Shown: piece by piece, positions 1-38,212 of the stretch
Numbering within the stretch: position 1 is the first letter of the stretch
How the letters are laid out: the number at the start of each line of letters is the position of its first letter
IMG/VR virus record: IMGVR_UViG_3300043426_000141
Span: 1-38,212 of that record
Length of the DNA stretch: 38,212 nucleotides
Source of the DNA: a virus
Direction: 5' to 3' (one strand)
Made by a program: the position numbers and the translations under genes
Notes under the pieces: model-generated
Told to the model about the DNA's origin: nothing
Databases searched by the model: none
What the model saw: only the letters and a program-made list of their open reading frames with translations

Positions 1-122
1 TCAGCGCCTGGTGCAACAAGCTCGGCCTGAGCCTCGAAGAGGCGTGCGCAAACGACGACATCCTGGACCGGTTCCTGGCTGACGGGCACCAGAAGTTCCT
101 GGTCAACAAGGGCACGGTATGA
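1..122 (+). CDS. C-terminal part of small virion protein (complete copy at 37785-38093)
   Basis: This is the last 39 or so codons of the gene seen whole at the right end. It enters at the second base of a codon and ends in TGA at 120-122. The stop overlaps the ATG at 119 of the next gene (GTATGA), so the two are translationally coupled. It differs from the right-end copy only by a Thr/Ser change next to the C-terminus. The fragment results from where the circular genome was opened and is not a broken gene. Confidence 0.9.
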   Translation, partial: SAWCNKLGLSLEEACANDDILDRFLADGHQKFLVNKGTV

Positions 123-241
123 CCTACACCGAGCTGAAGTCCGCGATCAGCGACTGGCTGCACCGCGCCGACCTGAGCACGCCGGCCACGACCTTCGTGG
201 TGCTGGCCGAGGAGCGGCTGCAGGACCTGAAGCTGAATCGC
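1..241. repeat. Left copy of 241-bp near-identical terminal repeat
   Basis: The first 241 bases recur at 37972-38212 with five mismatches (left-copy positions 71, 75, 83, 89 and 114). Four are synonymous in the overlapping gene and one changes Thr to Ser. Genuine physical terminal repeats are normally identical, so the pattern fits a circular assembly closed over two strain variants. It implies a unit genome of about 37,971 bp. Confidence 0.95.
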
Positions 242-709
242 TTCACGACCAGCGCGACCTTGACGGTGCTGGCCGGCCAGACCGCTGTGGCCCTGCCCGA
301 CGACTACCTGGAGGGCCGTGGCCTGACCGGGGGCAGCTGGGACTGGACCCTGTGCACGCCCGAGCAGTTGGCCCGGCTGGCCGAGAACGGCGGCGAGCCG
401 CACAGCTATGCGATCTACGGCGGCAACTTGGTCCTGCCCTACGCGCCGACCGAAGACCTTGACCTGACGCTGGCCTATTTCCAGACCCTGGACCCGCTGA
501 GCGACAGCAACACGACCAACTGGGTGCTGACCTACCACCCGGGCGCCTACCTGTGGCTGGCGCTGTCGGAGGCCGCGCTCTATGTTGGCAACGAGGCCAG
601 GCGCCTGGTGTTTGAGTCCCGCGCGCAGATCGCGCTGGAGAGCCTGCGCCAGCGCGACGTGAGCGGTTCGACCTTCGCGGCTTCGATGCCCGCCTCCTAC
701 GTGGTGTGA
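119..709 (+). CDS. Head-tail adaptor protein (SU10/T7 gp11-like)
   Basis: A 196-residue protein opening with a short helical stretch (TYTELKSAISDWLHRADL) and a central beta region. Phage adaptor (gatekeeper) proteins of the SU10, P22 gp4 and T7 gp11 type share this length, helical start and position just after the capsid genes. They form a ring beneath the portal that joins head and tail. Its place after the SU10-type capsid (36737-37681) and before the large tail protein at 1006 supports this role. The start overlaps the previous stop. Its first 123 bases are duplicated at 38090-38212. The family is assigned by resemblance and order, not by a search. Confidence 0.65.
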   Translation: MTYTELKSAISDWLHRADLSTPATTFVVLAEERLQDLKLNRFTTSATLTVLAGQTAVALPDDYLEGRGLTGGSWDWTLCTPEQLARLAENGGEPHSYAIYGGNLVLPYAPTEDLDLTLAYFQTLDPLSDSNTTNWVLTYHPGAYLWLALSEAALYVGNEARRLVFESRAQIALESLRQRDVSGSTFAASMPASYVV

Positions 710-712
710 CCC

Positions 713-1009
713 ATGGCCATCTCCTACACCGACATCCGAAAACTTGTGGACAACCAGAGCTTTCAGGCTCGCCTGCAGGTGGCGCTCTGGCGCGAGGCAT
801 CCAAGCTGCTGCGGCAGAATCCGGCGCCCGCCGCTGAGCTGCTGACCTGGGCGCGCGCATCGCTGAAGGGCGTCAGCCAGAACATGACCGAGGCCACCAT
901 TCGTGTTGCAACGAGCGGTGCGGTTTTCAACTTCGGCGAGGCGGTGACAGACGACCAACTCCAGACCGTGGTAGCGGCCATCGTGCCCGACCTGGCGGGG
1001 GCGCCGTGA
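713..1009 (+). CDS. Small hypothetical virion-region protein
   Basis: A 98-residue protein starting at the ATG of ccATGG, four bases after the adaptor stop. Its stop overlaps the GTG start of the next gene (GTGA). It has a helical N-terminal half and a short mixed C-terminus, with no signal peptide, membrane segment or motif I recognise. The tight coupling to adaptor and tail genes suggests a minor structural or assembly role, which is inference from position only. Confidence 0.75.
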   Translation: MAISYTDIRKLVDNQSFQARLQVALWREASKLLRQNPAPAAELLTWARASLKGVSQNMTEATIRVATSGAVFNFGEAVTDDQLQTVVAAIVPDLAGAP

Positions 1010-2487
1010 CCCTCGTTCAGACCATCGGCTTCGCCCCGGATGTGGAACGCACCACGCCGGGCGCGCTGCTGGAGTGTTCGAACCTCGTGCCCACGCTCAA
1101 GGGCATGAAAGCCGCGCCCTCGAACATTGTCACCAGCTACCCGGCGAGCGCCGAGGCGGTGACCGGCGCGGCCCTGCTGCCGCTGCTCAGCGGCGCGGTG
1201 CGCTTCTTCATTGGCGGCAACACGCTGCTGCAGGAAGGCGTGGCCGGCGCGTGGAACAACGTGAGCCGGGGCGCGGGCTACACGGCGGGCGTGAACCGCT
1301 GGCGCTTCTGCCAATTCGGCAACGACTCCATTGCGGCGAACAAAAGCTGCCAGCTGCAGCGCAGCACCGGCGCCGGCGTGGCCTTCGCCAACCTGACCGG
1401 CCCAAAGGCGGACGTGTGCGAGGTCATCGACGGCCAGGTGATGCTGGGTAACTGCGATGACAGCGGCACCGGCTTGGCCACGGGCTACGGCGACCAGCCC
1501 GACCGCTGGTGGGCCAGCGCCATCAACGATGTGGCGACCTGGACCCCGAGCGCCGCGACGCAGTGCGTGACCGGCCGCCTGGTGGCCGCGCCGGGCTCCA
1601 TCCGTGCCATGCGCCGACTGGGGCCGAACTGCGTGGCCTACAAGGACAAGGCCATCTTCCTGGGCTCCTACGTGGGGCCACAGGCCCCGATCTGGCGCTG
1701 GGACCTGGTGCCGGGGGACATCGGCTGCAGCAGCCAGGAATGCGTGGTCAACATCGGCACCGCGCACCTGTTCGTGGGCGAAACGGACCTCTACAGCTTC
1801 GACGGCAGCCGGCCGGTGAGCATCGGCGCGCCGATCCGTGAATGGTTCTTCGCCCGCCTGAACCGCTCCTATCAGTACCTGATGGCTGCGCTGCACGACC
1901 GGCCCAATGGCTTGGTGTACTGGTTCTACCCCAGCACGGCCAGCAACAGCGGCGCGCTGGACGAGGCCATCGTCTACAGCTACCGCACCAACCGCTGGGG
2001 CGCGGTGGCGCGCGACATCGAGATGCCCATCGAGCTGGTGCTGGGCGGCATCACATACGACAACCTCGGCACGCTGTACGCCACCTACGACGACCTTCCG
2101 GCGATCCCCTACGACTCGCCGTTCTGGATCGCCAATAGCCCGGTGCCAGCCGTCATCGGTACTGATCACCGCCCCTACACCATCGGCGGCGAGCCGGGCG
2201 CCTGGAGCTTCGCGACGAGCCTGTACGGTGACGAGCAGCTAGTCAGCCTGTTCGAGCGCCTGAATGTGCGCTGGATCACCAAGCCCACGGTGGCCGCGCT
2301 GACGCAGCGTTACGGCATGGACGAGTCCGCGAGCCTGGCCAGCGCTACGGCGGTGCAAATGAGCCCGCCGACCGGCCGATTTGACGCCCTGATCAGCGCG
2401 CGCTGGCACCAGTCGGCCCTGGCCGGCAGCGGGTCGATGGAGTTTGCGGGGCTTGATCCCGTGGTCAAGCCGGAGAGCTCGGAATGA
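1006..2487 (+). CDS. Tail nozzle/tubular protein, T7 gp12-like
   Basis: A 493-residue protein read from a GTG overlapping the previous stop. It opens with the pattern of podoviral tail tube proteins: 'GFAPDVERTTPGALLECSNL' followed by 'LVPTLKGMKAAPS'. It is then rich in short beta strands with Trp, Tyr and Gly (for example DRWWASAINDVATW and ANRWGAVARDIE-like turns), as in beta-propeller nozzle proteins. The length is shorter than T7 gp12 (about 790). Following a gp11-type adaptor is the expected order. The nozzle role is inferred from fold-like composition and synteny. Confidence 0.6.
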   Translation: MTLVQTIGFAPDVERTTPGALLECSNLVPTLKGMKAAPSNIVTSYPASAEAVTGAALLPLLSGAVRFFIGGNTLLQEGVAGAWNNVSRGAGYTAGVNRWRFCQFGNDSIAANKSCQLQRSTGAGVAFANLTGPKADVCEVIDGQVMLGNCDDSGTGLATGYGDQPDRWWASAINDVATWTPSAATQCVTGRLVAAPGSIRAMRRLGPNCVAYKDKAIFLGSYVGPQAPIWRWDLVPGDIGCSSQECVVNIGTAHLFVGETDLYSFDGSRPVSIGAPIREWFFARLNRSYQYLMAALHDRPNGLVYWFYPSTASNSGALDEAIVYSYRTNRWGAVARDIEMPIELVLGGITYDNLGTLYATYDDLPAIPYDSPFWIANSPVPAVIGTDHRPYTIGGEPGAWSFATSLYGDEQLVSLFERLNVRWITKPTVAALTQRYGMDESASLASATAVQMSPPTGRFDALISARWHQSALAGSGSMEFAGLDPVVKPESSE

Positions 2488-2882
2488 AGCTCGACATCGA
2501 CCCCCGACTGCCCAACGGCGCCGATGTGGCGCGCCTGGTAATCCGGCTCTATGACCTGCTGCGCCGCATGGCCCAGGCCAACAACGCGCACTCGGACGGC
2601 TACGTGCACGCCTCGCAGGTGCTGACCGGCAACTACACGCAGCAGGCCGGCGATTCCATCCTGCTGGTGAGCGCGGCGGGCGGCGCGCGCGCCATCACCT
2701 TGCAGAGCGCCGCCGACGCGGTCGGAAAGCTGACCACCGTGCGCAAGACAGAGGGCAGCGCCAACGCGGTGACCTTGACCCCCGGCAGCGGCCTGATCGA
2801 CGGCGCCGCCACCCTCGTCCTGACTGCCGCTGCGCCCAAGTGCCAGCTGGTCAGCGACGGAACCAACTTCTTCACCGTGTGA
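2484..2882 (+). CDS. Hypothetical tail-associated protein
   Basis: A 132-residue protein whose ATG overlaps the previous stop (ATGA). The N-terminal half is helical (VARLVIRLYDLLRRMAQANN). The C-terminal half is small-residue-rich beta repeats ending in 'CQLVSDGTNFFTV', a terminal pattern common in phage fibre and tip proteins. It may be a small tail-tip protein. No catalytic motif is visible. Its position between nozzle and ejection genes supports a virion component. Confidence 0.65.
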   Translation: MKLDIDPRLPNGADVARLVIRLYDLLRRMAQANNAHSDGYVHASQVLTGNYTQQAGDSILLVSAAGGARAITLQSAADAVGKLTTVRKTEGSANAVTLTPGSGLIDGAATLVLTAAAPKCQLVSDGTNFFTV

Positions 2883-2890
2883 TGGCCTGA

Positions 2891-4252
2891 ATGACTCCCT
2901 ACCAGTTCCCGAATTCGCGGCAGATGCAGCCGGACCAACTCGGCCCCGGCGCCGGCTACATGCCGCAGAACCAGGTCGGCCCGCAGCCGCAGCAGGGCCC
3001 CGCGCCCACGCAGTACGGCTACGGCCAGGCCCCCGGAGGTCCGCTCGGCTATTACGAGCAGCAGACCCCGGCCGGCAGCTTCGCGGCGGCCAACCAGCAG
3101 CAGGCGATGGGCGCGCAACCTGCCCAAACGATGGGCGCGCAGAACCCCTTCATCGGCATGCAGGCGCAAGGCGTGCAGGGCCAGGGCTCGGTGATGCCCT
3201 ACGCCCAGCAGATCGCGCAGCAGGGCCAGCAGGCCAACCCATGGCTGGGCAAGCAGAGCCAGCAGGCGCAAGGGGCGGGCTCCAACCCCTTCGGAGTCAA
3301 CAACCCGTTTTTGACGCAGGCCATCGACAGCGCCAGCGCCGACGCCACCCGGAATTTCCAGACCACGGTGCAGCCGGCCCTGGCCGCTGCGCAGCGCGCC
3401 TCGGGCAGCTTCGGGAATTCGGCGGTGGGCGAGATGGAGCGCAACGCGTACAGCGACTTTGGACGCAACCTCGGGAACATCGCCAACGGCGCGCGCATGC
3501 AGGACTACACGGCCCAGCAGCAGCTGGCCGAGAACGCGCTGAACCGCACGCAGGCGAACAACCAATTCAACAGCAGCCTGAGCGCCGCCGACTTGGCGCG
3601 CAACATGGCCGGCCAGTTCCAGGGGCAGGGCCTGGGCATGCAGGGGCTGAGCCAGCAGCTGGGCGCCGCGCAGTTCGACGCGGGCCTGGGCAGCAACACC
3701 AACCAGTTCAATGCGAGCCTGGGGCAGAACGACCTCAGCCGCAATTCGCAGCTGGCGCAGTCGCTCGGCCAGTTCAACGCGGGCCAGCAGAACAGCATGG
3801 GCCAGTTCAACGCGCAGCTGGGGCAGGCAAACAACCAGTTCAACGCGGCGCAGGGCAACGCCCTGAACCAGTTCAACACGAACGCCGGCAACCAGATGTT
3901 GGAGCGCTATCGCGACCGCGGCCAGCAGATGGACCAGTTCAACCAGGGCATGGACTTCCAGACCTGGCAGGCCAACACCCAGAACATGCGCCAGGGTCAG
4001 CAGGACCAGCTGGGCCTGATGGACCGCCTGTTCGGCTGGAACGGCCTGGGGCAGAGCCTCGCGACCCAGCAGCAGAACACCCCTCTGAACTACTGGCAGC
4101 AGTTCAGCGGCGGGTTCAACCAGGCCGGCGGCTTGGGCGGCAGCCAGAGCCAGCAGCTGCAGGGCAACCCGTGGTTGGGCGCGATGGGCGGCTGGAACGC
4201 CATGGGCGGGTTCTTGGGCAACGGCGGCACGCCGCAGCGGGTGGGGGGCTGA
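2891..4252 (+). CDS. Gln/Asn-rich virion protein with QFN repeats (putative ejection protein)
   Basis: A 453-residue protein dominated by Gln, Asn, Gly and Ala. Residues about 215-345 carry at least seven short repeats around the tripeptide QFN (NNQFNSS, NTNQFNA, GQFNAG, GQFNAQ, NNQFNA, NQFNTN, DQFNQG). The first 120 residues are Pro/Gln/Gly-rich and probably disordered. Podoviruses carry large low-complexity internal proteins, ejected with the DNA, in this place between tail and fibre genes. The function is inferred from composition and order only. Confidence 0.65.
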   Translation: MTPYQFPNSRQMQPDQLGPGAGYMPQNQVGPQPQQGPAPTQYGYGQAPGGPLGYYEQQTPAGSFAAANQQQAMGAQPAQTMGAQNPFIGMQAQGVQGQGSVMPYAQQIAQQGQQANPWLGKQSQQAQGAGSNPFGVNNPFLTQAIDSASADATRNFQTTVQPALAAAQRASGSFGNSAVGEMERNAYSDFGRNLGNIANGARMQDYTAQQQLAENALNRTQANNQFNSSLSAADLARNMAGQFQGQGLGMQGLSQQLGAAQFDAGLGSNTNQFNASLGQNDLSRNSQLAQSLGQFNAGQQNSMGQFNAQLGQANNQFNAAQGNALNQFNTNAGNQMLERYRDRGQQMDQFNQGMDFQTWQANTQNMRQGQQDQLGLMDRLFGWNGLGQSLATQQQNTPLNYWQQFSGGFNQAGGLGGSQSQQLQGNPWLGAMGGWNAMGGFLGNGGTPQRVGG

Positions 4253-4253
4253 G

Positions 4254-5612
4254 ATGCCGACGACCAAGCCAAACTTCTTTGACGCGCAGGTTCCCGGCGT
4301 TGCCTTCCAAAGCTGGGGGCCGCAGGGCTGGAGCGGTGACACCTACGCCACGGGTGGCCCGGGCTATTTCGTGGTGGAGCCAGAGATCGAGAAGTACCTG
4401 CGCAGCCAGGGCTACGCGGGCTCTCTGACGGGCTCCAACTACCAGCCCCAGCAAATGGACCGCAGAGATGCCGCCGACCGTGGCATGACCCTGCAGCAGG
4501 CCCAGCAAGAAGAGGCGGGCAAGGCCTGGACCCGCAGCCCGGAACTGGACCAGTTCATGGCCGACCGCGGCTGGGCGCTGCAGTCCGGGCAGTACCAGCA
4601 GCCGGGCGAGCGCCAGCACATCAACCTGCAGCGCCTGGTGGGCGCCGATGGCAACGCGCTGGCTGTGAACGAGTTCAACGACCGCACCACGTTCATGGAA
4701 AAAGCAAGCCGCGCGGCCACGGGCGCGCTGCTGCTCTACACGGGCGCCGGCTTGGCGGGCCTGACCGGAGCGCCAGCAGCGGGCGGCGGTGGAGGCGCAG
4801 CGGGCGGTGGCGGTCTGCTGAGTGCCGAGGCGGCCATGCCAACGCTCGGCACCGGCTCCATCACGGGCGGCTCTGGCCTGAGTGCGGCGCAGATGGCTTC
4901 GCTGAGCACGCCATTTCAGATGACCGCGCCGCTGACGCTGGGCGAGCTTGGCGTAGCTGGCGCGGGCGGGGCGGCTGCTGCGGGGGGCGCGGGCGGCGGT
5001 GGCGCAGGGGGTGGGCTGCTCAGTGGCTCTGGCGCAGGTGGGGCAACGGCGGGAGGGTCGAACGTGTGGAATCCGGCAATCATTGATTCGGCCATGAATA
5101 CGGCAGGCTACGGCGCGAACGCGCAGGCCGCCGCCAACATGGGGACCAGCCTCTACGGCACCGGAGCCCAGGCGGGCAGCTTCTGGGACACGCTCAGCAA
5201 CGGGGCGAGCAATTGGGCGTCCGACCCGAACAACTGGCTGAAGCTGGCCGGCGCTGTGGGCGGGGCGGTTGACTCCAAAGACCAAACCCAGACCCAGACC
5301 CGCGACCCCTGGGGTCCGGCGCAGCCCTACATCCTGGAGGCGCTGCAGCAGGGGCAGAAGCTAAGCCAGCAGTACCAGGCGCAGCCCTTCAGCCCGCAGC
5401 AACAGACGGCCTACAACAACCTGGGCAGCCTGCTGAACCTGGCGAACACGAACGCGCCGGGCCTGCTCTCGGGCTTCCAGGCCAACGCCACGGGCGCGAA
5501 CAACTACGACCGCAGCAACCCGCGCAAGGCGCTGCTCGGCAGTGCGCCGATGCAGGGCAACTGGAATCCGGGCCTGTTGTCGTTCTTCCCGCAAAACGGC
5601 AAGGGGGGCTGA
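4254..5612 (+). CDS. Gly/Ala-rich virion protein (putative internal/ejection protein)
   Basis: A 452-residue protein starting at the ATG right after the previous TGA. Residues 1-150 look globular, with Gln-rich helices. Residues 150-270 are Gly/Ala-rich with poly-Gly tracts and hydrophobic patches (GALLLYTGAGLAGLTGAPAA) that could insert in a membrane. The last part is Gln/Asn-rich. This composition is usual for internal virion proteins that cross the envelope during DNA entry. No enzymatic motif is seen. It is the second of four consecutive large proteins of this kind. Confidence 0.6.
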   Translation: MPTTKPNFFDAQVPGVAFQSWGPQGWSGDTYATGGPGYFVVEPEIEKYLRSQGYAGSLTGSNYQPQQMDRRDAADRGMTLQQAQQEEAGKAWTRSPELDQFMADRGWALQSGQYQQPGERQHINLQRLVGADGNALAVNEFNDRTTFMEKASRAATGALLLYTGAGLAGLTGAPAAGGGGGAAGGGGLLSAEAAMPTLGTGSITGGSGLSAAQMASLSTPFQMTAPLTLGELGVAGAGGAAAAGGAGGGGAGGGLLSGSGAGGATAGGSNVWNPAIIDSAMNTAGYGANAQAAANMGTSLYGTGAQAGSFWDTLSNGASNWASDPNNWLKLAGAVGGAVDSKDQTQTQTRDPWGPAQPYILEALQQGQKLSQQYQAQPFSPQQQTAYNNLGSLLNLANTNAPGLLSGFQANATGANNYDRSNPRKALLGSAPMQGNWNPGLLSFFPQNGKGG

Positions 5613-5613
5613 T

Positions 5614-6969
5614 ATGGCCGGACTGCTTGACATGATGAACAGCGATCAGGGCCTGCTGGGCCTGCACCTGATGGCCGCAGCCGCGCCGCGTGAGCGCCGC
5701 ATGGGCTTTGGCGAAGGGCTGCTGACCAGCCTGCAGGGCGTGCAGGCGCAGCGCGCGGCGGAAGAAGACCGCAAGGCGCGCCGGCAGACGCAGGAAATGC
5801 AGATGCAGCAGCAGCAGGCCCTGCTGGACGACCGCCGCAACGCACAGATGGCGGCGCAAGCGGCAGCGGCGCGTAATCAGCAGTTCCGCGGCGCCGTGGG
5901 CGCCCAGATGCAGCCGATCGGCCAATCCGAAGCGCTGGCAGCAGGCGGCGGGCCCACGAACGCGGCGGCCGGCCTGGTCGGCCAGCAGCGCGCGCCGAAC
6001 TGGCAGGGCCTGGCCGCGCAGTTCCCGGAGCAGGCCGAGTTGCTGCAGAAGCTGGCGAGCGCCCGGGACTGGGGCGCGCCGGAGGTGGCGCGCACGGTGG
6101 AGACGGTCGGCCCGGATGGGCGGCCGGTGACGCTGCAGCTGGACAAGCAAGGCCGGCCGGTTGGCCAGGCCATGGGGCAGTGGAAGGCCCCGGAGCGCGT
6201 GGACACCGGCAGCGAAGTGCAGTTCGTTGACCCGGTGACCCTGTCGATCCTGGGTGCGCTTGGCAAGACGATGACGCCGGGCGAGAAGGCCTCCAACGCC
6301 CTGGGGTGGTCGAACAACGCCATCAGCCGCGAGCGTTTGGCCATTGACACTGCCCAAGCCGATAAGCCGCAATGGGACTCCGAACGAGGCCTGCTGATCC
6401 ACCCGCGCACCGGTCAGGCGACGCCAGCGATGCAGGGCGGGCAACCTGTTGGTCCGAAGCAGAAGGAGATGACAGACGCCCAAGCCAAGGCACTCTTGTT
6501 CGGCTCCCGGGCCCGCGAGTCGGACGCCCTGATCGAACAGCTTCGCCAGAGCGGCGTTTCGCAGCCAGGGTTGATGAAGCGGATGGCGCAATCGGTGCCC
6601 GAGTGGATGGGCGGCGGTGAATCCGGGGCCATGGGGACCATTTGGAACGCATCGCAAAGCGCTGACCAGCAGAGCGTTGAGCAGGCGCAGCGCGACTTCG
6701 TGAATGCAATCCTGCGCCGCGAGTCCGGCGCAGTGATCAGCCCTCAGGAATTCAACAACGCGCGTCAGCAGTACTTCCCGCAGCCTGGCGACGAACCGAA
6801 GGTCATCGAGCAAAAGGCGCGCAACCGGGCGCTGGCGGTGCAGGGGGTGCTGGCCGAAGTGCCCGCCAGCCGGCGTGACGCGCTCGGGACCGTGGACGGC
6901 AAGGCTCGTGCGCCTGCGCAGCCGGCTCCAACGCTTCGCTGGAACGCGCAGACCGGAGGGTTCGACTGA
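5614..6969 (+). CDS. Virion protein with coiled-coil N-terminus (putative DNA transfer protein)
   Basis: The start is taken at the ATG just after the previous stop (TGATATGG), giving 451 residues; an upstream in-frame start at 5542 would overlap the previous gene by 71 bases. Residues 35-90 are Gln/Arg-rich and likely coiled coil. Residues about 355-410 hold a helical block, 'AQRDFVNAILRRESGAVISP' followed by a segment ending 'QYFPQPGDEP', which I associate with ejection-region proteins of podoviruses. The last codon overlaps the next ATG. No catalytic residues are assigned. Confidence 0.65.
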   Translation: MAGLLDMMNSDQGLLGLHLMAAAAPRERRMGFGEGLLTSLQGVQAQRAAEEDRKARRQTQEMQMQQQQALLDDRRNAQMAAQAAAARNQQFRGAVGAQMQPIGQSEALAAGGGPTNAAAGLVGQQRAPNWQGLAAQFPEQAELLQKLASARDWGAPEVARTVETVGPDGRPVTLQLDKQGRPVGQAMGQWKAPERVDTGSEVQFVDPVTLSILGALGKTMTPGEKASNALGWSNNAISRERLAIDTAQADKPQWDSERGLLIHPRTGQATPAMQGGQPVGPKQKEMTDAQAKALLFGSRARESDALIEQLRQSGVSQPGLMKRMAQSVPEWMGGGESGAMGTIWNASQSADQQSVEQAQRDFVNAILRRESGAVISPQEFNNARQQYFPQPGDEPKVIEQKARNRALAVQGVLAEVPASRRDALGTVDGKARAPAQPAPTLRWNAQTGGFD

Positions 6970-8546
6970 TGGCACAGATCGTTGAGGCCTTCGGCCAGCG
7001 CCTCGAATTTCCGGACGACATGCCGCGCGAGCAGATCGCGCAGGCAATCAAGTCGAACGAGCTGCAGCTGCGCCGCACCGCCGGGCTGGACCCGACCAGC
7101 AGCATGGGCACGGTCGAGCGCTTGCGCGCCGGCGCGGGCCGCGGCATGGCGAGCGCCGCGCGCGGCGTTGGCAACCTGCTGGGCCTGGTCAGCGACGAGG
7201 ACATGGCCGAGGCCAAGCGCCTGGACGCCGCGCTGATGGACACCACGGCGGGCAAGGTTGGGAACGTGGTCGGCATGGCCGGCGTGGCTGTGCCCACCGC
7301 GCTGATCCCGGGGGCGAACACCTACATGGGGGCTTCGCTGATCGGGGCCGGGTTGGGCGGCGCGACGACTGAGGGTGACGCACTGGAGCGCGTGAAGGGC
7401 GCAGCGTTCGGCGCCGCTGGCGGTGCGGCGGGCAAGTTCCTGGGCGACAAGCTGGCGGCCGGCACACGCTGGGCGGCGGATCGGGCGCGCACCGCTTTCG
7501 CGAACAACCAACTGGCGAATGCGCAGAAGAACGCCGCCGCACAGCAGGCGGCGCAGGCGGGCTATGTCATCCCGCCTGCGGACTTGAATCGTCCGGGCAT
7601 GTTCACGGAGGCCCTGAGCGGGCTCTCCGGAAAGATCAAGACCGCCCAGGTGGCGAGCCAGCGCAATCAGCAGGTGTCCAACTCGCTGGCCCGCCAGGCG
7701 CTGGGGATCACTGATGACGCGCCGCTGACGGTCGAAGCCCTGGACGCCTTCCGCCGCGCCGCGGCGCAGCCCTACCGCGACATCGCCGGGATGGGGGATT
7801 TCGCCGCGACCGGCGCCAAGCTGCCGGCGAGCGTGAATGTCAAGAGCGGCATCAACCCGTTGGTGGGTGGCAAGACCCAGACGGTTGACGCGGCAGAGCT
7901 CGTGCGCGCGTGGAAGCAGAGCAATCACGACGCCACCGGTTACTTTCGCGCCTATGGGCGGGATGCCAACCCGGAAACCCTGGCGAAAGCGCACGCAGCA
8001 GCGGCGACCGCCAAGCAGATCGACGACTTCCTGGCCGACAGCCTGACCAATGCCGGCAAGGGCGAGGCTCTGGCGGCGCTCAAAGAGGCGCGCCGGCAGA
8101 TCGCCAAGTCCTACACGGTCGAGAAGGCCTTGAACTCGCAGACCGGCGACGTGTCGGCCCAGGTGCTGGCAAAGGAGCTGGCCAAGGGCAAGCCGCTGTC
8201 TGGCGAACTGCGCCAGATCGCCGAGGCGGGCCAGGCCTTCCCGAAGTCGCTGCAGGCGCTGAAGGAAGCCCCGAAGCAGACCAGCCCCCTGGACTGGGCC
8301 TTTGGCGTCGGCACGGCGGCCGGCACGGGCAATCCGCTGGCCATGTTGGCGATGGGCGCCAGGCCGGCAGCGCGTGAACTGCTGCTGTCGCCGGTCTTCC
8401 AGCGCGCTGCCCTTCGCGAAGCTGGCGGCCCTGGGCTGCTGTCTCAGCTGCCGGCCGAGTTCTTTGACCAGGCGCTGACACGCCGCGCGGCGCCTGGCGT
8501 CACCGGGCTGCTGACGGCGCGCGGCCTGCTCAGCGTCGAGGAATGA
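6969..8546 (+). CDS. Large internal virion/ejection protein
   Basis: A 525-residue protein with an N-terminal motif 'EFPDDMPREQIAQAIKSNE', seen in many phage internal proteins. Residues about 45-165 are Gly/Ala-rich and hydrophobic (VGNVVGMAGVAVPTALIPGAN, GAAFGAAGGAAGKFLGDKL), with membrane-spanning potential. A long helical body follows. It is the last and largest of four candidate ejection proteins, directly before the fibre region. The ATG overlaps the previous stop. The role is inferred from composition, position and the N-terminal motif. Confidence 0.6.
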   Translation: MAQIVEAFGQRLEFPDDMPREQIAQAIKSNELQLRRTAGLDPTSSMGTVERLRAGAGRGMASAARGVGNLLGLVSDEDMAEAKRLDAALMDTTAGKVGNVVGMAGVAVPTALIPGANTYMGASLIGAGLGGATTEGDALERVKGAAFGAAGGAAGKFLGDKLAAGTRWAADRARTAFANNQLANAQKNAAAQQAAQAGYVIPPADLNRPGMFTEALSGLSGKIKTAQVASQRNQQVSNSLARQALGITDDAPLTVEALDAFRRAAAQPYRDIAGMGDFAATGAKLPASVNVKSGINPLVGGKTQTVDAAELVRAWKQSNHDATGYFRAYGRDANPETLAKAHAAAATAKQIDDFLADSLTNAGKGEALAALKEARRQIAKSYTVEKALNSQTGDVSAQVLAKELAKGKPLSGELRQIAEAGQAFPKSLQALKEAPKQTSPLDWAFGVGTAAGTGNPLAMLAMGARPAARELLLSPVFQRAALREAGGPGLLSQLPAEFFDQALTRRAAPGVTGLLTARGLLSVEE

Positions 8547-8760
8547 GGGTCCGGAACATGCGCACGAAGAACCGCCCGACCCGTCGATCTGCTTCCTCAA
8601 ACCATGCCTGCATGGCATCGCCGCGGCGCTTGAGCAGGAATTGCTTGAGCGGCCAGCGATCCGGCATCCACAACTCGACCGCCCGCTTGAACGGCCACGC
8701 CGCCATGAGCATGGCCAAGGCCATGAACGGCTTTACTAGCGCAACCCAGAACGCTTCCAT
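8530..8760 (-). CDS. Small membrane-anchored protein on the opposite strand
   Basis: A 76-residue reading frame with protein-like composition. An N-terminal hydrophobic segment, residues 1-24 (MEAFWVALVKPFMALAMLMA), is followed by a basic, Trp-rich cytoplasmic-type tail ending in IPRR. It fills the only sizeable gap in the late region and overlaps the 3' end of the ejection gene by 17 bases. The competing plus-strand frame here is Ser/Arg/Asn-rich and unconvincing. Similar short proteins occur near phage tail and lysis genes. The Shine-Dalgarno is weak (GGGG before ATG), and it opposes the late transcript, so expression is uncertain. Confidence 0.5.
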   Translation of the reverse strand: MEAFWVALVKPFMALAMLMAAWPFKRAVELWMPDRWPLKQFLLKRRGDAMQAWFEEADRRVGRFFVRMFRTLIPRR

Positions 8761-8777
8761 CCCCGGAGCCTAGCACC

Positions 8778-10070
8778 ATGCCCGCCCAAATTCCCGACTC
8801 GATTGCCGAATGGTCCGCCACGGCCGGATCCAACCAGCCCAGCGGCTCGGCCAACGTAGGCCCGGACCTGGACGACAACCTGCGCGCGATGCAGGCGGCC
8901 GTGCGCCAGACCTACACGCGCGGCAGCATCGCCAGCGCGGCGACGTGCGACATCGGCACGGTGGACGCCGAGCTGATCACGATCACCGGCACGACGACCA
9001 TCACGAGCCTGGGCTCCACCCTGGGCGCCACGGGGTACGGGGTGCACAAGCTGCTGACCTTCGCGGGCGCGCTGACGCTGACGAATTCGGCCTCGCTGGC
9101 GTGCATCACGAGCGCCAACATCACCACGGCGGCTGGGGACAGCTGCATGGTTGAGTTCAGTGCCAGCGGCTGGACGATGCTTTGGTACGCGCGCAAGACC
9201 GGGGCGCCGGTGGCTGTGCAGTCGTTCGCGCTCAGCGACTTGAGCAATGCCACTGCGCTGAAAACGCTCGCGAATGGAACGTTCAATCAAACTTGGGGAT
9301 GGTCTGCCCTGGGCGCGTCTGATGTAGCAATGAAGTTTTCCGGCACAAGTACCGGGAACAACGGCACGGTGCTGCAGATCAGCGGCAGCGGCAGCGGCAG
9401 CGGCAATCCAGCGAAGCTACTGGGCGTGAATGGCGAAAGCTCTTCAGACATTCTCACCATCTACCCCGCCTATTACAGCCTGCGCCCGCCAACCCGCACG
9501 GGCGCTGGCAGCGCCACAAACTGCACAGTTGGCGCCGGAAACGCAGACCCCAGCACCGGCAGCGTAAACGGCGGGAGCCTCTTGCTTTTGGGCGGCAACG
9601 GGGGCAACTCCAGCTCCACGGGGGGCAGCATCATTGCCACCCCAGGCACCGCTACGTCAACAAACGGGAGTGTTGAGCTGCGGGACGCTGCCGGGGGTAG
9701 CGTCGCCAAGGTGAAGGTGAACACCACGGGGGTAGAGCTGTCTGGCACGGCGAAGACGGTGCTAAACACGAAGCACATCTTCGTCGACAACACCAACGGC
9801 GCGCCGACCATCACGGCCGGCGGCGGCTCCGGCGCCACGATTGACGGCAGCGATGTGGCCTTCGAGGTCACCTTCGGCACCGGATCCCCGACCTCGGTCA
9901 CGGTGACCTTCGCCAACGCCTGGGCTTCTGCCCCCCTGATCCAGGTCTCTGGCACCCAGTCGGGCCAGATCCTGCACTACGCCTCGGCGACCAACACGGT
10001 GCAGATCCTCAGCAGCACGGCGTTCAGTTCTGGAACGAAGGTTTCAGTCTTCTGCATCGGGAAGCAGTGA
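8778..10070 (+). CDS. Tail fibre / receptor-binding protein
   Basis: A 430-residue protein. The N-terminus (residues 1-45, IPDSIAEWSATAGSNQPSGS, then DLDDNLRAMQAAVR) resembles virion-attachment ends of fibres. Residues 55-140 form a Thr/Ser-rich beta segment like fibre domains that end 'GDSCMVEFSASGWTMLWY'. The remaining 290 residues are Ser/Gly/Thr-rich beta repeats with a compact C-terminal beta domain. Position after the ejection proteins and before lysis genes is standard for the podoviral fibre. No enzymatic spike motif is evident. Confidence 0.75.
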   Translation: MPAQIPDSIAEWSATAGSNQPSGSANVGPDLDDNLRAMQAAVRQTYTRGSIASAATCDIGTVDAELITITGTTTITSLGSTLGATGYGVHKLLTFAGALTLTNSASLACITSANITTAAGDSCMVEFSASGWTMLWYARKTGAPVAVQSFALSDLSNATALKTLANGTFNQTWGWSALGASDVAMKFSGTSTGNNGTVLQISGSGSGSGNPAKLLGVNGESSSDILTIYPAYYSLRPPTRTGAGSATNCTVGAGNADPSTGSVNGGSLLLLGGNGGNSSSTGGSIIATPGTATSTNGSVELRDAAGGSVAKVKVNTTGVELSGTAKTVLNTKHIFVDNTNGAPTITAGGGSGATIDGSDVAFEVTFGTGSPTSVTVTFANAWASAPLIQVSGTQSGQILHYASATNTVQILSSTAFSSGTKVSVFCIGKQ

Positions 10071-10079
10071 GGCAGCAGC

Positions 10080-10373
10080 ATGCAAGACCAACTGGATATT
10101 GCGGCCGCCTCTGCCGCCGCTTCTGCAGCCAAGATAACCGCCTACGGAAGTTCCGCAGTGGCGGCCGGGGTCGGGTGGGTCATGTCGTCTGGCCTTGGGC
10201 TGCTGATCAGCGGGGTCGGGGTCATCGGGGGGCTGTGGCTCTCGTGGCACTTCCAGAAAAAGGCCTATGACCTCAAGAAGCTCGCCGACGACAGAGAGCA
10301 TGCCCTGCGGTTGCTGGAACACGAGGCCCGCGTTGCCCTGCACAACACCCGCACCCGAAAGGACCGACCATGA
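10080..10373 (+). CDS. Holin-like membrane protein
   Basis: A 97-residue protein with GAGG just upstream of its ATG. An Ala/Ser-rich amphipathic N-terminus (1-25) leads into a hydrophobic stretch at about 27-56 containing several glycines, then a charged tail with helices (FQKKAYDLKKLADDREHALR). Size, membrane segment, charged C-terminus and position two genes before the endolysin fit a small holin or pinholin. The single clear segment is unlike classical three-segment lambda holin. The endolysin product itself has a second membrane module, so which one triggers lysis is open. Confidence 0.6.
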   Translation: MQDQLDIAAASAAASAAKITAYGSSAVAAGVGWVMSSGLGLLISGVGVIGGLWLSWHFQKKAYDLKKLADDREHALRLLEHEARVALHNTRTRKDRP

Positions 10374-10708
10374 GCAAGATTGTCTTCACCCGTCTGCAGA
10401 TGCCGACGCTCACGGACCTGATGGGCCGCACGCCGGCTCAGGGCGTCCCAATCGGCGCGCTGACTGCGCTTGTGCAGGAGGTCCGCTCCAAGCTCCCGGA
10501 CGAGCAGGAGTGGAACAGCGCCACCGTGTACGGCACGGAGCATCTGAGCATCAGCTATGACAACCACCTGACGCCAGACGAGGAACTGGCCCTGCGCGTG
10601 CAGGCGCTTGAAGAAGCCCAGCGCGAGGCGCGCGGCCTGCTGCCCCGCGAGGGCGAGCCGCTGCGCCCTGAAGAGCTGGCCCGCCTGCGGCAGCTTCTGG
10701 GGGCGTGA
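10370..10708 (+). CDS. Hypothetical protein in lysis cluster
   Basis: A 112-residue protein with ATGA overlap to the holin-like gene and its own stop overlapping the endolysin start region. The N-terminal half is mixed (FTRLQMPTLTDLMGR). The C-terminal half is a charged helix rich in Glu, Arg and Leu (EELALRVQALEEAQREARG). There is no signal peptide or membrane span, so it does not look like an Rz spanin. I do not recognise the family. Confidence 0.7.
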   Translation: MSKIVFTRLQMPTLTDLMGRTPAQGVPIGALTALVQEVRSKLPDEQEWNSATVYGTEHLSISYDNHLTPDEELALRVQALEEAQREARGLLPREGEPLRPEELARLRQLLGA

Positions 10709-11829
10709 TGATCACCCCGGCCATCCTGCAGGCGGCCATGGGCTGCACGCAGGAGCGTGCGCTGCTGTTCGCCCGCCCGCTGGCCGAGGCCTGCGAGCGC
10801 TTCAGCATCGACACGCCCGCGCGCCTGGCCGCCTTCCTGGCGCAGATCGGCCACGAAAGCGGCGGCCTGCGCTACGTCACCGAGCTGGCCAGCGGCGAGG
10901 CCTACGAGGGCCGCAAGGACCTGGGCAACACCCACCAGGGCGACGGCGTGCGCTTCCGGGGCCACGGCCTGATCCAAATCACAGGCCGCGCGAATCACGC
11001 CGAGATGCGGCCCCTGCTGATCCTGGCCGGCTATGACGAAGTGCCCGACTTCGAGGCCCACCCCGAGCGCCTGACCGATCCGCGCTGGGCCGCCGCAAGT
11101 GCTGCCGCCTACTGGCACAAACGCAACTTGAGCGCACTGGCCGACGCAGGCCGCCCGGAAGATTTCGAGCGCATCACCCGCCGCATCAACGGCGGCTTGA
11201 ACGGCCAGGCCGACCGCCTGGTGCGCTGGGAGCGCGCGAAGGCCGCGCTGGCCCCAACGGTCAAGGAATCCTTGACACCTGAAACCACCACCAAGGAGAG
11301 CGTCATGCCCATCCCTGCATTCATCGGCGCGGCGCTGCCGCTACTCATCGAGTACATCCCAAAGCTGGGCAAGATGTTCGGGTCTGGCTCCGAAGTGGCC
11401 GAGCGCAACATCAAGGCCGCCGAAATGGCCGTCACCATCGCCCAGGCCGCCGTTGGCGCAAGCAACGCGCAGGAGGCTGTGGAGATCATCAAGTCCAACC
11501 CCGAGGCGGCGGCCAAAGCACAGCAGGCCATTGAGGCGCGCTGGCTGGAGCTGACCGAGGCCGGTGGCGATGGGATCGCGGGGGCGCGTAAGGCTGACGC
11601 AGAGCGGAGCGGCAAGCGTGATCTTCTGTGCAGCCCGAGTTTTTGGGTCACGGTGCTGCTGCTGCCGCTGGTTTACATGGTGGTTGGCAGCGTGGTCGGC
11701 CTGTGGGGCATCGAGTGGCCGAGCGATGTGCGGGCAGCCATTGCCACGGCTGTCGTGTCGCTGATCGTCGGCGGGGCTGCTGGGTACTACTGGGGCCAGA
11801 CGACGAGCCGTAACCGGACGCTGGGGTAA
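10705..11829 (+). CDS. Endolysin (GH19-type) fused to a two-span membrane module
   Basis: A 374-residue protein. Residues 1-185 match the glycoside hydrolase 19 (chitinase-like muramidase) type of phage endolysin, with 'AAFLAQIGHESGGL' holding the probable catalytic Glu51 and then 'FRGHGLIQITGR'. Residues 186-200 are a Thr/Glu/Lys linker. Residues 201-374 form a second unit with a helical part and two membrane spans at about 312-334 and 342-363. Typical endolysins stop near residue 190. An in-frame ATG at 11305 has a strong Shine-Dalgarno, so the second unit may also be made alone. Start is GTG 10705 or ATG 10708. Confidence 0.85.
   Translation: MMITPAILQAAMGCTQERALLFARPLAEACERFSIDTPARLAAFLAQIGHESGGLRYVTELASGEAYEGRKDLGNTHQGDGVRFRGHGLIQITGRANHAEMRPLLILAGYDEVPDFEAHPERLTDPRWAAASAAAYWHKRNLSALADAGRPEDFERITRRINGGLNGQADRLVRWERAKAALAPTVKESLTPETTTKESVMPIPAFIGAALPLLIEYIPKLGKMFGSGSEVAERNIKAAEMAVTIAQAAVGASNAQEAVEIIKSNPEAAAKAQQAIEARWLELTEAGGDGIAGARKADAERSGKRDLLCSPSFWVTVLLLPLVYMVVGSVVGLWGIEWPSDVRAAIATAVVSLIVGGAAGYYWGQTTSRNRTLG
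11305..11829 (+). CDS. Possible internal-start product: membrane module of the endolysin gene
   Basis: Within the endolysin frame, AAGGAG lies six bases before an ATG at 11305, giving a 174-residue protein beginning MPIPAFIGAALPLL and ending in two membrane spans. In many betaproteobacterial phages a separate small membrane protein of this kind follows the endolysin. Here there is no stop between them. It may be a dual-start gene giving both a fusion and a free holin-like or antiholin-like protein. The Shine-Dalgarno is seen; independent translation is inference. Confidence 0.5.
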   Translation: MPIPAFIGAALPLLIEYIPKLGKMFGSGSEVAERNIKAAEMAVTIAQAAVGASNAQEAVEIIKSNPEAAAKAQQAIEARWLELTEAGGDGIAGARKADAERSGKRDLLCSPSFWVTVLLLPLVYMVVGSVVGLWGIEWPSDVRAAIATAVVSLIVGGAAGYYWGQTTSRNRTLG

Positions 11830-11913
11830 AAGGCGCCGGATGATCTTCTTGCGCACATGATCGCGGCTCAACTGCAGCAGCTTTGCGACGCCGCCCAAAT
11901 CAATCTCGTTCAT
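11830..11913 (-). pseudogene. 5' remnant of a helix-turn-helix regulator gene
   Basis: The ATG at 11913 overlaps the stop of the gene before it (ATGA), as in an operon. The first 27 residues read like the N-terminus of a small DNA-binding protein (VAKLLQLSRDHVRKKIIRR, a helix-turn-helix pattern of the AlpA/excisionase type). The frame then runs straight into sequence antisense to the endolysin and stays open to 11341, with unnatural composition. The likely reading is a regulator gene truncated where the lysis cluster was joined to the early operon. No convergent terminator is visible here. Confidence 0.55.
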
Positions 11914-12431
11914 TCTCCGTACTCCAGTCCAATCTGCTTTGCGTCGTCTGCAAGCTCTTGCAGCGTGTCTTTGATCTGCACCCCTGCGCGCTCTGCTGCC
12001 TGGGCGTAGGCCCAGCTGGCAAACGCTTCCAAGTCGCTGTCGTCTTTTATGCCGTCTTCGCCGCTGTACCAGTGGCCGCCGCCAAGGCTCTGGATGTAAG
12101 GCTTTGACCCGGCCTCGACCTCTTCATCCGTCAGCGCCGGAATGGCTGGCGCGACGGGGGCGGTGTAAATGGGCCGCACCCATGGACGTTCGCAGGTGCC
12201 CGAGATAGAAGTCATGATGACGCTTCCTGGCTCAAGTGACTTGATTCGATCCAGCGCCATCGGGTCAATCCACGCCACCGGCTCCACAGCCTCCAGGCGC
12301 TCCAGTTCGGCGCGGAGGGCGTCAATTGCCAGCGATGTGCGCGACCGCCACTCGCCCTGGTGTGGCACTAACCCGGCCTGCGGGTGCTCCATCGCCTCCA
12401 GCGCCTTGCGCATTACTTCAATCGCGGTCAC
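11910..12431 (-). CDS. Hypothetical early protein
   Basis: The start is set at GTG 12431 because AAAGGAG lies seven bases upstream; the more upstream ATG at 12527 lies in the recombination-site region and lacks a ribosome site. This gives 173 residues. It contains a helical N-terminus (MRKALEAME), the fragment 'VEPVAWIDPMALDRIKSLEPG' and an acidic C-terminal domain with 'SGEDGIKDDSDLEAFASWAYA'. Similar modular hypotheticals are widespread in betaproteobacterial prophages. It is the first gene outside the cassette array on this side. Function unknown. Confidence 0.75.
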   Translation of the reverse strand: MTAIEVMRKALEAMEHPQAGLVPHQGEWRSRTSLAIDALRAELERLEAVEPVAWIDPMALDRIKSLEPGSVIMTSISGTCERPWVRPIYTAPVAPAIPALTDEEVEAGSKPYIQSLGGGHWYSGEDGIKDDSDLEAFASWAYAQAAERAGVQIKDTLQELADDAKQIGLEYGE

Positions 12432-12540
12432 TTCGAACTCCTTTGTCCAAGATTCCAAACCGCCAGCGACAACCCTTACAACCGCCGGTTTTGCCCATGC
12501 GTTATGCGCATGACCAGCGCCCGACAAGGACTTGCGAGCG

Positions 12541-12588
12541 GCGGGTCGGTGTTATGCGGCGGGGCTTGCGCCCTATATCGCGTTAGGC
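12541..12588 (+). mobile_element. attI-like site at the left border of the cassette array
   Basis: This border ends in the core GTTAGGC (12582-12588), whose bases from 12583 on pair perfectly with the R'' box of the first attC (13135). It has no left attC arm. Its sequence resembles the end of class 1 integron attI1: GTTATGCGGCGGGGC (attI1: GTTACGCAGCAGGGC), then CGCCCTA, a six-base spacer (seven in attI1), then GTTAGGC, with CGGGTCGGTGTT upstream echoing attI1's GGGTCGATGTT. A further GTTATGC lies exactly 50 bp upstream at 12501. The comparison is with attI1 from memory. It could instead be a secondary (non-attI) insertion site. Confidence 0.6.
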
Positions 12589-12840
12589 GTGTTGCGCACC
12601 GCCAGCATTCCTGGCCCGCACAATTTCGCGGCACTGCTCGCGCATCAGCTTGGCATTCGCCAGCGCGTCGTGCCGGGTGCAAAACGCATAGCCCGCTTCA
12701 GTGCCCACCCCAGCGCCGTAGATCGTGCCAATCCAGCCACGCCACAAGGCGCGGTTGCGCACCTGCTCGAAGCGCTCGGCATCAATGTCGTCGTCCAGCG
12801 CGTTCGCGTAGGCTGCCACTTTGTCGGTCAGGTCAATCAC
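12583..12840 (-). CDS. Cassette 1 gene B: hypothetical protein
   Basis: An 85-residue protein whose ATG overlaps the previous stop by four bases (ATGA), so it is coupled to the first gene of the same cassette. It is mostly helical and charged (VAAYANALDDDIDAERFEQVRNRALWRGW), with a short 'GTEAGYAFCTRHDALANAKLMREQCREI' segment. Its TAA stop is formed by the recombination core GTTAGGC, so the coding sequence runs exactly to the cassette edge. No membrane span or known motif is visible. Function unknown. Confidence 0.75.
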   Translation of the reverse strand: MIDLTDKVAAYANALDDDIDAERFEQVRNRALWRGWIGTIYGAGVGTEAGYAFCTRHDALANAKLMREQCREIVRARNAGGAQHA

Positions 12841-13106
12841 AGCAATGCTCCTTGGTGGCGGCTCGGGGCCTGCGCACGGTCAATCGCGCCCAGCAGGTCG
12901 GCCAGCTTCTCGGCCTCGTCGCTGTCGTCCGGGTCAATCGTGCGCAGCACCGCCGCGCAGTCAGTCAGCAGGCCCAGCAGCACGGCATGTTCGCCTTCAA
13001 TGCGTCGGCCAATCTCGTCCACCTTGTCGCACTCTGGGCCGTTGAGTTTGAATCCAGCGTCCCACAGTTCATCCAGTAGCGCGGTTGCAATCTTGTCTTG
13101 TCTCAT
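12837..13106 (-). CDS. Cassette 1 gene A: hypothetical protein
   Basis: An 89-residue protein preceded by AAAGGAA seven bases upstream of its ATG. It is acidic and helical, with 'RQDKIATALLDELWDAGFKL' and 'DPDDSDEAEKLADLLGAIDRA', and has no cysteine pairs or membrane spans beyond a short hydrophobic helix. It starts 29 bases after attC 13135-13188 on the coding strand and shares the cassette with the downstream overlapping gene. Two-gene cassettes are less common than single-gene ones. I cannot name a family. Confidence 0.75.
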   Translation of the reverse strand: MRQDKIATALLDELWDAGFKLNGPECDKVDEIGRRIEGEHAVLLGLLTDCAAVLRTIDPDDSDEAEKLADLLGAIDRAQAPSRHQGALL

Positions 13107-13134
13107 CGTCGTTCCTTTCGCTTCTCCACCACAC

Positions 13135-13188
13135 GCCTAACCGGGCGCTCAAGCGGACGCAGAGCGCCGCTTAGCTGTTGGGTTATGC
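13135..13188 (+). repeat. attC site 1 (54 bp)
   Basis: The R'' box GCCTAAC (13135) and R' core GTTATGC (13182) enclose imperfectly paired arms, CGCTCAAGCGG on the left and CCGCTTAGCTG on the right. The left arm has one extra base (C), the asymmetry that orients attC on the plus strand. The central segment GACGCAGAGCG is the terminal loop. The stop codon of the gene at 13183 lies in the R' core. Confidence 0.9.
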
Positions 13189-13524
13189 GTCAATGGCTCT
13201 GCGCGCAGCCGCGCCGATTTGCGGAGTCCACATAGAGGCCACCGCCACGCACACAGCGCGTCGGCCCCAGTGCTGCAGGCCGAACGACTCGTTCGCCTTG
13301 ATGGCGGCCTCGATGCCCTCATCGTTGAAAGCAAAGACGGTGCTGCGCGCAAAGTCGGCCCTCGTGAACTCGACCGTCAGATCGAACTGCTCACGCAGCT
13401 TCACGCTGTCTTGAGGGATGTTCAGCGGGTCGCCAACGTCGCGCCCAGCCACATCCCGCACGCGGCTCACCAGCACATCGTTACTTAGGGTTGCGGCAAT
13501 GGCTGACTTTTCTCTCGGGTGCAT
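13183..13524 (-). CDS. Cassette 2 gene: hypothetical protein
   Basis: A 113-residue protein with CTGGAG seven bases before its ATG, beginning 22 bases after attC 13546-13615 on the coding strand. It has mixed helical and beta character, including 'SKLREQFDLTVEFTRADFAR'-like and 'GLQHWGRRAVCVAVASMW' stretches. The C-terminal 'TPQIGAAARRAIDA' ends in a TAA contributed by the recombination core. It has no membrane span, signal peptide or known catalytic motif. It is the only gene in its cassette. Function unknown. Confidence 0.75.
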   Translation of the reverse strand: MHPREKSAIAATLSNDVLVSRVRDVAGRDVGDPLNIPQDSVKLREQFDLTVEFTRADFARSTVFAFNDEGIEAAIKANESFGLQHWGRRAVCVAVASMWTPQIGAAARRAIDA

Positions 13525-13545
13525 ATGACTACTCCAGAATTTGAC

Positions 13546-13615
13546 TCATAACCTCTCGTTGCAGCCGAGTTACTCCGGCTGCGCCTGCGTGCCCGGCTGA
13601 ACTCGGGCGTTAGAA
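13546..13615 (+). repeat. attC site 2 (70 bp)
   Basis: R'' TCATAAC (13546) and R' GTTAGAA (13609) enclose arms CGTTGCAGCCG and CGGCTGAACTCGGGC. The right half closely follows the classic attC half seen after aadA cassettes (CGGCTTAACTC, spacer, GCGTTAGA). The left arm again has one extra base (GTTGCAG against GTTCAG). The centre includes the second inverted element CCGGCTGCGCCTGCGTGCCC. Confidence 0.9.
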
Positions 13616-13634
13616 CTCATGCAGATCAAAAGCA

Positions 13635-14255
13635 TCACGCGATCAACCTGCCCTGGCGCTGCGCATCTTCAATGCGGCGGCAGGCTATGTCGAAATACTT
13701 TGGTTCCCGCTCAATCCCGATGAAGGCCCGACCGAGGTTCATGCAGGCAACGCCTGTTGTGCCGCTGCCCATGAATGGATCGAGCACTGTCTGAGCCTTT
13801 GGAGCAAACGCCAAGCACCAAAGCATCAGCGGCACCGGCTTCTGAGTCGGATGCTCCTTGCCTTCGCTGGCGAGTTGCGCGCGGGCATAGCGGAACGTGC
13901 GGACGGGAATGTCCAGGTTCGTCCACGCCATCTCCGCGTGCCCGGAGCTATGCTCTTGCATCTTGTCCCACAAGAGCCAGCCGCGAACGGGCGGAAGCTG
14001 GTAGTAATTCCCGCCCCAAATAATCGCCACTGGAAACGCGGCAAAGGATTCAATGATTCCGCCGCCCGTTATCTCGCGGTCCCATTCCGGCGCAACCTCA
14101 AACTGCCCGCCCCATTCGCCCTTACCACCGGCAAGGCGATCACCCAATCCATACGGCGGATCAGTCACAACCGCATCCACCTTCGGCAGCGTCGGCAGAA
14201 TGTCCCGGCAGTCGCCCAGATACAGGTTTGCGTCGCCTATCGTTTCAATCCGCAT
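13635..14255 (-). CDS. Cassette 3 gene: DNA N4-cytosine/N6-adenine methyltransferase
   Basis: A 206-residue SAM-dependent DNA methyltransferase that would modify an amino group of a base at a short DNA site. Catalytic motif IV DPPYG is at residues 32-36 and the SAM-binding motif DPFMGSGTTG at 159-168, so the order (IV before I) is that of the beta class. 'HPTQKPVPLM' (135-144) is also typical. The length is compact, with a reduced target-recognition region, as in phage orphan enzymes. GAGGAA lies before the ATG. No restriction endonuclease partner is present, so protection from host restriction is the likely benefit. It is alone in its cassette, with 15-bp complementary ends. Confidence 0.9.
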   Translation of the reverse strand: MRIETIGDANLYLGDCRDILPTLPKVDAVVTDPPYGLGDRLAGGKGEWGGQFEVAPEWDREITGGGIIESFAAFPVAIIWGGNYYQLPPVRGWLLWDKMQEHSSGHAEMAWTNLDIPVRTFRYARAQLASEGKEHPTQKPVPLMLWCLAFAPKAQTVLDPFMGSGTTGVACMNLGRAFIGIEREPKYFDIACRRIEDAQRQGRLIA

Positions 14256-14274
14256 GGGGTTCCTCGTGCATGAG

Positions 14275-14334
14275 TTCTAACAACGCGTTGCAGCCGATGC
14301 CGCTTCGCGTCACGGCTGAACTTGATCGTTAGAC
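14275..14334 (+). repeat. attC site 3 (60 bp, canonical)
   Basis: This is the best match to the classical 59-base element. R'' TTCTAAC (14275), left arm CGTTGCAGCCG, loop region GCCGCTTCGCG shared with the aadA attC, right arm CGGCTGAAC, and R' GTTAGAC (14328). One unpaired G in the left arm sets the plus orientation. The C-terminal codons of the gene at 14310 run into the site. Confidence 0.95.
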
Positions 14335-14612
14335 GGCTTCTTCGCCTCCAGCATCGCCACCGTGTCATCCCAGCGCAGCGCTGTGCGCCCTTGCCATTTC
14401 TTGAGCTTTGCCAAGATCAATTCCTCGCGCTGCTTGTAGCGGGCTGCAATAGCTACGTTCAACGCAACTTCCATGTCGGCCGCTCGCTCAAGCGCCTCAG
14501 CCCGCGCCGCCCGAAGTCCGTGCGCAACGAAGTCGCTGACATAGGCGCCAGCCTCTGGGTGCTGACTTATGTAGTTGCGGACGTGGTTCAAAAATGCGTG
14601 GTGCTCATTCAT
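14310..14612 (-). CDS. Cassette 4 gene: hypothetical helical protein
   Basis: A 100-residue protein with AAGGAG six bases before its ATG. It is almost entirely helical, with a His-rich start (MNEHHAFLNHVRNYISQHPEAG) and a long Ala/Arg/Glu helix (AARAEALERAADMEVALNVAIAARYKQREELI). Its last seven residues (SNDQVQP) are encoded inside attC 14275-14334, so acquisition into the array altered or supplied the C-terminus. The helix-rich profile suggests a small DNA- or protein-binding factor. No family recognised. Confidence 0.75.
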   Translation of the reverse strand: MNEHHAFLNHVRNYISQHPEAGAYVSDFVAHGLRAARAEALERAADMEVALNVAIAARYKQREELILAKLKKWQGRTALRWDDTVAMLEAKKPSNDQVQP

Positions 14613-14631
14613 TTGCTTCTCCTTGCTCGCC

Positions 14632-14686
14632 TTCTAACCAGGCTCATGCAGGGGACGCTTCGCGCCCCTGATGGCCGGCGTTGTGC
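14632..14686 (+). repeat. attC site 4 (55 bp)
   Basis: R'' TTCTAAC (14632) and R' GTTGTGC (14680) enclose arms CATGCAGGGG and CCCCTGATGG around the loop ACGCTTCGCG. The extra G is again in the left arm (CATGCAG against CATCAG). The arm sequence differs from the other sites while the structure is conserved, as expected of attC sites from unrelated cassettes. Confidence 0.88.
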
Positions 14687-14687
14687 A

Positions 14688-14918
14688 TCAGTTGCCAGCG
14701 CGGCGGACTGCCCGCGCTAGCCGGTCGCGGTCGTCCTCACCGTCTCCGAGCAAATGCACGAGGGAGCGGATCGTGTAAGCGCACATGCGTAGCGTTTCGC
14801 GGGCGCCTTGGGCCTTGGCGTTGGTGACTACGGCCTCGACGGCCCCGTCTTGGCATTGCGGCTCTTTGGCGTCGCGCTCCCAGCGGGCGGCCAGTTCAAT
14901 CAGTACAGCGTCTTTCAT
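14688..14918 (-). CDS. Cassette 5 gene: hypothetical protein
   Basis: The start is put at ATG 14918, six bases after AGGAG; an ATG two codons upstream abuts the Shine-Dalgarno. This gives 76 residues, helical and charged, with 'AARWERDAKEPQCQDGAVEA', then 'RETLRMCAYTIRSLVHLLGD' and an Arg/Asp-rich end (GEDDRDRLARAVRRAGN). The TGA stop lies eight bases inside the recombination core, so almost the whole cassette is coding. Related small proteins are common in phage accessory regions. No function can be assigned. Confidence 0.75.
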   Translation of the reverse strand: MKDAVLIELAARWERDAKEPQCQDGAVEAVVTNAKAQGARETLRMCAYTIRSLVHLLGDGEDDRDRLARAVRRAGN

Positions 14919-14943
14919 CGTCATCTCCTGTTGGTTGGCTGCT

Positions 14944-15043
14944 GCACAACCGTTCGTTGCAGCGGACCCGCCCCGGCCGGTCCTGTGGTTCGTCTTTTGG
15001 CAATCGCGGCACCGGGGCCGTCCGCTGAACTCAGGCGTTACCC
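14944..15043 (+). repeat. attC site 5 (100 bp, right end of array)
   Basis: R'' GCACAAC (14944) and R' GTTACCC (15037) enclose arms CGTTGCAGCGGAC and GTCCGCTGAAC, a long perfect pairing with one extra G in the left arm. The about 57-base central segment makes this the longest site. The R' core departs from the GTTRRRY consensus, as expected when its last six bases come from the original target rather than from a cassette. Confidence 0.88.
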
Positions 15044-15654
15044 GGCTCCTTCACGCCAGCGGCGCTGATGCCGTGGGCGCTCTCGACAGCGCGGGCGAAC
15101 GCCTTGATTCCAGGCGGCAGGCGCTTCGTGTCTGCGTCAATGTCGCCAAGCAGCGCCAGTAGCTGCTCATCCGTCAGCGGCACGCGCTCTGCTGGCTGCT
15201 GGGCGGCGCTGGGGGATGCTCGCCAATCAAATGCCGACCAATGCTCAGCCACTGCGTCTGGCAAATAGCCCTTGCTCTCGGCCCGATTGAGCGCGGTCAT
15301 CAGTTCATCAAAGCCTTTGACCGCCGTGAGCTTGTAGCCGTCAGGCACAGCCGGCACCTGTGGCGCTGCTGCCAAATTCCTGGCGATCGACTCCATGGCG
15401 ATGTCCATGTAGACCCCCGGGCAGCTCTGACGGTCAAGGTCAGCGCGCACCTTCTGCGCAAGTGCCCAAGCCGCGTCGCTAAATTCGGGCACCGCCTGCA
15501 CTGGCGCTGCTGCCAGGGCGGCGCGGTAGGAAAGCCACGCTGCCGCAGTGTCTGGCTCGACGTAGGCGCCGACCGAGCCGGGGTACTTGTCCAGCTCCCA
15601 GCCTTGCTCTTTCGCCAGGGCCTCAAACGCGGCGCGCTCTTGTTCGGTGCTCAT
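15031..15654 (-). CDS. Hypothetical early protein, 3' end inside attC 5
   Basis: A 207-residue protein with a GGAGCACCCC ribosome site before ATGAGCACC. It begins 'TEQERAAFEALAKEQGWEL', then 'AAWLSYRAALAAAPVQAVPE', a pattern common to modular hypotheticals of Burkholderiales phages. The C-terminal domain reads 'LTDEQLLALLGDIDADTKRL'. The last codons (GNA, TGA) are supplied by attC 14944-15043. If the array were absent, the frame would continue into the left border and stop after one extra residue (GGT AAC GCG ATA TAG). Function unknown. Confidence 0.8.
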   Translation of the reverse strand: MSTEQERAAFEALAKEQGWELDKYPGSVGAYVEPDTAAAWLSYRAALAAAPVQAVPEFSDAAWALAQKVRADLDRQSCPGVYMDIAMESIARNLAAAPQVPAVPDGYKLTAVKGFDELMTALNRAESKGYLPDAVAEHWSAFDWRASPSAAQQPAERVPLTDEQLLALLGDIDADTKRLPPGIKAFARAVESAHGISAAGVKEPGNA

Positions 15655-15665
15655 GGGGTGCTCCT
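15644..15665. repeat. 22-bp direct repeat over a start region (copy 1)
   Basis: The ribosome-binding and start region of the gene at 15654 is identical over 22 bases to that of the gene at 15909 (second copy 15899-15920). On the coding strand it reads AGGAGCACCCCATGAGCACC followed by two more bases. The matching first codons suggest gene-start duplication or recombination between neighbouring early genes. Confidence 0.85.
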
Positions 15666-15909
15666 ACTCGCAGAACGCGCGGGTGATTGACGAAAAGTTG
15701 GGCTGCCGAGGCGGCTCCGGCAGAAGGCCGAGCTGGTCAGCTTCGTCAATCGTCAGCGGCTCACAGCAGGCGTTGCAGGGCGGTGAAATGCAGCACCGGC
15801 AGCCGCCGCGCATTGCGACTAGCTGACGGAACAGCCCCTCATCGTTCGGCACGCGATCGCAGATGTCTTCCCACTCTGCGTCGGTGAGCGGCGGAAGGTC
15901 GGTGCTCAT
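15664..15909 (-). CDS. Small Cys-rich hypothetical protein
   Basis: An 81-residue acidic protein with a central cysteine cluster at about 36-49 (CRCCISPPCNACCEPL), probably a metal-binding knuckle. N-terminal 'LPPLTDAEWEDICDRVPNDE' is typical of phage small acidic proteins. Its start region is the second copy of the 22-bp repeat. The stop lies just upstream of the next gene's ribosome site. It sits in a run of tightly packed small leftward genes. The zinc-binding suggestion comes from Cys spacing only. Confidence 0.75.
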   Translation of the reverse strand: MSTDLPPLTDAEWEDICDRVPNDEGLFRQLVAMRGGCRCCISPPCNACCEPLTIDEADQLGLLPEPPRQPNFSSITRAFCE

Positions 15910-15920
15910 GGGGTGCTCCT
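15899..15920. repeat. 22-bp direct repeat over a start region (copy 2)
   Basis: Identical to 15644-15665. It covers the Shine-Dalgarno and first codons of the gene at 15909. Confidence 0.85.
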
Positions 15921-16151
15921 TGCGGCCAGCATGGCGTCGGCTATGTCATAACTGGCGCCCGCGATCAGGCCAAACACATTCGACCTGTTCTCTGGCGTGA
16001 CGCCGGTCACCCCGACTAGCAGAGCGCCAAGCGCCTTGGCCGCGAAGTAGTCCCGCAGGGTCATGCCTCCAGCAATCTCGCCTTGCTTGCTGTCGCCCCA
16101 TTCGGCCCACTTGCCGGTGGGGAACGCCGGCCCTCCGTCATTCGTGCTCAT
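15906..16151 (-). CDS. Conserved phage hypothetical ('MTLRDYFAAKA' type)
   Basis: The start is taken at ATG 16151 (STNDGGPAFP), after GGAGACGAA and overlapping the stop of the upstream gene. This gives 81 residues. It carries 'GGMTLRDYFAAKALGALL' and a C-terminal 'YDIADAMLAAR', the two conserved blocks of a small protein very common in proteobacterial and other phages. Its role is not known to me. It is co-oriented and packed with the other small early genes. Confidence 0.85.
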   Translation of the reverse strand: MSTNDGGPAFPTGKWAEWGDSKQGEIAGGMTLRDYFAAKALGALLVGVTGVTPENRSNVFGLIAGASYDIADAMLAARSTP

Positions 16152-16381
16152 TTCGTCTCCTTGTGCTTTGCCGCTTCCTTGCGCTTCAGCCACTCGCTGA
16201 AGGCAGGCCAGACGGGATCGTTCTCGTCCACCGGGTCATAGACCTTGTTCATGGCCGAGTCGGTGAAGAAAGCGGGTCCGCAGTACGGGTGCATGTCCAC
16301 CCAGACGTAGCGATTGCCAACATGCAGGCGGCCCCAGTCGTTGATGCAGACGATGCCGGTGCCGATGTGAATGCAGGTCAT
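16148..16381 (-). CDS. Small hypothetical protein
   Basis: A 77-residue protein whose ATG overlaps the upstream stop (ATGA) and whose own stop overlaps the next start. It is rich in aromatic residues (CINDWGRLHVGNRYVWVDMHPYCGPAFF) with a basic Lys-rich end (KRKEAAKHKETK). Conserved Cys and His residues could bind a metal. Proteins of this look occur in early regions of Burkholderiales phages. No function is assigned. Confidence 0.75.
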   Translation of the reverse strand: MTCIHIGTGIVCINDWGRLHVGNRYVWVDMHPYCGPAFFTDSAMNKVYDPVDENDPVWPAFSEWLKRKEAAKHKETK

Positions 16382-16623
16382 GCGGGCTCCCGGTGCTTTG
16401 CGAGCAGGGCGCTGGCGTCGTGCGATAGAGCTAGGCTTCCACGCTTTGCGACTTCGCCAAGAAACTTCACCAGCTCCGCAACATCAGCGCGCAGCCTGTC
16501 GCGCTCCAACTCAGCCCGCTCCGCGCGAGCTTCTGCCGCCGTGCGCTGGCCCTGCTCGGCAACCCAGTCGCGCAGCAAGCTGTCGCGCTCTGCGAGCAGG
16601 TCTGCGGGGTCTTGGGTGCTCAC
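16378..16623 (-). CDS. Coiled-coil hypothetical protein
   Basis: The start is placed at GTG 16623 (STQDPADLLAERDSLL), which overlaps the upstream stop (GTGA). Further-upstream starts would extend an Arg-rich shadow of the neighbouring gene. The 81-residue product is one long charged helix (EQGQRTAAEARAERAELERD), likely coiled coil, ending 'SALLAKHREPA'. Short coiled-coil proteins of this type are common in phage early operons. No function is assigned. Confidence 0.7.
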   Translation of the reverse strand: MSTQDPADLLAERDSLLRDWVAEQGQRTAAEARAERAELERDRLRADVAELVKFLGEVAKRGSLALSHDASALLAKHREPA

Positions 16624-16982
16624 GATGCGACCCCAGTTGGGCGGCGCTCGGCGCGAAGGACGCGCTTCATGCCGCCGATCCAAAAACCTGCGCTCTCGCG
16701 GCGGTACTCCCAAAGGGTGTCCCTCGCGTCGTCCAGCATCGAGCCGTGCAGCCAGCAAAAGCACGGGGCGTGCGCGGTGATGTAGTCGCGGGCATCAAGG
16801 CAGCGGCAGCAGGTGCGCGTCACACCCCAGATGCCGTCAAACAGGCTGCTGACACGCTCGTATTGCTCGCCAGGGACGATCCGGCCGGCGCACTCGTAGC
16901 ACGAGTAGGCCTTGCGAGCCTTGCGGCGCTCAGCGCTGTAAACGTCAGGCACATCGCCGTAGTCGCAATAGCAGCTGCTCAC
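16620..16982 (-). CDS. Cys-rich zinc-ribbon-like phage protein
   Basis: The start is placed at GTG 16982 overlapping the previous stop (GTGA), giving 120 residues. Cysteines occur in pairs: CYCDYGD near the start, CYECAGRIVPGEQYERV at about 27-43, and CCRC at about 57-60, then CFCW. The 'C..C..RI..GE.Y' block resembles zinc ribbons of small phage proteins that recognise nucleic acid. A metal-binding fold is likely; the biological role is unknown. Confidence 0.75.
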   Translation of the reverse strand: MSSCYCDYGDVPDVYSAERRKARKAYSCYECAGRIVPGEQYERVSSLFDGIWGVTRTCCRCLDARDYITAHAPCFCWLHGSMLDDARDTLWEYRRESAGFWIGGMKRVLRAERRPTGVAS

Positions 16983-17251
16983 GATGCGGCCCCGGTGGCG
17001 CCAATGGCAGCGGCGATGAACTTCAGAACGTCGCCACGCTGCACGCGGCCAGCGAACTGCCACTTCTTGCGGCTGGGCCAGTAGTCCAGGCGCTGGCCTG
17101 CCACAGTGCGGGACCAGTGGTGTTCTGTGTGCTTCGTCCATCCGCCGTCATCGTTGGCTTTGGCATCGGCCAGAAAGCGGGCGCGGTCGGCGTTGAACTT
17201 GTCCTTGAAGTGGGTCTTCATGGCGTCCCAGATCGGATCGCGGTCACTCAT
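16979..17251 (-). CDS. Hypothetical protein
   Basis: The start is set at ATG 17251 (SDRDPIWDAMKTHFKDKF), which overlaps the previous stop. This gives 90 residues. A basic helical N-terminus is followed by an aromatic block (HHWSRTVAGQRLDYWPSRKK) and 'KWQFAGRVQRGDVLKFIAAA'. The Trp-rich centre recalls small nucleic-acid-binding phage proteins ('YWPSKKKWQ' types). Not assigned further. Confidence 0.75.
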   Translation of the reverse strand: MSDRDPIWDAMKTHFKDKFNADRARFLADAKANDDGGWTKHTEHHWSRTVAGQRLDYWPSRKKWQFAGRVQRGDVLKFIAAAIGATGAAS

Positions 17252-17552
17252 GGCTGGCCTCTTGGGTGGCGGTGGCGATTGCTGCGCGGGCCTTGTCATC
17301 GGCCGCGCGAATAGCCGCCATGACGGCGACCTTGTCGCTCCCGCCGCCGACAGCCACGGCCAAGACGTAGGCTTGCAGCGCCTCCAGCAGCGCAGGGGCG
17401 GCGGCTATGAGGCGGGCATCCTCGGCTTTAACGCCCGTCTCAGAGCGCAGCACAACAGGACGCAGCCAAACTGGCTTGTCATCAATCTTTGGGCCGACAA
17501 GGGCATGCGTGCCGTCTGCCCACTCCCACGGTCCTTCGGTGTGCTTGCTCAT
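17244..17552 (-). CDS. Conserved phage hypothetical ('SKHTEGPWEW' type)
   Basis: The start is at ATG 17552, with GGGAG upstream. Translation upstream of it would read antisense-type Arg/Ser-rich sequence. The 102-residue protein has the hallmark N-terminus SKHTEGPWEW and a later 'EDARLIAAAPALLEALQAYV', conserved in a very common small protein of proteobacterial phages. The function is unknown. Its presence supports a proteobacterial host. Confidence 0.88.
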   Translation of the reverse strand: MSKHTEGPWEWADGTHALVGPKIDDKPVWLRPVVLRSETGVKAEDARLIAAAPALLEALQAYVLAVAVGGGSDKVAVMAAIRAADDKARAAIATATQEASHE

Positions 17553-17580
17553 TTCCCGCTCCCCCGCGTGATCTGCTGTG

Positions 17581-18330
17581 TCATGCCGCCACCTCATGCA
17601 GCGCGGCTTCACAGAACAGGCCGCAGTCCGGGAGGATTTCGTCGTGCCGGCCGGCGTCGGGCGGGAGCGCGTCAAGGCCGAAGCGAACGCCCGTGGCCCG
17701 GTCGCGGAATAGGTAGGCGCTCGGGCCGATCTCGCGCTCAACCGCTGCCACCTGGGCGAAGCGCTCATGGAAGGTCTTGCGCACATGGTTCCAATACCCC
17801 ATGCCGCCCTTCACGCAGCCGATGCAGTTGGCGTTGTTGAAGCCGAGGCGGTACATCGCCGGCAGTTCAATTCCGGCGCGCTCCAGCAGGCCCAAGCAAT
17901 CGGCCTTCCCCAAGCTCCGCTCGATCAAGGGCGCGCGCACCGGCACATCGGGGAAGCGTTCTCGGAAGTCGTCAAGGCGGTCAGCCTCATCCGCATCGAA
18001 GCCGAGCACCATCACATCGCCGGGCTGCCTGAACTTGTCCAGCAGCTTGCGCTTGAGTGCGCGGGTGCAGGGCGCTCCGGCTCGGCCGTTTAAGTAGCGC
18101 TCGCGGCGGAACACTTCCAGCGTGCTGGCGCCGTACTTCTCGTCGCGAAGCACCGTCACTGCGCGGCCAAACCAGCGCTCGCAGTCGGCCAGAAAACGGC
18201 GGTTGTCCGGGTGCTCTTCGGAAATGAAGGCGTTCACGATGGCGACCCGCTCCGGCGCCTCGGCAAGCATCAGCTTCGTGGCAACAGCGCTCGCGGCGCC
18301 ACAGCTGAATTGGCAGACAAGGCGGCTCAT
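17581..18330 (-). CDS. PAPS reductase-like (adenine nucleotide alpha hydrolase fold) protein
   Basis: The start is at ATG 18330 with AGGAG six bases upstream, giving 249 residues. The N-terminus 'QFSCGAASAVATKL' (7-20) is the PP-loop of phosphoadenosine phosphosulfate reductase-like phage enzymes, with CGAAS where the family more often has GGKDS. Cysteines at 88, 169, 172 (NANCIGCVKGGMGYW), 236 and 240 suggest a metal or Fe-S site. Such enzymes activate substrates with ATP, and relatives take part in sulfur transfer to tRNA or DNA. The phage role is unknown. It is coupled to the lipoprotein gene upstream by stop-start overlap. Confidence 0.8.
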   Translation of the reverse strand: MSRLVCQFSCGAASAVATKLMLAEAPERVAIVNAFISEEHPDNRRFLADCERWFGRAVTVLRDEKYGASTLEVFRRERYLNGRAGAPCTRALKRKLLDKFRQPGDVMVLGFDADEADRLDDFRERFPDVPVRAPLIERSLGKADCLGLLERAGIELPAMYRLGFNNANCIGCVKGGMGYWNHVRKTFHERFAQVAAVEREIGPSAYLFRDRATGVRFGLDALPPDAGRHDEILPDCGLFCEAALHEVAA

Positions 18331-18527
18331 CGCTTGCTCCTCAGAATCTCTTGATGCACCCACTCATCAGCCGAGCAGGCCACGTACTGCGTGGTGCCGT
18401 CCTTGACCTGCTCGCACGGGTAGTGCGGCAGCTCTGCCGGTACCCGGGGCGATGCGCAGCCAACACACAAAGCCGCAAGCAAGAGCAGCACGCACGCGGC
18501 AGCGGCTAGGCGCTCGGGGCGGGTCAT
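18327..18527 (-). CDS. Small secreted lipoprotein-like protein
   Basis: A 66-residue protein with a short basic start (MTRPERL), a hydrophobic segment (AAAACVLLLLAALCVGC) and a Cys at residue 24 fitting a lipobox (VGC), though the -3 residue is Cys rather than Leu. The mature part is about 42 residues with two more Cys. In phage genomes such proteins are Rz1-like spanins or exclusion lipoproteins. Its position in the early operon far from lysis genes points to superinfection exclusion rather than lysis (inference). Its start overlaps the upstream stop and its end the downstream start. Confidence 0.65.
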   Translation of the reverse strand: MTRPERLAAAACVLLLLAALCVGCASPRVPAELPHYPCEQVKDGTTQYVACSADEWVHQEILRSKR

Positions 18528-18691
18528 GCCGCTTCCTCTTCTTCGGCCAGCACTTCCCGCACCGTCTCGACAGGCTGCCCCGTCTCGGCTGCGGTCATGC
18601 GGATCTGTTCGGCCAGGCTGTACTTGCGCAGAGCGGCAATGCGCTCGTGCACGGTGCGGATGTGGTCTTTGCTCATGACTTGGTGGGGCAT
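18524..18691 (-). CDS. Small hypothetical protein
   Basis: The start is most likely ATG 18691 (AAGAG upstream), or the ATG five codons later (SKDHIRTVHERIAALRKY), giving 55 or 50 residues. It is helical, with 'EQIRMTAAETGQPVETVREV' resembling a helix-turn-helix or small regulatory helix pair, and an acidic tail (LAEEEEAA). It overlaps the next gene by four bases (ATGA). A DNA-binding role is possible but not shown. The preceding 109 bases (18692-18800) hold no gene I can support. Confidence 0.65.
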   Translation of the reverse strand: MPHQVMSKDHIRTVHERIAALRKYSLAEQIRMTAAETGQPVETVREVLAEEEEAA

Positions 18692-18800
18692 TGGTGCTCT
18701 TGAAGAAATTGGGCCGTCGCTGCTGCCAGGCAATGCGAGTCGTCGGGAAGGCTTGATCGGAGGGAGGGCCGATGGCGTCCGACTGCGGCCCGGAAAGGGT

Positions 18801-20534
18801 TCAGGCGGCGACGGACAGGCTCTGCTTGCACGCCTGCAGGTGCTGAATCAGCGCGTCGCAGATGCGCGGCAGGTCGCTGTCGCGGTAGAGCTTTGCCGCG
18901 CCGGCTTGGTGGGCCTTGAAGCCACGGCGCTCCAGCAGGTCGGCAGTGACGGTGAAGCCCAGCACCTCATTGATGCGGCCCAGGCGCAGCGTGTAGGGCT
19001 CGTCTGCGGCTGGCGCAGGGGCTGGCGCGGCGGCGCGAGCCGGAGCCATCACCGGAGCTGGCGCAGGCGCTTGGATGGGGGCTGGCGCCGGCACTGCAGC
19101 CTGCGCGGCCACGATGGCGGCCTGTGCATCGCGCGCAGCCTGTGCCGCGGCTTCGCGCCGCTCTGCCTCGGCCTTAGCTGCCGCTTCGCGCTCCAGGCGC
19201 GCAGCTTCCTCGGCGCGGATGCGCTCGCGCTCGGCTTCCATGCGCGCCTGGGCGGCGGCCTTGCGGCTGGTGACGAGGTTGCAGAAGTCCTCGGGGGGCT
19301 TGGTGCACACCTGGGCGAAGTCGGGGAACAGGTGGCCGGCTTCGGCCGTGTCCATCGCGCGGCGGTTGGTGTCGATCAGATCGGCAATGCGGCTGGCTTC
19401 GATCTTGGCGCGGGCCAGTTCGGTGCCGATGGCGTCTTCCATGCTGGCGAGGCTCTTCTTGCCCTTGATGGCGCCAGCGAAGTCGGCGGCGACCGTAACA
19501 GGAACGCTGACGCGAAACTGCAGCAAGGCGCAGTGCTCGCGCAGCGCGGTCTGGCCGCTGGCGACGATCTCGGCCTTGCGGCGCTCCTTCTCGCTGGCCA
19601 GCAGCTTCTCGGAGGTCAGGCGGTTCTGGCGAACCAGCTGGGCCAGCATGTCCTTGGTCTTCTTGGCCGTGTCCACGGTCTGGATCTGGGCCAGCATCTG
19701 CGCCTCGGCCGCATCGAGCGCCGCCTCGGCGTTCTTCATGGCTTTGATCTGCAGGTCCAGGTCGGCGAAGTCCTGGTCAGTCTTGGGCTCGCGGATCAGG
19801 CGATGCTCCAGGAAGTCGCGCAGGGCCGTCTCGAAGGCGTGGAAGTTGTCGCGGATGTCGATGGCGCCAGACACCTGCACCATCACAGCGGGCAAGGCCT
19901 GCACCGGCTCGGCGACGACGACTGGCACGGCTTCGGCCGGCGTGTGCGTGGCCAGGTCGCGGTGGAATTGCTCCCAGCCGGCGACGATCCGGGCGCGCAG
20001 TTCGCCCGATGGCGTGTACCAGCCGTGACGTGCCTCAATCAGCTTGTCGCCATCCCACTTGCTCGCCGTGAACAGCGTGCGGCTTGCGCCGCTCACCATG
20101 CTTTGGTGTTCCATCTGGACGCGCAGATACAGGGGCAGTGCATTGGCGTCGCCGATGCTGCCGTCTTCGGGGAGAACGGCGCGAATGTCGTCGTTGAGGC
20201 TCTTGTGTTCCCAGGCGGTGTCGCCGTCCAGGGTCAAGCCATCAAAGCTGGCCGACAGCCGACCTTCGGTGCCGGTCACCGGGTACAGCTCTTCGCCGAC
20301 GAATTCCTCACCCAGCGGGCGGGCCAGGGCCTCGAAGCGGTGGCCAGCGTCAAACAGGCGCTGCGTGCTGGCGTCCACATCGGCAGCAAAGCCGCGCACG
20401 CGCTCATCAAGTAGCTGAGTGCGGGTCTTGTAGGGGCTCACGCCCATCATGGCCGGCGCGTCGCTGGCGTTGTCGTGGGTGGCGCGGTGGGCCGCCCATT
20501 CCGGACTGCCCTGAACAAGTTCGAGAATCTGCAT
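18801..20534 (-). CDS. YqaJ-type viral recombinase exonuclease with long C-terminal extension
   Basis: The start is taken at ATG 20534, five bases after GGAG, giving 577 residues. Numbering here counts from the GTG two codons upstream. Residues 1-165 form the YqaJ/lambda-exonuclease fold, a 5'-3' dsDNA exonuclease, with QGSPEW near residue 10, 'SASFDG' (catalytic Asp100), 'WEHKS' (Glu111, Lys113) and 'QMEHQSMVS'. Residues 220-420 are helical; 425-480 are an Arg/Glu/Ala coiled coil, then an Ala/Pro linker (480-515), then a compact C-terminal domain. Standard YqaJ proteins are about 200-330 residues. It pairs with the annealing protein upstream. Confidence 0.85.
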   Translation of the reverse strand: MQILELVQGSPEWAAHRATHDNASDAPAMMGVSPYKTRTQLLDERVRGFAADVDASTQRLFDAGHRFEALARPLGEEFVGEELYPVTGTEGRLSASFDGLTLDGDTAWEHKSLNDDIRAVLPEDGSIGDANALPLYLRVQMEHQSMVSGASRTLFTASKWDGDKLIEARHGWYTPSGELRARIVAGWEQFHRDLATHTPAEAVPVVVAEPVQALPAVMVQVSGAIDIRDNFHAFETALRDFLEHRLIREPKTDQDFADLDLQIKAMKNAEAALDAAEAQMLAQIQTVDTAKKTKDMLAQLVRQNRLTSEKLLASEKERRKAEIVASGQTALREHCALLQFRVSVPVTVAADFAGAIKGKKSLASMEDAIGTELARAKIEASRIADLIDTNRRAMDTAEAGHLFPDFAQVCTKPPEDFCNLVTSRKAAAQARMEAERERIRAEEAARLEREAAAKAEAERREAAAQAARDAQAAIVAAQAAVPAPAPIQAPAPAPVMAPARAAAPAPAPAADEPYTLRLGRINEVLGFTVTADLLERRGFKAHQAGAAKLYRDSDLPRICDALIQHLQACKQSLSVAA

Positions 20535-20536
20535 GG

Positions 20537-21256
20537 TCACTCCGTGGTGTTGGCGGCGGCGCGGATCTGCGCCTTCTGCGCGGCGGTGAACTTCTTGCCT
20601 TTGGTTTCGACCATGGCAATCAGGCCGTCAGTGGTCTTGCGGCCGGACTGCAGGACCTTGGTCCATGCGGGCAGGTTGGCCTTGAATTCGGTGTCGCAAT
20701 AGGTCTGCGGTGCGGGCGCGGCGACTGGCTCTGGTGGCGATGGCGGATGAAGCGGGTCATCGTCTGCGTGCAGATCGGCCTTGCTCCACAGATCAAGGGC
20801 CAGGCCGAAGCGCATGGCCGCATTGCGGATGGCGTCGCCAATCACCTCTTTCTCGCGGGCCCCGGCGTCTGCGCTTGGCTTGCCATCGGCATGGCCGTAG
20901 CCCAGGCGAGTGACGCCGCACACGGTCAGCTTGATCCACAGGCCGCCCGTGGCGTCGAACTTCGGCAGCCCGGTGTCGCGGTCGAATGCGGCCGGCTCCC
21001 AGGTCCAATGCGGGTCAGCATCCAGCAGGCAGTGGGTTGCAGCAGCGTGGCCCAGGTAGTCCAGATGGCGGATCTTTGGGTGGTGCCAGCCACCGCAGAC
21101 GCGGCAGTTGATCTTTTCGGCGGCAGGGCACTGGTTCTGCTCTTTGGTGCCCTTGGGGAGCTTGCTGATAAGGTGGTCCGGGATCGGCGCGCGCAGGCTA
21201 GCCAGCCCAGAAGGCGCGGCAAGGGCCTGCGTCTCGGTTTGGGTGACGGCATTCAT
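20537..21256 (-). CDS. Putative single-strand annealing protein (Rad52-like)
   Basis: The start is at ATG 21256, overlapping the previous stop by four bases, giving 239 residues. A Cys/His cluster (Cys43, Cys51, Cys54, His58) precedes 'HLDYLGHAAATHCLLDADPH' and 'WIKLTVCGVTRLGYGHADG'. 'EVIGDAIRNAAMRFGLALDLW' (137-157) resembles the 'KGA.TDA.KRA...FG' block of Rad52-family annealing proteins. The C-terminal part has Pro-rich spacing and a small helical end. Its place directly before a YqaJ exonuclease is the classic recombination pair. The family call is inference. Confidence 0.7.
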   Translation of the reverse strand: MNAVTQTETQALAAPSGLASLRAPIPDHLISKLPKGTKEQNQCPAAEKINCRVCGGWHHPKIRHLDYLGHAAATHCLLDADPHWTWEPAAFDRDTGLPKFDATGGLWIKLTVCGVTRLGYGHADGKPSADAGAREKEVIGDAIRNAAMRFGLALDLWSKADLHADDDPLHPPSPPEPVAAPAPQTYCDTEFKANLPAWTKVLQSGRKTTDGLIAMVETKGKKFTAAQKAQIRAAANTTE

Positions 21257-21423
21257 TGGGCACACTCCAATTGCATAGCCCGGCGCCGGCACTCCAGCTC
21301 TTGCAGCAGGCTGTTCTTCAGGTACTCCGGCCCAACTGCGCCGGCTTGTTCGTAGGCCTCGCGCTCGGCGCGGATTGCTTCCGCCTCCAAGCGCAGCCAC
21401 ATCAGGTAAATGGCGCGGAACAT
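21253..21423 (-). CDS. Small helical hypothetical protein
   Basis: The start is at ATG 21423, formed by TGATG with the previous stop, giving 56 residues. It is one charged helix (RLEAEAIRAEREAYEQ) with a hydrophobic start (MFRAIYLMWL). The stop overlaps the next start by four bases. The N-terminal hydrophobic residues could anchor it near the membrane next to the preceding membrane protein. No family known. Confidence 0.65.
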   Translation of the reverse strand: MFRAIYLMWLRLEAEAIRAEREAYEQAGAVGPEYLKNSLLQELECRRRAMQLECAQ

Positions 21424-21614
21424 CACAGCCACCACCGCGCCGCAAAGTGCGCCGTTGCCATCACCAGCACAAAACCCAGCAGGCCAACCAAGAGCCACGC
21501 GATAGGCCCGAGGCCGGTGTTTCGGGTGCCGCAGCCGATGCGGTCAGGGTCGGCGCTCTCCAGAAACTCCGAACAGGCGCTTGCGGCCTCTATGGGATCG
21601 TCTTGGTTGTGCAT
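21423..21614 (-). CDS. Small single-span membrane protein
   Basis: The start is at ATG 21614 with AGGA five bases upstream, giving 63 residues. An acidic N-terminal half (MHNQDDPIEAASACSEFLES) is followed by a membrane span at about 36-58 (IAWLLVGLLGFVLVMATAHF) and a short basic end. The gene overlaps the next start (TGATG). Small early membrane proteins in phages often block superinfection or alter host membranes; here the function is unknown. Confidence 0.7.
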   Translation of the reverse strand: MHNQDDPIEAASACSEFLESADPDRIGCGTRNTGLGPIAWLLVGLLGFVLVMATAHFAARWWL

Positions 21615-21621
21615 ATGCTTC

Positions 21622-22155
21622 CTAGATCGTGCAGCCCGGGTGGAGTCGGCGCTTGGCCTCGACGTACGCCTGGTGCGCTTGCGCAGCGGTATCGAACCTG
21701 CCGAGGCTCTTGTTCTTTCCGTCAATGCGAATTGACGAAGCCCAGCGGCCGCTTCCCTTGTCGAAGTGAGCGCCAAGCAGTCCCGAAGATCTGTTGGAGA
21801 CGTTGGCCCGCCGTATGTTTTGCGTATTCACGAACATGTTCGTGTCGCGCAGATTGCCAATACGGTTGTTTGCCTTGTTGCCATCAATGTGATCGATGAC
21901 GCCAGCCGGCCATGTGCCATGCGCAAAGAACCATGCCACGCGATGGGCCAGTAAGCCTCTCGTCTTCCCGTCGATGGTCACGGCCAAGTAGACATAGCCA
22001 CGCCGCTTATGAAGGCACCCCGCCGCATCACCGATGCGCTTACTTTGCGAGACCCTCTCGCGCCAGAAGAACTCCCCTGTTCCGTGGTCATAAGAAAAGT
22101 GTTCTACAAGTGCCTTTTCGATGGCGGCAAGGACTTCTGGGCTGTGGCCGCGCAT
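21622..22155 (-). CDS. HNH homing-type endonuclease with AP2 domain
   Basis: The start is at ATG 22155, joined to the previous stop (TGATG), giving 177 residues. The HNH core is clear: 'LLAHRVAWFFAHGTWP' with His71, 'VIDHIDGNKANNRIGNLR' with Asp88-His89 and Asn101, then 'TNMFVNTQNIRR'. Residues 123-172 form an AP2-type DNA-binding domain (GLLGAHFDKGSGRWASSI, then 'GRFDTAAQAHQAYVEAKRRL'). This is the standard free-standing phage HNH/AP2 homing endonuclease. Its insertion between small early genes without disrupting them is usual. Confidence 0.92.
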   Translation of the reverse strand: MRGHSPEVLAAIEKALVEHFSYDHGTGEFFWRERVSQSKRIGDAAGCLHKRRGYVYLAVTIDGKTRGLLAHRVAWFFAHGTWPAGVIDHIDGNKANNRIGNLRDTNMFVNTQNIRRANVSNRSSGLLGAHFDKGSGRWASSIRIDGKNKSLGRFDTAAQAHQAYVEAKRRLHPGCTI

Positions 22156-22493
22156 CACTTGACACCCCCGCAGCGCTGGACCAGCACCTCTTGCGCCGCG
22201 CGCAGGGTCACGACCGGCTGGTGTTCGTCCAGCAGCAGGGCCAGCACCTGGGGCGTGCTCAGGTCGGCCAGGTCTTCGGCGGTGCGCTCGCGGGGCTTCA
22301 GGAACTCGACCGGGGCGCAGCCGAAGCAGGCGCCGCACAGGGCGTCGGTGAAGGTGTCAGCGTCGAACGCGGGTTCGAGCTCTTCTTCGTCGTCCGGGGC
22401 GGCCAGCGTGCTGGATTCCCAGCTGGCCGGGGCGCACAGATCGCCCAGCGCTTGCGCGGCGGCGTTCAGGCTGGTGAAGTAGTCGTCTTGCAT
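22155..22493 (-). CDS. First leftward early gene: acidic hypothetical protein
   Basis: A 112-residue acidic protein with AAGGGG seven bases before its ATG. Centre 'PDDEEELEPAFDADTFTDAL' and 'CGACFGCAPVEFL' hold three cysteines in a CxxCxxC pattern. The C-terminal half is helical (EDLADLSTPQVLALLLDEHQ). It is the first gene transcribed from the leftward promoter at 22521-22550, with a leader of about 20 bases. Acidic proteins in this place are often early host-takeover or anti-restriction proteins, but no homology is claimed. Confidence 0.75.
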   Translation of the reverse strand: MQDDYFTSLNAAAQALGDLCAPASWESSTLAAPDDEEELEPAFDADTFTDALCGACFGCAPVEFLKPRERTAEDLADLSTPQVLALLLDEHQPVVTLRAAQEVLVQRCGGVK

Positions 22494-22520
22494 TGCGTCC
22501 CCTTGGTGTTGATGGGGAGC

Positions 22521-22550
22521 AGATTACCGGATGCGGTTACGTTGAGTCAA
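22521..22550 (-). promoter_or_regulatory. Leftward early promoter
   Basis: On the minus strand TTGACT (22545-22550) and TAATCT (22521-22526) are separated by 18 bases. Operator copy 1 overlaps the -10 and copy 2 overlaps the -35. It would drive all leftward genes to 11910, including the cassette array. Confidence 0.75.
22524..22539 (+). promoter_or_regulatory. Operator copy 1
   Basis: TTACCGGATGCGGTTA is an imperfect 16-bp palindrome matching copies 2 and 3 (consensus TTACCGnATnYGGTWR). It overlaps the -10 of the leftward promoter. Confidence 0.75.
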
Positions 22551-22563
22551 CCACATTCGGTAA
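22548..22563 (-). promoter_or_regulatory. Operator copy 2
   Basis: Read on the minus strand, TTACCGAATGTGGTTG matches the other operators. It lies 24 bp from copy 1 (centre to centre) and overlaps the leftward -35 box. Confidence 0.7.
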
Positions 22564-22602
22564 ATATTTTGCGATGATCCACACAGCCGCCCACCAGGGC
22601 GC

Positions 22603-22630
22603 AAAAAAGCCCGCGCGGGGCGGGCTTGTC
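22603..22630 (-). terminator. Rho-independent terminator on the minus strand
   Basis: On the minus strand, stem GCCCGC / GCGGGC around CCCGC is followed by TTTTTT. It would stop antisense transcription coming from the rightward region before the leftward promoter. The plus-strand tail is poor in T. Confidence 0.6.
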
Positions 22631-22685
22631 AGAGAGGGCGGAATGCCATCGCGCCACCGTAGCGGCGGGGCGCATCCGAATTTGG

Positions 22686-22715
22686 TTGACGCTCAATTAC
22701 CGCATTTGGTAATCT
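22686..22715 (+). promoter_or_regulatory. Rightward early promoter
   Basis: TTGACG (22686-22691), an 18-base spacer and TAATCT (22710-22715) mirror the leftward promoter exactly. Operator 3 lies in the spacer. Transcription would start seven bases after the -10, at about 22722-22723, which is the first base of the regulator's ATG. Confidence 0.75.
22697..22712 (+). promoter_or_regulatory. Operator copy 3
   Basis: TTACCGCATTTGGTAA is the most symmetric of the three copies. It lies between -35 and -10 of the rightward promoter, so binding should repress the regulator's own gene. Confidence 0.75.
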
Positions 22716-22722
22716 CCGGGCC

Positions 22723-22944
22723 ATGGAACCCAACATCCCGAGCGCTGAAGAGCTTCGCGCGGCGCTGCAGCCTTTCACGCTGAAGCGACTCCACCGCCTG
22801 GCCGAGTTGTCAGGGGTGCCCATGCCGACGATCTACAAGATCAAGCGCGGCGAGACGCCGAACCCGGGGATTGAGACGGTGCGGCTGTTCATGCCGCACA
22901 TCCAGGCAGCGCTCACCGACCTCCCCCACCCGCAGGCGGCCTGA
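22723..22944 (+). CDS. Cro-like helix-turn-helix regulator
   Basis: A 73-residue protein with a helix-turn-helix at about 20-45 (LKRLHRLAELSGVPMPTIYK, then IKRGETPNPGIETV), the fold of XRE/Cro-type repressors. No oligomerisation or cleavage domain is present, so it is Cro-like rather than CI-like. It is the first gene rightward of the divergent promoters, as cro is in lambda, and is the obvious ligand for the three operators. There is no Shine-Dalgarno, and the predicted transcript starts at its ATG, so it is probably read from a leaderless message. Confidence 0.8.
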   Translation: MEPNIPSAEELRAALQPFTLKRLHRLAELSGVPMPTIYKIKRGETPNPGIETVRLFMPHIQAALTDLPHPQAA

Positions 22945-23027
22945 GATGCGCGGGATCGAACAGATGACGGATGCGGCTTCCATGGCTCGCATGGTCGTTT
23001 TTTTTGCCCGATAGCGAGAGGAAAGCA

Positions 23028-23207
23028 ATGGAAACCACTGGAAAGCATTGGCAAGTCCCCATGCCATTCCTCGCTGAAGTCCGTGCGCGCCAGGCTGACC
23101 CGGTCCACATCGCGGCCATGGCTGACACGGGCGCAGTGCGCTTCGCCATCCAAAGCAGTGGGCATGACGACTACGAAGTTGCCGAAGCCAAGAGGGCCGC
23201 AGCATGA
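23028..23207 (+). CDS. Small hypothetical protein
   Basis: A 59-residue protein with GAGAGGAAA before its ATG, first of the coupled replication operon. It starts 'METTGKHWQVPMPFLAEVRA' and ends in a charged helix (YEVAEAKRAAA). Position between the Cro-like gene and the initiator gene is where lambda-like phages have cII, but no helix-turn-helix is visible here. The 83 bases before it hold only a 22-codon frame and a run of eight T (22997-23004). Confidence 0.65.
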   Translation: METTGKHWQVPMPFLAEVRARQADPVHIAAMADTGAVRFAIQSSGHDDYEVAEAKRAAA

Positions 23208-23380
23208 GCATCAAGACCCCCAACGAGCCCCCTTCAGACGACCTGGGCGAAATCAAGAAGGCAGAGCCGGACCCGCCGCCGCCTGTTGACTCATACACCC
23301 GGATCAGCGAGAGCGTTTGGAAGAACGACCGCACAGGGGCGTTTGAGACGTTCAACCATCGGCCTGGGAAGGCACGCTGA
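23204..23380 (+). CDS. Small Pro-rich hypothetical protein
   Basis: A 58-residue protein that overlaps the previous gene by ATGA and the next by TGATG, so it is in the coupled operon. Its first half is Pro/Asp/Lys-rich (TPNEPPSDDLGEIKKAEPDP); the second half is 'YTRISESVWKNDRTGAFETF' with a basic end. No domain known. Confidence 0.65.
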   Translation: MSIKTPNEPPSDDLGEIKKAEPDPPPPVDSYTRISESVWKNDRTGAFETFNHRPGKAR

Positions 23381-24195
23381 TGGCTCGAATTCGCACGATC
23401 AAGCCCGAGTTTTTCACCAGCGAAGACATTGTGTCGCTTAGCCCATTGGCTCGACTGCTTTATCAGGCGACATGGTGTGAGGCCGATAAGGAAGGCCGGA
23501 TGGTCTGGAAGCCCAAGACCATGAAGCTTCGGTACTTCCCTGGCGACGCATGTGACATCTATGCACTTTGCCAAGAGTTGATTAGCGCCGGCCTTGTGGT
23601 GCCTTACGGCGACGGCCTGGCCTACATCCCGTCTTTTGGAAAGCATCAACACATCAACCCACGCGAGGCCGCCAGTGCACTCCCTAAACCTGACGCGTCG
23701 GCACGCGTGCGGCACGCGTCGCGACGCGACAGTGACGAAGTAAACACCGTCACTGACGCGCAGGTAGGAAGGGAAGGGAAGGGAAGGGAAGTAATACCTT
23801 CCGATGCTGACGCATCGGGCGACGGGTCTGAAGACCCTCCGCCGCCTCCCCCTCTCCCTCCGCCACCTGCACCGCCTGCCCCAAAGCCTGCACAGCCGGT
23901 CGATGTGCCGTCTGCCAAAGACATCGTTTTCGCCCTCGGTGTCCCGCTGCTGATCGCGGCCAGCGTCAAGGAATCGAACGCCCGCAGCTTCCTGGCGATG
24001 CAGGCCAAGGCGCATGGCGACGAAAAGGTTGCCGAGGCGCTGCAGCGATGTTGCAGCGAACGCCCCGTAGAGCCTGTGTCCTGGCTGCAGACCACGCTCG
24101 GCCCGATCAAGGGCGGCAGGAAGGCCGGCAAACACGCCGGTTTCGACCAACTCGACTACCACGACGGAGTTACCGAAGATGGCTTCCTCACCTGA
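23380..24195 (+). CDS. DnaD-like replication initiator / replisome organiser (lambda O analogue)
   Basis: A 271-residue protein beginning 'MARIRTIKPEFFTSEDIVSL', the signature start of phage replication initiators with a winged-helix N-terminal domain (about 1-95), continuing 'LSPLARLLYQATWCEADKEG'. Residues 100-178 are a low-complexity linker ending in a long Pro run. The C-terminal part (about 178-250) is helical, as expected of a DnaD/DnaB-loader contact region. As with lambda O, iteron-like repeats lie in the linker-coding DNA (23690-23792). The helicase-loader gene follows, overlapping by 17 bases. Confidence 0.8.
   Translation: MARIRTIKPEFFTSEDIVSLSPLARLLYQATWCEADKEGRMVWKPKTMKLRYFPGDACDIYALCQELISAGLVVPYGDGLAYIPSFGKHQHINPREAASALPKPDASARVRHASRRDSDEVNTVTDAQVGREGKGREVIPSDADASGDGSEDPPPPPPLPPPPAPPAPKPAQPVDVPSAKDIVFALGVPLLIAASVKESNARSFLAMQAKAHGDEKVAEALQRCCSERPVEPVSWLQTTLGPIKGGRKAGKHAGFDQLDYHDGVTEDGFLT
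23690..23792 (+). other. Candidate replication origin inside the initiator gene
   Basis: Four ACGCG(T/A) elements begin at 23693, 23703, 23714 and 23724, a spacing of 10-11 bases that puts them on one face of the helix. They are followed by an 8-bp inverted repeat CAGTGACG/CGTCACTG (23730-23755) with an A-rich loop, then a purine tract (23766-23790) with four GGG runs separated by AA. Iterons in the initiator gene are how lambda-type origins are built. No origin test was possible. Confidence 0.55.
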
Positions 24196-24988
24196 GCAAT
24201 CCGGGCCGCAACGGCTCTTCAGCGCCGCGCTTGGCACCCGTCATGCCGAGTGCCCTGAGCATGGGGTTTACGAAAGCAACGGCATCAAGGCCCTGACCCG
24301 GGAAATCTGGTCGCGGTGCCCGACCTGCGAGGCAGAGCGCCGGCATGCCGAAGAGCAAGACCGCCGCAACCGCGCCGCTGCCGAAAGCGCCGCAAGGCTG
24401 CAGCAGGCTATCGGTGAGGCAGGCATTCCCCTGCGCTTTCAGTCGCGCACCTTTGACGCCTTCGTTGCCGACACTGACGCCAAGCGCCACGCCCTGACGG
24501 TGGCGCGGGACTTCGCGGAGAACTTCGCGACCACTCGCCGGAACGGTCATGGCCTTGTCTTTGCTGGCCTGCCCGGCACCGGCAAGAGCCACCTATCGGC
24601 GGCGATCCTGCTGAGCCTTGTGCCGGCCCATGCCGTGCAGTACCTCACCTGCATGTCGCTCATTCGCGCCGTGCGTGACACCTGGCGAAAAGACAGCGAG
24701 CGCAGCGAAAAGCAGGTGATGCGCCTGCTGTGCGACGAGCTGGACCTTCTGGTGATTGACGAGATTGGCGTTCAGTACGGCACGGACGGAGAACAAACCA
24801 TCCTGTTTGAAGTGCTGGACCGCCGCTACTCGGGCATGCGCCCGACCATCCTGCTGACGAATCAGGACAAGGCCGGGTTCAAGACCTTCGTGGGTGACCG
24901 CGTGTTTGACCGGCTGGTGGAAACCTCACGATGGGTCGCCTTTGACTGGCCCAGTCACCGCGCCGCTGCGCGTCAGGCGGCGGCATGA
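24179..24988 (+). CDS. DnaC-like helicase loader ATPase (lambda P role)
   Basis: A 269-residue AAA+ protein. The N-terminus has Cys25, Cys47 and Cys50 with His residues, a small zinc site. Walker A is GLPGTGKSH (about 130-138) and Walker B is LLVIDEIG (190-197). The C-terminal 'RVFDRLVETSRWVAFDWPSH' is typical of DnaC/IstB-type loaders. It would load the host replicative helicase at the phage origin together with the upstream initiator. Its stop overlaps the next ATG. Confidence 0.9.
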   Translation: MASSPEQSGPQRLFSAALGTRHAECPEHGVYESNGIKALTREIWSRCPTCEAERRHAEEQDRRNRAAAESAARLQQAIGEAGIPLRFQSRTFDAFVADTDAKRHALTVARDFAENFATTRRNGHGLVFAGLPGTGKSHLSAAILLSLVPAHAVQYLTCMSLIRAVRDTWRKDSERSEKQVMRLLCDELDLLVIDEIGVQYGTDGEQTILFEVLDRRYSGMRPTILLTNQDKAGFKTFVGDRVFDRLVETSRWVAFDWPSHRAAARQAAA

Positions 24989-25161
24989 GCCACGCCCTGA
25001 TCGCCTGCATGGGCGGCTTCTGCCGCCACCGCGACAACTGCGGCCACTACCACGCAGAAGACCGCCGCGAGCCCGCTGAGAACCTGTGCCGCGATGACGG
25101 CGGTAGCCAGTGGGTGCCGATCAATTTTCAGCGCCGTGAAGAACTGAAGGAGGCCGCATGA
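24985..25161 (+). CDS. Small Cys/His-rich protein
   Basis: A 58-residue protein coupled by ATGA overlaps on both sides. It is rich in Cys and His in its first 35 residues (CMGGFCRHRDNCGHYHAEDR, then LCRDDG), a likely zinc-binding knuckle. The C-terminal half is 'WVPINFQRREELKEAA'. Its location between helicase loader and winged-helix gene suggests a replication accessory role; no family recognised. Confidence 0.7.
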   Translation: MSHALIACMGGFCRHRDNCGHYHAEDRREPAENLCRDDGGSQWVPINFQRREELKEAA

Positions 25162-25571
25162 AAGCAGCATGGGGCAGCGTGACTGACCGCGCACTGTTGG
25201 CGCTGGAGGAATTCGGCCCGATGACACGACAAGAAATCGAAGAGGCCATTGGGCTGGAGCCCCGAGGCTGTGCCGGGATCATCGCGCGCCTGGCGCGAGA
25301 GCTGAAGCCAACGGCGGATGGGAAGAAGAAGCGGCGCGTTCACATTTGCCGCTGGGCCTCCGAAGGATCGAACGGCTACGCCAGTCGCTGGGTGGCTGTC
25401 TACAAGCTCGGGCACGGTGAAAACAAGCCAAAGCCGCCGCCTCGCACCAAGAAGGAAAACAACGCCCGCTATTGGGGAAAGCGCCGGGACAGGCTTCAGA
25501 ACGCCAGCGTCTTCCGCATTGGGTCGCCGTCGAGTTTTCTGATGCGCAAGGATTGCAGGGAGGCAGCATGA
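25158..25571 (+). CDS. Putative winged-helix DNA-binding protein
   Basis: A 137-residue basic protein. Residues 8-60 look like a winged helix (TDRALLALEEFGPMTRQEIE, then EAIGLEPRGCAGIIARLARE), then a beta pair ('RRVHICRWASEG') and a Lys/Arg-rich tail. Proteins of this type occur in phage replication operons. It could be a regulator of late genes or an accessory replication factor; which one cannot be told from sequence alone. ATGA overlaps tie it to both neighbours. Confidence 0.7.
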   Translation: MKAAWGSVTDRALLALEEFGPMTRQEIEEAIGLEPRGCAGIIARLARELKPTADGKKKRRVHICRWASEGSNGYASRWVAVYKLGHGENKPKPPPRTKKENNARYWGKRRDRLQNASVFRIGSPSSFLMRKDCREAA

Positions 25572-26071
25572 GCCGCAACAAGAAGCCCCGCAAGAAGTAC
25601 GACCCGGCCAAGCGCGCCAAGGTCGATGCGTTCGGCGGCATTCGCGCTCTGTTCCACGCCCGCGCCCTGCATTCGACCGACCCGCTAGACGCATCGCAGC
25701 TTGTGGATCTGGGTATCGGCTACCACGGCGCCTTGCAGTCAATCGTCTCTGGCACGGGTTGCTATGACGACGCCAACACGCTCGCGATGGCATCGAACAT
25801 CGCCATGCTCCTTTGCGAAACGGGCGTCGGCTCTGAGCACATCGAGACGGCGAAGGCCGGCCAGGAAGCTGTGGTGCTGCTCATGATGCGCGCCCGCGCG
25901 GTGGGCAAGTTCGTGCCAACGGGTGCAGAACTGCGTGCCCTGCAAGCCCTGCTGGAGCTGCATGACGCCCAGCTTGAAAGCGAGGACTGCACCGAGGGCC
26001 GGATTACCTCGGTCTTGGACGAGTGCAAGCGCCGGATTAAGCAGGGTCACACGTTGCGGGTGGCGGCATGA
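25568..26071 (+). CDS. Conserved hypothetical, replication/late-control region
   Basis: The start is at ATG 25568 (SRNKKPRKKYDPAKRAKVDA), overlapping the previous stop; an upstream in-frame start would overlap by nearly 100 bases. The 167-residue protein has a basic N-terminal tail, then a helical body. It sits in the place where lambdoid phages carry ren/nin genes. The basic tail suggests nucleic-acid binding. I do not assign a function. Confidence 0.75.
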   Translation: MSRNKKPRKKYDPAKRAKVDAFGGIRALFHARALHSTDPLDASQLVDLGIGYHGALQSIVSGTGCYDDANTLAMASNIAMLLCETGVGSEHIETAKAGQEAVVLLMMRARAVGKFVPTGAELRALQALLELHDAQLESEDCTEGRITSVLDECKRRIKQGHTLRVAA

Positions 26072-26295
26072 AGTGCCCCCACTGCAAGCTCGGCACGCTC
26101 GGCAAGGTGCTGGAAACCCGCCCGCAAGACGGCGTGATCCTGCGCCGTCGCTACTGCGGCGCCTGCGGTGGTCGGGCCGTCACCCGAGAGGACTTGTTCC
26201 CGGATGGCGTCATTGCCCACAAGTGGCGCAAGCCCGGCGAGGCACCGAAGCCGATCAAGGGCCAAGGCGATGCGCTGGCGGGGGTGTGGAAGTGA
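26068..26295 (+). CDS. Zinc-ribbon protein, NrdR-like N-terminus
   Basis: A 75-residue protein with two CxxC pairs: CPHC (3-6) and CGAC (30-33), separated by a basic beta hairpin ('RRRYCGACGGRAVTREDLF'), the pattern of the NrdR zinc ribbon, without the ATP-cone that full NrdR (about 150 residues) carries. Short phage zinc ribbons of this form may bind DNA. Coupled by overlaps to both neighbours. Confidence 0.75.
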   Translation: MKCPHCKLGTLGKVLETRPQDGVILRRRYCGACGGRAVTREDLFPDGVIAHKWRKPGEAPKPIKGQGDALAGVWK

Positions 26296-26717
26296 CCGAG
26301 CGCGTCAGCATCACCCTGCACAACGCCCAGGCCGGCCACACCGCATTTCTGCGCGCCTGGGTCTGGTGCAAAGCCATGCTCATGGCCGGCCATCGCCTCA
26401 CGCTGGAGATTCGCAAGGCCACCCGCAGCAGCGAGCAGAACGCGCGCATGTGGGCCATGTTGACCGAAATCTCCCGGCAGGTGCCGTGGCACGGCCAGAA
26501 GCTGACCGCAGAGGACTGGAAAGACATGGCGACCGCAGCACTGAAGCGGCAGCGCGTGGTCCCTGGCATCGACGGCGGCTTTGTGGTGCTGGGCCAGCGC
26601 ACCAGCAAGATGACCGTGGGCGAGATGGCCGAGCTGATGGACTTCCTTGAAGCCTTCGGCGCAGAGCATGGCGTGCGATTCAGCGCGCCAGAGTATCGCG
26701 AGGAGGCAGTTTGCTGA
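26292..26717 (+). CDS. ninB: NinB/Orf recombination protein
   Basis: The start is taken at GTG 26292, overlapping the previous stop (GTGA), giving 141 residues, the usual NinB length (about 140). Conserved stretches are 'RSSEQNARMWAMLTEISRQV', 'WHGQKLTAEDWKDMATAALK', 'VVPGIDGGFVVLGQRTSKM' and 'FGAEHGVRF'. NinB (lambda Orf) is a recombination mediator that helps load recombinases onto single-stranded DNA. The next gene starts inside its end. Confidence 0.92.
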   Translation: MTERVSITLHNAQAGHTAFLRAWVWCKAMLMAGHRLTLEIRKATRSSEQNARMWAMLTEISRQVPWHGQKLTAEDWKDMATAALKRQRVVPGIDGGFVVLGQRTSKMTVGEMAELMDFLEAFGAEHGVRFSAPEYREEAVC

Positions 26718-27355
26718 AGCGCCGCGCACCGCTCCAGACAGCCCCAACGGCCCACGCCTGCGCGCCAGTCTTCCGCCCGCGAAAGTGCAAGGTCTGCGCC
26801 GAAACCTACAAGCCGCGAACCAGCTTTCAGAAGGTCTGCGGCGCGATTACCTGCTGCCACGCATGGGCAGACAGGGCCGGCGCCAAAGCAAAGCAAGCCC
26901 AAGCCAAGGCCGACAAGAAGGCCGCAAAGCTCGCGATGCAGACCGACAAGGCTCGCCGCGATGCCCTCAAAACCCGCTCTGACTGGATCAAGGACGCCCA
27001 GCGTGCTTTCAATCGCTTTATTCGCCTCAGAGACGCCGGACGAGCTTGCATATGTTGTGGAGCACCACTGCACAGCGCTGGGGTTGGGGGAGGTGCAGAC
27101 GCTGGTCACTACCGGTCAATCGGGAGTGCCCCTCACCTGCGTTTTGACGAGCGAAACGTGCACGCTCAGTCTAAGCAGTGCAACCGCTGGGGATCTGGTC
27201 GAGCTGTTGACTACCGCGTTGGCCTTATTGACCGGATCGGACGAGCGGCCGTCGAGGCATTAGAGGCAGACCAAGCGCCCCGGAATTACTCGATTGATGA
27301 CCTTCGGGAAATCGTTCGCACCTACAGGGCAAAGTGCAAGGAAATTGAATGTTGA
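26711..27355 (+). CDS. ninG: NinG/Rap recombination nuclease
   Basis: A 214-residue protein read from TTG 26711, five bases after AGGAGG. The N-terminal zinc motif 'CKVCAETYKP...KVCGAITC' and central 'ACICCGAPLHSAGVGGGADA' with 'GHYRS' and 'NVHAQSKQCN' match lambda NinG (Rap), a structure-specific endonuclease for recombination intermediates, usually about 200 residues. The Lys/Ala-rich helix at 60-90 is typical. It ends overlapping the terminase start. Confidence 0.92.
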   Translation: MLKRRAPLQTAPTAHACAPVFRPRKCKVCAETYKPRTSFQKVCGAITCCHAWADRAGAKAKQAQAKADKKAAKLAMQTDKARRDALKTRSDWIKDAQRAFNRFIRLRDAGRACICCGAPLHSAGVGGGADAGHYRSIGSAPHLRFDERNVHAQSKQCNRWGSGRAVDYRVGLIDRIGRAAVEALEADQAPRNYSIDDLREIVRTYRAKCKEIEC

Positions 27356-27753
27356 CCCCGAAACAAGAGCGATTCATCGCGGAGTACCTGATCGACCTGA
27401 ACGGGAAGCAGGCAGCGATCCGCTGCGGGTATGCGCCATCGCGTGCTGAGCGAACGGCCAGCGAACTTCTGGCCCAGCGGAAGGTATCGGAAGCTGTGGC
27501 TGCCGGCCGCGCCGCCCTGGCTGAGCGCGCAAAGCGCTCCGTCGATGACGTGATGGCCGACATCGCCAAGGTGCGCGCCAACGCCATGCAGACGGCCCCG
27601 GACCCCGATACGGCCTTGCCTGTCATGGTGAGCCACAAAGACGCCCTGCGCGCGCTGGAGCTGGAGGGTAAGCACTTGGGCGCGTTCGAGAAGGACAACG
27701 CGCAGAAGGCCGGCGGCTTCGTTGACCTTCTGATGCGGGTGACGAAGAAGTGA
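27349..27753 (+). CDS. terS: Terminase small subunit
   Basis: A 134-residue protein with 'LTPKQERFIAEYLIDLNGKQ' followed by a helix-turn-helix 'AAIRCGYAPSRAERTASELL', the start of the Terminase_2 family. The small subunit recognises phage DNA and stimulates packaging. 'ALRALELEGKHLGAFEKDN' near the C-terminus is also typical. The start overlaps the ninG stop and the end overlaps the large-subunit GTG. Confidence 0.92.
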   Translation: MLTPKQERFIAEYLIDLNGKQAAIRCGYAPSRAERTASELLAQRKVSEAVAAGRAALAERAKRSVDDVMADIAKVRANAMQTAPDPDTALPVMVSHKDALRALELEGKHLGAFEKDNAQKAGGFVDLLMRVTKK

Positions 27754-29159
27754 GCCCAGCAGATCAAGCCGCCTTTGTGCAGCTGCGCGAGCGCTGGGTC
27801 GCAGAAGGCCCGGCCCGCTTCGCTGTTGACGTGCTGGGTGCCGAGCCCACGGTCCAGCAGTGGGAAGGCAGCCGAGCCCTGGTGGAGAGGCGCCGGGTCT
27901 CGATCCGCAGCGGCCACGGCACGGGCAAGAGCACGTTTGAGGCGTGGTGCGTGCTGTGGTTCCTGTCCTGCTACTTCCCGGCCAAGGTGCCGGCGACCGC
28001 GCCGACCTCGCACCAGCTGGAAGATGTGCTGTGGGCTGAGATTGCGAAATGGCACCGCCGCATGGGCGAGACGGCACCGGCGCTGGCCGATCAGTTCGTT
28101 TGGTCTGCGGGCGCGTACCGCATGAGGGACGCGCCGAACGAGGCCTTCGCCGTGGCGCGCACCAGCCGGCCGGAGCGCCCCGAGGCGCTGCAGGGCTTCC
28201 ACAGCGAGAACATCCTCTTCTTGATCGACGAGGCATCGGGCGTGGCCGACAACGTGTTCGAGGTGGCCGAGGGCGCCTTGTCAACCGATGGCGCGTTCGT
28301 GGTGATGTGCGCGAACCCGACGCGCTCCAGCGGCTATTTCTACGACAGCCACCACAAGATGCGCGCCGCCTGGGCGGCGCTGCACTGGAATGGCGAGCAC
28401 AGCCCGAACGTCAGCAAGACCTACGTGGAGAACATGGCCAAGAAGTACGGCCGGCAGTCGCCTGTGTTCAAGGTGCGCGTGCTGGGTGACTTCGTGGACG
28501 CGGCGGACGGGGTGATCAGCCTGGAACTGTGCGAAGCGGCCAAGGTGCGCGGAGTGGATGTGGTCCAGTCCGCGCCCGTGGTGTGGGGGGTTGACGTCGC
28601 GCGCTTTGGTGACGACTCCAGCGCGCTGGCCAAGCGCAAGGGCAACCACCAGCTGGCGCCAATCCGCGAGTGGTGGGGAAAGGACACCATGGCGACCACC
28701 GGCATCATCAAACGCGAATGGGACATGACGCCCGCGGCCGAGCGGCCCAAGGCGATCAACGTGGACGTCATCGGCATCGGCTCTGGCGTGGTGGACCGGC
28801 TGAAGGAGCTTCACCTGCCCGTGGTGGGCGTGAACGTAGCCGAGAGCGAGTCGGGCCGCGAGGGCGGGGATCTGAGCTTCAACCGGCTTCGCGACGAGCT
28901 GTGGTGGCAGGGCCGCGAATGGCTTGAGGCCAAGGACTGCCGCCTGGCTGACGACGACGAGACGATTGCCGAGCTGACGACGCCGACCTACCGCTTCCTG
29001 AGCAATGGGCGCATTCAGATCGAGACGAAGGACGAGATGCGCAAGCGTGGGGTGAAGAGCCCGAACCGGGCCGACGCCTGGCTGCTAACGTTCTTTGAGG
29101 GCGGGCACCCGGGGACTGAGATGGCCCCTTTGAACTATCCGGATATGGGGATTGTGTAG
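27750..29159 (+). CDS. terL: Terminase large subunit (packaging ATPase/nuclease)
   Basis: A 469-residue protein from GTG overlapping the small subunit. Walker A is SGHGTGKST (54-62), Walker B ILFLIDEA (155-162), and the coupling motif CANPT is at about 188. The nuclease domain begins 'VWGVDVARFGDDSSAL' (Asp282), with 'VDVIGIGSGVVD' and a late 'NRADAWL' supplying further acidic residues. It powers DNA translocation into proheads and cuts the concatemer. The length is normal. Confidence 0.95.
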   Translation: MSPADQAAFVQLRERWVAEGPARFAVDVLGAEPTVQQWEGSRALVERRRVSIRSGHGTGKSTFEAWCVLWFLSCYFPAKVPATAPTSHQLEDVLWAEIAKWHRRMGETAPALADQFVWSAGAYRMRDAPNEAFAVARTSRPERPEALQGFHSENILFLIDEASGVADNVFEVAEGALSTDGAFVVMCANPTRSSGYFYDSHHKMRAAWAALHWNGEHSPNVSKTYVENMAKKYGRQSPVFKVRVLGDFVDAADGVISLELCEAAKVRGVDVVQSAPVVWGVDVARFGDDSSALAKRKGNHQLAPIREWWGKDTMATTGIIKREWDMTPAAERPKAINVDVIGIGSGVVDRLKELHLPVVGVNVAESESGREGGDLSFNRLRDELWWQGREWLEAKDCRLADDDETIAELTTPTYRFLSNGRIQIETKDEMRKRGVKSPNRADAWLLTFFEGGHPGTEMAPLNYPDMGIV

Positions 29160-29172
29160 GGCCATTGCAAAA

Positions 29173-29208
29173 TCTATCGCTTGACAACCCGCGATAGAAA
29201 AAGACAAT
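29173..29208 (+). promoter_or_regulatory. Candidate late promoter in a palindrome before the portal gene
   Basis: TTGACA (29181-29186) and GACAAT (29203-29208) are 16 bases apart. TTGACA sits in the loop of an exact 8-bp inverted repeat, TCTATCGC (29173-29180) and GCGATAGA (29191-29198). The start point would be at or just before the portal ATG at 29217. The palindrome could be an operator for a late activator or repressor. Confidence 0.5.
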
Positions 29209-29216
29209 CGCGCCCC

Positions 29217-31523
29217 ATGAGCGCGCGACAAGACCGAATGACCGAGGAACGCTTTCTCTCGGTCCTGCAGCATGAGCTGAGCAGCTCTGTCACGTGGTCC
29301 GTCGAGCATCTGCAGGAAGACCAGCTGAAGAACCTGCAGTACTACCTCGGCCTGCCCATGGGCAACGAGGTGAAGGGCCGCAGCCAGGTTGTCAGCTGGG
29401 ACGTGTTCGAGGTGGTCGAGTCCGCGATGCCGGGCTTCATCGAGCCGTTCTTCAGCGGCGACACCATCGGCAAGTTCGAGCCCAAGGGGCCCGAGGATGT
29501 GCAGTGGGCCGAGCAGGCCACGGACTACGTTAACCACATCATCAAGGAGCGCAATGCGGGCTTCTTGTTGTTCAACACCTGGATCAAGGACGCACTGCTG
29601 TCCAAGGTCGGGGTGGTGCGCGGGGAGTGGCGCGACGAGGACCCGAAGCGCAAGACTTGGCGCGGGTTCACCGACCAGCAAATGACGCTTCTGGCGCAGG
29701 ACCAGCGCTCGCAGATCATTGAGCACGCTGCATACCCGGTCCCCGGCATGCCGCCGATGAACCAGGCGCAGCTGATCCAGATGGGCGGCCAGGTTCCGAT
29801 GCTGCACGATGTGACGGTGCTGCAGGCGCAGCCCGGGTGCGTCAAGCTGGAGAATGTCCGGCCGGAGAATTTCATTCTCACAAGCGGCATCGGCACGCTG
29901 GACAAGGCCCGAGTGATCGGGGAATGGGTGGTCTACACCCGCTCGGAGCTCAAAGAGCTTGGCTTCAAGCAGCACGACACGGCGCAGTCGTTCGATCTGG
30001 CGACCGCGGTGCTTGAGGGCTCGCTCCAGGACGTGCGCGACGGGTTCACGACCGAGCTGGCCCTGCAGGACGACGCAGGCGGCGACCGCTCGCTGCAGGA
30101 AATCCGGCTTTTCAAGGGGTTCGTCCGTGCGGATTACAACGGGGACGGCGTGGCCGAGTGGCGCCGCGTGCTGGTGGCGGGCGGCGAGGACCCGCTGCTG
30201 GAGAACGAGGAAGCGGAGGGGCACAACTACTGCGTCCTGAGCCCGATCCTGATCCCGCACCGCGTGATTGGCCTGGGCTACGCGGACCCGGCGCGCCCGA
30301 TTGCGGATGTGAAGACTGCGCTCACACGCCAGTACCTGGACAGCCTGTACCTGGCGAACCGGCCGCGCACCTACGTCAACCTGAACGCGAACGTCAGCAT
30401 GGATGACCTGCTGAGCGACCGCATCGGCGGGTTCATCCGGGGGCGCGGGCCGGCGGGTGACGCGCTGCAGCCGCTGCAGACGACCCTGGTGGCGCGCGAT
30501 GCGCTTGAAGGCCTGCAGCTGGCCGACAACATGCGCGAAACGCGCCTGGGCATCCCCAAATACAACCCCGGCCTAGAGGCCGACGCGCTGCACAAGACCG
30601 CGACCGGCGTGCGCAGCATCAACAACCTGGTGGACAAGCGCCAGAAAATGACACTCCGCATCCTTGCGGAGACCGGCATCAAGGACTTGTTCCGCTTGGT
30701 GTTGAAGCTGATCACCGAGTATCAGGACGCGCCGGCCATGGTGCGCCTGCGTGGCGACTTCGTGCAGTTCGACCCGCGCGGGTGGACACCCGACATGGAC
30801 GTGTCCATCGAGGTGGGCGTCGGCACATCGGACGAGACCGAGACCATGATGCAACTGCAGCAGTTCGGGCAGTTCATGGCCTGGGGCCAGCAGGTTGGCG
30901 TGGTGCAGCCCCGGAACATCTACCAGTTCGGCCTGCGCCTGGCGAAGAACGCGCGCTTGAAGGGCGCCGAGCAGGACCTGCTGACGTCGCCGCCTGACCA
31001 GCCGCCCCCGCCGCCGCCTGACCCCAAGCTGGCGCTCGCGCAGTTCGAGGCGCAGCAGGAGCAGCAGAAGTTCCAGGCCGAGGCCCAGATCGAGCAGCAG
31101 CGCCGCCAGACCGAGGCGCAGCTGCAGATGATGACGGACCAGAACCGCCAAGAGTGGGAAGCGCGCCAAAAGCAGCTGGAGGCGCAGCAAAGCGCGCAGC
31201 TGGAGCAACTGCGCATGGAAGCCGAGGACCGACGCCACGCCCAGGACCTGGCGTTCAAGCAGTGGCAGACCGAGTTCCAAGCCAACCAGGCCATCGCCCT
31301 GGAGCAGATGCGCCAGCAGGCCGCCGCACCGCAGGGCATGGACCTGGCGCCGCTGATCGAGATCTTGCAGCCGGTGCTGGAGTACATCGCCGCCCCGCCG
31401 CGCATGGTGCGCGACGAGGCCGGGAACGCTGTCGGCGTGCAAAAGGGCACGCGGACTTTCTCAATCGACCGCGACGCGCAGGGGCGGCCTGAGGGGCTGT
31501 CGGACGCCGCGCCCATCCAGTAA
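29217..31523 (+). CDS. Portal protein
   Basis: The start is at ATG 29217 (SARQDRMTEERFLSVLQHEL), giving 768 residues; a TTG at 29181 overlaps the promoter-like palindrome and is less likely. The portal core includes 'QVVSWDVFEVVESAMPGFIE', 'ENFILTSGIG' and 'YADPARPIADVKTALTRQYL'. Residues about 590-720 are a Pro run followed by a Gln/Glu coiled coil. It belongs to the long portal type of podoviruses related to P22/SU10 and forms the dodecameric DNA gate. It has no Shine-Dalgarno, and the predicted message begins at the ATG. Confidence 0.9.
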   Translation: MSARQDRMTEERFLSVLQHELSSSVTWSVEHLQEDQLKNLQYYLGLPMGNEVKGRSQVVSWDVFEVVESAMPGFIEPFFSGDTIGKFEPKGPEDVQWAEQATDYVNHIIKERNAGFLLFNTWIKDALLSKVGVVRGEWRDEDPKRKTWRGFTDQQMTLLAQDQRSQIIEHAAYPVPGMPPMNQAQLIQMGGQVPMLHDVTVLQAQPGCVKLENVRPENFILTSGIGTLDKARVIGEWVVYTRSELKELGFKQHDTAQSFDLATAVLEGSLQDVRDGFTTELALQDDAGGDRSLQEIRLFKGFVRADYNGDGVAEWRRVLVAGGEDPLLENEEAEGHNYCVLSPILIPHRVIGLGYADPARPIADVKTALTRQYLDSLYLANRPRTYVNLNANVSMDDLLSDRIGGFIRGRGPAGDALQPLQTTLVARDALEGLQLADNMRETRLGIPKYNPGLEADALHKTATGVRSINNLVDKRQKMTLRILAETGIKDLFRLVLKLITEYQDAPAMVRLRGDFVQFDPRGWTPDMDVSIEVGVGTSDETETMMQLQQFGQFMAWGQQVGVVQPRNIYQFGLRLAKNARLKGAEQDLLTSPPDQPPPPPPDPKLALAQFEAQQEQQKFQAEAQIEQQRRQTEAQLQMMTDQNRQEWEARQKQLEAQQSAQLEQLRMEAEDRRHAQDLAFKQWQTEFQANQAIALEQMRQQAAAPQGMDLAPLIEILQPVLEYIAAPPRMVRDEAGNAVGVQKGTRTFSIDRDAQGRPEGLSDAAPIQ

Positions 31524-31534
31524 CAGGAGCCGCC

Positions 31535-31903
31535 ATGGCAGTCACCTACACCACCGCCCTCAAAAACACCCGCCTAGACGCTGTTGTCACCGCCATCGGC
31601 GCATCCGGCAAGCTCGAAATTGGCACCACCGGCATGGGCACTGTCCTTGCCACCATCACCCTTGGCGCCACAGCCGGCACCACATCTGGCGGCGTGCTGA
31701 CGTTCTCCGGCTTCCCGAAGTCGGACAGCTCGGCCGACGCCACCGGCACCGCTGCCGCTGCGCGCATTCGCACCTCGGCTAACGCTGATGTGGTCACCGG
31801 CCTGACCGTTGGCACGAGCGGAACGGACGTGACCTTGGATTCAACCAGCATCACGAGCGGCCAAGTGGTCACCATCAATTCGGCCACTATTACACACGGC
31901 TGA
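31535..31903 (+). CDS. Small beta-rich decoration-like protein
   Basis: A 122-residue protein with AGGAG before the ATG. It is beta-rich with few charges (GASGKLEIGTTGMGTVLATI, GVLTFSGFPKSDSSADATGT). Similar small beta proteins between portal and capsid genes are head decoration or stabilising proteins. This assignment is by composition and place only. The next gene starts five bases after its stop. Confidence 0.6.
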   Translation: MAVTYTTALKNTRLDAVVTAIGASGKLEIGTTGMGTVLATITLGATAGTTSGGVLTFSGFPKSDSSADATGTAAAARIRTSANADVVTGLTVGTSGTDVTLDSTSITSGQVVTINSATITHG

Positions 31904-31908
31904 TCGCG

Positions 31909-33084
31909 ATGGCGACGCCGCGAGGCACGACGCATAGCGCCGGGTCGGAGGTGACGATCTACGGTGGCAGGGCTGGCATTTTCCCGGCCTGGTACAGCGC
32001 CGCCGCCTCTGGCGAGTGGGTGGACCTGCCGAACAGCACCATCACGTCATCGGGCGTGGGGTGGTCGGGCACCAGCCCCGGCGGCACGGGCAACTACACC
32101 ACGGTAGTCACCGCCTGGGGTGGCGGCGTGCTCAACACCGGCGGCATCTACCGCGCCGGCTCGTTCCTGGCCGGCACGTTCTTGGTGCTGTTCGGCGGCG
32201 GGCACGGCGACTACGCTGGCAACGAGCTGTATGCTTACGGCCCGCTTGAAGCCGACAGCCCTTCGTGGTCGCGCATCACCGATCCGACGATCCCGGCGCC
32301 GGATGACGTGGCACGCCTGTCTGGCAAGCCGGTGTCTCGCCACAGCTACGACACGCTGGTCTACCTGCCCGACCAAAACAAGATGCTGTGCATCGGCTCG
32401 CCCGGCTACTACGAGACCGGATTCAGCTTCAACGCCGCGGACGTGTTCGACTTCGCGGTCAACCCGGGCAGTTCCAACCCATGGAGCACTGCCGATACCG
32501 GCTTTCCCGCTTTCAACGGCGGCGGGGCGGGCGCCATCAGCTTGCTGTCGGGCTACGACTCAGTGAGCGGCAAGGCCTGGGGCCTGGGCAAGGGCAACGG
32601 TCAGGTGATCGGAAGCTACGACGCCGCGGCGGGCACCTGGGCCAGCTACTACAAGGACAACCCGAGCGGCCCCGGCTCGGGCAAGGCGGGCCTCGCAAGC
32701 AGCATCCACAAGCTCGTGTTCGTGAGCGGGTCCACTGTCTATGTGCAGGACCTCACCAGCCCCACGTCCGCTATCTACACGCCATCGACGACCGGCAGCG
32801 CACCCAGCCTTGGCGGCACCGCCGCGCTCGACTGGGATGAGGTCGGTGCGCGCTTCGTCATGCGCAGCAGCGGTGGCACGCTCTACTACCTGACGCCTGG
32901 GGCCAACCCGGACTCGGGTGGCGACGCCTGGGCGTGGTCGAGCGTCACGCCGGGCGCTGGCGCAACGCCGGCTGCAGAGGTCGAGAACGGCACCTACGGG
33001 CGCTTCAGGATGGTCAACGGCACCCTTCGCGGCGCTCTGCTGATGGCTGCGCCTACCGCGCCAATCAGCTACTACAAGATGTGA
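31909..33084 (+). CDS. Kelch/galactose-oxidase-like beta-propeller virion protein
   Basis: A 391-residue protein with propeller-like repeats: 'GTFLVLFGGGHGDYAGNELY', 'YDTLVYLPDQNKMLCIG', 'YDSVSGKAWGLGKGNG' and 'LDWDEVGARFVMRSSGGTLYYL', each a strand-turn with Gly and aromatic residues as in kelch blades. There is no signal peptide or obvious catalytic Tyr/Cys pair. Its location between portal and scaffold is unusual for a propeller and suggests a head surface or adhesion protein. The fold is inferred from repeat appearance. Confidence 0.6.
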   Translation: MATPRGTTHSAGSEVTIYGGRAGIFPAWYSAAASGEWVDLPNSTITSSGVGWSGTSPGGTGNYTTVVTAWGGGVLNTGGIYRAGSFLAGTFLVLFGGGHGDYAGNELYAYGPLEADSPSWSRITDPTIPAPDDVARLSGKPVSRHSYDTLVYLPDQNKMLCIGSPGYYETGFSFNAADVFDFAVNPGSSNPWSTADTGFPAFNGGGAGAISLLSGYDSVSGKAWGLGKGNGQVIGSYDAAAGTWASYYKDNPSGPGSGKAGLASSIHKLVFVSGSTVYVQDLTSPTSAIYTPSTTGSAPSLGGTAALDWDEVGARFVMRSSGGTLYYLTPGANPDSGGDAWAWSSVTPGAGATPAAEVENGTYGRFRMVNGTLRGALLMAAPTAPISYYKM

Positions 33085-33088
33085 GCCC

Positions 33089-34174
33089 ATGGCCTACCCG
33101 ACCTTCGTAGCGGCCGGCGCCGCAATCAGTCTGCCGACGGGTGGAACAGCCGCGAACGTGGAGGTGCCCGCTGGCGTTGCGGCGGGCGATCTGCTGGTGT
33201 GCGTGATGTTCCTGGGCAATGGCACCGGGAACACGCCGAGTCCACCGAGCGGGTTCACCCAGATCGACAGCATCGCAGCGACCCTGTTCGCGGCGGGCCT
33301 GCACGTCTACTACAAGTTCGCAAGCGGCTCGGAGCCAAGCACCTACGCCGCATCGCAATCGGGAGGCAGCAACCTCGGCGCGGCGCGCATGTATGCGTGG
33401 ACCGGCACGCATGCCACCACGCCGATCAACGTCAACAGCAAGAGCGCCGTCCAGAACAGCGTCACGACCATCAACCTGCCCTCGGCCACGACGACTGTGG
33501 CCGAGTGCCTGCACATCGGCATCAGCTTTGAGTACAACGTCCGCACGCCGACGATCAGCGCCACGGGCTCGCAAACGGCTCGTGGCGGCAGCACGCTGTC
33601 GGGGCGGGTGTTCCAGGTCACAGAAGAGCAGATCGCATCCGCAGGCGCCGTCACCGGCAAAACCCATTCTTCGGGAAGCTCGGGCGATTTCTACGGCTTC
33701 AGCATTGGGGTTGCGCCGGCAGCAGGCGGCGGGGGCATCACTGGCACCCTCGCTGCCACCGAAGCCGCTGACGTTGCCGCCCTCACCGGCGATGTCATCA
33801 TCACCGGCACCATCGCTGCGACCGAAGCCGCAGACACCGCAGCATTCAGCGGCGGCAGCACTCCGGTAACTGGCACGCTTGCGGGCACAGAGGCCAGCGA
33901 CACCGCAGCGGCCACCGGCACCGTGCGCAATCCGCGTCTGGTGATCGGCCCGCTGAAGAACAACACCGGCACGCTGCTGGCCAGCGAAACCGGCGCCACC
34001 GTCTACGTCTACCAGACCAGCGGCGCGCATGTGGTCACCAAGACCAGCCAGACCACGGACGGCAGCGCCATCATGACCGTCAGTGACGCGGCATTGGCGG
34101 CCGGCACCACCTATCGCTTCGTCATCGTGCTGTCTGGCGGTGCTGAAGGTATGGACAAGCTGGCGGCGGCATGA
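33089..34174 (+). CDS. Surface-type protein with 'AATEAAD' repeats
   Basis: A 361-residue protein. Residues 1-210 form a beta-sandwich-like domain ('AGVAAGDLLVCVMFLGNG', 'PPSGFTQIDSIAATLFAAGL'). Residues about 218-275 hold three copies of a roughly 20-residue repeat (GTLAATEAADVAALTGDV, GTIAATEAADTAAFSGG, GTLAGTEASDTAAATGT). A small beta domain ends the protein. The same repeat occurs in the next gene. The repeat class is familiar from phage head or fibre proteins and probably forms a spacer. Confidence 0.65.
   Translation: MAYPTFVAAGAAISLPTGGTAANVEVPAGVAAGDLLVCVMFLGNGTGNTPSPPSGFTQIDSIAATLFAAGLHVYYKFASGSEPSTYAASQSGGSNLGAARMYAWTGTHATTPINVNSKSAVQNSVTTINLPSATTTVAECLHIGISFEYNVRTPTISATGSQTARGGSTLSGRVFQVTEEQIASAGAVTGKTHSSGSSGDFYGFSIGVAPAAGGGGITGTLAATEAADVAALTGDVIITGTIAATEAADTAAFSGGSTPVTGTLAGTEASDTAAATGTVRNPRLVIGPLKNNTGTLLASETGATVYVYQTSGAHVVTKTSQTTDGSAIMTVSDAALAAGTTYRFVIVLSGGAEGMDKLAAA
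33748..33925 (+). repeat. Tandem coding repeat, three units
   Basis: Three degenerate units of about 54-63 bases encode the AATEAAD-type repeats. They are related to the array at 34519-34700 in the following gene. Confidence 0.7.
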
Positions 34175-35115
34175 GCGTTCGCGTTGACAGTTCCAGCCTG
34201 ATTTCGGGCGCCGTGGTCTGCGGACATCGCGGGCTTGGCGTCACCGGGGCTGTCATCCGTGCCACTACCAGCACCGGCACGCATGGCGCTGGCTGGCTGT
34301 ATGACGACTGGGACAACAGCGGCGACGACGCCAAAGAGTTCCGACTGCTGATCGAAACGCCGCCCTCGGACGGCGCGCTGTTCCTCTACGAAGACGGCTC
34401 GTTTTCCTGGGTTCCGGTCGCTGATGGCACGCGCAACTGCGTAGGCCGGCTGTACATCGACGGCGCCGACCAGGGCACCGAAACCAACTACCTCGTCAGC
34501 GGCAGCGGCGCGGCGACAGGACAACTCGCAGCCACCGAAGCGGCAGACACCGCAGCCATCACGGGCGATGTGATCGTCTCCGGCACGCTGGCGGCCACAG
34601 AGGCGGCTGACGTAGCGGCCCTGGCCGGTGGCGTGCTGGTGTCTGGTGCGCTGGCGGCGACGGAAGCGGCTGACGTAGCGGCATTTGTTGGGGATGGTGT
34701 GGCGCTTGCCACCGCCGGCGGCTACGACGACACCCCGCGCGCGCCCCGCAAGCGCGAGAAGCAGACCGTCATCCACAAGGACGACAGCGACGAGCGCAGC
34801 CAGGAATTCGAGGCCCTGCTGGCGCGCGTCAAGGGCCAGGCGCTGGACAAGGCCAAGAGCATCGCGCAGGCCGCGCCCGTAGCCACGCCGCCGGAAGACA
34901 TCAAGCCTCCGCGCATGCCAGAAATCCGTGGCGTGGAGGCTTCGCTACTGCGGCAGTGGATGCCTGACCTGCTCAGCACCTACCGCGCCACGTTCACGGC
35001 TGAGCTGCAGGCCCTGGCCAGCGCTCAGCAAGCCGCTGCACAGGCCCAGATGCGGGCCCTGCAGCGCCAACAGTACGAAGACGAGGAGATCGCCATCCTG
35101 GCGATGCTGGCATGA
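34171..35115 (+). CDS. Repeat-containing protein with helical C-terminus
   Basis: A 314-residue protein coupled by ATGA. Residues 1-105 are beta-rich. Residues about 116-175 carry three repeats (QLAATEAADTAAITGDV, GTLAATEAADVAALAGGV, GALAATEAADVAAFVGDG). The remainder (190-314) is charged helix (AELQALASAQQAAAQAQMRA). The second gene in a row with the same repeat suggests duplication, or two proteins that assemble together. Likely a virion surface component. Confidence 0.6.
   Translation: MSVRVDSSSLISGAVVCGHRGLGVTGAVIRATTSTGTHGAGWLYDDWDNSGDDAKEFRLLIETPPSDGALFLYEDGSFSWVPVADGTRNCVGRLYIDGADQGTETNYLVSGSGAATGQLAATEAADTAAITGDVIVSGTLAATEAADVAALAGGVLVSGALAATEAADVAAFVGDGVALATAGGYDDTPRAPRKREKQTVIHKDDSDERSQEFEALLARVKGQALDKAKSIAQAAPVATPPEDIKPPRMPEIRGVEASLLRQWMPDLLSTYRATFTAELQALASAQQAAAQAQMRALQRQQYEDEEIAILAMLA
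34519..34700 (+). repeat. Tandem coding repeat, three units
   Basis: Three units of about 60 bases encode AATEAAD repeats. They are related to the array at 33748-33925. Confidence 0.7.
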
Positions 35116-35426
35116 CCGACACAACCCGCCAAGACGAAGCCGCAGTGCACCGCGCAGCCCGCGCCCAGACCATCCTGACTGACCCGATGGTTCAGGACGC
35201 GCTGGCGTTCGTCCGCGACCAAGTGCGAGATGCGTTTTTCGACCTGGACCCTGCCGACGCAGGGGCGCGCGAGCGCCTGCTGCTGGTGGACCGGGCGCGG
35301 CAGCAGTTTGAGCGGGTGTTTACGGCTCACTTGATGGACGGCAGCGTAGCGCGTGCGCAGTTGCTGTCCGACGACCTGGCGGCGCAGCACTTGGCCGCTA
35401 TTCAGCAACGTGTGAAGGAGCGCTAG
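35112..35426 (+). CDS. Small helical virion-region protein
   Basis: A 104-residue protein that overlaps the previous gene by ATGA. It is helical and charged, with 'AQTILTDPMVQDALAFVRDQ', 'RLLLVDRARQQFERVFTAHL' and 'DLAAQHLAAIQQRVKER'. Small helical proteins between portal and scaffold are often assembly factors. Nothing definite can be assigned. The next gene uses AAGGAG located in its final codons. Confidence 0.7.
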   Translation: MTDTTRQDEAAVHRAARAQTILTDPMVQDALAFVRDQVRDAFFDLDPADAGARERLLLVDRARQQFERVFTAHLMDGSVARAQLLSDDLAAQHLAAIQQRVKER

Positions 35427-35711
35427 ATGGCACGAAAGCCCAGAGCCCAGCAGGGCGAGGAGGCCGCGAAGGCGGCAGAGCAGCCCCAGCAGGGCGAGGA
35501 GGCCGCGCCAGAGGACTTCGACGGTTTCACCGCCTGGGCCCAGCGCGCCAAGGTCAATGATGGCGTGGTGCTGGTGGCACTGACGCACCCGGACGTGCTT
35601 GAGCCGCGGCACATGGACGGCACCTTCAGCGGCTTCCGCCTGGCGCCAGGGCCGACCGGTGCGACCTGGAGCGACGGCAGCACCCACCCGCCGGCCGCTC
35701 CCCAGCCCTGA
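35427..35711 (+). CDS. Small protein with duplicated QQGEEAA element
   Basis: A 94-residue protein with AAGGAG six bases before the ATG. The first 30 residues are Gln/Glu/Ala-rich, with QQGEEAA occurring twice. The rest is a compact globular part ('VVLVALTHPDVLEPRHMDGT'). It is the last gene before a terminator. The role is unknown; position suggests head assembly. Confidence 0.65.
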   Translation: MARKPRAQQGEEAAKAAEQPQQGEEAAPEDFDGFTAWAQRAKVNDGVVLVALTHPDVLEPRHMDGTFSGFRLAPGPTGATWSDGSTHPPAAPQP

Positions 35712-35718
35712 ACCAGCC

Positions 35719-35742
35719 AGCCCGCCCAAGCGCGGGCTTTTC
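35719..35742 (+). terminator. Rho-independent terminator before the scaffold gene
   Basis: Stem AGCCCGC (35719-35725) / GCGGGCT (35732-35738) with a six-base loop is followed by TTTTC. It separates the portal cluster from scaffold and capsid genes, perhaps lowering upstream transcripts. Confidence 0.75.
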
Positions 35743-35767
35743 AAGACCCACGCAATAGGTGTAAGCT

Positions 35768-36727
35768 ATGGACGGTGAATTTTCGATAGAGAGTTTCGCA
35801 GCTGAGTTCGCGCAGGCGGATAAATCGGAGCAGCCCGCAACGGGTTCCGACGCCGCTACAAACGCGCAGGCCAGCGGTGCTGAAACCGACACGGACGACG
35901 CTCAGGAAGTGGACCTGCCGGAAACGGAAGGCGAGCAGACCGAGCAGCCGGAGCAGCCCCCCGAGGGTTCCGGCGAGGGCGGTGACGACCCTGTTCAGAC
36001 GTGGACAACGGCGAGCGGCGAGAAGTTCGAGGTCAAGACCTCCGAATTGCGCGACGGCTACCTGCGGCAGCAGGACTACACGCGCAAGACCCAGGACCTG
36101 TCCGAGAACGTCAAGCGCGCTCAATCCGACATCCAATTCCAGGCCAGCGCCGTTCAGGCGATGACCAGCGAGATCGGCGAGATCCAGGCGCTCCAGGGCC
36201 AGATCGCGCAGTTCGACGGGATCGACTGGGCAGCGGCAGAGCGGCAAGACCCGCAAGCCTCTGTGCAAGCCCAGACGCGGTTGCTGCTTCTGAAACAGCA
36301 GCTGGCCGAGGTGCAAACCCGGGCCAGCGGCCGGATGCAGCAGCTGAAACAGGCGCAGGAGGCGCAGTTCTCGCAGGCGGTGTCCGCCGCAGAACAGCAC
36401 CTGCAGACCAAGTTCCCGGAACTGAACCGCGACGAGGTGGGGCGAGTGTTTGCGCAGGCGGCAAAGCTGGGGGCGACCCAGACGGAGCTGAATTTCATGC
36501 GCGGCATGCCCTGGCTGCTGGAGCTGGCCATCCACGGGACGCGCCACATGGAGCTGATGTCGAAGAAGCCGGAGGTTCAGAACCGAGTGCGCAACCTTCC
36601 GCCGCCGAAAACGGCACCCCGCGCAGCGACTCCGACCTCCAAGACAGACGAAGCGATCAAGGCCATCAACACGAAGCGCAGCTTCAACCCGGCCGAGTTC
36701 GCGAAGTTGCTCAGCACCACTATGTGA
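35768..36727 (+). CDS. Scaffold / capsid assembly protein
   Basis: A 319-residue protein with an acidic, disordered N-terminal region (1-75; DTDDAQEVDLPETEGEQTEQ) and long helices rich in Gln, Ala and Glu (for example QAMTSEIGEIQALQGQIAQF). 'QDYTRKTQDLSENVKRAQSD' is the segment that marks many podoviral scaffolds. It ends in a basic C-terminal patch (NTKRSFNPAEFAKLLSTTM) that would bind coat protein. It lies directly before the capsid gene, the normal order. Confidence 0.8.
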   Translation: MDGEFSIESFAAEFAQADKSEQPATGSDAATNAQASGAETDTDDAQEVDLPETEGEQTEQPEQPPEGSGEGGDDPVQTWTTASGEKFEVKTSELRDGYLRQQDYTRKTQDLSENVKRAQSDIQFQASAVQAMTSEIGEIQALQGQIAQFDGIDWAAAERQDPQASVQAQTRLLLLKQQLAEVQTRASGRMQQLKQAQEAQFSQAVSAAEQHLQTKFPELNRDEVGRVFAQAAKLGATQTELNFMRGMPWLLELAIHGTRHMELMSKKPEVQNRVRNLPPPKTAPRAATPTSKTDEAIKAINTKRSFNPAEFAKLLSTTM

Positions 36728-36736
36728 GGTCCCACC

Positions 36737-37681
36737 ATGGCTCAAATCACCAATTCGTTTGCAACGTTCAACAGCTCCCGCGTGCGCGAGCAGTTGATGG
36801 ACAAGATCTGGAACGTCAGCGTCGCAGAAACCCCGACCCTCGCCCTGATCGGCAAGGAAAGCGTTGAGGGCCCGTTCGTCGAATGGCTGACTGACACGTT
36901 CCGCGCTGGCGCCAGCAACAAGGTCGAACAGGGCAACACCGCCACGCCGACCGCGCGCACCAACGTCAGCCGCTACTCGAATCGCACGCAGATCAGCGAG
37001 GATGTCATGTCCATCACTGGCACGCAGCAGGCGGCCGAGAAGGCGGGCGGCAAGGACGAGGTGGCCTATCAGCGCACCAAGTCGATGATGGAGGTGAAAA
37101 AGGACATCGAGTTCGGTTGCCTGCAGAACACCACCGCCATCACGGCCGCAGGCGGCACGGCTCCGCAGTCGCGCGGCTTCCTGGGCTTCATCGCCACCAA
37201 CACCAGCAAGGGCGCGAGCGGCGTGGACCCGAACCCGCTGTCCAACACGGCCCCCACGGACGGCACGCAGCGCGCCTTCACCGAGACGCTGCTGAAGGAC
37301 GTGCTGAAGCTGATGTTCGACAACGGCAGCCCGGACATGGACAACATCTATGCCCTGATCCCGAGCGCGCAGCGAACCACGTTTGACGGCTTCCTGGCCG
37401 GTCAGACCCGCTTTGACAAATCCGAAGACAAGACCCTGACCGCGACCCTAGAGGTCTACATCGGCCCCTTCGGGCGCGTGAAAGCGGTCAACGCCCGCCA
37501 CATGCGCTCGCGCGAGGTGTTCCTGATCAACCGCAGCTACGCCAAGCTCGGCACGTTGCGCAAGATGAACGCCAAGCCGCTGGGCGTGCGTGGCGACGCC
37601 TACGAAGAGCAGGTCAACTGCGAGTGGACCCTGATCGTGAACAACGAGAAGGCCCACGGCGCTGTGCGCGATCTGACCTGA
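36737..37681 (+). CDS. Major capsid protein (SU10-type)
   Basis: A 314-residue protein with 'AETPTLALIGKESVEGPFVE', 'YSNRTQISEDVMSITGTQQA' and 'KKDIEFGCLQNTTAITAA', together matching the SU10 major head protein group (HK97 fold). The length is normal for that group (about 310-340). The preceding acidic/helical scaffold and following small protein and adaptor gene support the call. It forms the icosahedral shell. Confidence 0.85.
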   Translation: MAQITNSFATFNSSRVREQLMDKIWNVSVAETPTLALIGKESVEGPFVEWLTDTFRAGASNKVEQGNTATPTARTNVSRYSNRTQISEDVMSITGTQQAAEKAGGKDEVAYQRTKSMMEVKKDIEFGCLQNTTAITAAGGTAPQSRGFLGFIATNTSKGASGVDPNPLSNTAPTDGTQRAFTETLLKDVLKLMFDNGSPDMDNIYALIPSAQRTTFDGFLAGQTRFDKSEDKTLTATLEVYIGPFGRVKAVNARHMRSREVFLINRSYAKLGTLRKMNAKPLGVRGDAYEEQVNCEWTLIVNNEKAHGAVRDLT

Positions 37682-37784
37682 TCCACCTGAACGCGCCCGG
37701 CTGAGTCAGCTGGGCGCCCCAATTCCCTGATCTGCGCGCGGTGCGTCACCGCTCAGCAGGTGTCCCGAACTTCGGGGGCATCCA
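37682..37784 (+). other. Intergenic hairpin region after the capsid gene
   Basis: A strong inverted repeat, GCGCCCGGCTGA with TCAGCtGGGCGC (37692-37716), follows the capsid stop. No T-run follows, so it may be an mRNA-stabilising hairpin or a weak terminator that raises capsid expression over later genes. No gene is seen here. Confidence 0.5.
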
Positions 37785-38093
37785 ATGAGCATCGACATCC
37801 TTCGCACCATCCCCAACGCGCAGACCTACATCGCCCAGGAAGACGGCAAAACCATCATTGGCGAGCGTGCCAATGTGGCCGGCAACTTGGACCGCGTGCA
37901 GCGCATGCGGCAGGCCCAGATCAACAACAAGACCCTGGGCGTCTGCCATGCCTCCATCCCGCTGGTGGCGCTCAGCGCCTGGTGCAACAAGCTCGGCCTG
38001 AGCCTCGAAGAGGCGTGCGCAAACGACGACATCCTGGACCGCTTCTTGGCTGATGGGCATCAGAAGTTCCTGGTCAACAAGGGCTCGGTATGA
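37785..38093 (+). CDS. Small virion protein between capsid and adaptor
   Basis: A 102-residue protein with GGGGG seven bases before ATG. The first half is beta ('NAQTYIAQEDGKTIIGERAN') and the second half helical ('SAWCNKLGLSLEEACANDDI'). Its location between capsid and adaptor genes suggests a head completion or decoration role. Its stop overlaps the adaptor start. Its last 122 bases are also found at the left end of the window with synonymous changes. Confidence 0.75.
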   Translation: MSIDILRTIPNAQTYIAQEDGKTIIGERANVAGNLDRVQRMRQAQINNKTLGVCHASIPLVALSAWCNKLGLSLEEACANDDILDRFLADGHQKFLVNKGSV

Positions 38094-38212
38094 CCTACAC
38101 CGAGCTGAAGTCCGCGATCAGCGACTGGCTGCACCGCGCCGACCTGAGCACGCCGGCCACGACCTTCGTGGTGCTGGCCGAGGAGCGGCTGCAGGACCTG
38201 AAGCTGAATCGC
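37972..38212. repeat. Right copy of the 241-bp terminal repeat
   Basis: It matches positions 1-241 with five mismatches and marks the overlap of a circularly closed or terminally redundant genome. Confidence 0.95.
38090..38212 (+). CDS. 5' part of head-tail adaptor gene (complete copy at 119-709)
   Basis: The first 41 codons are identical in sequence to 119-241. The gene continues across the circular junction, and the full protein is described at 119-709. Confidence 0.9.
   Translation, partial: MTYTELKSAISDWLHRADLSTPATTFVVLAEERLQDLKLNR

What the first reader, a model, noticed from the sequence alone, without database searches (positions are those of the whole stretch)
10705..11829. Endolysin fused to a membrane module with a strong internal start
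A GH19 endolysin (1-185) continues without a stop into a 174-residue unit with two membrane spans. That unit has its own ideal AAGGAG-N6-ATG at 11305. This could yield both a membrane-tethered endolysin and a free holin-like protein from one frame, a compact lysis-timing device.
Basis: partly seen in the sequence, partly recalled or inferred. Interest (0 to 1): 0.6.

Follow-up and report, generated by a model that had tools for sequence, protein, structure and literature searches.

The report
Endolysin–holin fusion with internal start
One phage gene fuses a cell-wall-cutting enzyme to a hole-forming membrane protein related to the cholera phage ICP1 holin TeaA, and it keeps a conserved second start signal that should also make the hole-former alone; the same two-in-one design recurs in dozens of uncultured phages with three unrelated enzymes.

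Summary
The ORF at 10705-11829 is a GH19 endolysin, a disordered linker and a 174-aa membrane module that begins at AAGGAG-N6-ATG (11293-11307). It is not a sequencing error. Of 80 decidable loci (window included), 77 carry the module fused in frame to an endolysin of one of three unrelated types (GH19; lambda-R type; GH24 phage lysozyme). Three keep the two genes split, overlapping by 16-46 nt in another frame, with the module's own ATG at the same boundary. The module is a remote full-length homologue of TeaA, the experimentally tested holin of Vibrio phage ICP1 (hhalign E 1e-12).

The internal start is conserved as DNA, not only as protein. A start codon with a Shine-Dalgarno core of 5 nt or more lies at 34 of 49 non-redundant boundaries, against 13 of 1087 control windows. 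The core sits in all three codon registers, and mRNA structure is weakest exactly there.

Best reading: a dual-product lysis gene making a free TeaA-like holin and an endolysin tethered to the same holin domain. How the long form acts is inferred. Six searches of 50,697 isolate phage records found no such fusion. Nothing has been expressed or tested.

The parts
10080..10373 (+). small one-TM holin-like gene upstream (97 aa; weak phrog_4237/phrog_20 holin match)
   Evidence: not conserved among relatives
10370..10708 (+). 112-aa ORF of unknown function whose TGA overlaps the endolysin ATG (TGATG, translational coupling inferred)
10705..11829 (+). whole fused ORF, 374 aa from GTG 10705 or 373 aa from ATG 10708
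10705..11259 (+). GH19 endolysin domain
   Evidence: phrog_181 E 1.5e-57; GH19 endolysin folds; AF2 pLDDT about 91-98
11263..11307 (+). disordered linker (residues 187-201, pLDDT below 50)
   Evidence: variable in relatives
11293..11298 (+). internal Shine-Dalgarno AAGGAG, spacing 6
11305..11307 (+). internal start ATG of the free module
11305..11826 (+). TeaA-like holin module, 174 aa
   Evidence: hhalign to ICP1 TeaA prob 97.8, E 1.1e-12; phrog_1544 link
11311..11376 (+). N-terminal hydrophobic/amphipathic helix of the module (residues 3-24)
11635..11697 (+). transmembrane helix (residues 111-131)
11722..11793 (+). transmembrane helix (residues 140-163)

Best explanation
The gene is a dual-product lysis gene. 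Ribosomes starting at 10708 (or 10705) make a GH19 endolysin carrying a TeaA-like holin domain at its C-terminus. Ribosomes starting at the internal SD-ATG at 11305 make the TeaA-like holin alone. The free holin builds up in the inner membrane and makes the lethal hole. The long form sits in the same membrane through the shared domain, with the enzyme held in the cytoplasm by a flexible linker, so that the enzyme is already at the hole when it opens. The long form may also slow hole formation while it is in excess, because a folded enzyme cannot follow the module's N-terminal helix across the membrane. The ratio of the two products would then set lysis time. Supported by sequence evidence: the fusion, its conservation, the conserved internal initiation region, and homology to a tested holin. 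Inferred: that both products accumulate, their topology, and the delivery or brake role of the long form.
For: Fusion conserved with three unrelated endolysin types in 77 of 80 decidable loci, window included, plus nine further contigs, all fused. Split versions with the module's own ATG at the same boundary in L050, L066 and L069. 18 enzyme-type changes on the module tree by parsimony, of which well-supported branches force 3-4 for each type. Start plus SD core of 5 nt or more at 34/49 non-redundant boundaries against 13/1087 matched windows, Fisher p 1e-42. SD used in three codon registers, 17/13/4. Predicted mRNA structure weakest exactly at the boundary, -7.7 kcal/mol against about -15 to -17 further away at similar GC. 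[quoted passage not shown] Flexible linker and helical membrane module in the AF2 models.
Against: No expression data. The window has a second small holin-like gene upstream (10080-10373), so the module may not be its only holin. One GH24 group (L042, L043, L051, L055) keeps a start codon but has no recognisable SD, so the short form may be absent or weak there. For most single loci the SD is also what the ORF's own codon usage would give for Lys-Glu or Gln-Glu (synonymous null mostly 0.3-0.9); the case rests on the set of loci, not on one. Homology to TeaA is remote (21-29% identity).
Confidence: 0.75

Rival explanations
1. Only the long form is made: a membrane-anchored endolysin like those with a C-terminal transmembrane domain (AP1 LysAP, M4Lys, Enc34), and the internal start is a relic of the formerly separate holin gene.
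For: C-terminal TM endolysins exist and can lyse without a holin. Some GH24 members lack the SD. Split relatives branch near the TeaA outgroup, so a separate-gene ancestor is plausible (weakly supported).
Against: A relic SD would decay, yet 34/49 non-redundant boundaries keep it in different codon registers with an unstructured initiation region.
Confidence: 0.15
2. The module is not the hole-former but an antiholin, anchor or accessory membrane protein, and the upstream small TM protein (10080-10373) is the holin.
For: The upstream protein has weak holin matches (phrog_4237 E 4e-6), and several relatives have other small TM proteins upstream.
Against: The upstream TM proteins differ between loci and are not seen in many, whereas the module is constant (though the loci were chosen by the module). 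The module's homologue TeaA acts as a holin by itself.
Confidence: 0.2
3. The fusion is an assembly or sequencing artefact that removed a stop codon.
Against: 76 relatives on other contigs are fused in frame through linkers of different length and sequence.
Confidence: 0.01

Closest known systems
TeaA holin of Vibrio phage ICP1 (phrog_1544; placed in GTA_holin_3TM/PF11351 by its authors)
   Same: full-length homology to the module; same layout of N-terminal helix, polar helical part and TM hairpin
   Different: TeaA is a stand-alone gene with a separate antiholin ArrA upstream; no endolysin fused. PF11351 matches neither TeaA nor the modules in our scans.
Two-polypeptide endolysins with an in-frame internal start (CTP1L and others; PMC9430671, PMC4777826)
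   Same: one gene, full-length enzyme plus a C-terminal product from an internal start with its own RBS
   Different: there the short product is a cell-wall-binding subunit in phages of Gram-positive hosts; here it is a membrane holin. That survey left out phages of Gram-negative hosts as unlikely to have internal starts.
Endolysins with a C-terminal TM domain (AP1 LysAP, BSPM4 M4Lys, Enc34 ORF39)
   Same: N-terminal muralytic domain, C-terminal membrane part
   Different: short TM segments; no internal start or holin homology was mentioned in the passages read
Natural holin-endolysin fusion of Clostridium sporogenes (TpeE family, PMC9527704)
   Same: holin and endolysin in one polypeptide
   Different: holin at the N-terminus, a different holin family by name, seen in six genomes, all endolysin fused and no free holin proposed
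Lambda S dual-start holin/antiholin (S105/S107)
   Same: two products from two in-frame starts, the longer possibly a brake
   Different: the extension is two residues there and about 200 residues of enzyme here; no homology is claimed (from general knowledge; dual start also noted)

Membership tests
GH19 endolysin | sequence and fold match to GH19 endolysins | tested here: met
   phrog_181 E 1.5e-57; PDB 9ms7, 9eoi, 4ok7 and others
GH19 endolysin | conserved catalytic glutamates | tested here: inconclusive
   E51, E60 and E68 are invariant in 17 GH19-class rows, but the catalytic assignment was not checked against a solved complex
TeaA-like holin (phrog_1544) | full-length sequence homology to TeaA | tested here: met
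   hhalign prob 97.8, E 1.1e-12 over 165 columns; tblastn E 1e-6 from the L016 module
TeaA-like holin (phrog_1544) | membrane hole formation / PMF collapse | not testable with these tools
   shown for TeaA only (PMC7182436)
GTA_holin_3TM (PF11351) | Pfam profile match | tested here: not met
   no PF11351 match for any of 13 modules up to E 1, nor for TeaA
Two-polypeptide endolysin with internal start | in-frame internal start with its own SD, conserved | tested here: met
Two-polypeptide endolysin with internal start | short product is a cell-wall-binding domain that joins the enzyme | tested here: not met
   the short product is a membrane holin homologue
C-terminal TM endolysin | N-terminal muralytic domain plus C-terminal TM helix | tested here: met
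   that the protein is inserted in a membrane was not tested

The most novel reading that the evidence does not exclude
A widespread lysis architecture of uncultured phages in which endolysin and holin share one frame. The long form is at once the enzyme, its membrane tether and a built-in antiholin, because the fused enzyme blocks the N-terminal helix from crossing the membrane. The short form from the internal start is the hole-former, so the ratio of two ribosome start sites sets lysis time. The enzyme can be swapped for unrelated ones without touching this timer.
Probability: 0.35. Interest if true: 0.85.

Novelty: new variant of a known kind. Interest (0 to 1): 0.66.

Why it matters
Canonical lysis keeps endolysin and holin as separate proteins, with the enzyme free to diffuse. 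Here every enzyme molecule made from this gene should carry a holin domain, and the enzyme has been exchanged among three unrelated types while the holin part and its internal start stayed. That makes testable whether holins can deliver tethered enzyme, and whether an enzyme fusion acts as a brake in the way lambda S107 does. It also suggests that internal-start endolysins, surveyed so far for Gram-positive hosts, exist with a holin as the second product.

Tried and rejected
Sequencing error: rejected by 76 fused relatives. Synonymous-codon null for the SD on single loci: not informative, because AAG GAG is the natural codon pair for Lys-Glu here; replaced by a window-matched control over 49 boundaries and by codon-register counts. 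Pfam gave nothing for the window's enzyme or module. Foldseek of the module against viral models gave no significant match (best VHML ORF20, E 0.22; a 'Holin of 3TMs' entry at E 2.0). The module model is only moderate (pLDDT 75, pTM 0.46), so fold comparison was not pressed. Bacterial species genomes and plasmids: no relative found. Six phage-isolate searches with modules: only Vibrio TeaA-type proteins, reached from L016 alone. Relatives of a virus record are not drawn by the genome search.

Full report
What was checked. The window is an IMG/VR virus record of 38,212 bases with an SU10-type portal (PF23899) whose best isolate matches are about 29-34% identical. The ORF at 10705-11829 is as described. 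Its first start is probably ATG 10708 in a TGATG overlap with the preceding ORF, not GTG 10705. Residues 1-194 are an endolysin (phrog_181, E 1.5e-57) with a GH19 fold (PDB 9ms7, 46% identity, TMt 0.90). AF2 gives a confident enzyme, a disordered linker at residues 187-201 and a helical C-terminal part. The module has helices at 3-24, 30-102 (broken), 111-131 and 140-163. The last two are clearly hydrophobic and the first is borderline.

Relatives. Alignment-driven scans of IMG/VR brought 80 loci. With the window, 77 are fused in frame to a recognised endolysin: 17 GH19, 32 lambda-R type (the L010 domain matches lambda lysozyme 1am7, E 5e-25; phrog_90) and 28 GH24 phage lysozyme (PF00959 for L013; phrog_7). 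L038 runs off its contig and is undecided. Three are split: in L050, L066 and L069 the endolysin gene runs in another frame and ends 16, 34 and 46 nt inside the module gene, whose own ATG lies at the same boundary. Nine more contigs, all fused, came from a third scan. On a quick tree of 52 modules with TeaA as outgroup, parsimony needs 18 changes of enzyme type; strongly supported branches force at least 3-4 for each type. Close modules can carry different enzymes (L022 lambda-R and L026 GH24; L024 GH24 and L025 lambda-R). The split forms branch near the outgroup; that rooting is weak because TeaA is distant.

What the module is. The L016 module finds Vibrio phage proteins by tblastn, among them the ICP1 holin TeaA (28.9% identity, 94% cover, E 1e-6). 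TeaA is a phrog_1544 member (E 1.7e-53), and the modules match the same family down to E 7e-8. Profile comparison of 51 modules with TeaA gives probability 97.8 and E 1.1e-12 over the whole length. [quoted passage not shown] Its authors placed it in GTA_holin_3TM; our Pfam scans do not reproduce that for TeaA or the modules.

The internal start. All 49 non-redundant fused boundaries (L038 among them) have a start codon within a 14-codon window at the module start, and 34 of them have an SD core of 5 nt or more at spacing 3-11. The same 14-codon test on other parts of the same ORFs gives 13 of 1087 (Fisher p 1e-42; loci are related, so the p-value is nominal). The core sits in codon registers 0, 1 and 2 (17, 13 and 4 loci) as Lys-Glu, Gln-Glu, Trp-Arg-Ser, Pro-Gly-Gly and others, so the DNA signal rather than one amino-acid motif is what is kept. 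Predicted structure of 50-nt windows is weakest exactly at the boundary, -7.7 kcal/mol, rising on both sides to about -15 to -17 at similar GC. In the window it is -4.5 against a mean of -16.8 elsewhere in the ORF. AAGGAG-N6-ATG occurs four times in the window (0.16 expected), each time at the start of a sizeable ORF (here, of the module). Exceptions matter: L042, L043, L051 and L055 (GH24 group) keep a start codon but no SD, so not every member need make the short form.

How it most likely works. Shown by sequence: no stop separates enzyme and module, and the initiation region of the module is conserved. Inferred: both products are made. The short form should act as TeaA does. The long form puts the enzyme on the same membrane platform, on the cytoplasmic side, because no signal sequence is apparent and the C-terminal tail is basic (positive-inside rule, general knowledge). 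Two roles are compatible. One is delivery, with enzyme already at the hole when it opens. The other is a brake, because a 200-residue folded domain would stop the module's first helix from crossing, as the two extra residues of lambda S107 do. The window also has a small holin-like gene upstream (10080-10373), so a second holin or antiholin may take part. Upstream TM genes differ between relatives and none was seen in the surveyed stretch of many.

Compared with what is known. Internal starts in endolysins are established for phages of Gram-positive hosts, where the short product is a wall-binding subunit; that survey set Gram-negative phages aside (PMC9430671). C-terminal TM endolysins are known (AP1, M4Lys, Enc34), and one holin-endolysin fusion, with the holin first, is reported in Clostridium (PMC9527704). 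I found no report of an endolysin with a C-terminal holin and an internal start, within an open-access library only. Six searches of 50,697 isolate phage records with different modules gave only TeaA-type proteins of Vibrio phages. I therefore rate it a new variant of a known kind.

Noticed in passing
window 10080-10373 and 10370-10708: A small one-TM holin-like ORF and a 112-aa ORF of unknown function precede the fused gene; relatives have other small TM proteins in this place.
   Followed up: partly
window 10300-14300: No spanin (Rz/Rz1) gene was recognised next to the lysis gene; the search was not thorough.
   Followed up: no
window 13635-14255, minus strand: An ORF with the look of a DNA methyltransferase (DPPYG and GSGTTG motifs) on the opposite strand downstream.
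   Followed up: no
L001 1405-3894: The closest relative of the fused gene lies just after an 829-aa ORF that looks like a siphophage tail-tip protein, whereas the window has an SU10-type portal: the cassette may move between phage types (judged from sequence by eye).
   Followed up: no
L042, L043, L051, L055: A GH24 group of fusions keeps the internal start codon but has no Shine-Dalgarno; a natural contrast for testing the short product.
   Followed up: partly

Follow-up and report, generated by a model that had tools for sequence, protein, structure and literature searches.

The shuffling of phage accessory genes, anti-restriction methyltransferases among them, is mostly ascribed to general and site-specific mosaicism. 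In sedentary chromosomal and class 1 integrons, intI diverges from the cassette array and the cassette genes, expressed from an attI promoter, have the direction of the attC top strand. Among phages, attC clusters without intI have been described, virulent phages included, and tested with IntI1 (Qi et al. 2023, PMC9892861); that paper places such clusters (CALINs) in virulent phages, e.g. Tetrasphaera phage TJE1, Polaribacter phage P12002L and Pseudoalteromonas phage PH101, as well as in Myoviridae MW202573, and five of the six sites assayed recombined with IntI1. TJE1 and PH101 are described there as typical in orientation; in our own count MW202573 has the reversed orientation, with 0 parallel and 5 antiparallel genes. 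The initial annotation of the DNA studied here had confined cassettes to chromosomes, plasmids and transposons, a view that these clusters contradict. In the reverse integron of Treponema denticola, as outlined in PMC4909258 and PMC7691350, intI itself is flipped, the gene stop lies on R'' and the gene-attC relation is normal.

The sequence analysed, called the window throughout, is the IMG/VR virus record IMGVR_UViG_3300043426_000141 (38,212 nt, 66% GC). It was scanned over its full 38,212 nt, on both strands and with filters off, using a covariance model (R1) trained on 36 attC from bacterial IntI loci, none of them from the window. Exactly five attC were found, all on the + strand and all where the initial annotation had placed them (E 7e-8 to 1.8e-3): attC 1 (13135-13188; 40.4 bits, E 2.9e-7), attC 2 (13546-13615; 39.3 bits, E 5.2e-7), attC 3 (14275-14334; 43.0 bits, E 7.1e-8), attC 4 (14632-14686; 27.7 bits, E 2.2e-4) and attC 5 (14944-15043; 37.8 bits with default filters, and 23.7 bits, E 1.8e-3, for 14950-15037 with filters off). 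The best remaining match across the window reached 11.7 bits (E 0.97), and the opposite strand of the five sites scored at most 9.1 bits, the value seen at attC 1. A separate structural scan gave an arm score of 21 for each site, arm spacers of 5/6 (6/6 in one attC) and one extra base in the left arm at the same position in all five. The sites carry the R'', L'', L' and R' boxes and the unpaired extra base of an integron array, and the five are confirmed as a genuine integron cassette array. The "near identity" of 14275-14334 to the aadA-type site was overstated, as 47 of 60 bases match the site in locus L131, taken here as that of aadA1. Rfam gave no match in the window at gathering thresholds.

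The G/TT crossovers, after positions 12582, 13182, 13609, 14328, 14680 and 15037, delimit five cassettes of 600, 427, 719, 352 and 357 bp with six genes called by our own hexamer method, the same numbers of cassettes and genes as proposed initially. Cassette 1 (12583-13182) holds two genes, 12583-12840 (85 aa), in which the core site forms the stop codon, and 12837-13106 (89 aa). Cassette 2 (13183-13609; cores 13182-13188 and 13609-13615) has a gene at 13183-13524 (113 aa), its stop codon again formed by the core site. The gene of cassette 3 (13610-14328; cores at 13609 and 14328), 13635-14255 (206 aa), is a DNA N6/N4 methyltransferase by family match (PF01555 2.2e-22; phrog_67 3.1e-49; PADLOC MTase_II). 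In cassette 4 (14329-14680; cores at 14328 and 14680) the gene 14310-14612 (100 aa) overlaps attC 3 with its final codons, and cassette 5 (14681-15037; cores at 14680 and 15037) carries 14688-14924 (78 aa; start at 14918 in the hexamer gene calls). All six genes lie on the - strand, and the cassettes, like the five attC, on the + strand, i.e. genes and attC are antiparallel; counting only between the five attC there are 0 parallel and 4 antiparallel genes. Genes that run with the attC top strand, the mark of a canonical integron, are absent from the array, and this reversed orientation proved the more surprising feature. Gene strand relative to attC had not been remarked upon in the initial annotation.

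The marker genes, i.e. TerL, portal, major head protein and endolysin, identify the window as phage DNA, and we take it to be a whole or almost whole phage genome. The array lies in a leftward phage operon (11910-22493, -), as first annotated and as upheld by the gene calls and the markers; this region also encodes a RecE-like exonuclease and a single-strand annealing protein. On its left is the endolysin gene (10708-11829, +; phrog_181 8e-57), for which a peptide-pattern search among viral contigs gave no relatives and a later blastp on fetched records found homologs in G067 and G088 (53% and 36% identity), both with arrays. On its right is an operon gene (15031-15654, -) whose stop codon falls within attC 5 and which had no homolog in 11 relatives (E 1e-4).

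The left border of the array, overlooked initially, has the features of a putative orphan attI (12521-12588, +; core GTTAGGC at 12582-12588, crossover after 12582). Its local alignment with the stretch between intI and the first cassette of viral record G062 scored 27, against a maximum of 20.5 in 2000 shuffles. The assignment of an attI adjoining the first cassette rests on such similarity to IntI-adjacent regions, 6 of 35 of which (G062 included) beat all 300 shuffles while 29 did not. A resemblance to attI1 of class 1 integrons was rejected, the alignment being short and equalled or bettered by 256 of 2000 shuffles. The window contains no tyrosine recombinase (PF00589) and no integron integrase (TIGR02249), hence cassette movement would require an outside enzyme. 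It therefore lacks the intI beside attI of a complete integron and corresponds to a CALIN (at least two attC, no intI nearby), with an attI-like site in excess of the usual definition. The array without intI, the small cassettes and the DNA methyltransferase cargo are as in the phage CALINs presented in PMC9892861, whereas the retained attI-like site and the genes antiparallel to attC set it apart from them. With sedentary chromosomal and class 1 integrons it shares attI, attC, the G/TT crossover and modular cassettes.

Many phages carry arrays with genes almost always opposite to attC, and the array of the window is a member of this large family. In 92 deduplicated viral loci we counted 15 parallel versus 288 antiparallel genes, and in the 39 loci from TerL-bearing records 6 versus 136 (TerL was sought by phrog_2 alone, so that records with no match may also be of phage origin); in bacterial integrons the figures were 92 and 6. 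A bacterial exception is locus L094, at 4:4. The bacterial control was reached via IntI and the viral set via the attC pattern, i.e. by different routes; a small bacterial control reached by the same attC pattern gave 3 parallel arrays and 1 antiparallel among 5 loci. Of 112 loci examined with R1, 95 gave one match or more and 71 at least two at the thresholds used. The 15:288 count omits 30 loci as overlapping or near-identical copies (G022 is thus in neither viral group), keeps some close pairs (L257 and L322, for example, have 2 kb in common at 98.9%) and leaves L053 and L054, integron phages known before, outside the viral group. Undeduplicated and with L053, a Vibrio phage with 5 parallel and 0 antiparallel genes, the count is 22 versus 312 in 106 loci. 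Exceptions to the reversal within the 15:288 count are TJE1 (L055), L302, L320, L254, L425 and L427. The R' core supplies the stop codon of 93 of the 288 antiparallel viral genes, and in 142 the stop lies in R' or within the attC.

The strand reference was provided by 80 bacterial IntI loci, in which 127 of 130 R1 matches are canonical and the remaining three are all in L107; the 36 R1 training sites come from these same loci, on the canonical strand (in L107 the other one), and a model-free scan of both strands gave the same kind of strand bias. The two attC alignments used for the orientation counts took in 150 of 158 and 150 of 159 matches, so that the weakest matches fall outside these counts.

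Reversal is also the rule where intI is present. Of 207 IntI relatives found, the best 80 were fetched and 50 taken, and the 44 with kept attC upstream of intI were counted: 173 genes were reversed versus 20 canonical (L374, L399 and L436, which also have attC matches, are missing here, presumably because theirs are among the weakest). A stricter count gave 90 versus 16. In the IntI tree, from which four bacterial rows with internal stops were excluded, 42 of 51 viral sequences form one clade (support 100/88); the family itself (TIGR02249) is shared with sedentary chromosomal and class 1 integrons. The usual layout in this clade is operon, reversed cassettes, attI and intI on one strand. Phage arrays differ from sedentary and class 1 integrons in that the genes run towards attI, and along with intI where it is present. 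As in T. denticola, intI and cassette genes are transcribed the same way; unlike the arrangement outlined for that species (PMC4909258, PMC7691350), the phages keep the normal intI-attC geometry, and it is their cassette genes that are inverted with respect to attC and often have the stop on R'. In the intI-bearing viral loci, attC is nearly always on the canonical strand with respect to intI, unlike in the Treponema-type inversion of intI against attI and array; the window has no intI. The phage nature of most of these records rests mainly on the IMG/VR listing because phrog_2 terminase was found in 6 of 50; it was examined beyond that listing for a few. An IntI relative is present in virus Rctr41k (H3), where a scan of 10.6 kb gave a single attC-like site.

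We consider it likely that the window is an integron platform without an integrase, of a widespread reversed phage type, expressed by operon read-through and served by IntI in trans. IntI would come from the host, a prophage or another phage infecting the same cell, fold the attC bottom strand and insert cassettes at attI through G/TT exchange. The array sits near the distal end of the leftward operon, with the putative attI at its downstream end. Because attI is downstream and the polarity of the array opposes transcription, the phage promoter would give sense transcripts of antiparallel cassettes only, and for this reason selection would retain them. The core GTTA, which reads TAAC on the gene strand, is a frequent source of the stop codon, and the viral contigs that retain intI display the full layout. 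The sequence itself shows the attC, the resemblance to attI, the borders of the cassettes, the orientation of their genes and the presence of cassette 1 in other phages; that the array recombines and is expressed we infer.

Evidence of movement comes from cassette 1, of which two other phages have a counterpart: L316 (81.1% over 576 bp) and L277 (71% over 427 bp). The gene homologs are at 62/89% and 61/48%. In the window and both of these phages the homology begins at the core or within 10 bases of it, and the DNA preceding it differs. Movement as a unit with breaks at G/TT is seen by comparison for cassette 1; cassettes 2-5 did not recur as units elsewhere and showed at most partial gene similarity. 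The anticipated variation among relatives is present in part: cassette 1 and its breaks support it, as does G067, which shares the endolysin gene on the left flank and carries an array that has none of the window's array genes, but among the relatives there was neither a close one with both flanks conserved nor one with an empty attI or a cassette-free version of the window's genome. No gain or loss was seen between near-identical phages, the whole-record relatives compared having 59-77% TerL identity; L001 has an identical TerL on a contig that covers just 26248-30724, and megablast of 10000-25000 matched no phage record. Such sharing might also stem from homologous recombination between mosaic phages, a process to which the window's own exonuclease and annealing protein would be suited, and 338 of 387 ends of stretches shared between phages lie outside attC. 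The 49 ends inside attC are, however, an about 2-fold enrichment (null mean 24.8, maximum 40 in 500), and homology that starts so close to the crossover after unlike DNA argues for IntI; we regard homologous recombination as an unlikely source of the pattern.

The absence of intI would also suit the chance capture of ordinary bacterial cassettes, as part of a chromosomal integron of the host that is now an inert remnant. Vibrio phages do carry such pieces (PMC9892861), and L053 has stretches in common with bacterial loci L058 and L061. Against this, the parallel to antiparallel ratio is 92:6 in bacterial arrays and 15:288 in phage arrays. When 45 of the 80 bacterial loci, namely those with attC matches, were compared by blastn, all 66 shared stretches of at least 120 bp fell, by position, at integrase genes; the loci L366-L445 were outside this comparison. 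Cassette 1 recurs among phages and the putative attI resembles the neighbours of viral intI, and we find capture very improbable. About as improbable is that reversed arrays are retained for mRNA hairpins (terminator, processing or translation control), with recombination secondary or lost. The 142 of 288 stops in R' or within attC fit this, and the bottom-strand hairpin would be present in sense transcripts; yet the conserved core boxes, spacers and extra base are features that matter to IntI, cassette 1 is common to phages and breaks at the core, and related arrays have IntI. That hairpins merely arose by chance in the gaps of the operon, stem-loops being common in GC-rich DNA such as this, has a negligible probability and is refuted by five consecutive R1 matches with nothing else below E 0.97 on either strand of the 38 kb.

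Returning to the trans-served phage platform, we lean towards the view that phages run an integron network of their own, with a phage-specific IntI clade, an attI where an accessory operon ends downstream and a reversed cassette pool, in which intI-less members, such as this phage, would be passengers served in trans. It is part of that view, and held with the same modest preference, that the reversed pool circulating among phages is for the most part distinct from that of bacterial cassettes. None of the papers searched was seen to describe a nearly universal reversal, a clade of phage IntI, an orphan attI or the sharing of cassettes from phage to phage. The findings suggest that phages have an integron variant of their own by which they exchange accessory genes, and the initial reading of such genes as integron cassettes is supported, since attC, cassettes, genes and operon position all hold. 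If so, dedicated cassette exchange would explain the fast turnover of small early genes, and cassette orientation would be seen to track the expression logic of the carrier, a rule that is simple, strong and open to test on existing data. The payload is likely to be small accessory genes, e.g. anti-restriction DNA methyltransferases, and new anti-defence genes could then be sought between attC sites; methyltransferases made up 5 of the 20 long cassette proteins examined, the window's own not counted.

A covariance model was trained on 36 attC sites of bacterial integron loci reached via IntI, the window sequence being excluded, and the complete window was scanned on both strands with filters off. 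Five attC sites were found on the + strand (E 7.1e-8, 2.9e-7, 5.2e-7, 2.2e-4 and 1.8e-3), and the sixth-ranked match on either strand had E 0.97, i.e. the top five matches are significant and are exactly the five sites proposed in the initial annotation. An independent arm-and-box scan gave an equal arm score in all five, with spacers of 5/6 (6/6 in one site), and the extra base said to lie always in the same arm occupies an identical left-arm position in each. The G/TT crossover points fall after positions 12582, 13182, 13609, 14328, 14680 and 15037; together with gene calls from our own hexamer model they delimit the expected five cassettes with six leftward genes. One of these encodes a DNA methyltransferase (PF01555, 2.2e-22), and for the remaining five neither Pfam nor PHROGs gave a match below 0.01. 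The attC at 14275-14334 is identical at 47 of 60 positions to the aadA1-type attC of locus L131, which we take to be the aadA1 site. We note that the genes at 14310-14612 and 15031-15654 both terminate within the adjacent attC; an exchange of cassettes would therefore alter their final codons.

It is conspicuous that the genes of viral arrays generally run against the top strand of attC. Among genes lying between neighbouring attC sites, 92 were parallel to this strand and 6 antiparallel in bacteria (24 informative loci), whereas 15 were parallel and 288 antiparallel in 92 deduplicated viral loci. Many of the viral records are known as such only through their IMG/VR listing. At the level of loci, 65 of the 70 informative viral ones were antiparallel, 4 parallel and 1 tied. 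The bacterial and viral orientations differ by Fisher tests (2e-66 when genes are counted, 6e-18 when loci are), the latter being the safer figure since the genes of one array are not independent. The sampling routes differ, i.e. the bacterial control was reached via IntI and the viral set via the attC pattern; when 398 genomes from a single phylum were searched with the same pattern, 5 matches came up, namely three parallel arrays, one antiparallel array on a stretch of 2.1 kb and one match without attC. The model matches lie on the normal-integron strand in 127 of 130 cases in 80 bacterial IntI loci (the remaining three all in one locus), a bias that is partly by construction because the model was trained on 36 sites taken from that strand (in L107, from the opposite one); the same bias had been seen earlier in a model-free scan of both strands.

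The tendency persists in records with a terminase (phrog_2; 6 parallel, 136 antiparallel genes, 30 of 31 informative loci antiparallel), in viral records reached via other genes (parallel:antiparallel 0:5 in G004, 0:7 in G005, 0:2 in G022 and 0:6 over three stretches of G024), and in a case known from the literature, the Myoviridae phage MW202573 (0:5). Reversal is not imposed by the method, since known parallel phages were recovered as such: Tetrasphaera phage TJE1 gave 2:0, and Vibrio phage Va_90-11-286_p16, from outside the 92-locus set, 5:0. Exceptions to the antiparallel rule are L053 (a Vibrio phage), L055 (TJE1), L302, L320, L254, L425 and L427. Of the 288 antiparallel viral genes, 93 have their stop codon in the R' core, and of the 92 parallel bacterial genes, 13 have theirs in R''; a mirror image is therefore built into many cassettes. 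Three attC sites with antiparallel genes occur on a 2.1 kb piece of a bacterial assembly (L448), possibly phage DNA within it.

A scan of 10,705 phage genomes has yielded 17 attC clusters and 3 complete integrons, methyltransferase cassettes in phages among the reported cargo, and of six attC sites from virulent phages five were recombined by IntI1 (Qi et al. 2023, PMC9892861); the available text of that paper holds no statement on a general reversal. The 'reverse integron' of Treponema denticola is different: as far as the available text of PMC4909258 and PMC7691350 goes, intI itself is flipped there, and the gene stop on R'' is the normal gene-attC relation. Searches of the open-licence PubMed Central literature showed no report of phage cassettes being reversed or of an IntI clade of phages, which does not prove absence.

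Judged by its genes, the carrier of the array, a virus record of 38,212 bases, is a phage: the window encodes a terminase large subunit, portal, major head protein, endolysin, RecE-like exonuclease, single-strand annealing protein and DnaC-like loader. It is probably a complete or almost complete genome, because its first and last 241 bases (1-241, 37972-38212) agree at 236 positions; the mismatches (positions 71, 75, 83, 89 and 114) perhaps reflect strain variation in the assembly. The array lies in a leftward operon (22493-11910, - strand) with one further gene of the operon beyond the array (11910-12527, - strand). The upstream neighbours mostly overlap tightly, and the cassette genes are mostly set apart by attC sites. 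Neither a tyrosine recombinase (PF00589) nor IntI (TIGR02249) was found in the window record.

The left border of the array looks like attI. In the viral record G062, the DNA separating intI from the first cassette can be aligned with window 12521-12588 at a local score of 27 (best of 2000 shuffles, 20.5). The window stretch exceeded all 300 shuffles in 6 of 35 viral intI-adjacent regions, G062 (as L410) included, and did not in the other 29; in the IntI tree all six belong to a single branch of 19 members. From this similarity the window appears to hold attI and cassettes without intI.

Bona fide IntI genes occur in 5 of 94 viral records selected for attC matches (3/49 and 2/45). Used as queries, these found 207 relatives among viral contigs, and among the best 80 of 207, which were fetched, 44 loci with kept attC upstream of intI carried 173 reversed and 20 canonical cassette genes, 13 of the latter in L425. 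When the criterion was tightened to genes flanked by attC on both sides and duplicates were removed, 90 were reversed and 16 canonical. The genes upstream are mostly on the same strand; the order is thus phage operon, cassettes, attI, intI. A maximum-likelihood tree places 42 of 51 viral IntI in a single clade (support 100/88), phage-only as far as tested given the midpoint root and limited bacterial sampling (42 rows). The clade lies beside IntI of the bacterial loci L093, L094, L102 and L110; of the cassette genes of L094 (Stagnimonas aquatica), 4 are parallel and 4 antiparallel. The IntI of L425 and L407, with canonical cassettes, lie outside the clade; L427 lies inside, with four weakly scored canonical calls. 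The phrog_2 terminase family was found in 6 of 50 intI-bearing viral records. Closer inspection of L412 and L372 showed tail proteins, replication genes and, directly downstream of intI, a phage-type tyrosine integrase (L372 11183-12367, L412 11172-12464), i.e. two integrases in tandem. IntI relatives occur in 9 of 50,697 public phage records (E 1e-30), in none at 60% identity or more.

Cassette 1 is, by alignment, a movable unit. Two other phages match it, L316 over window 12581-13152 (81.1%, 576 bp) and L277 over 12573-12995 (71%, 427 bp), both genes having homologs in each (62/89% and 61/48%). The common sequence starts at the core GTTAGGC; the preceding DNA is attI in the window and the attC of another cassette in L316, and differs in L277 save for about ten similar bases adjoining the core. 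Across viral loci, shared stretches end within attC in 49 of 387 cases (expected 24.8, sd 5.8; the highest value among 500 rotations was 40). The suggestion that related phages differ in their cassettes is thus borne out in part: cassette 1 recurs from its core, and in G067, a phage sharing the endolysin gene of the left flank (53%) and carrying an attC array, none of the window cassette genes was detected in the array, in a contig that stops soon after the array starts; for cassettes 2-5 no second occurrence as a unit was found. The gene for the methyltransferase is partially similar to L271 and MW202573. In a blastn comparison of viral loci with 45 bacterial loci having attC matches, all 66 shared stretches of at least 120 bp lay, by position, at intI genes. 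A solitary opposite-strand attC (L329 14244-14307, -) lies distant from the main G004 array, beside sequence matching L327 (85.9%) and L321 (84.7%). The phage record G024 (58.8 kb; L334, L335, L336) has two separate attC groups, one spanning the contig ends.

We infer that IntI, coming from elsewhere, would act on the attI and attC sites of the window. With attI at the downstream end of the array and transcription running towards it, only antiparallel genes would be read in sense, which may be why the reversal is kept. The GTTA core would give an incoming gene a stop codon, as it does for the leftward cassette genes 12583-12840 and 13183-13524. A plausible benefit of the cargo is anti-restriction and other counter-defence: among 20 long proteins (the 21 longest of 176 antiparallel cassette proteins from 27 chosen loci, minus the window methyltransferase), five DNA methyltransferases, one NinX match and one DHHA1 match exceeded the Pfam cut-off. 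A PAPS-reductase-like gene lies outside the array in the window (17581-18363, -; phrog_424) and between attC matches in G022 (L333 4832-5596, one flanking match weak) and G024 (L336 519-1274).
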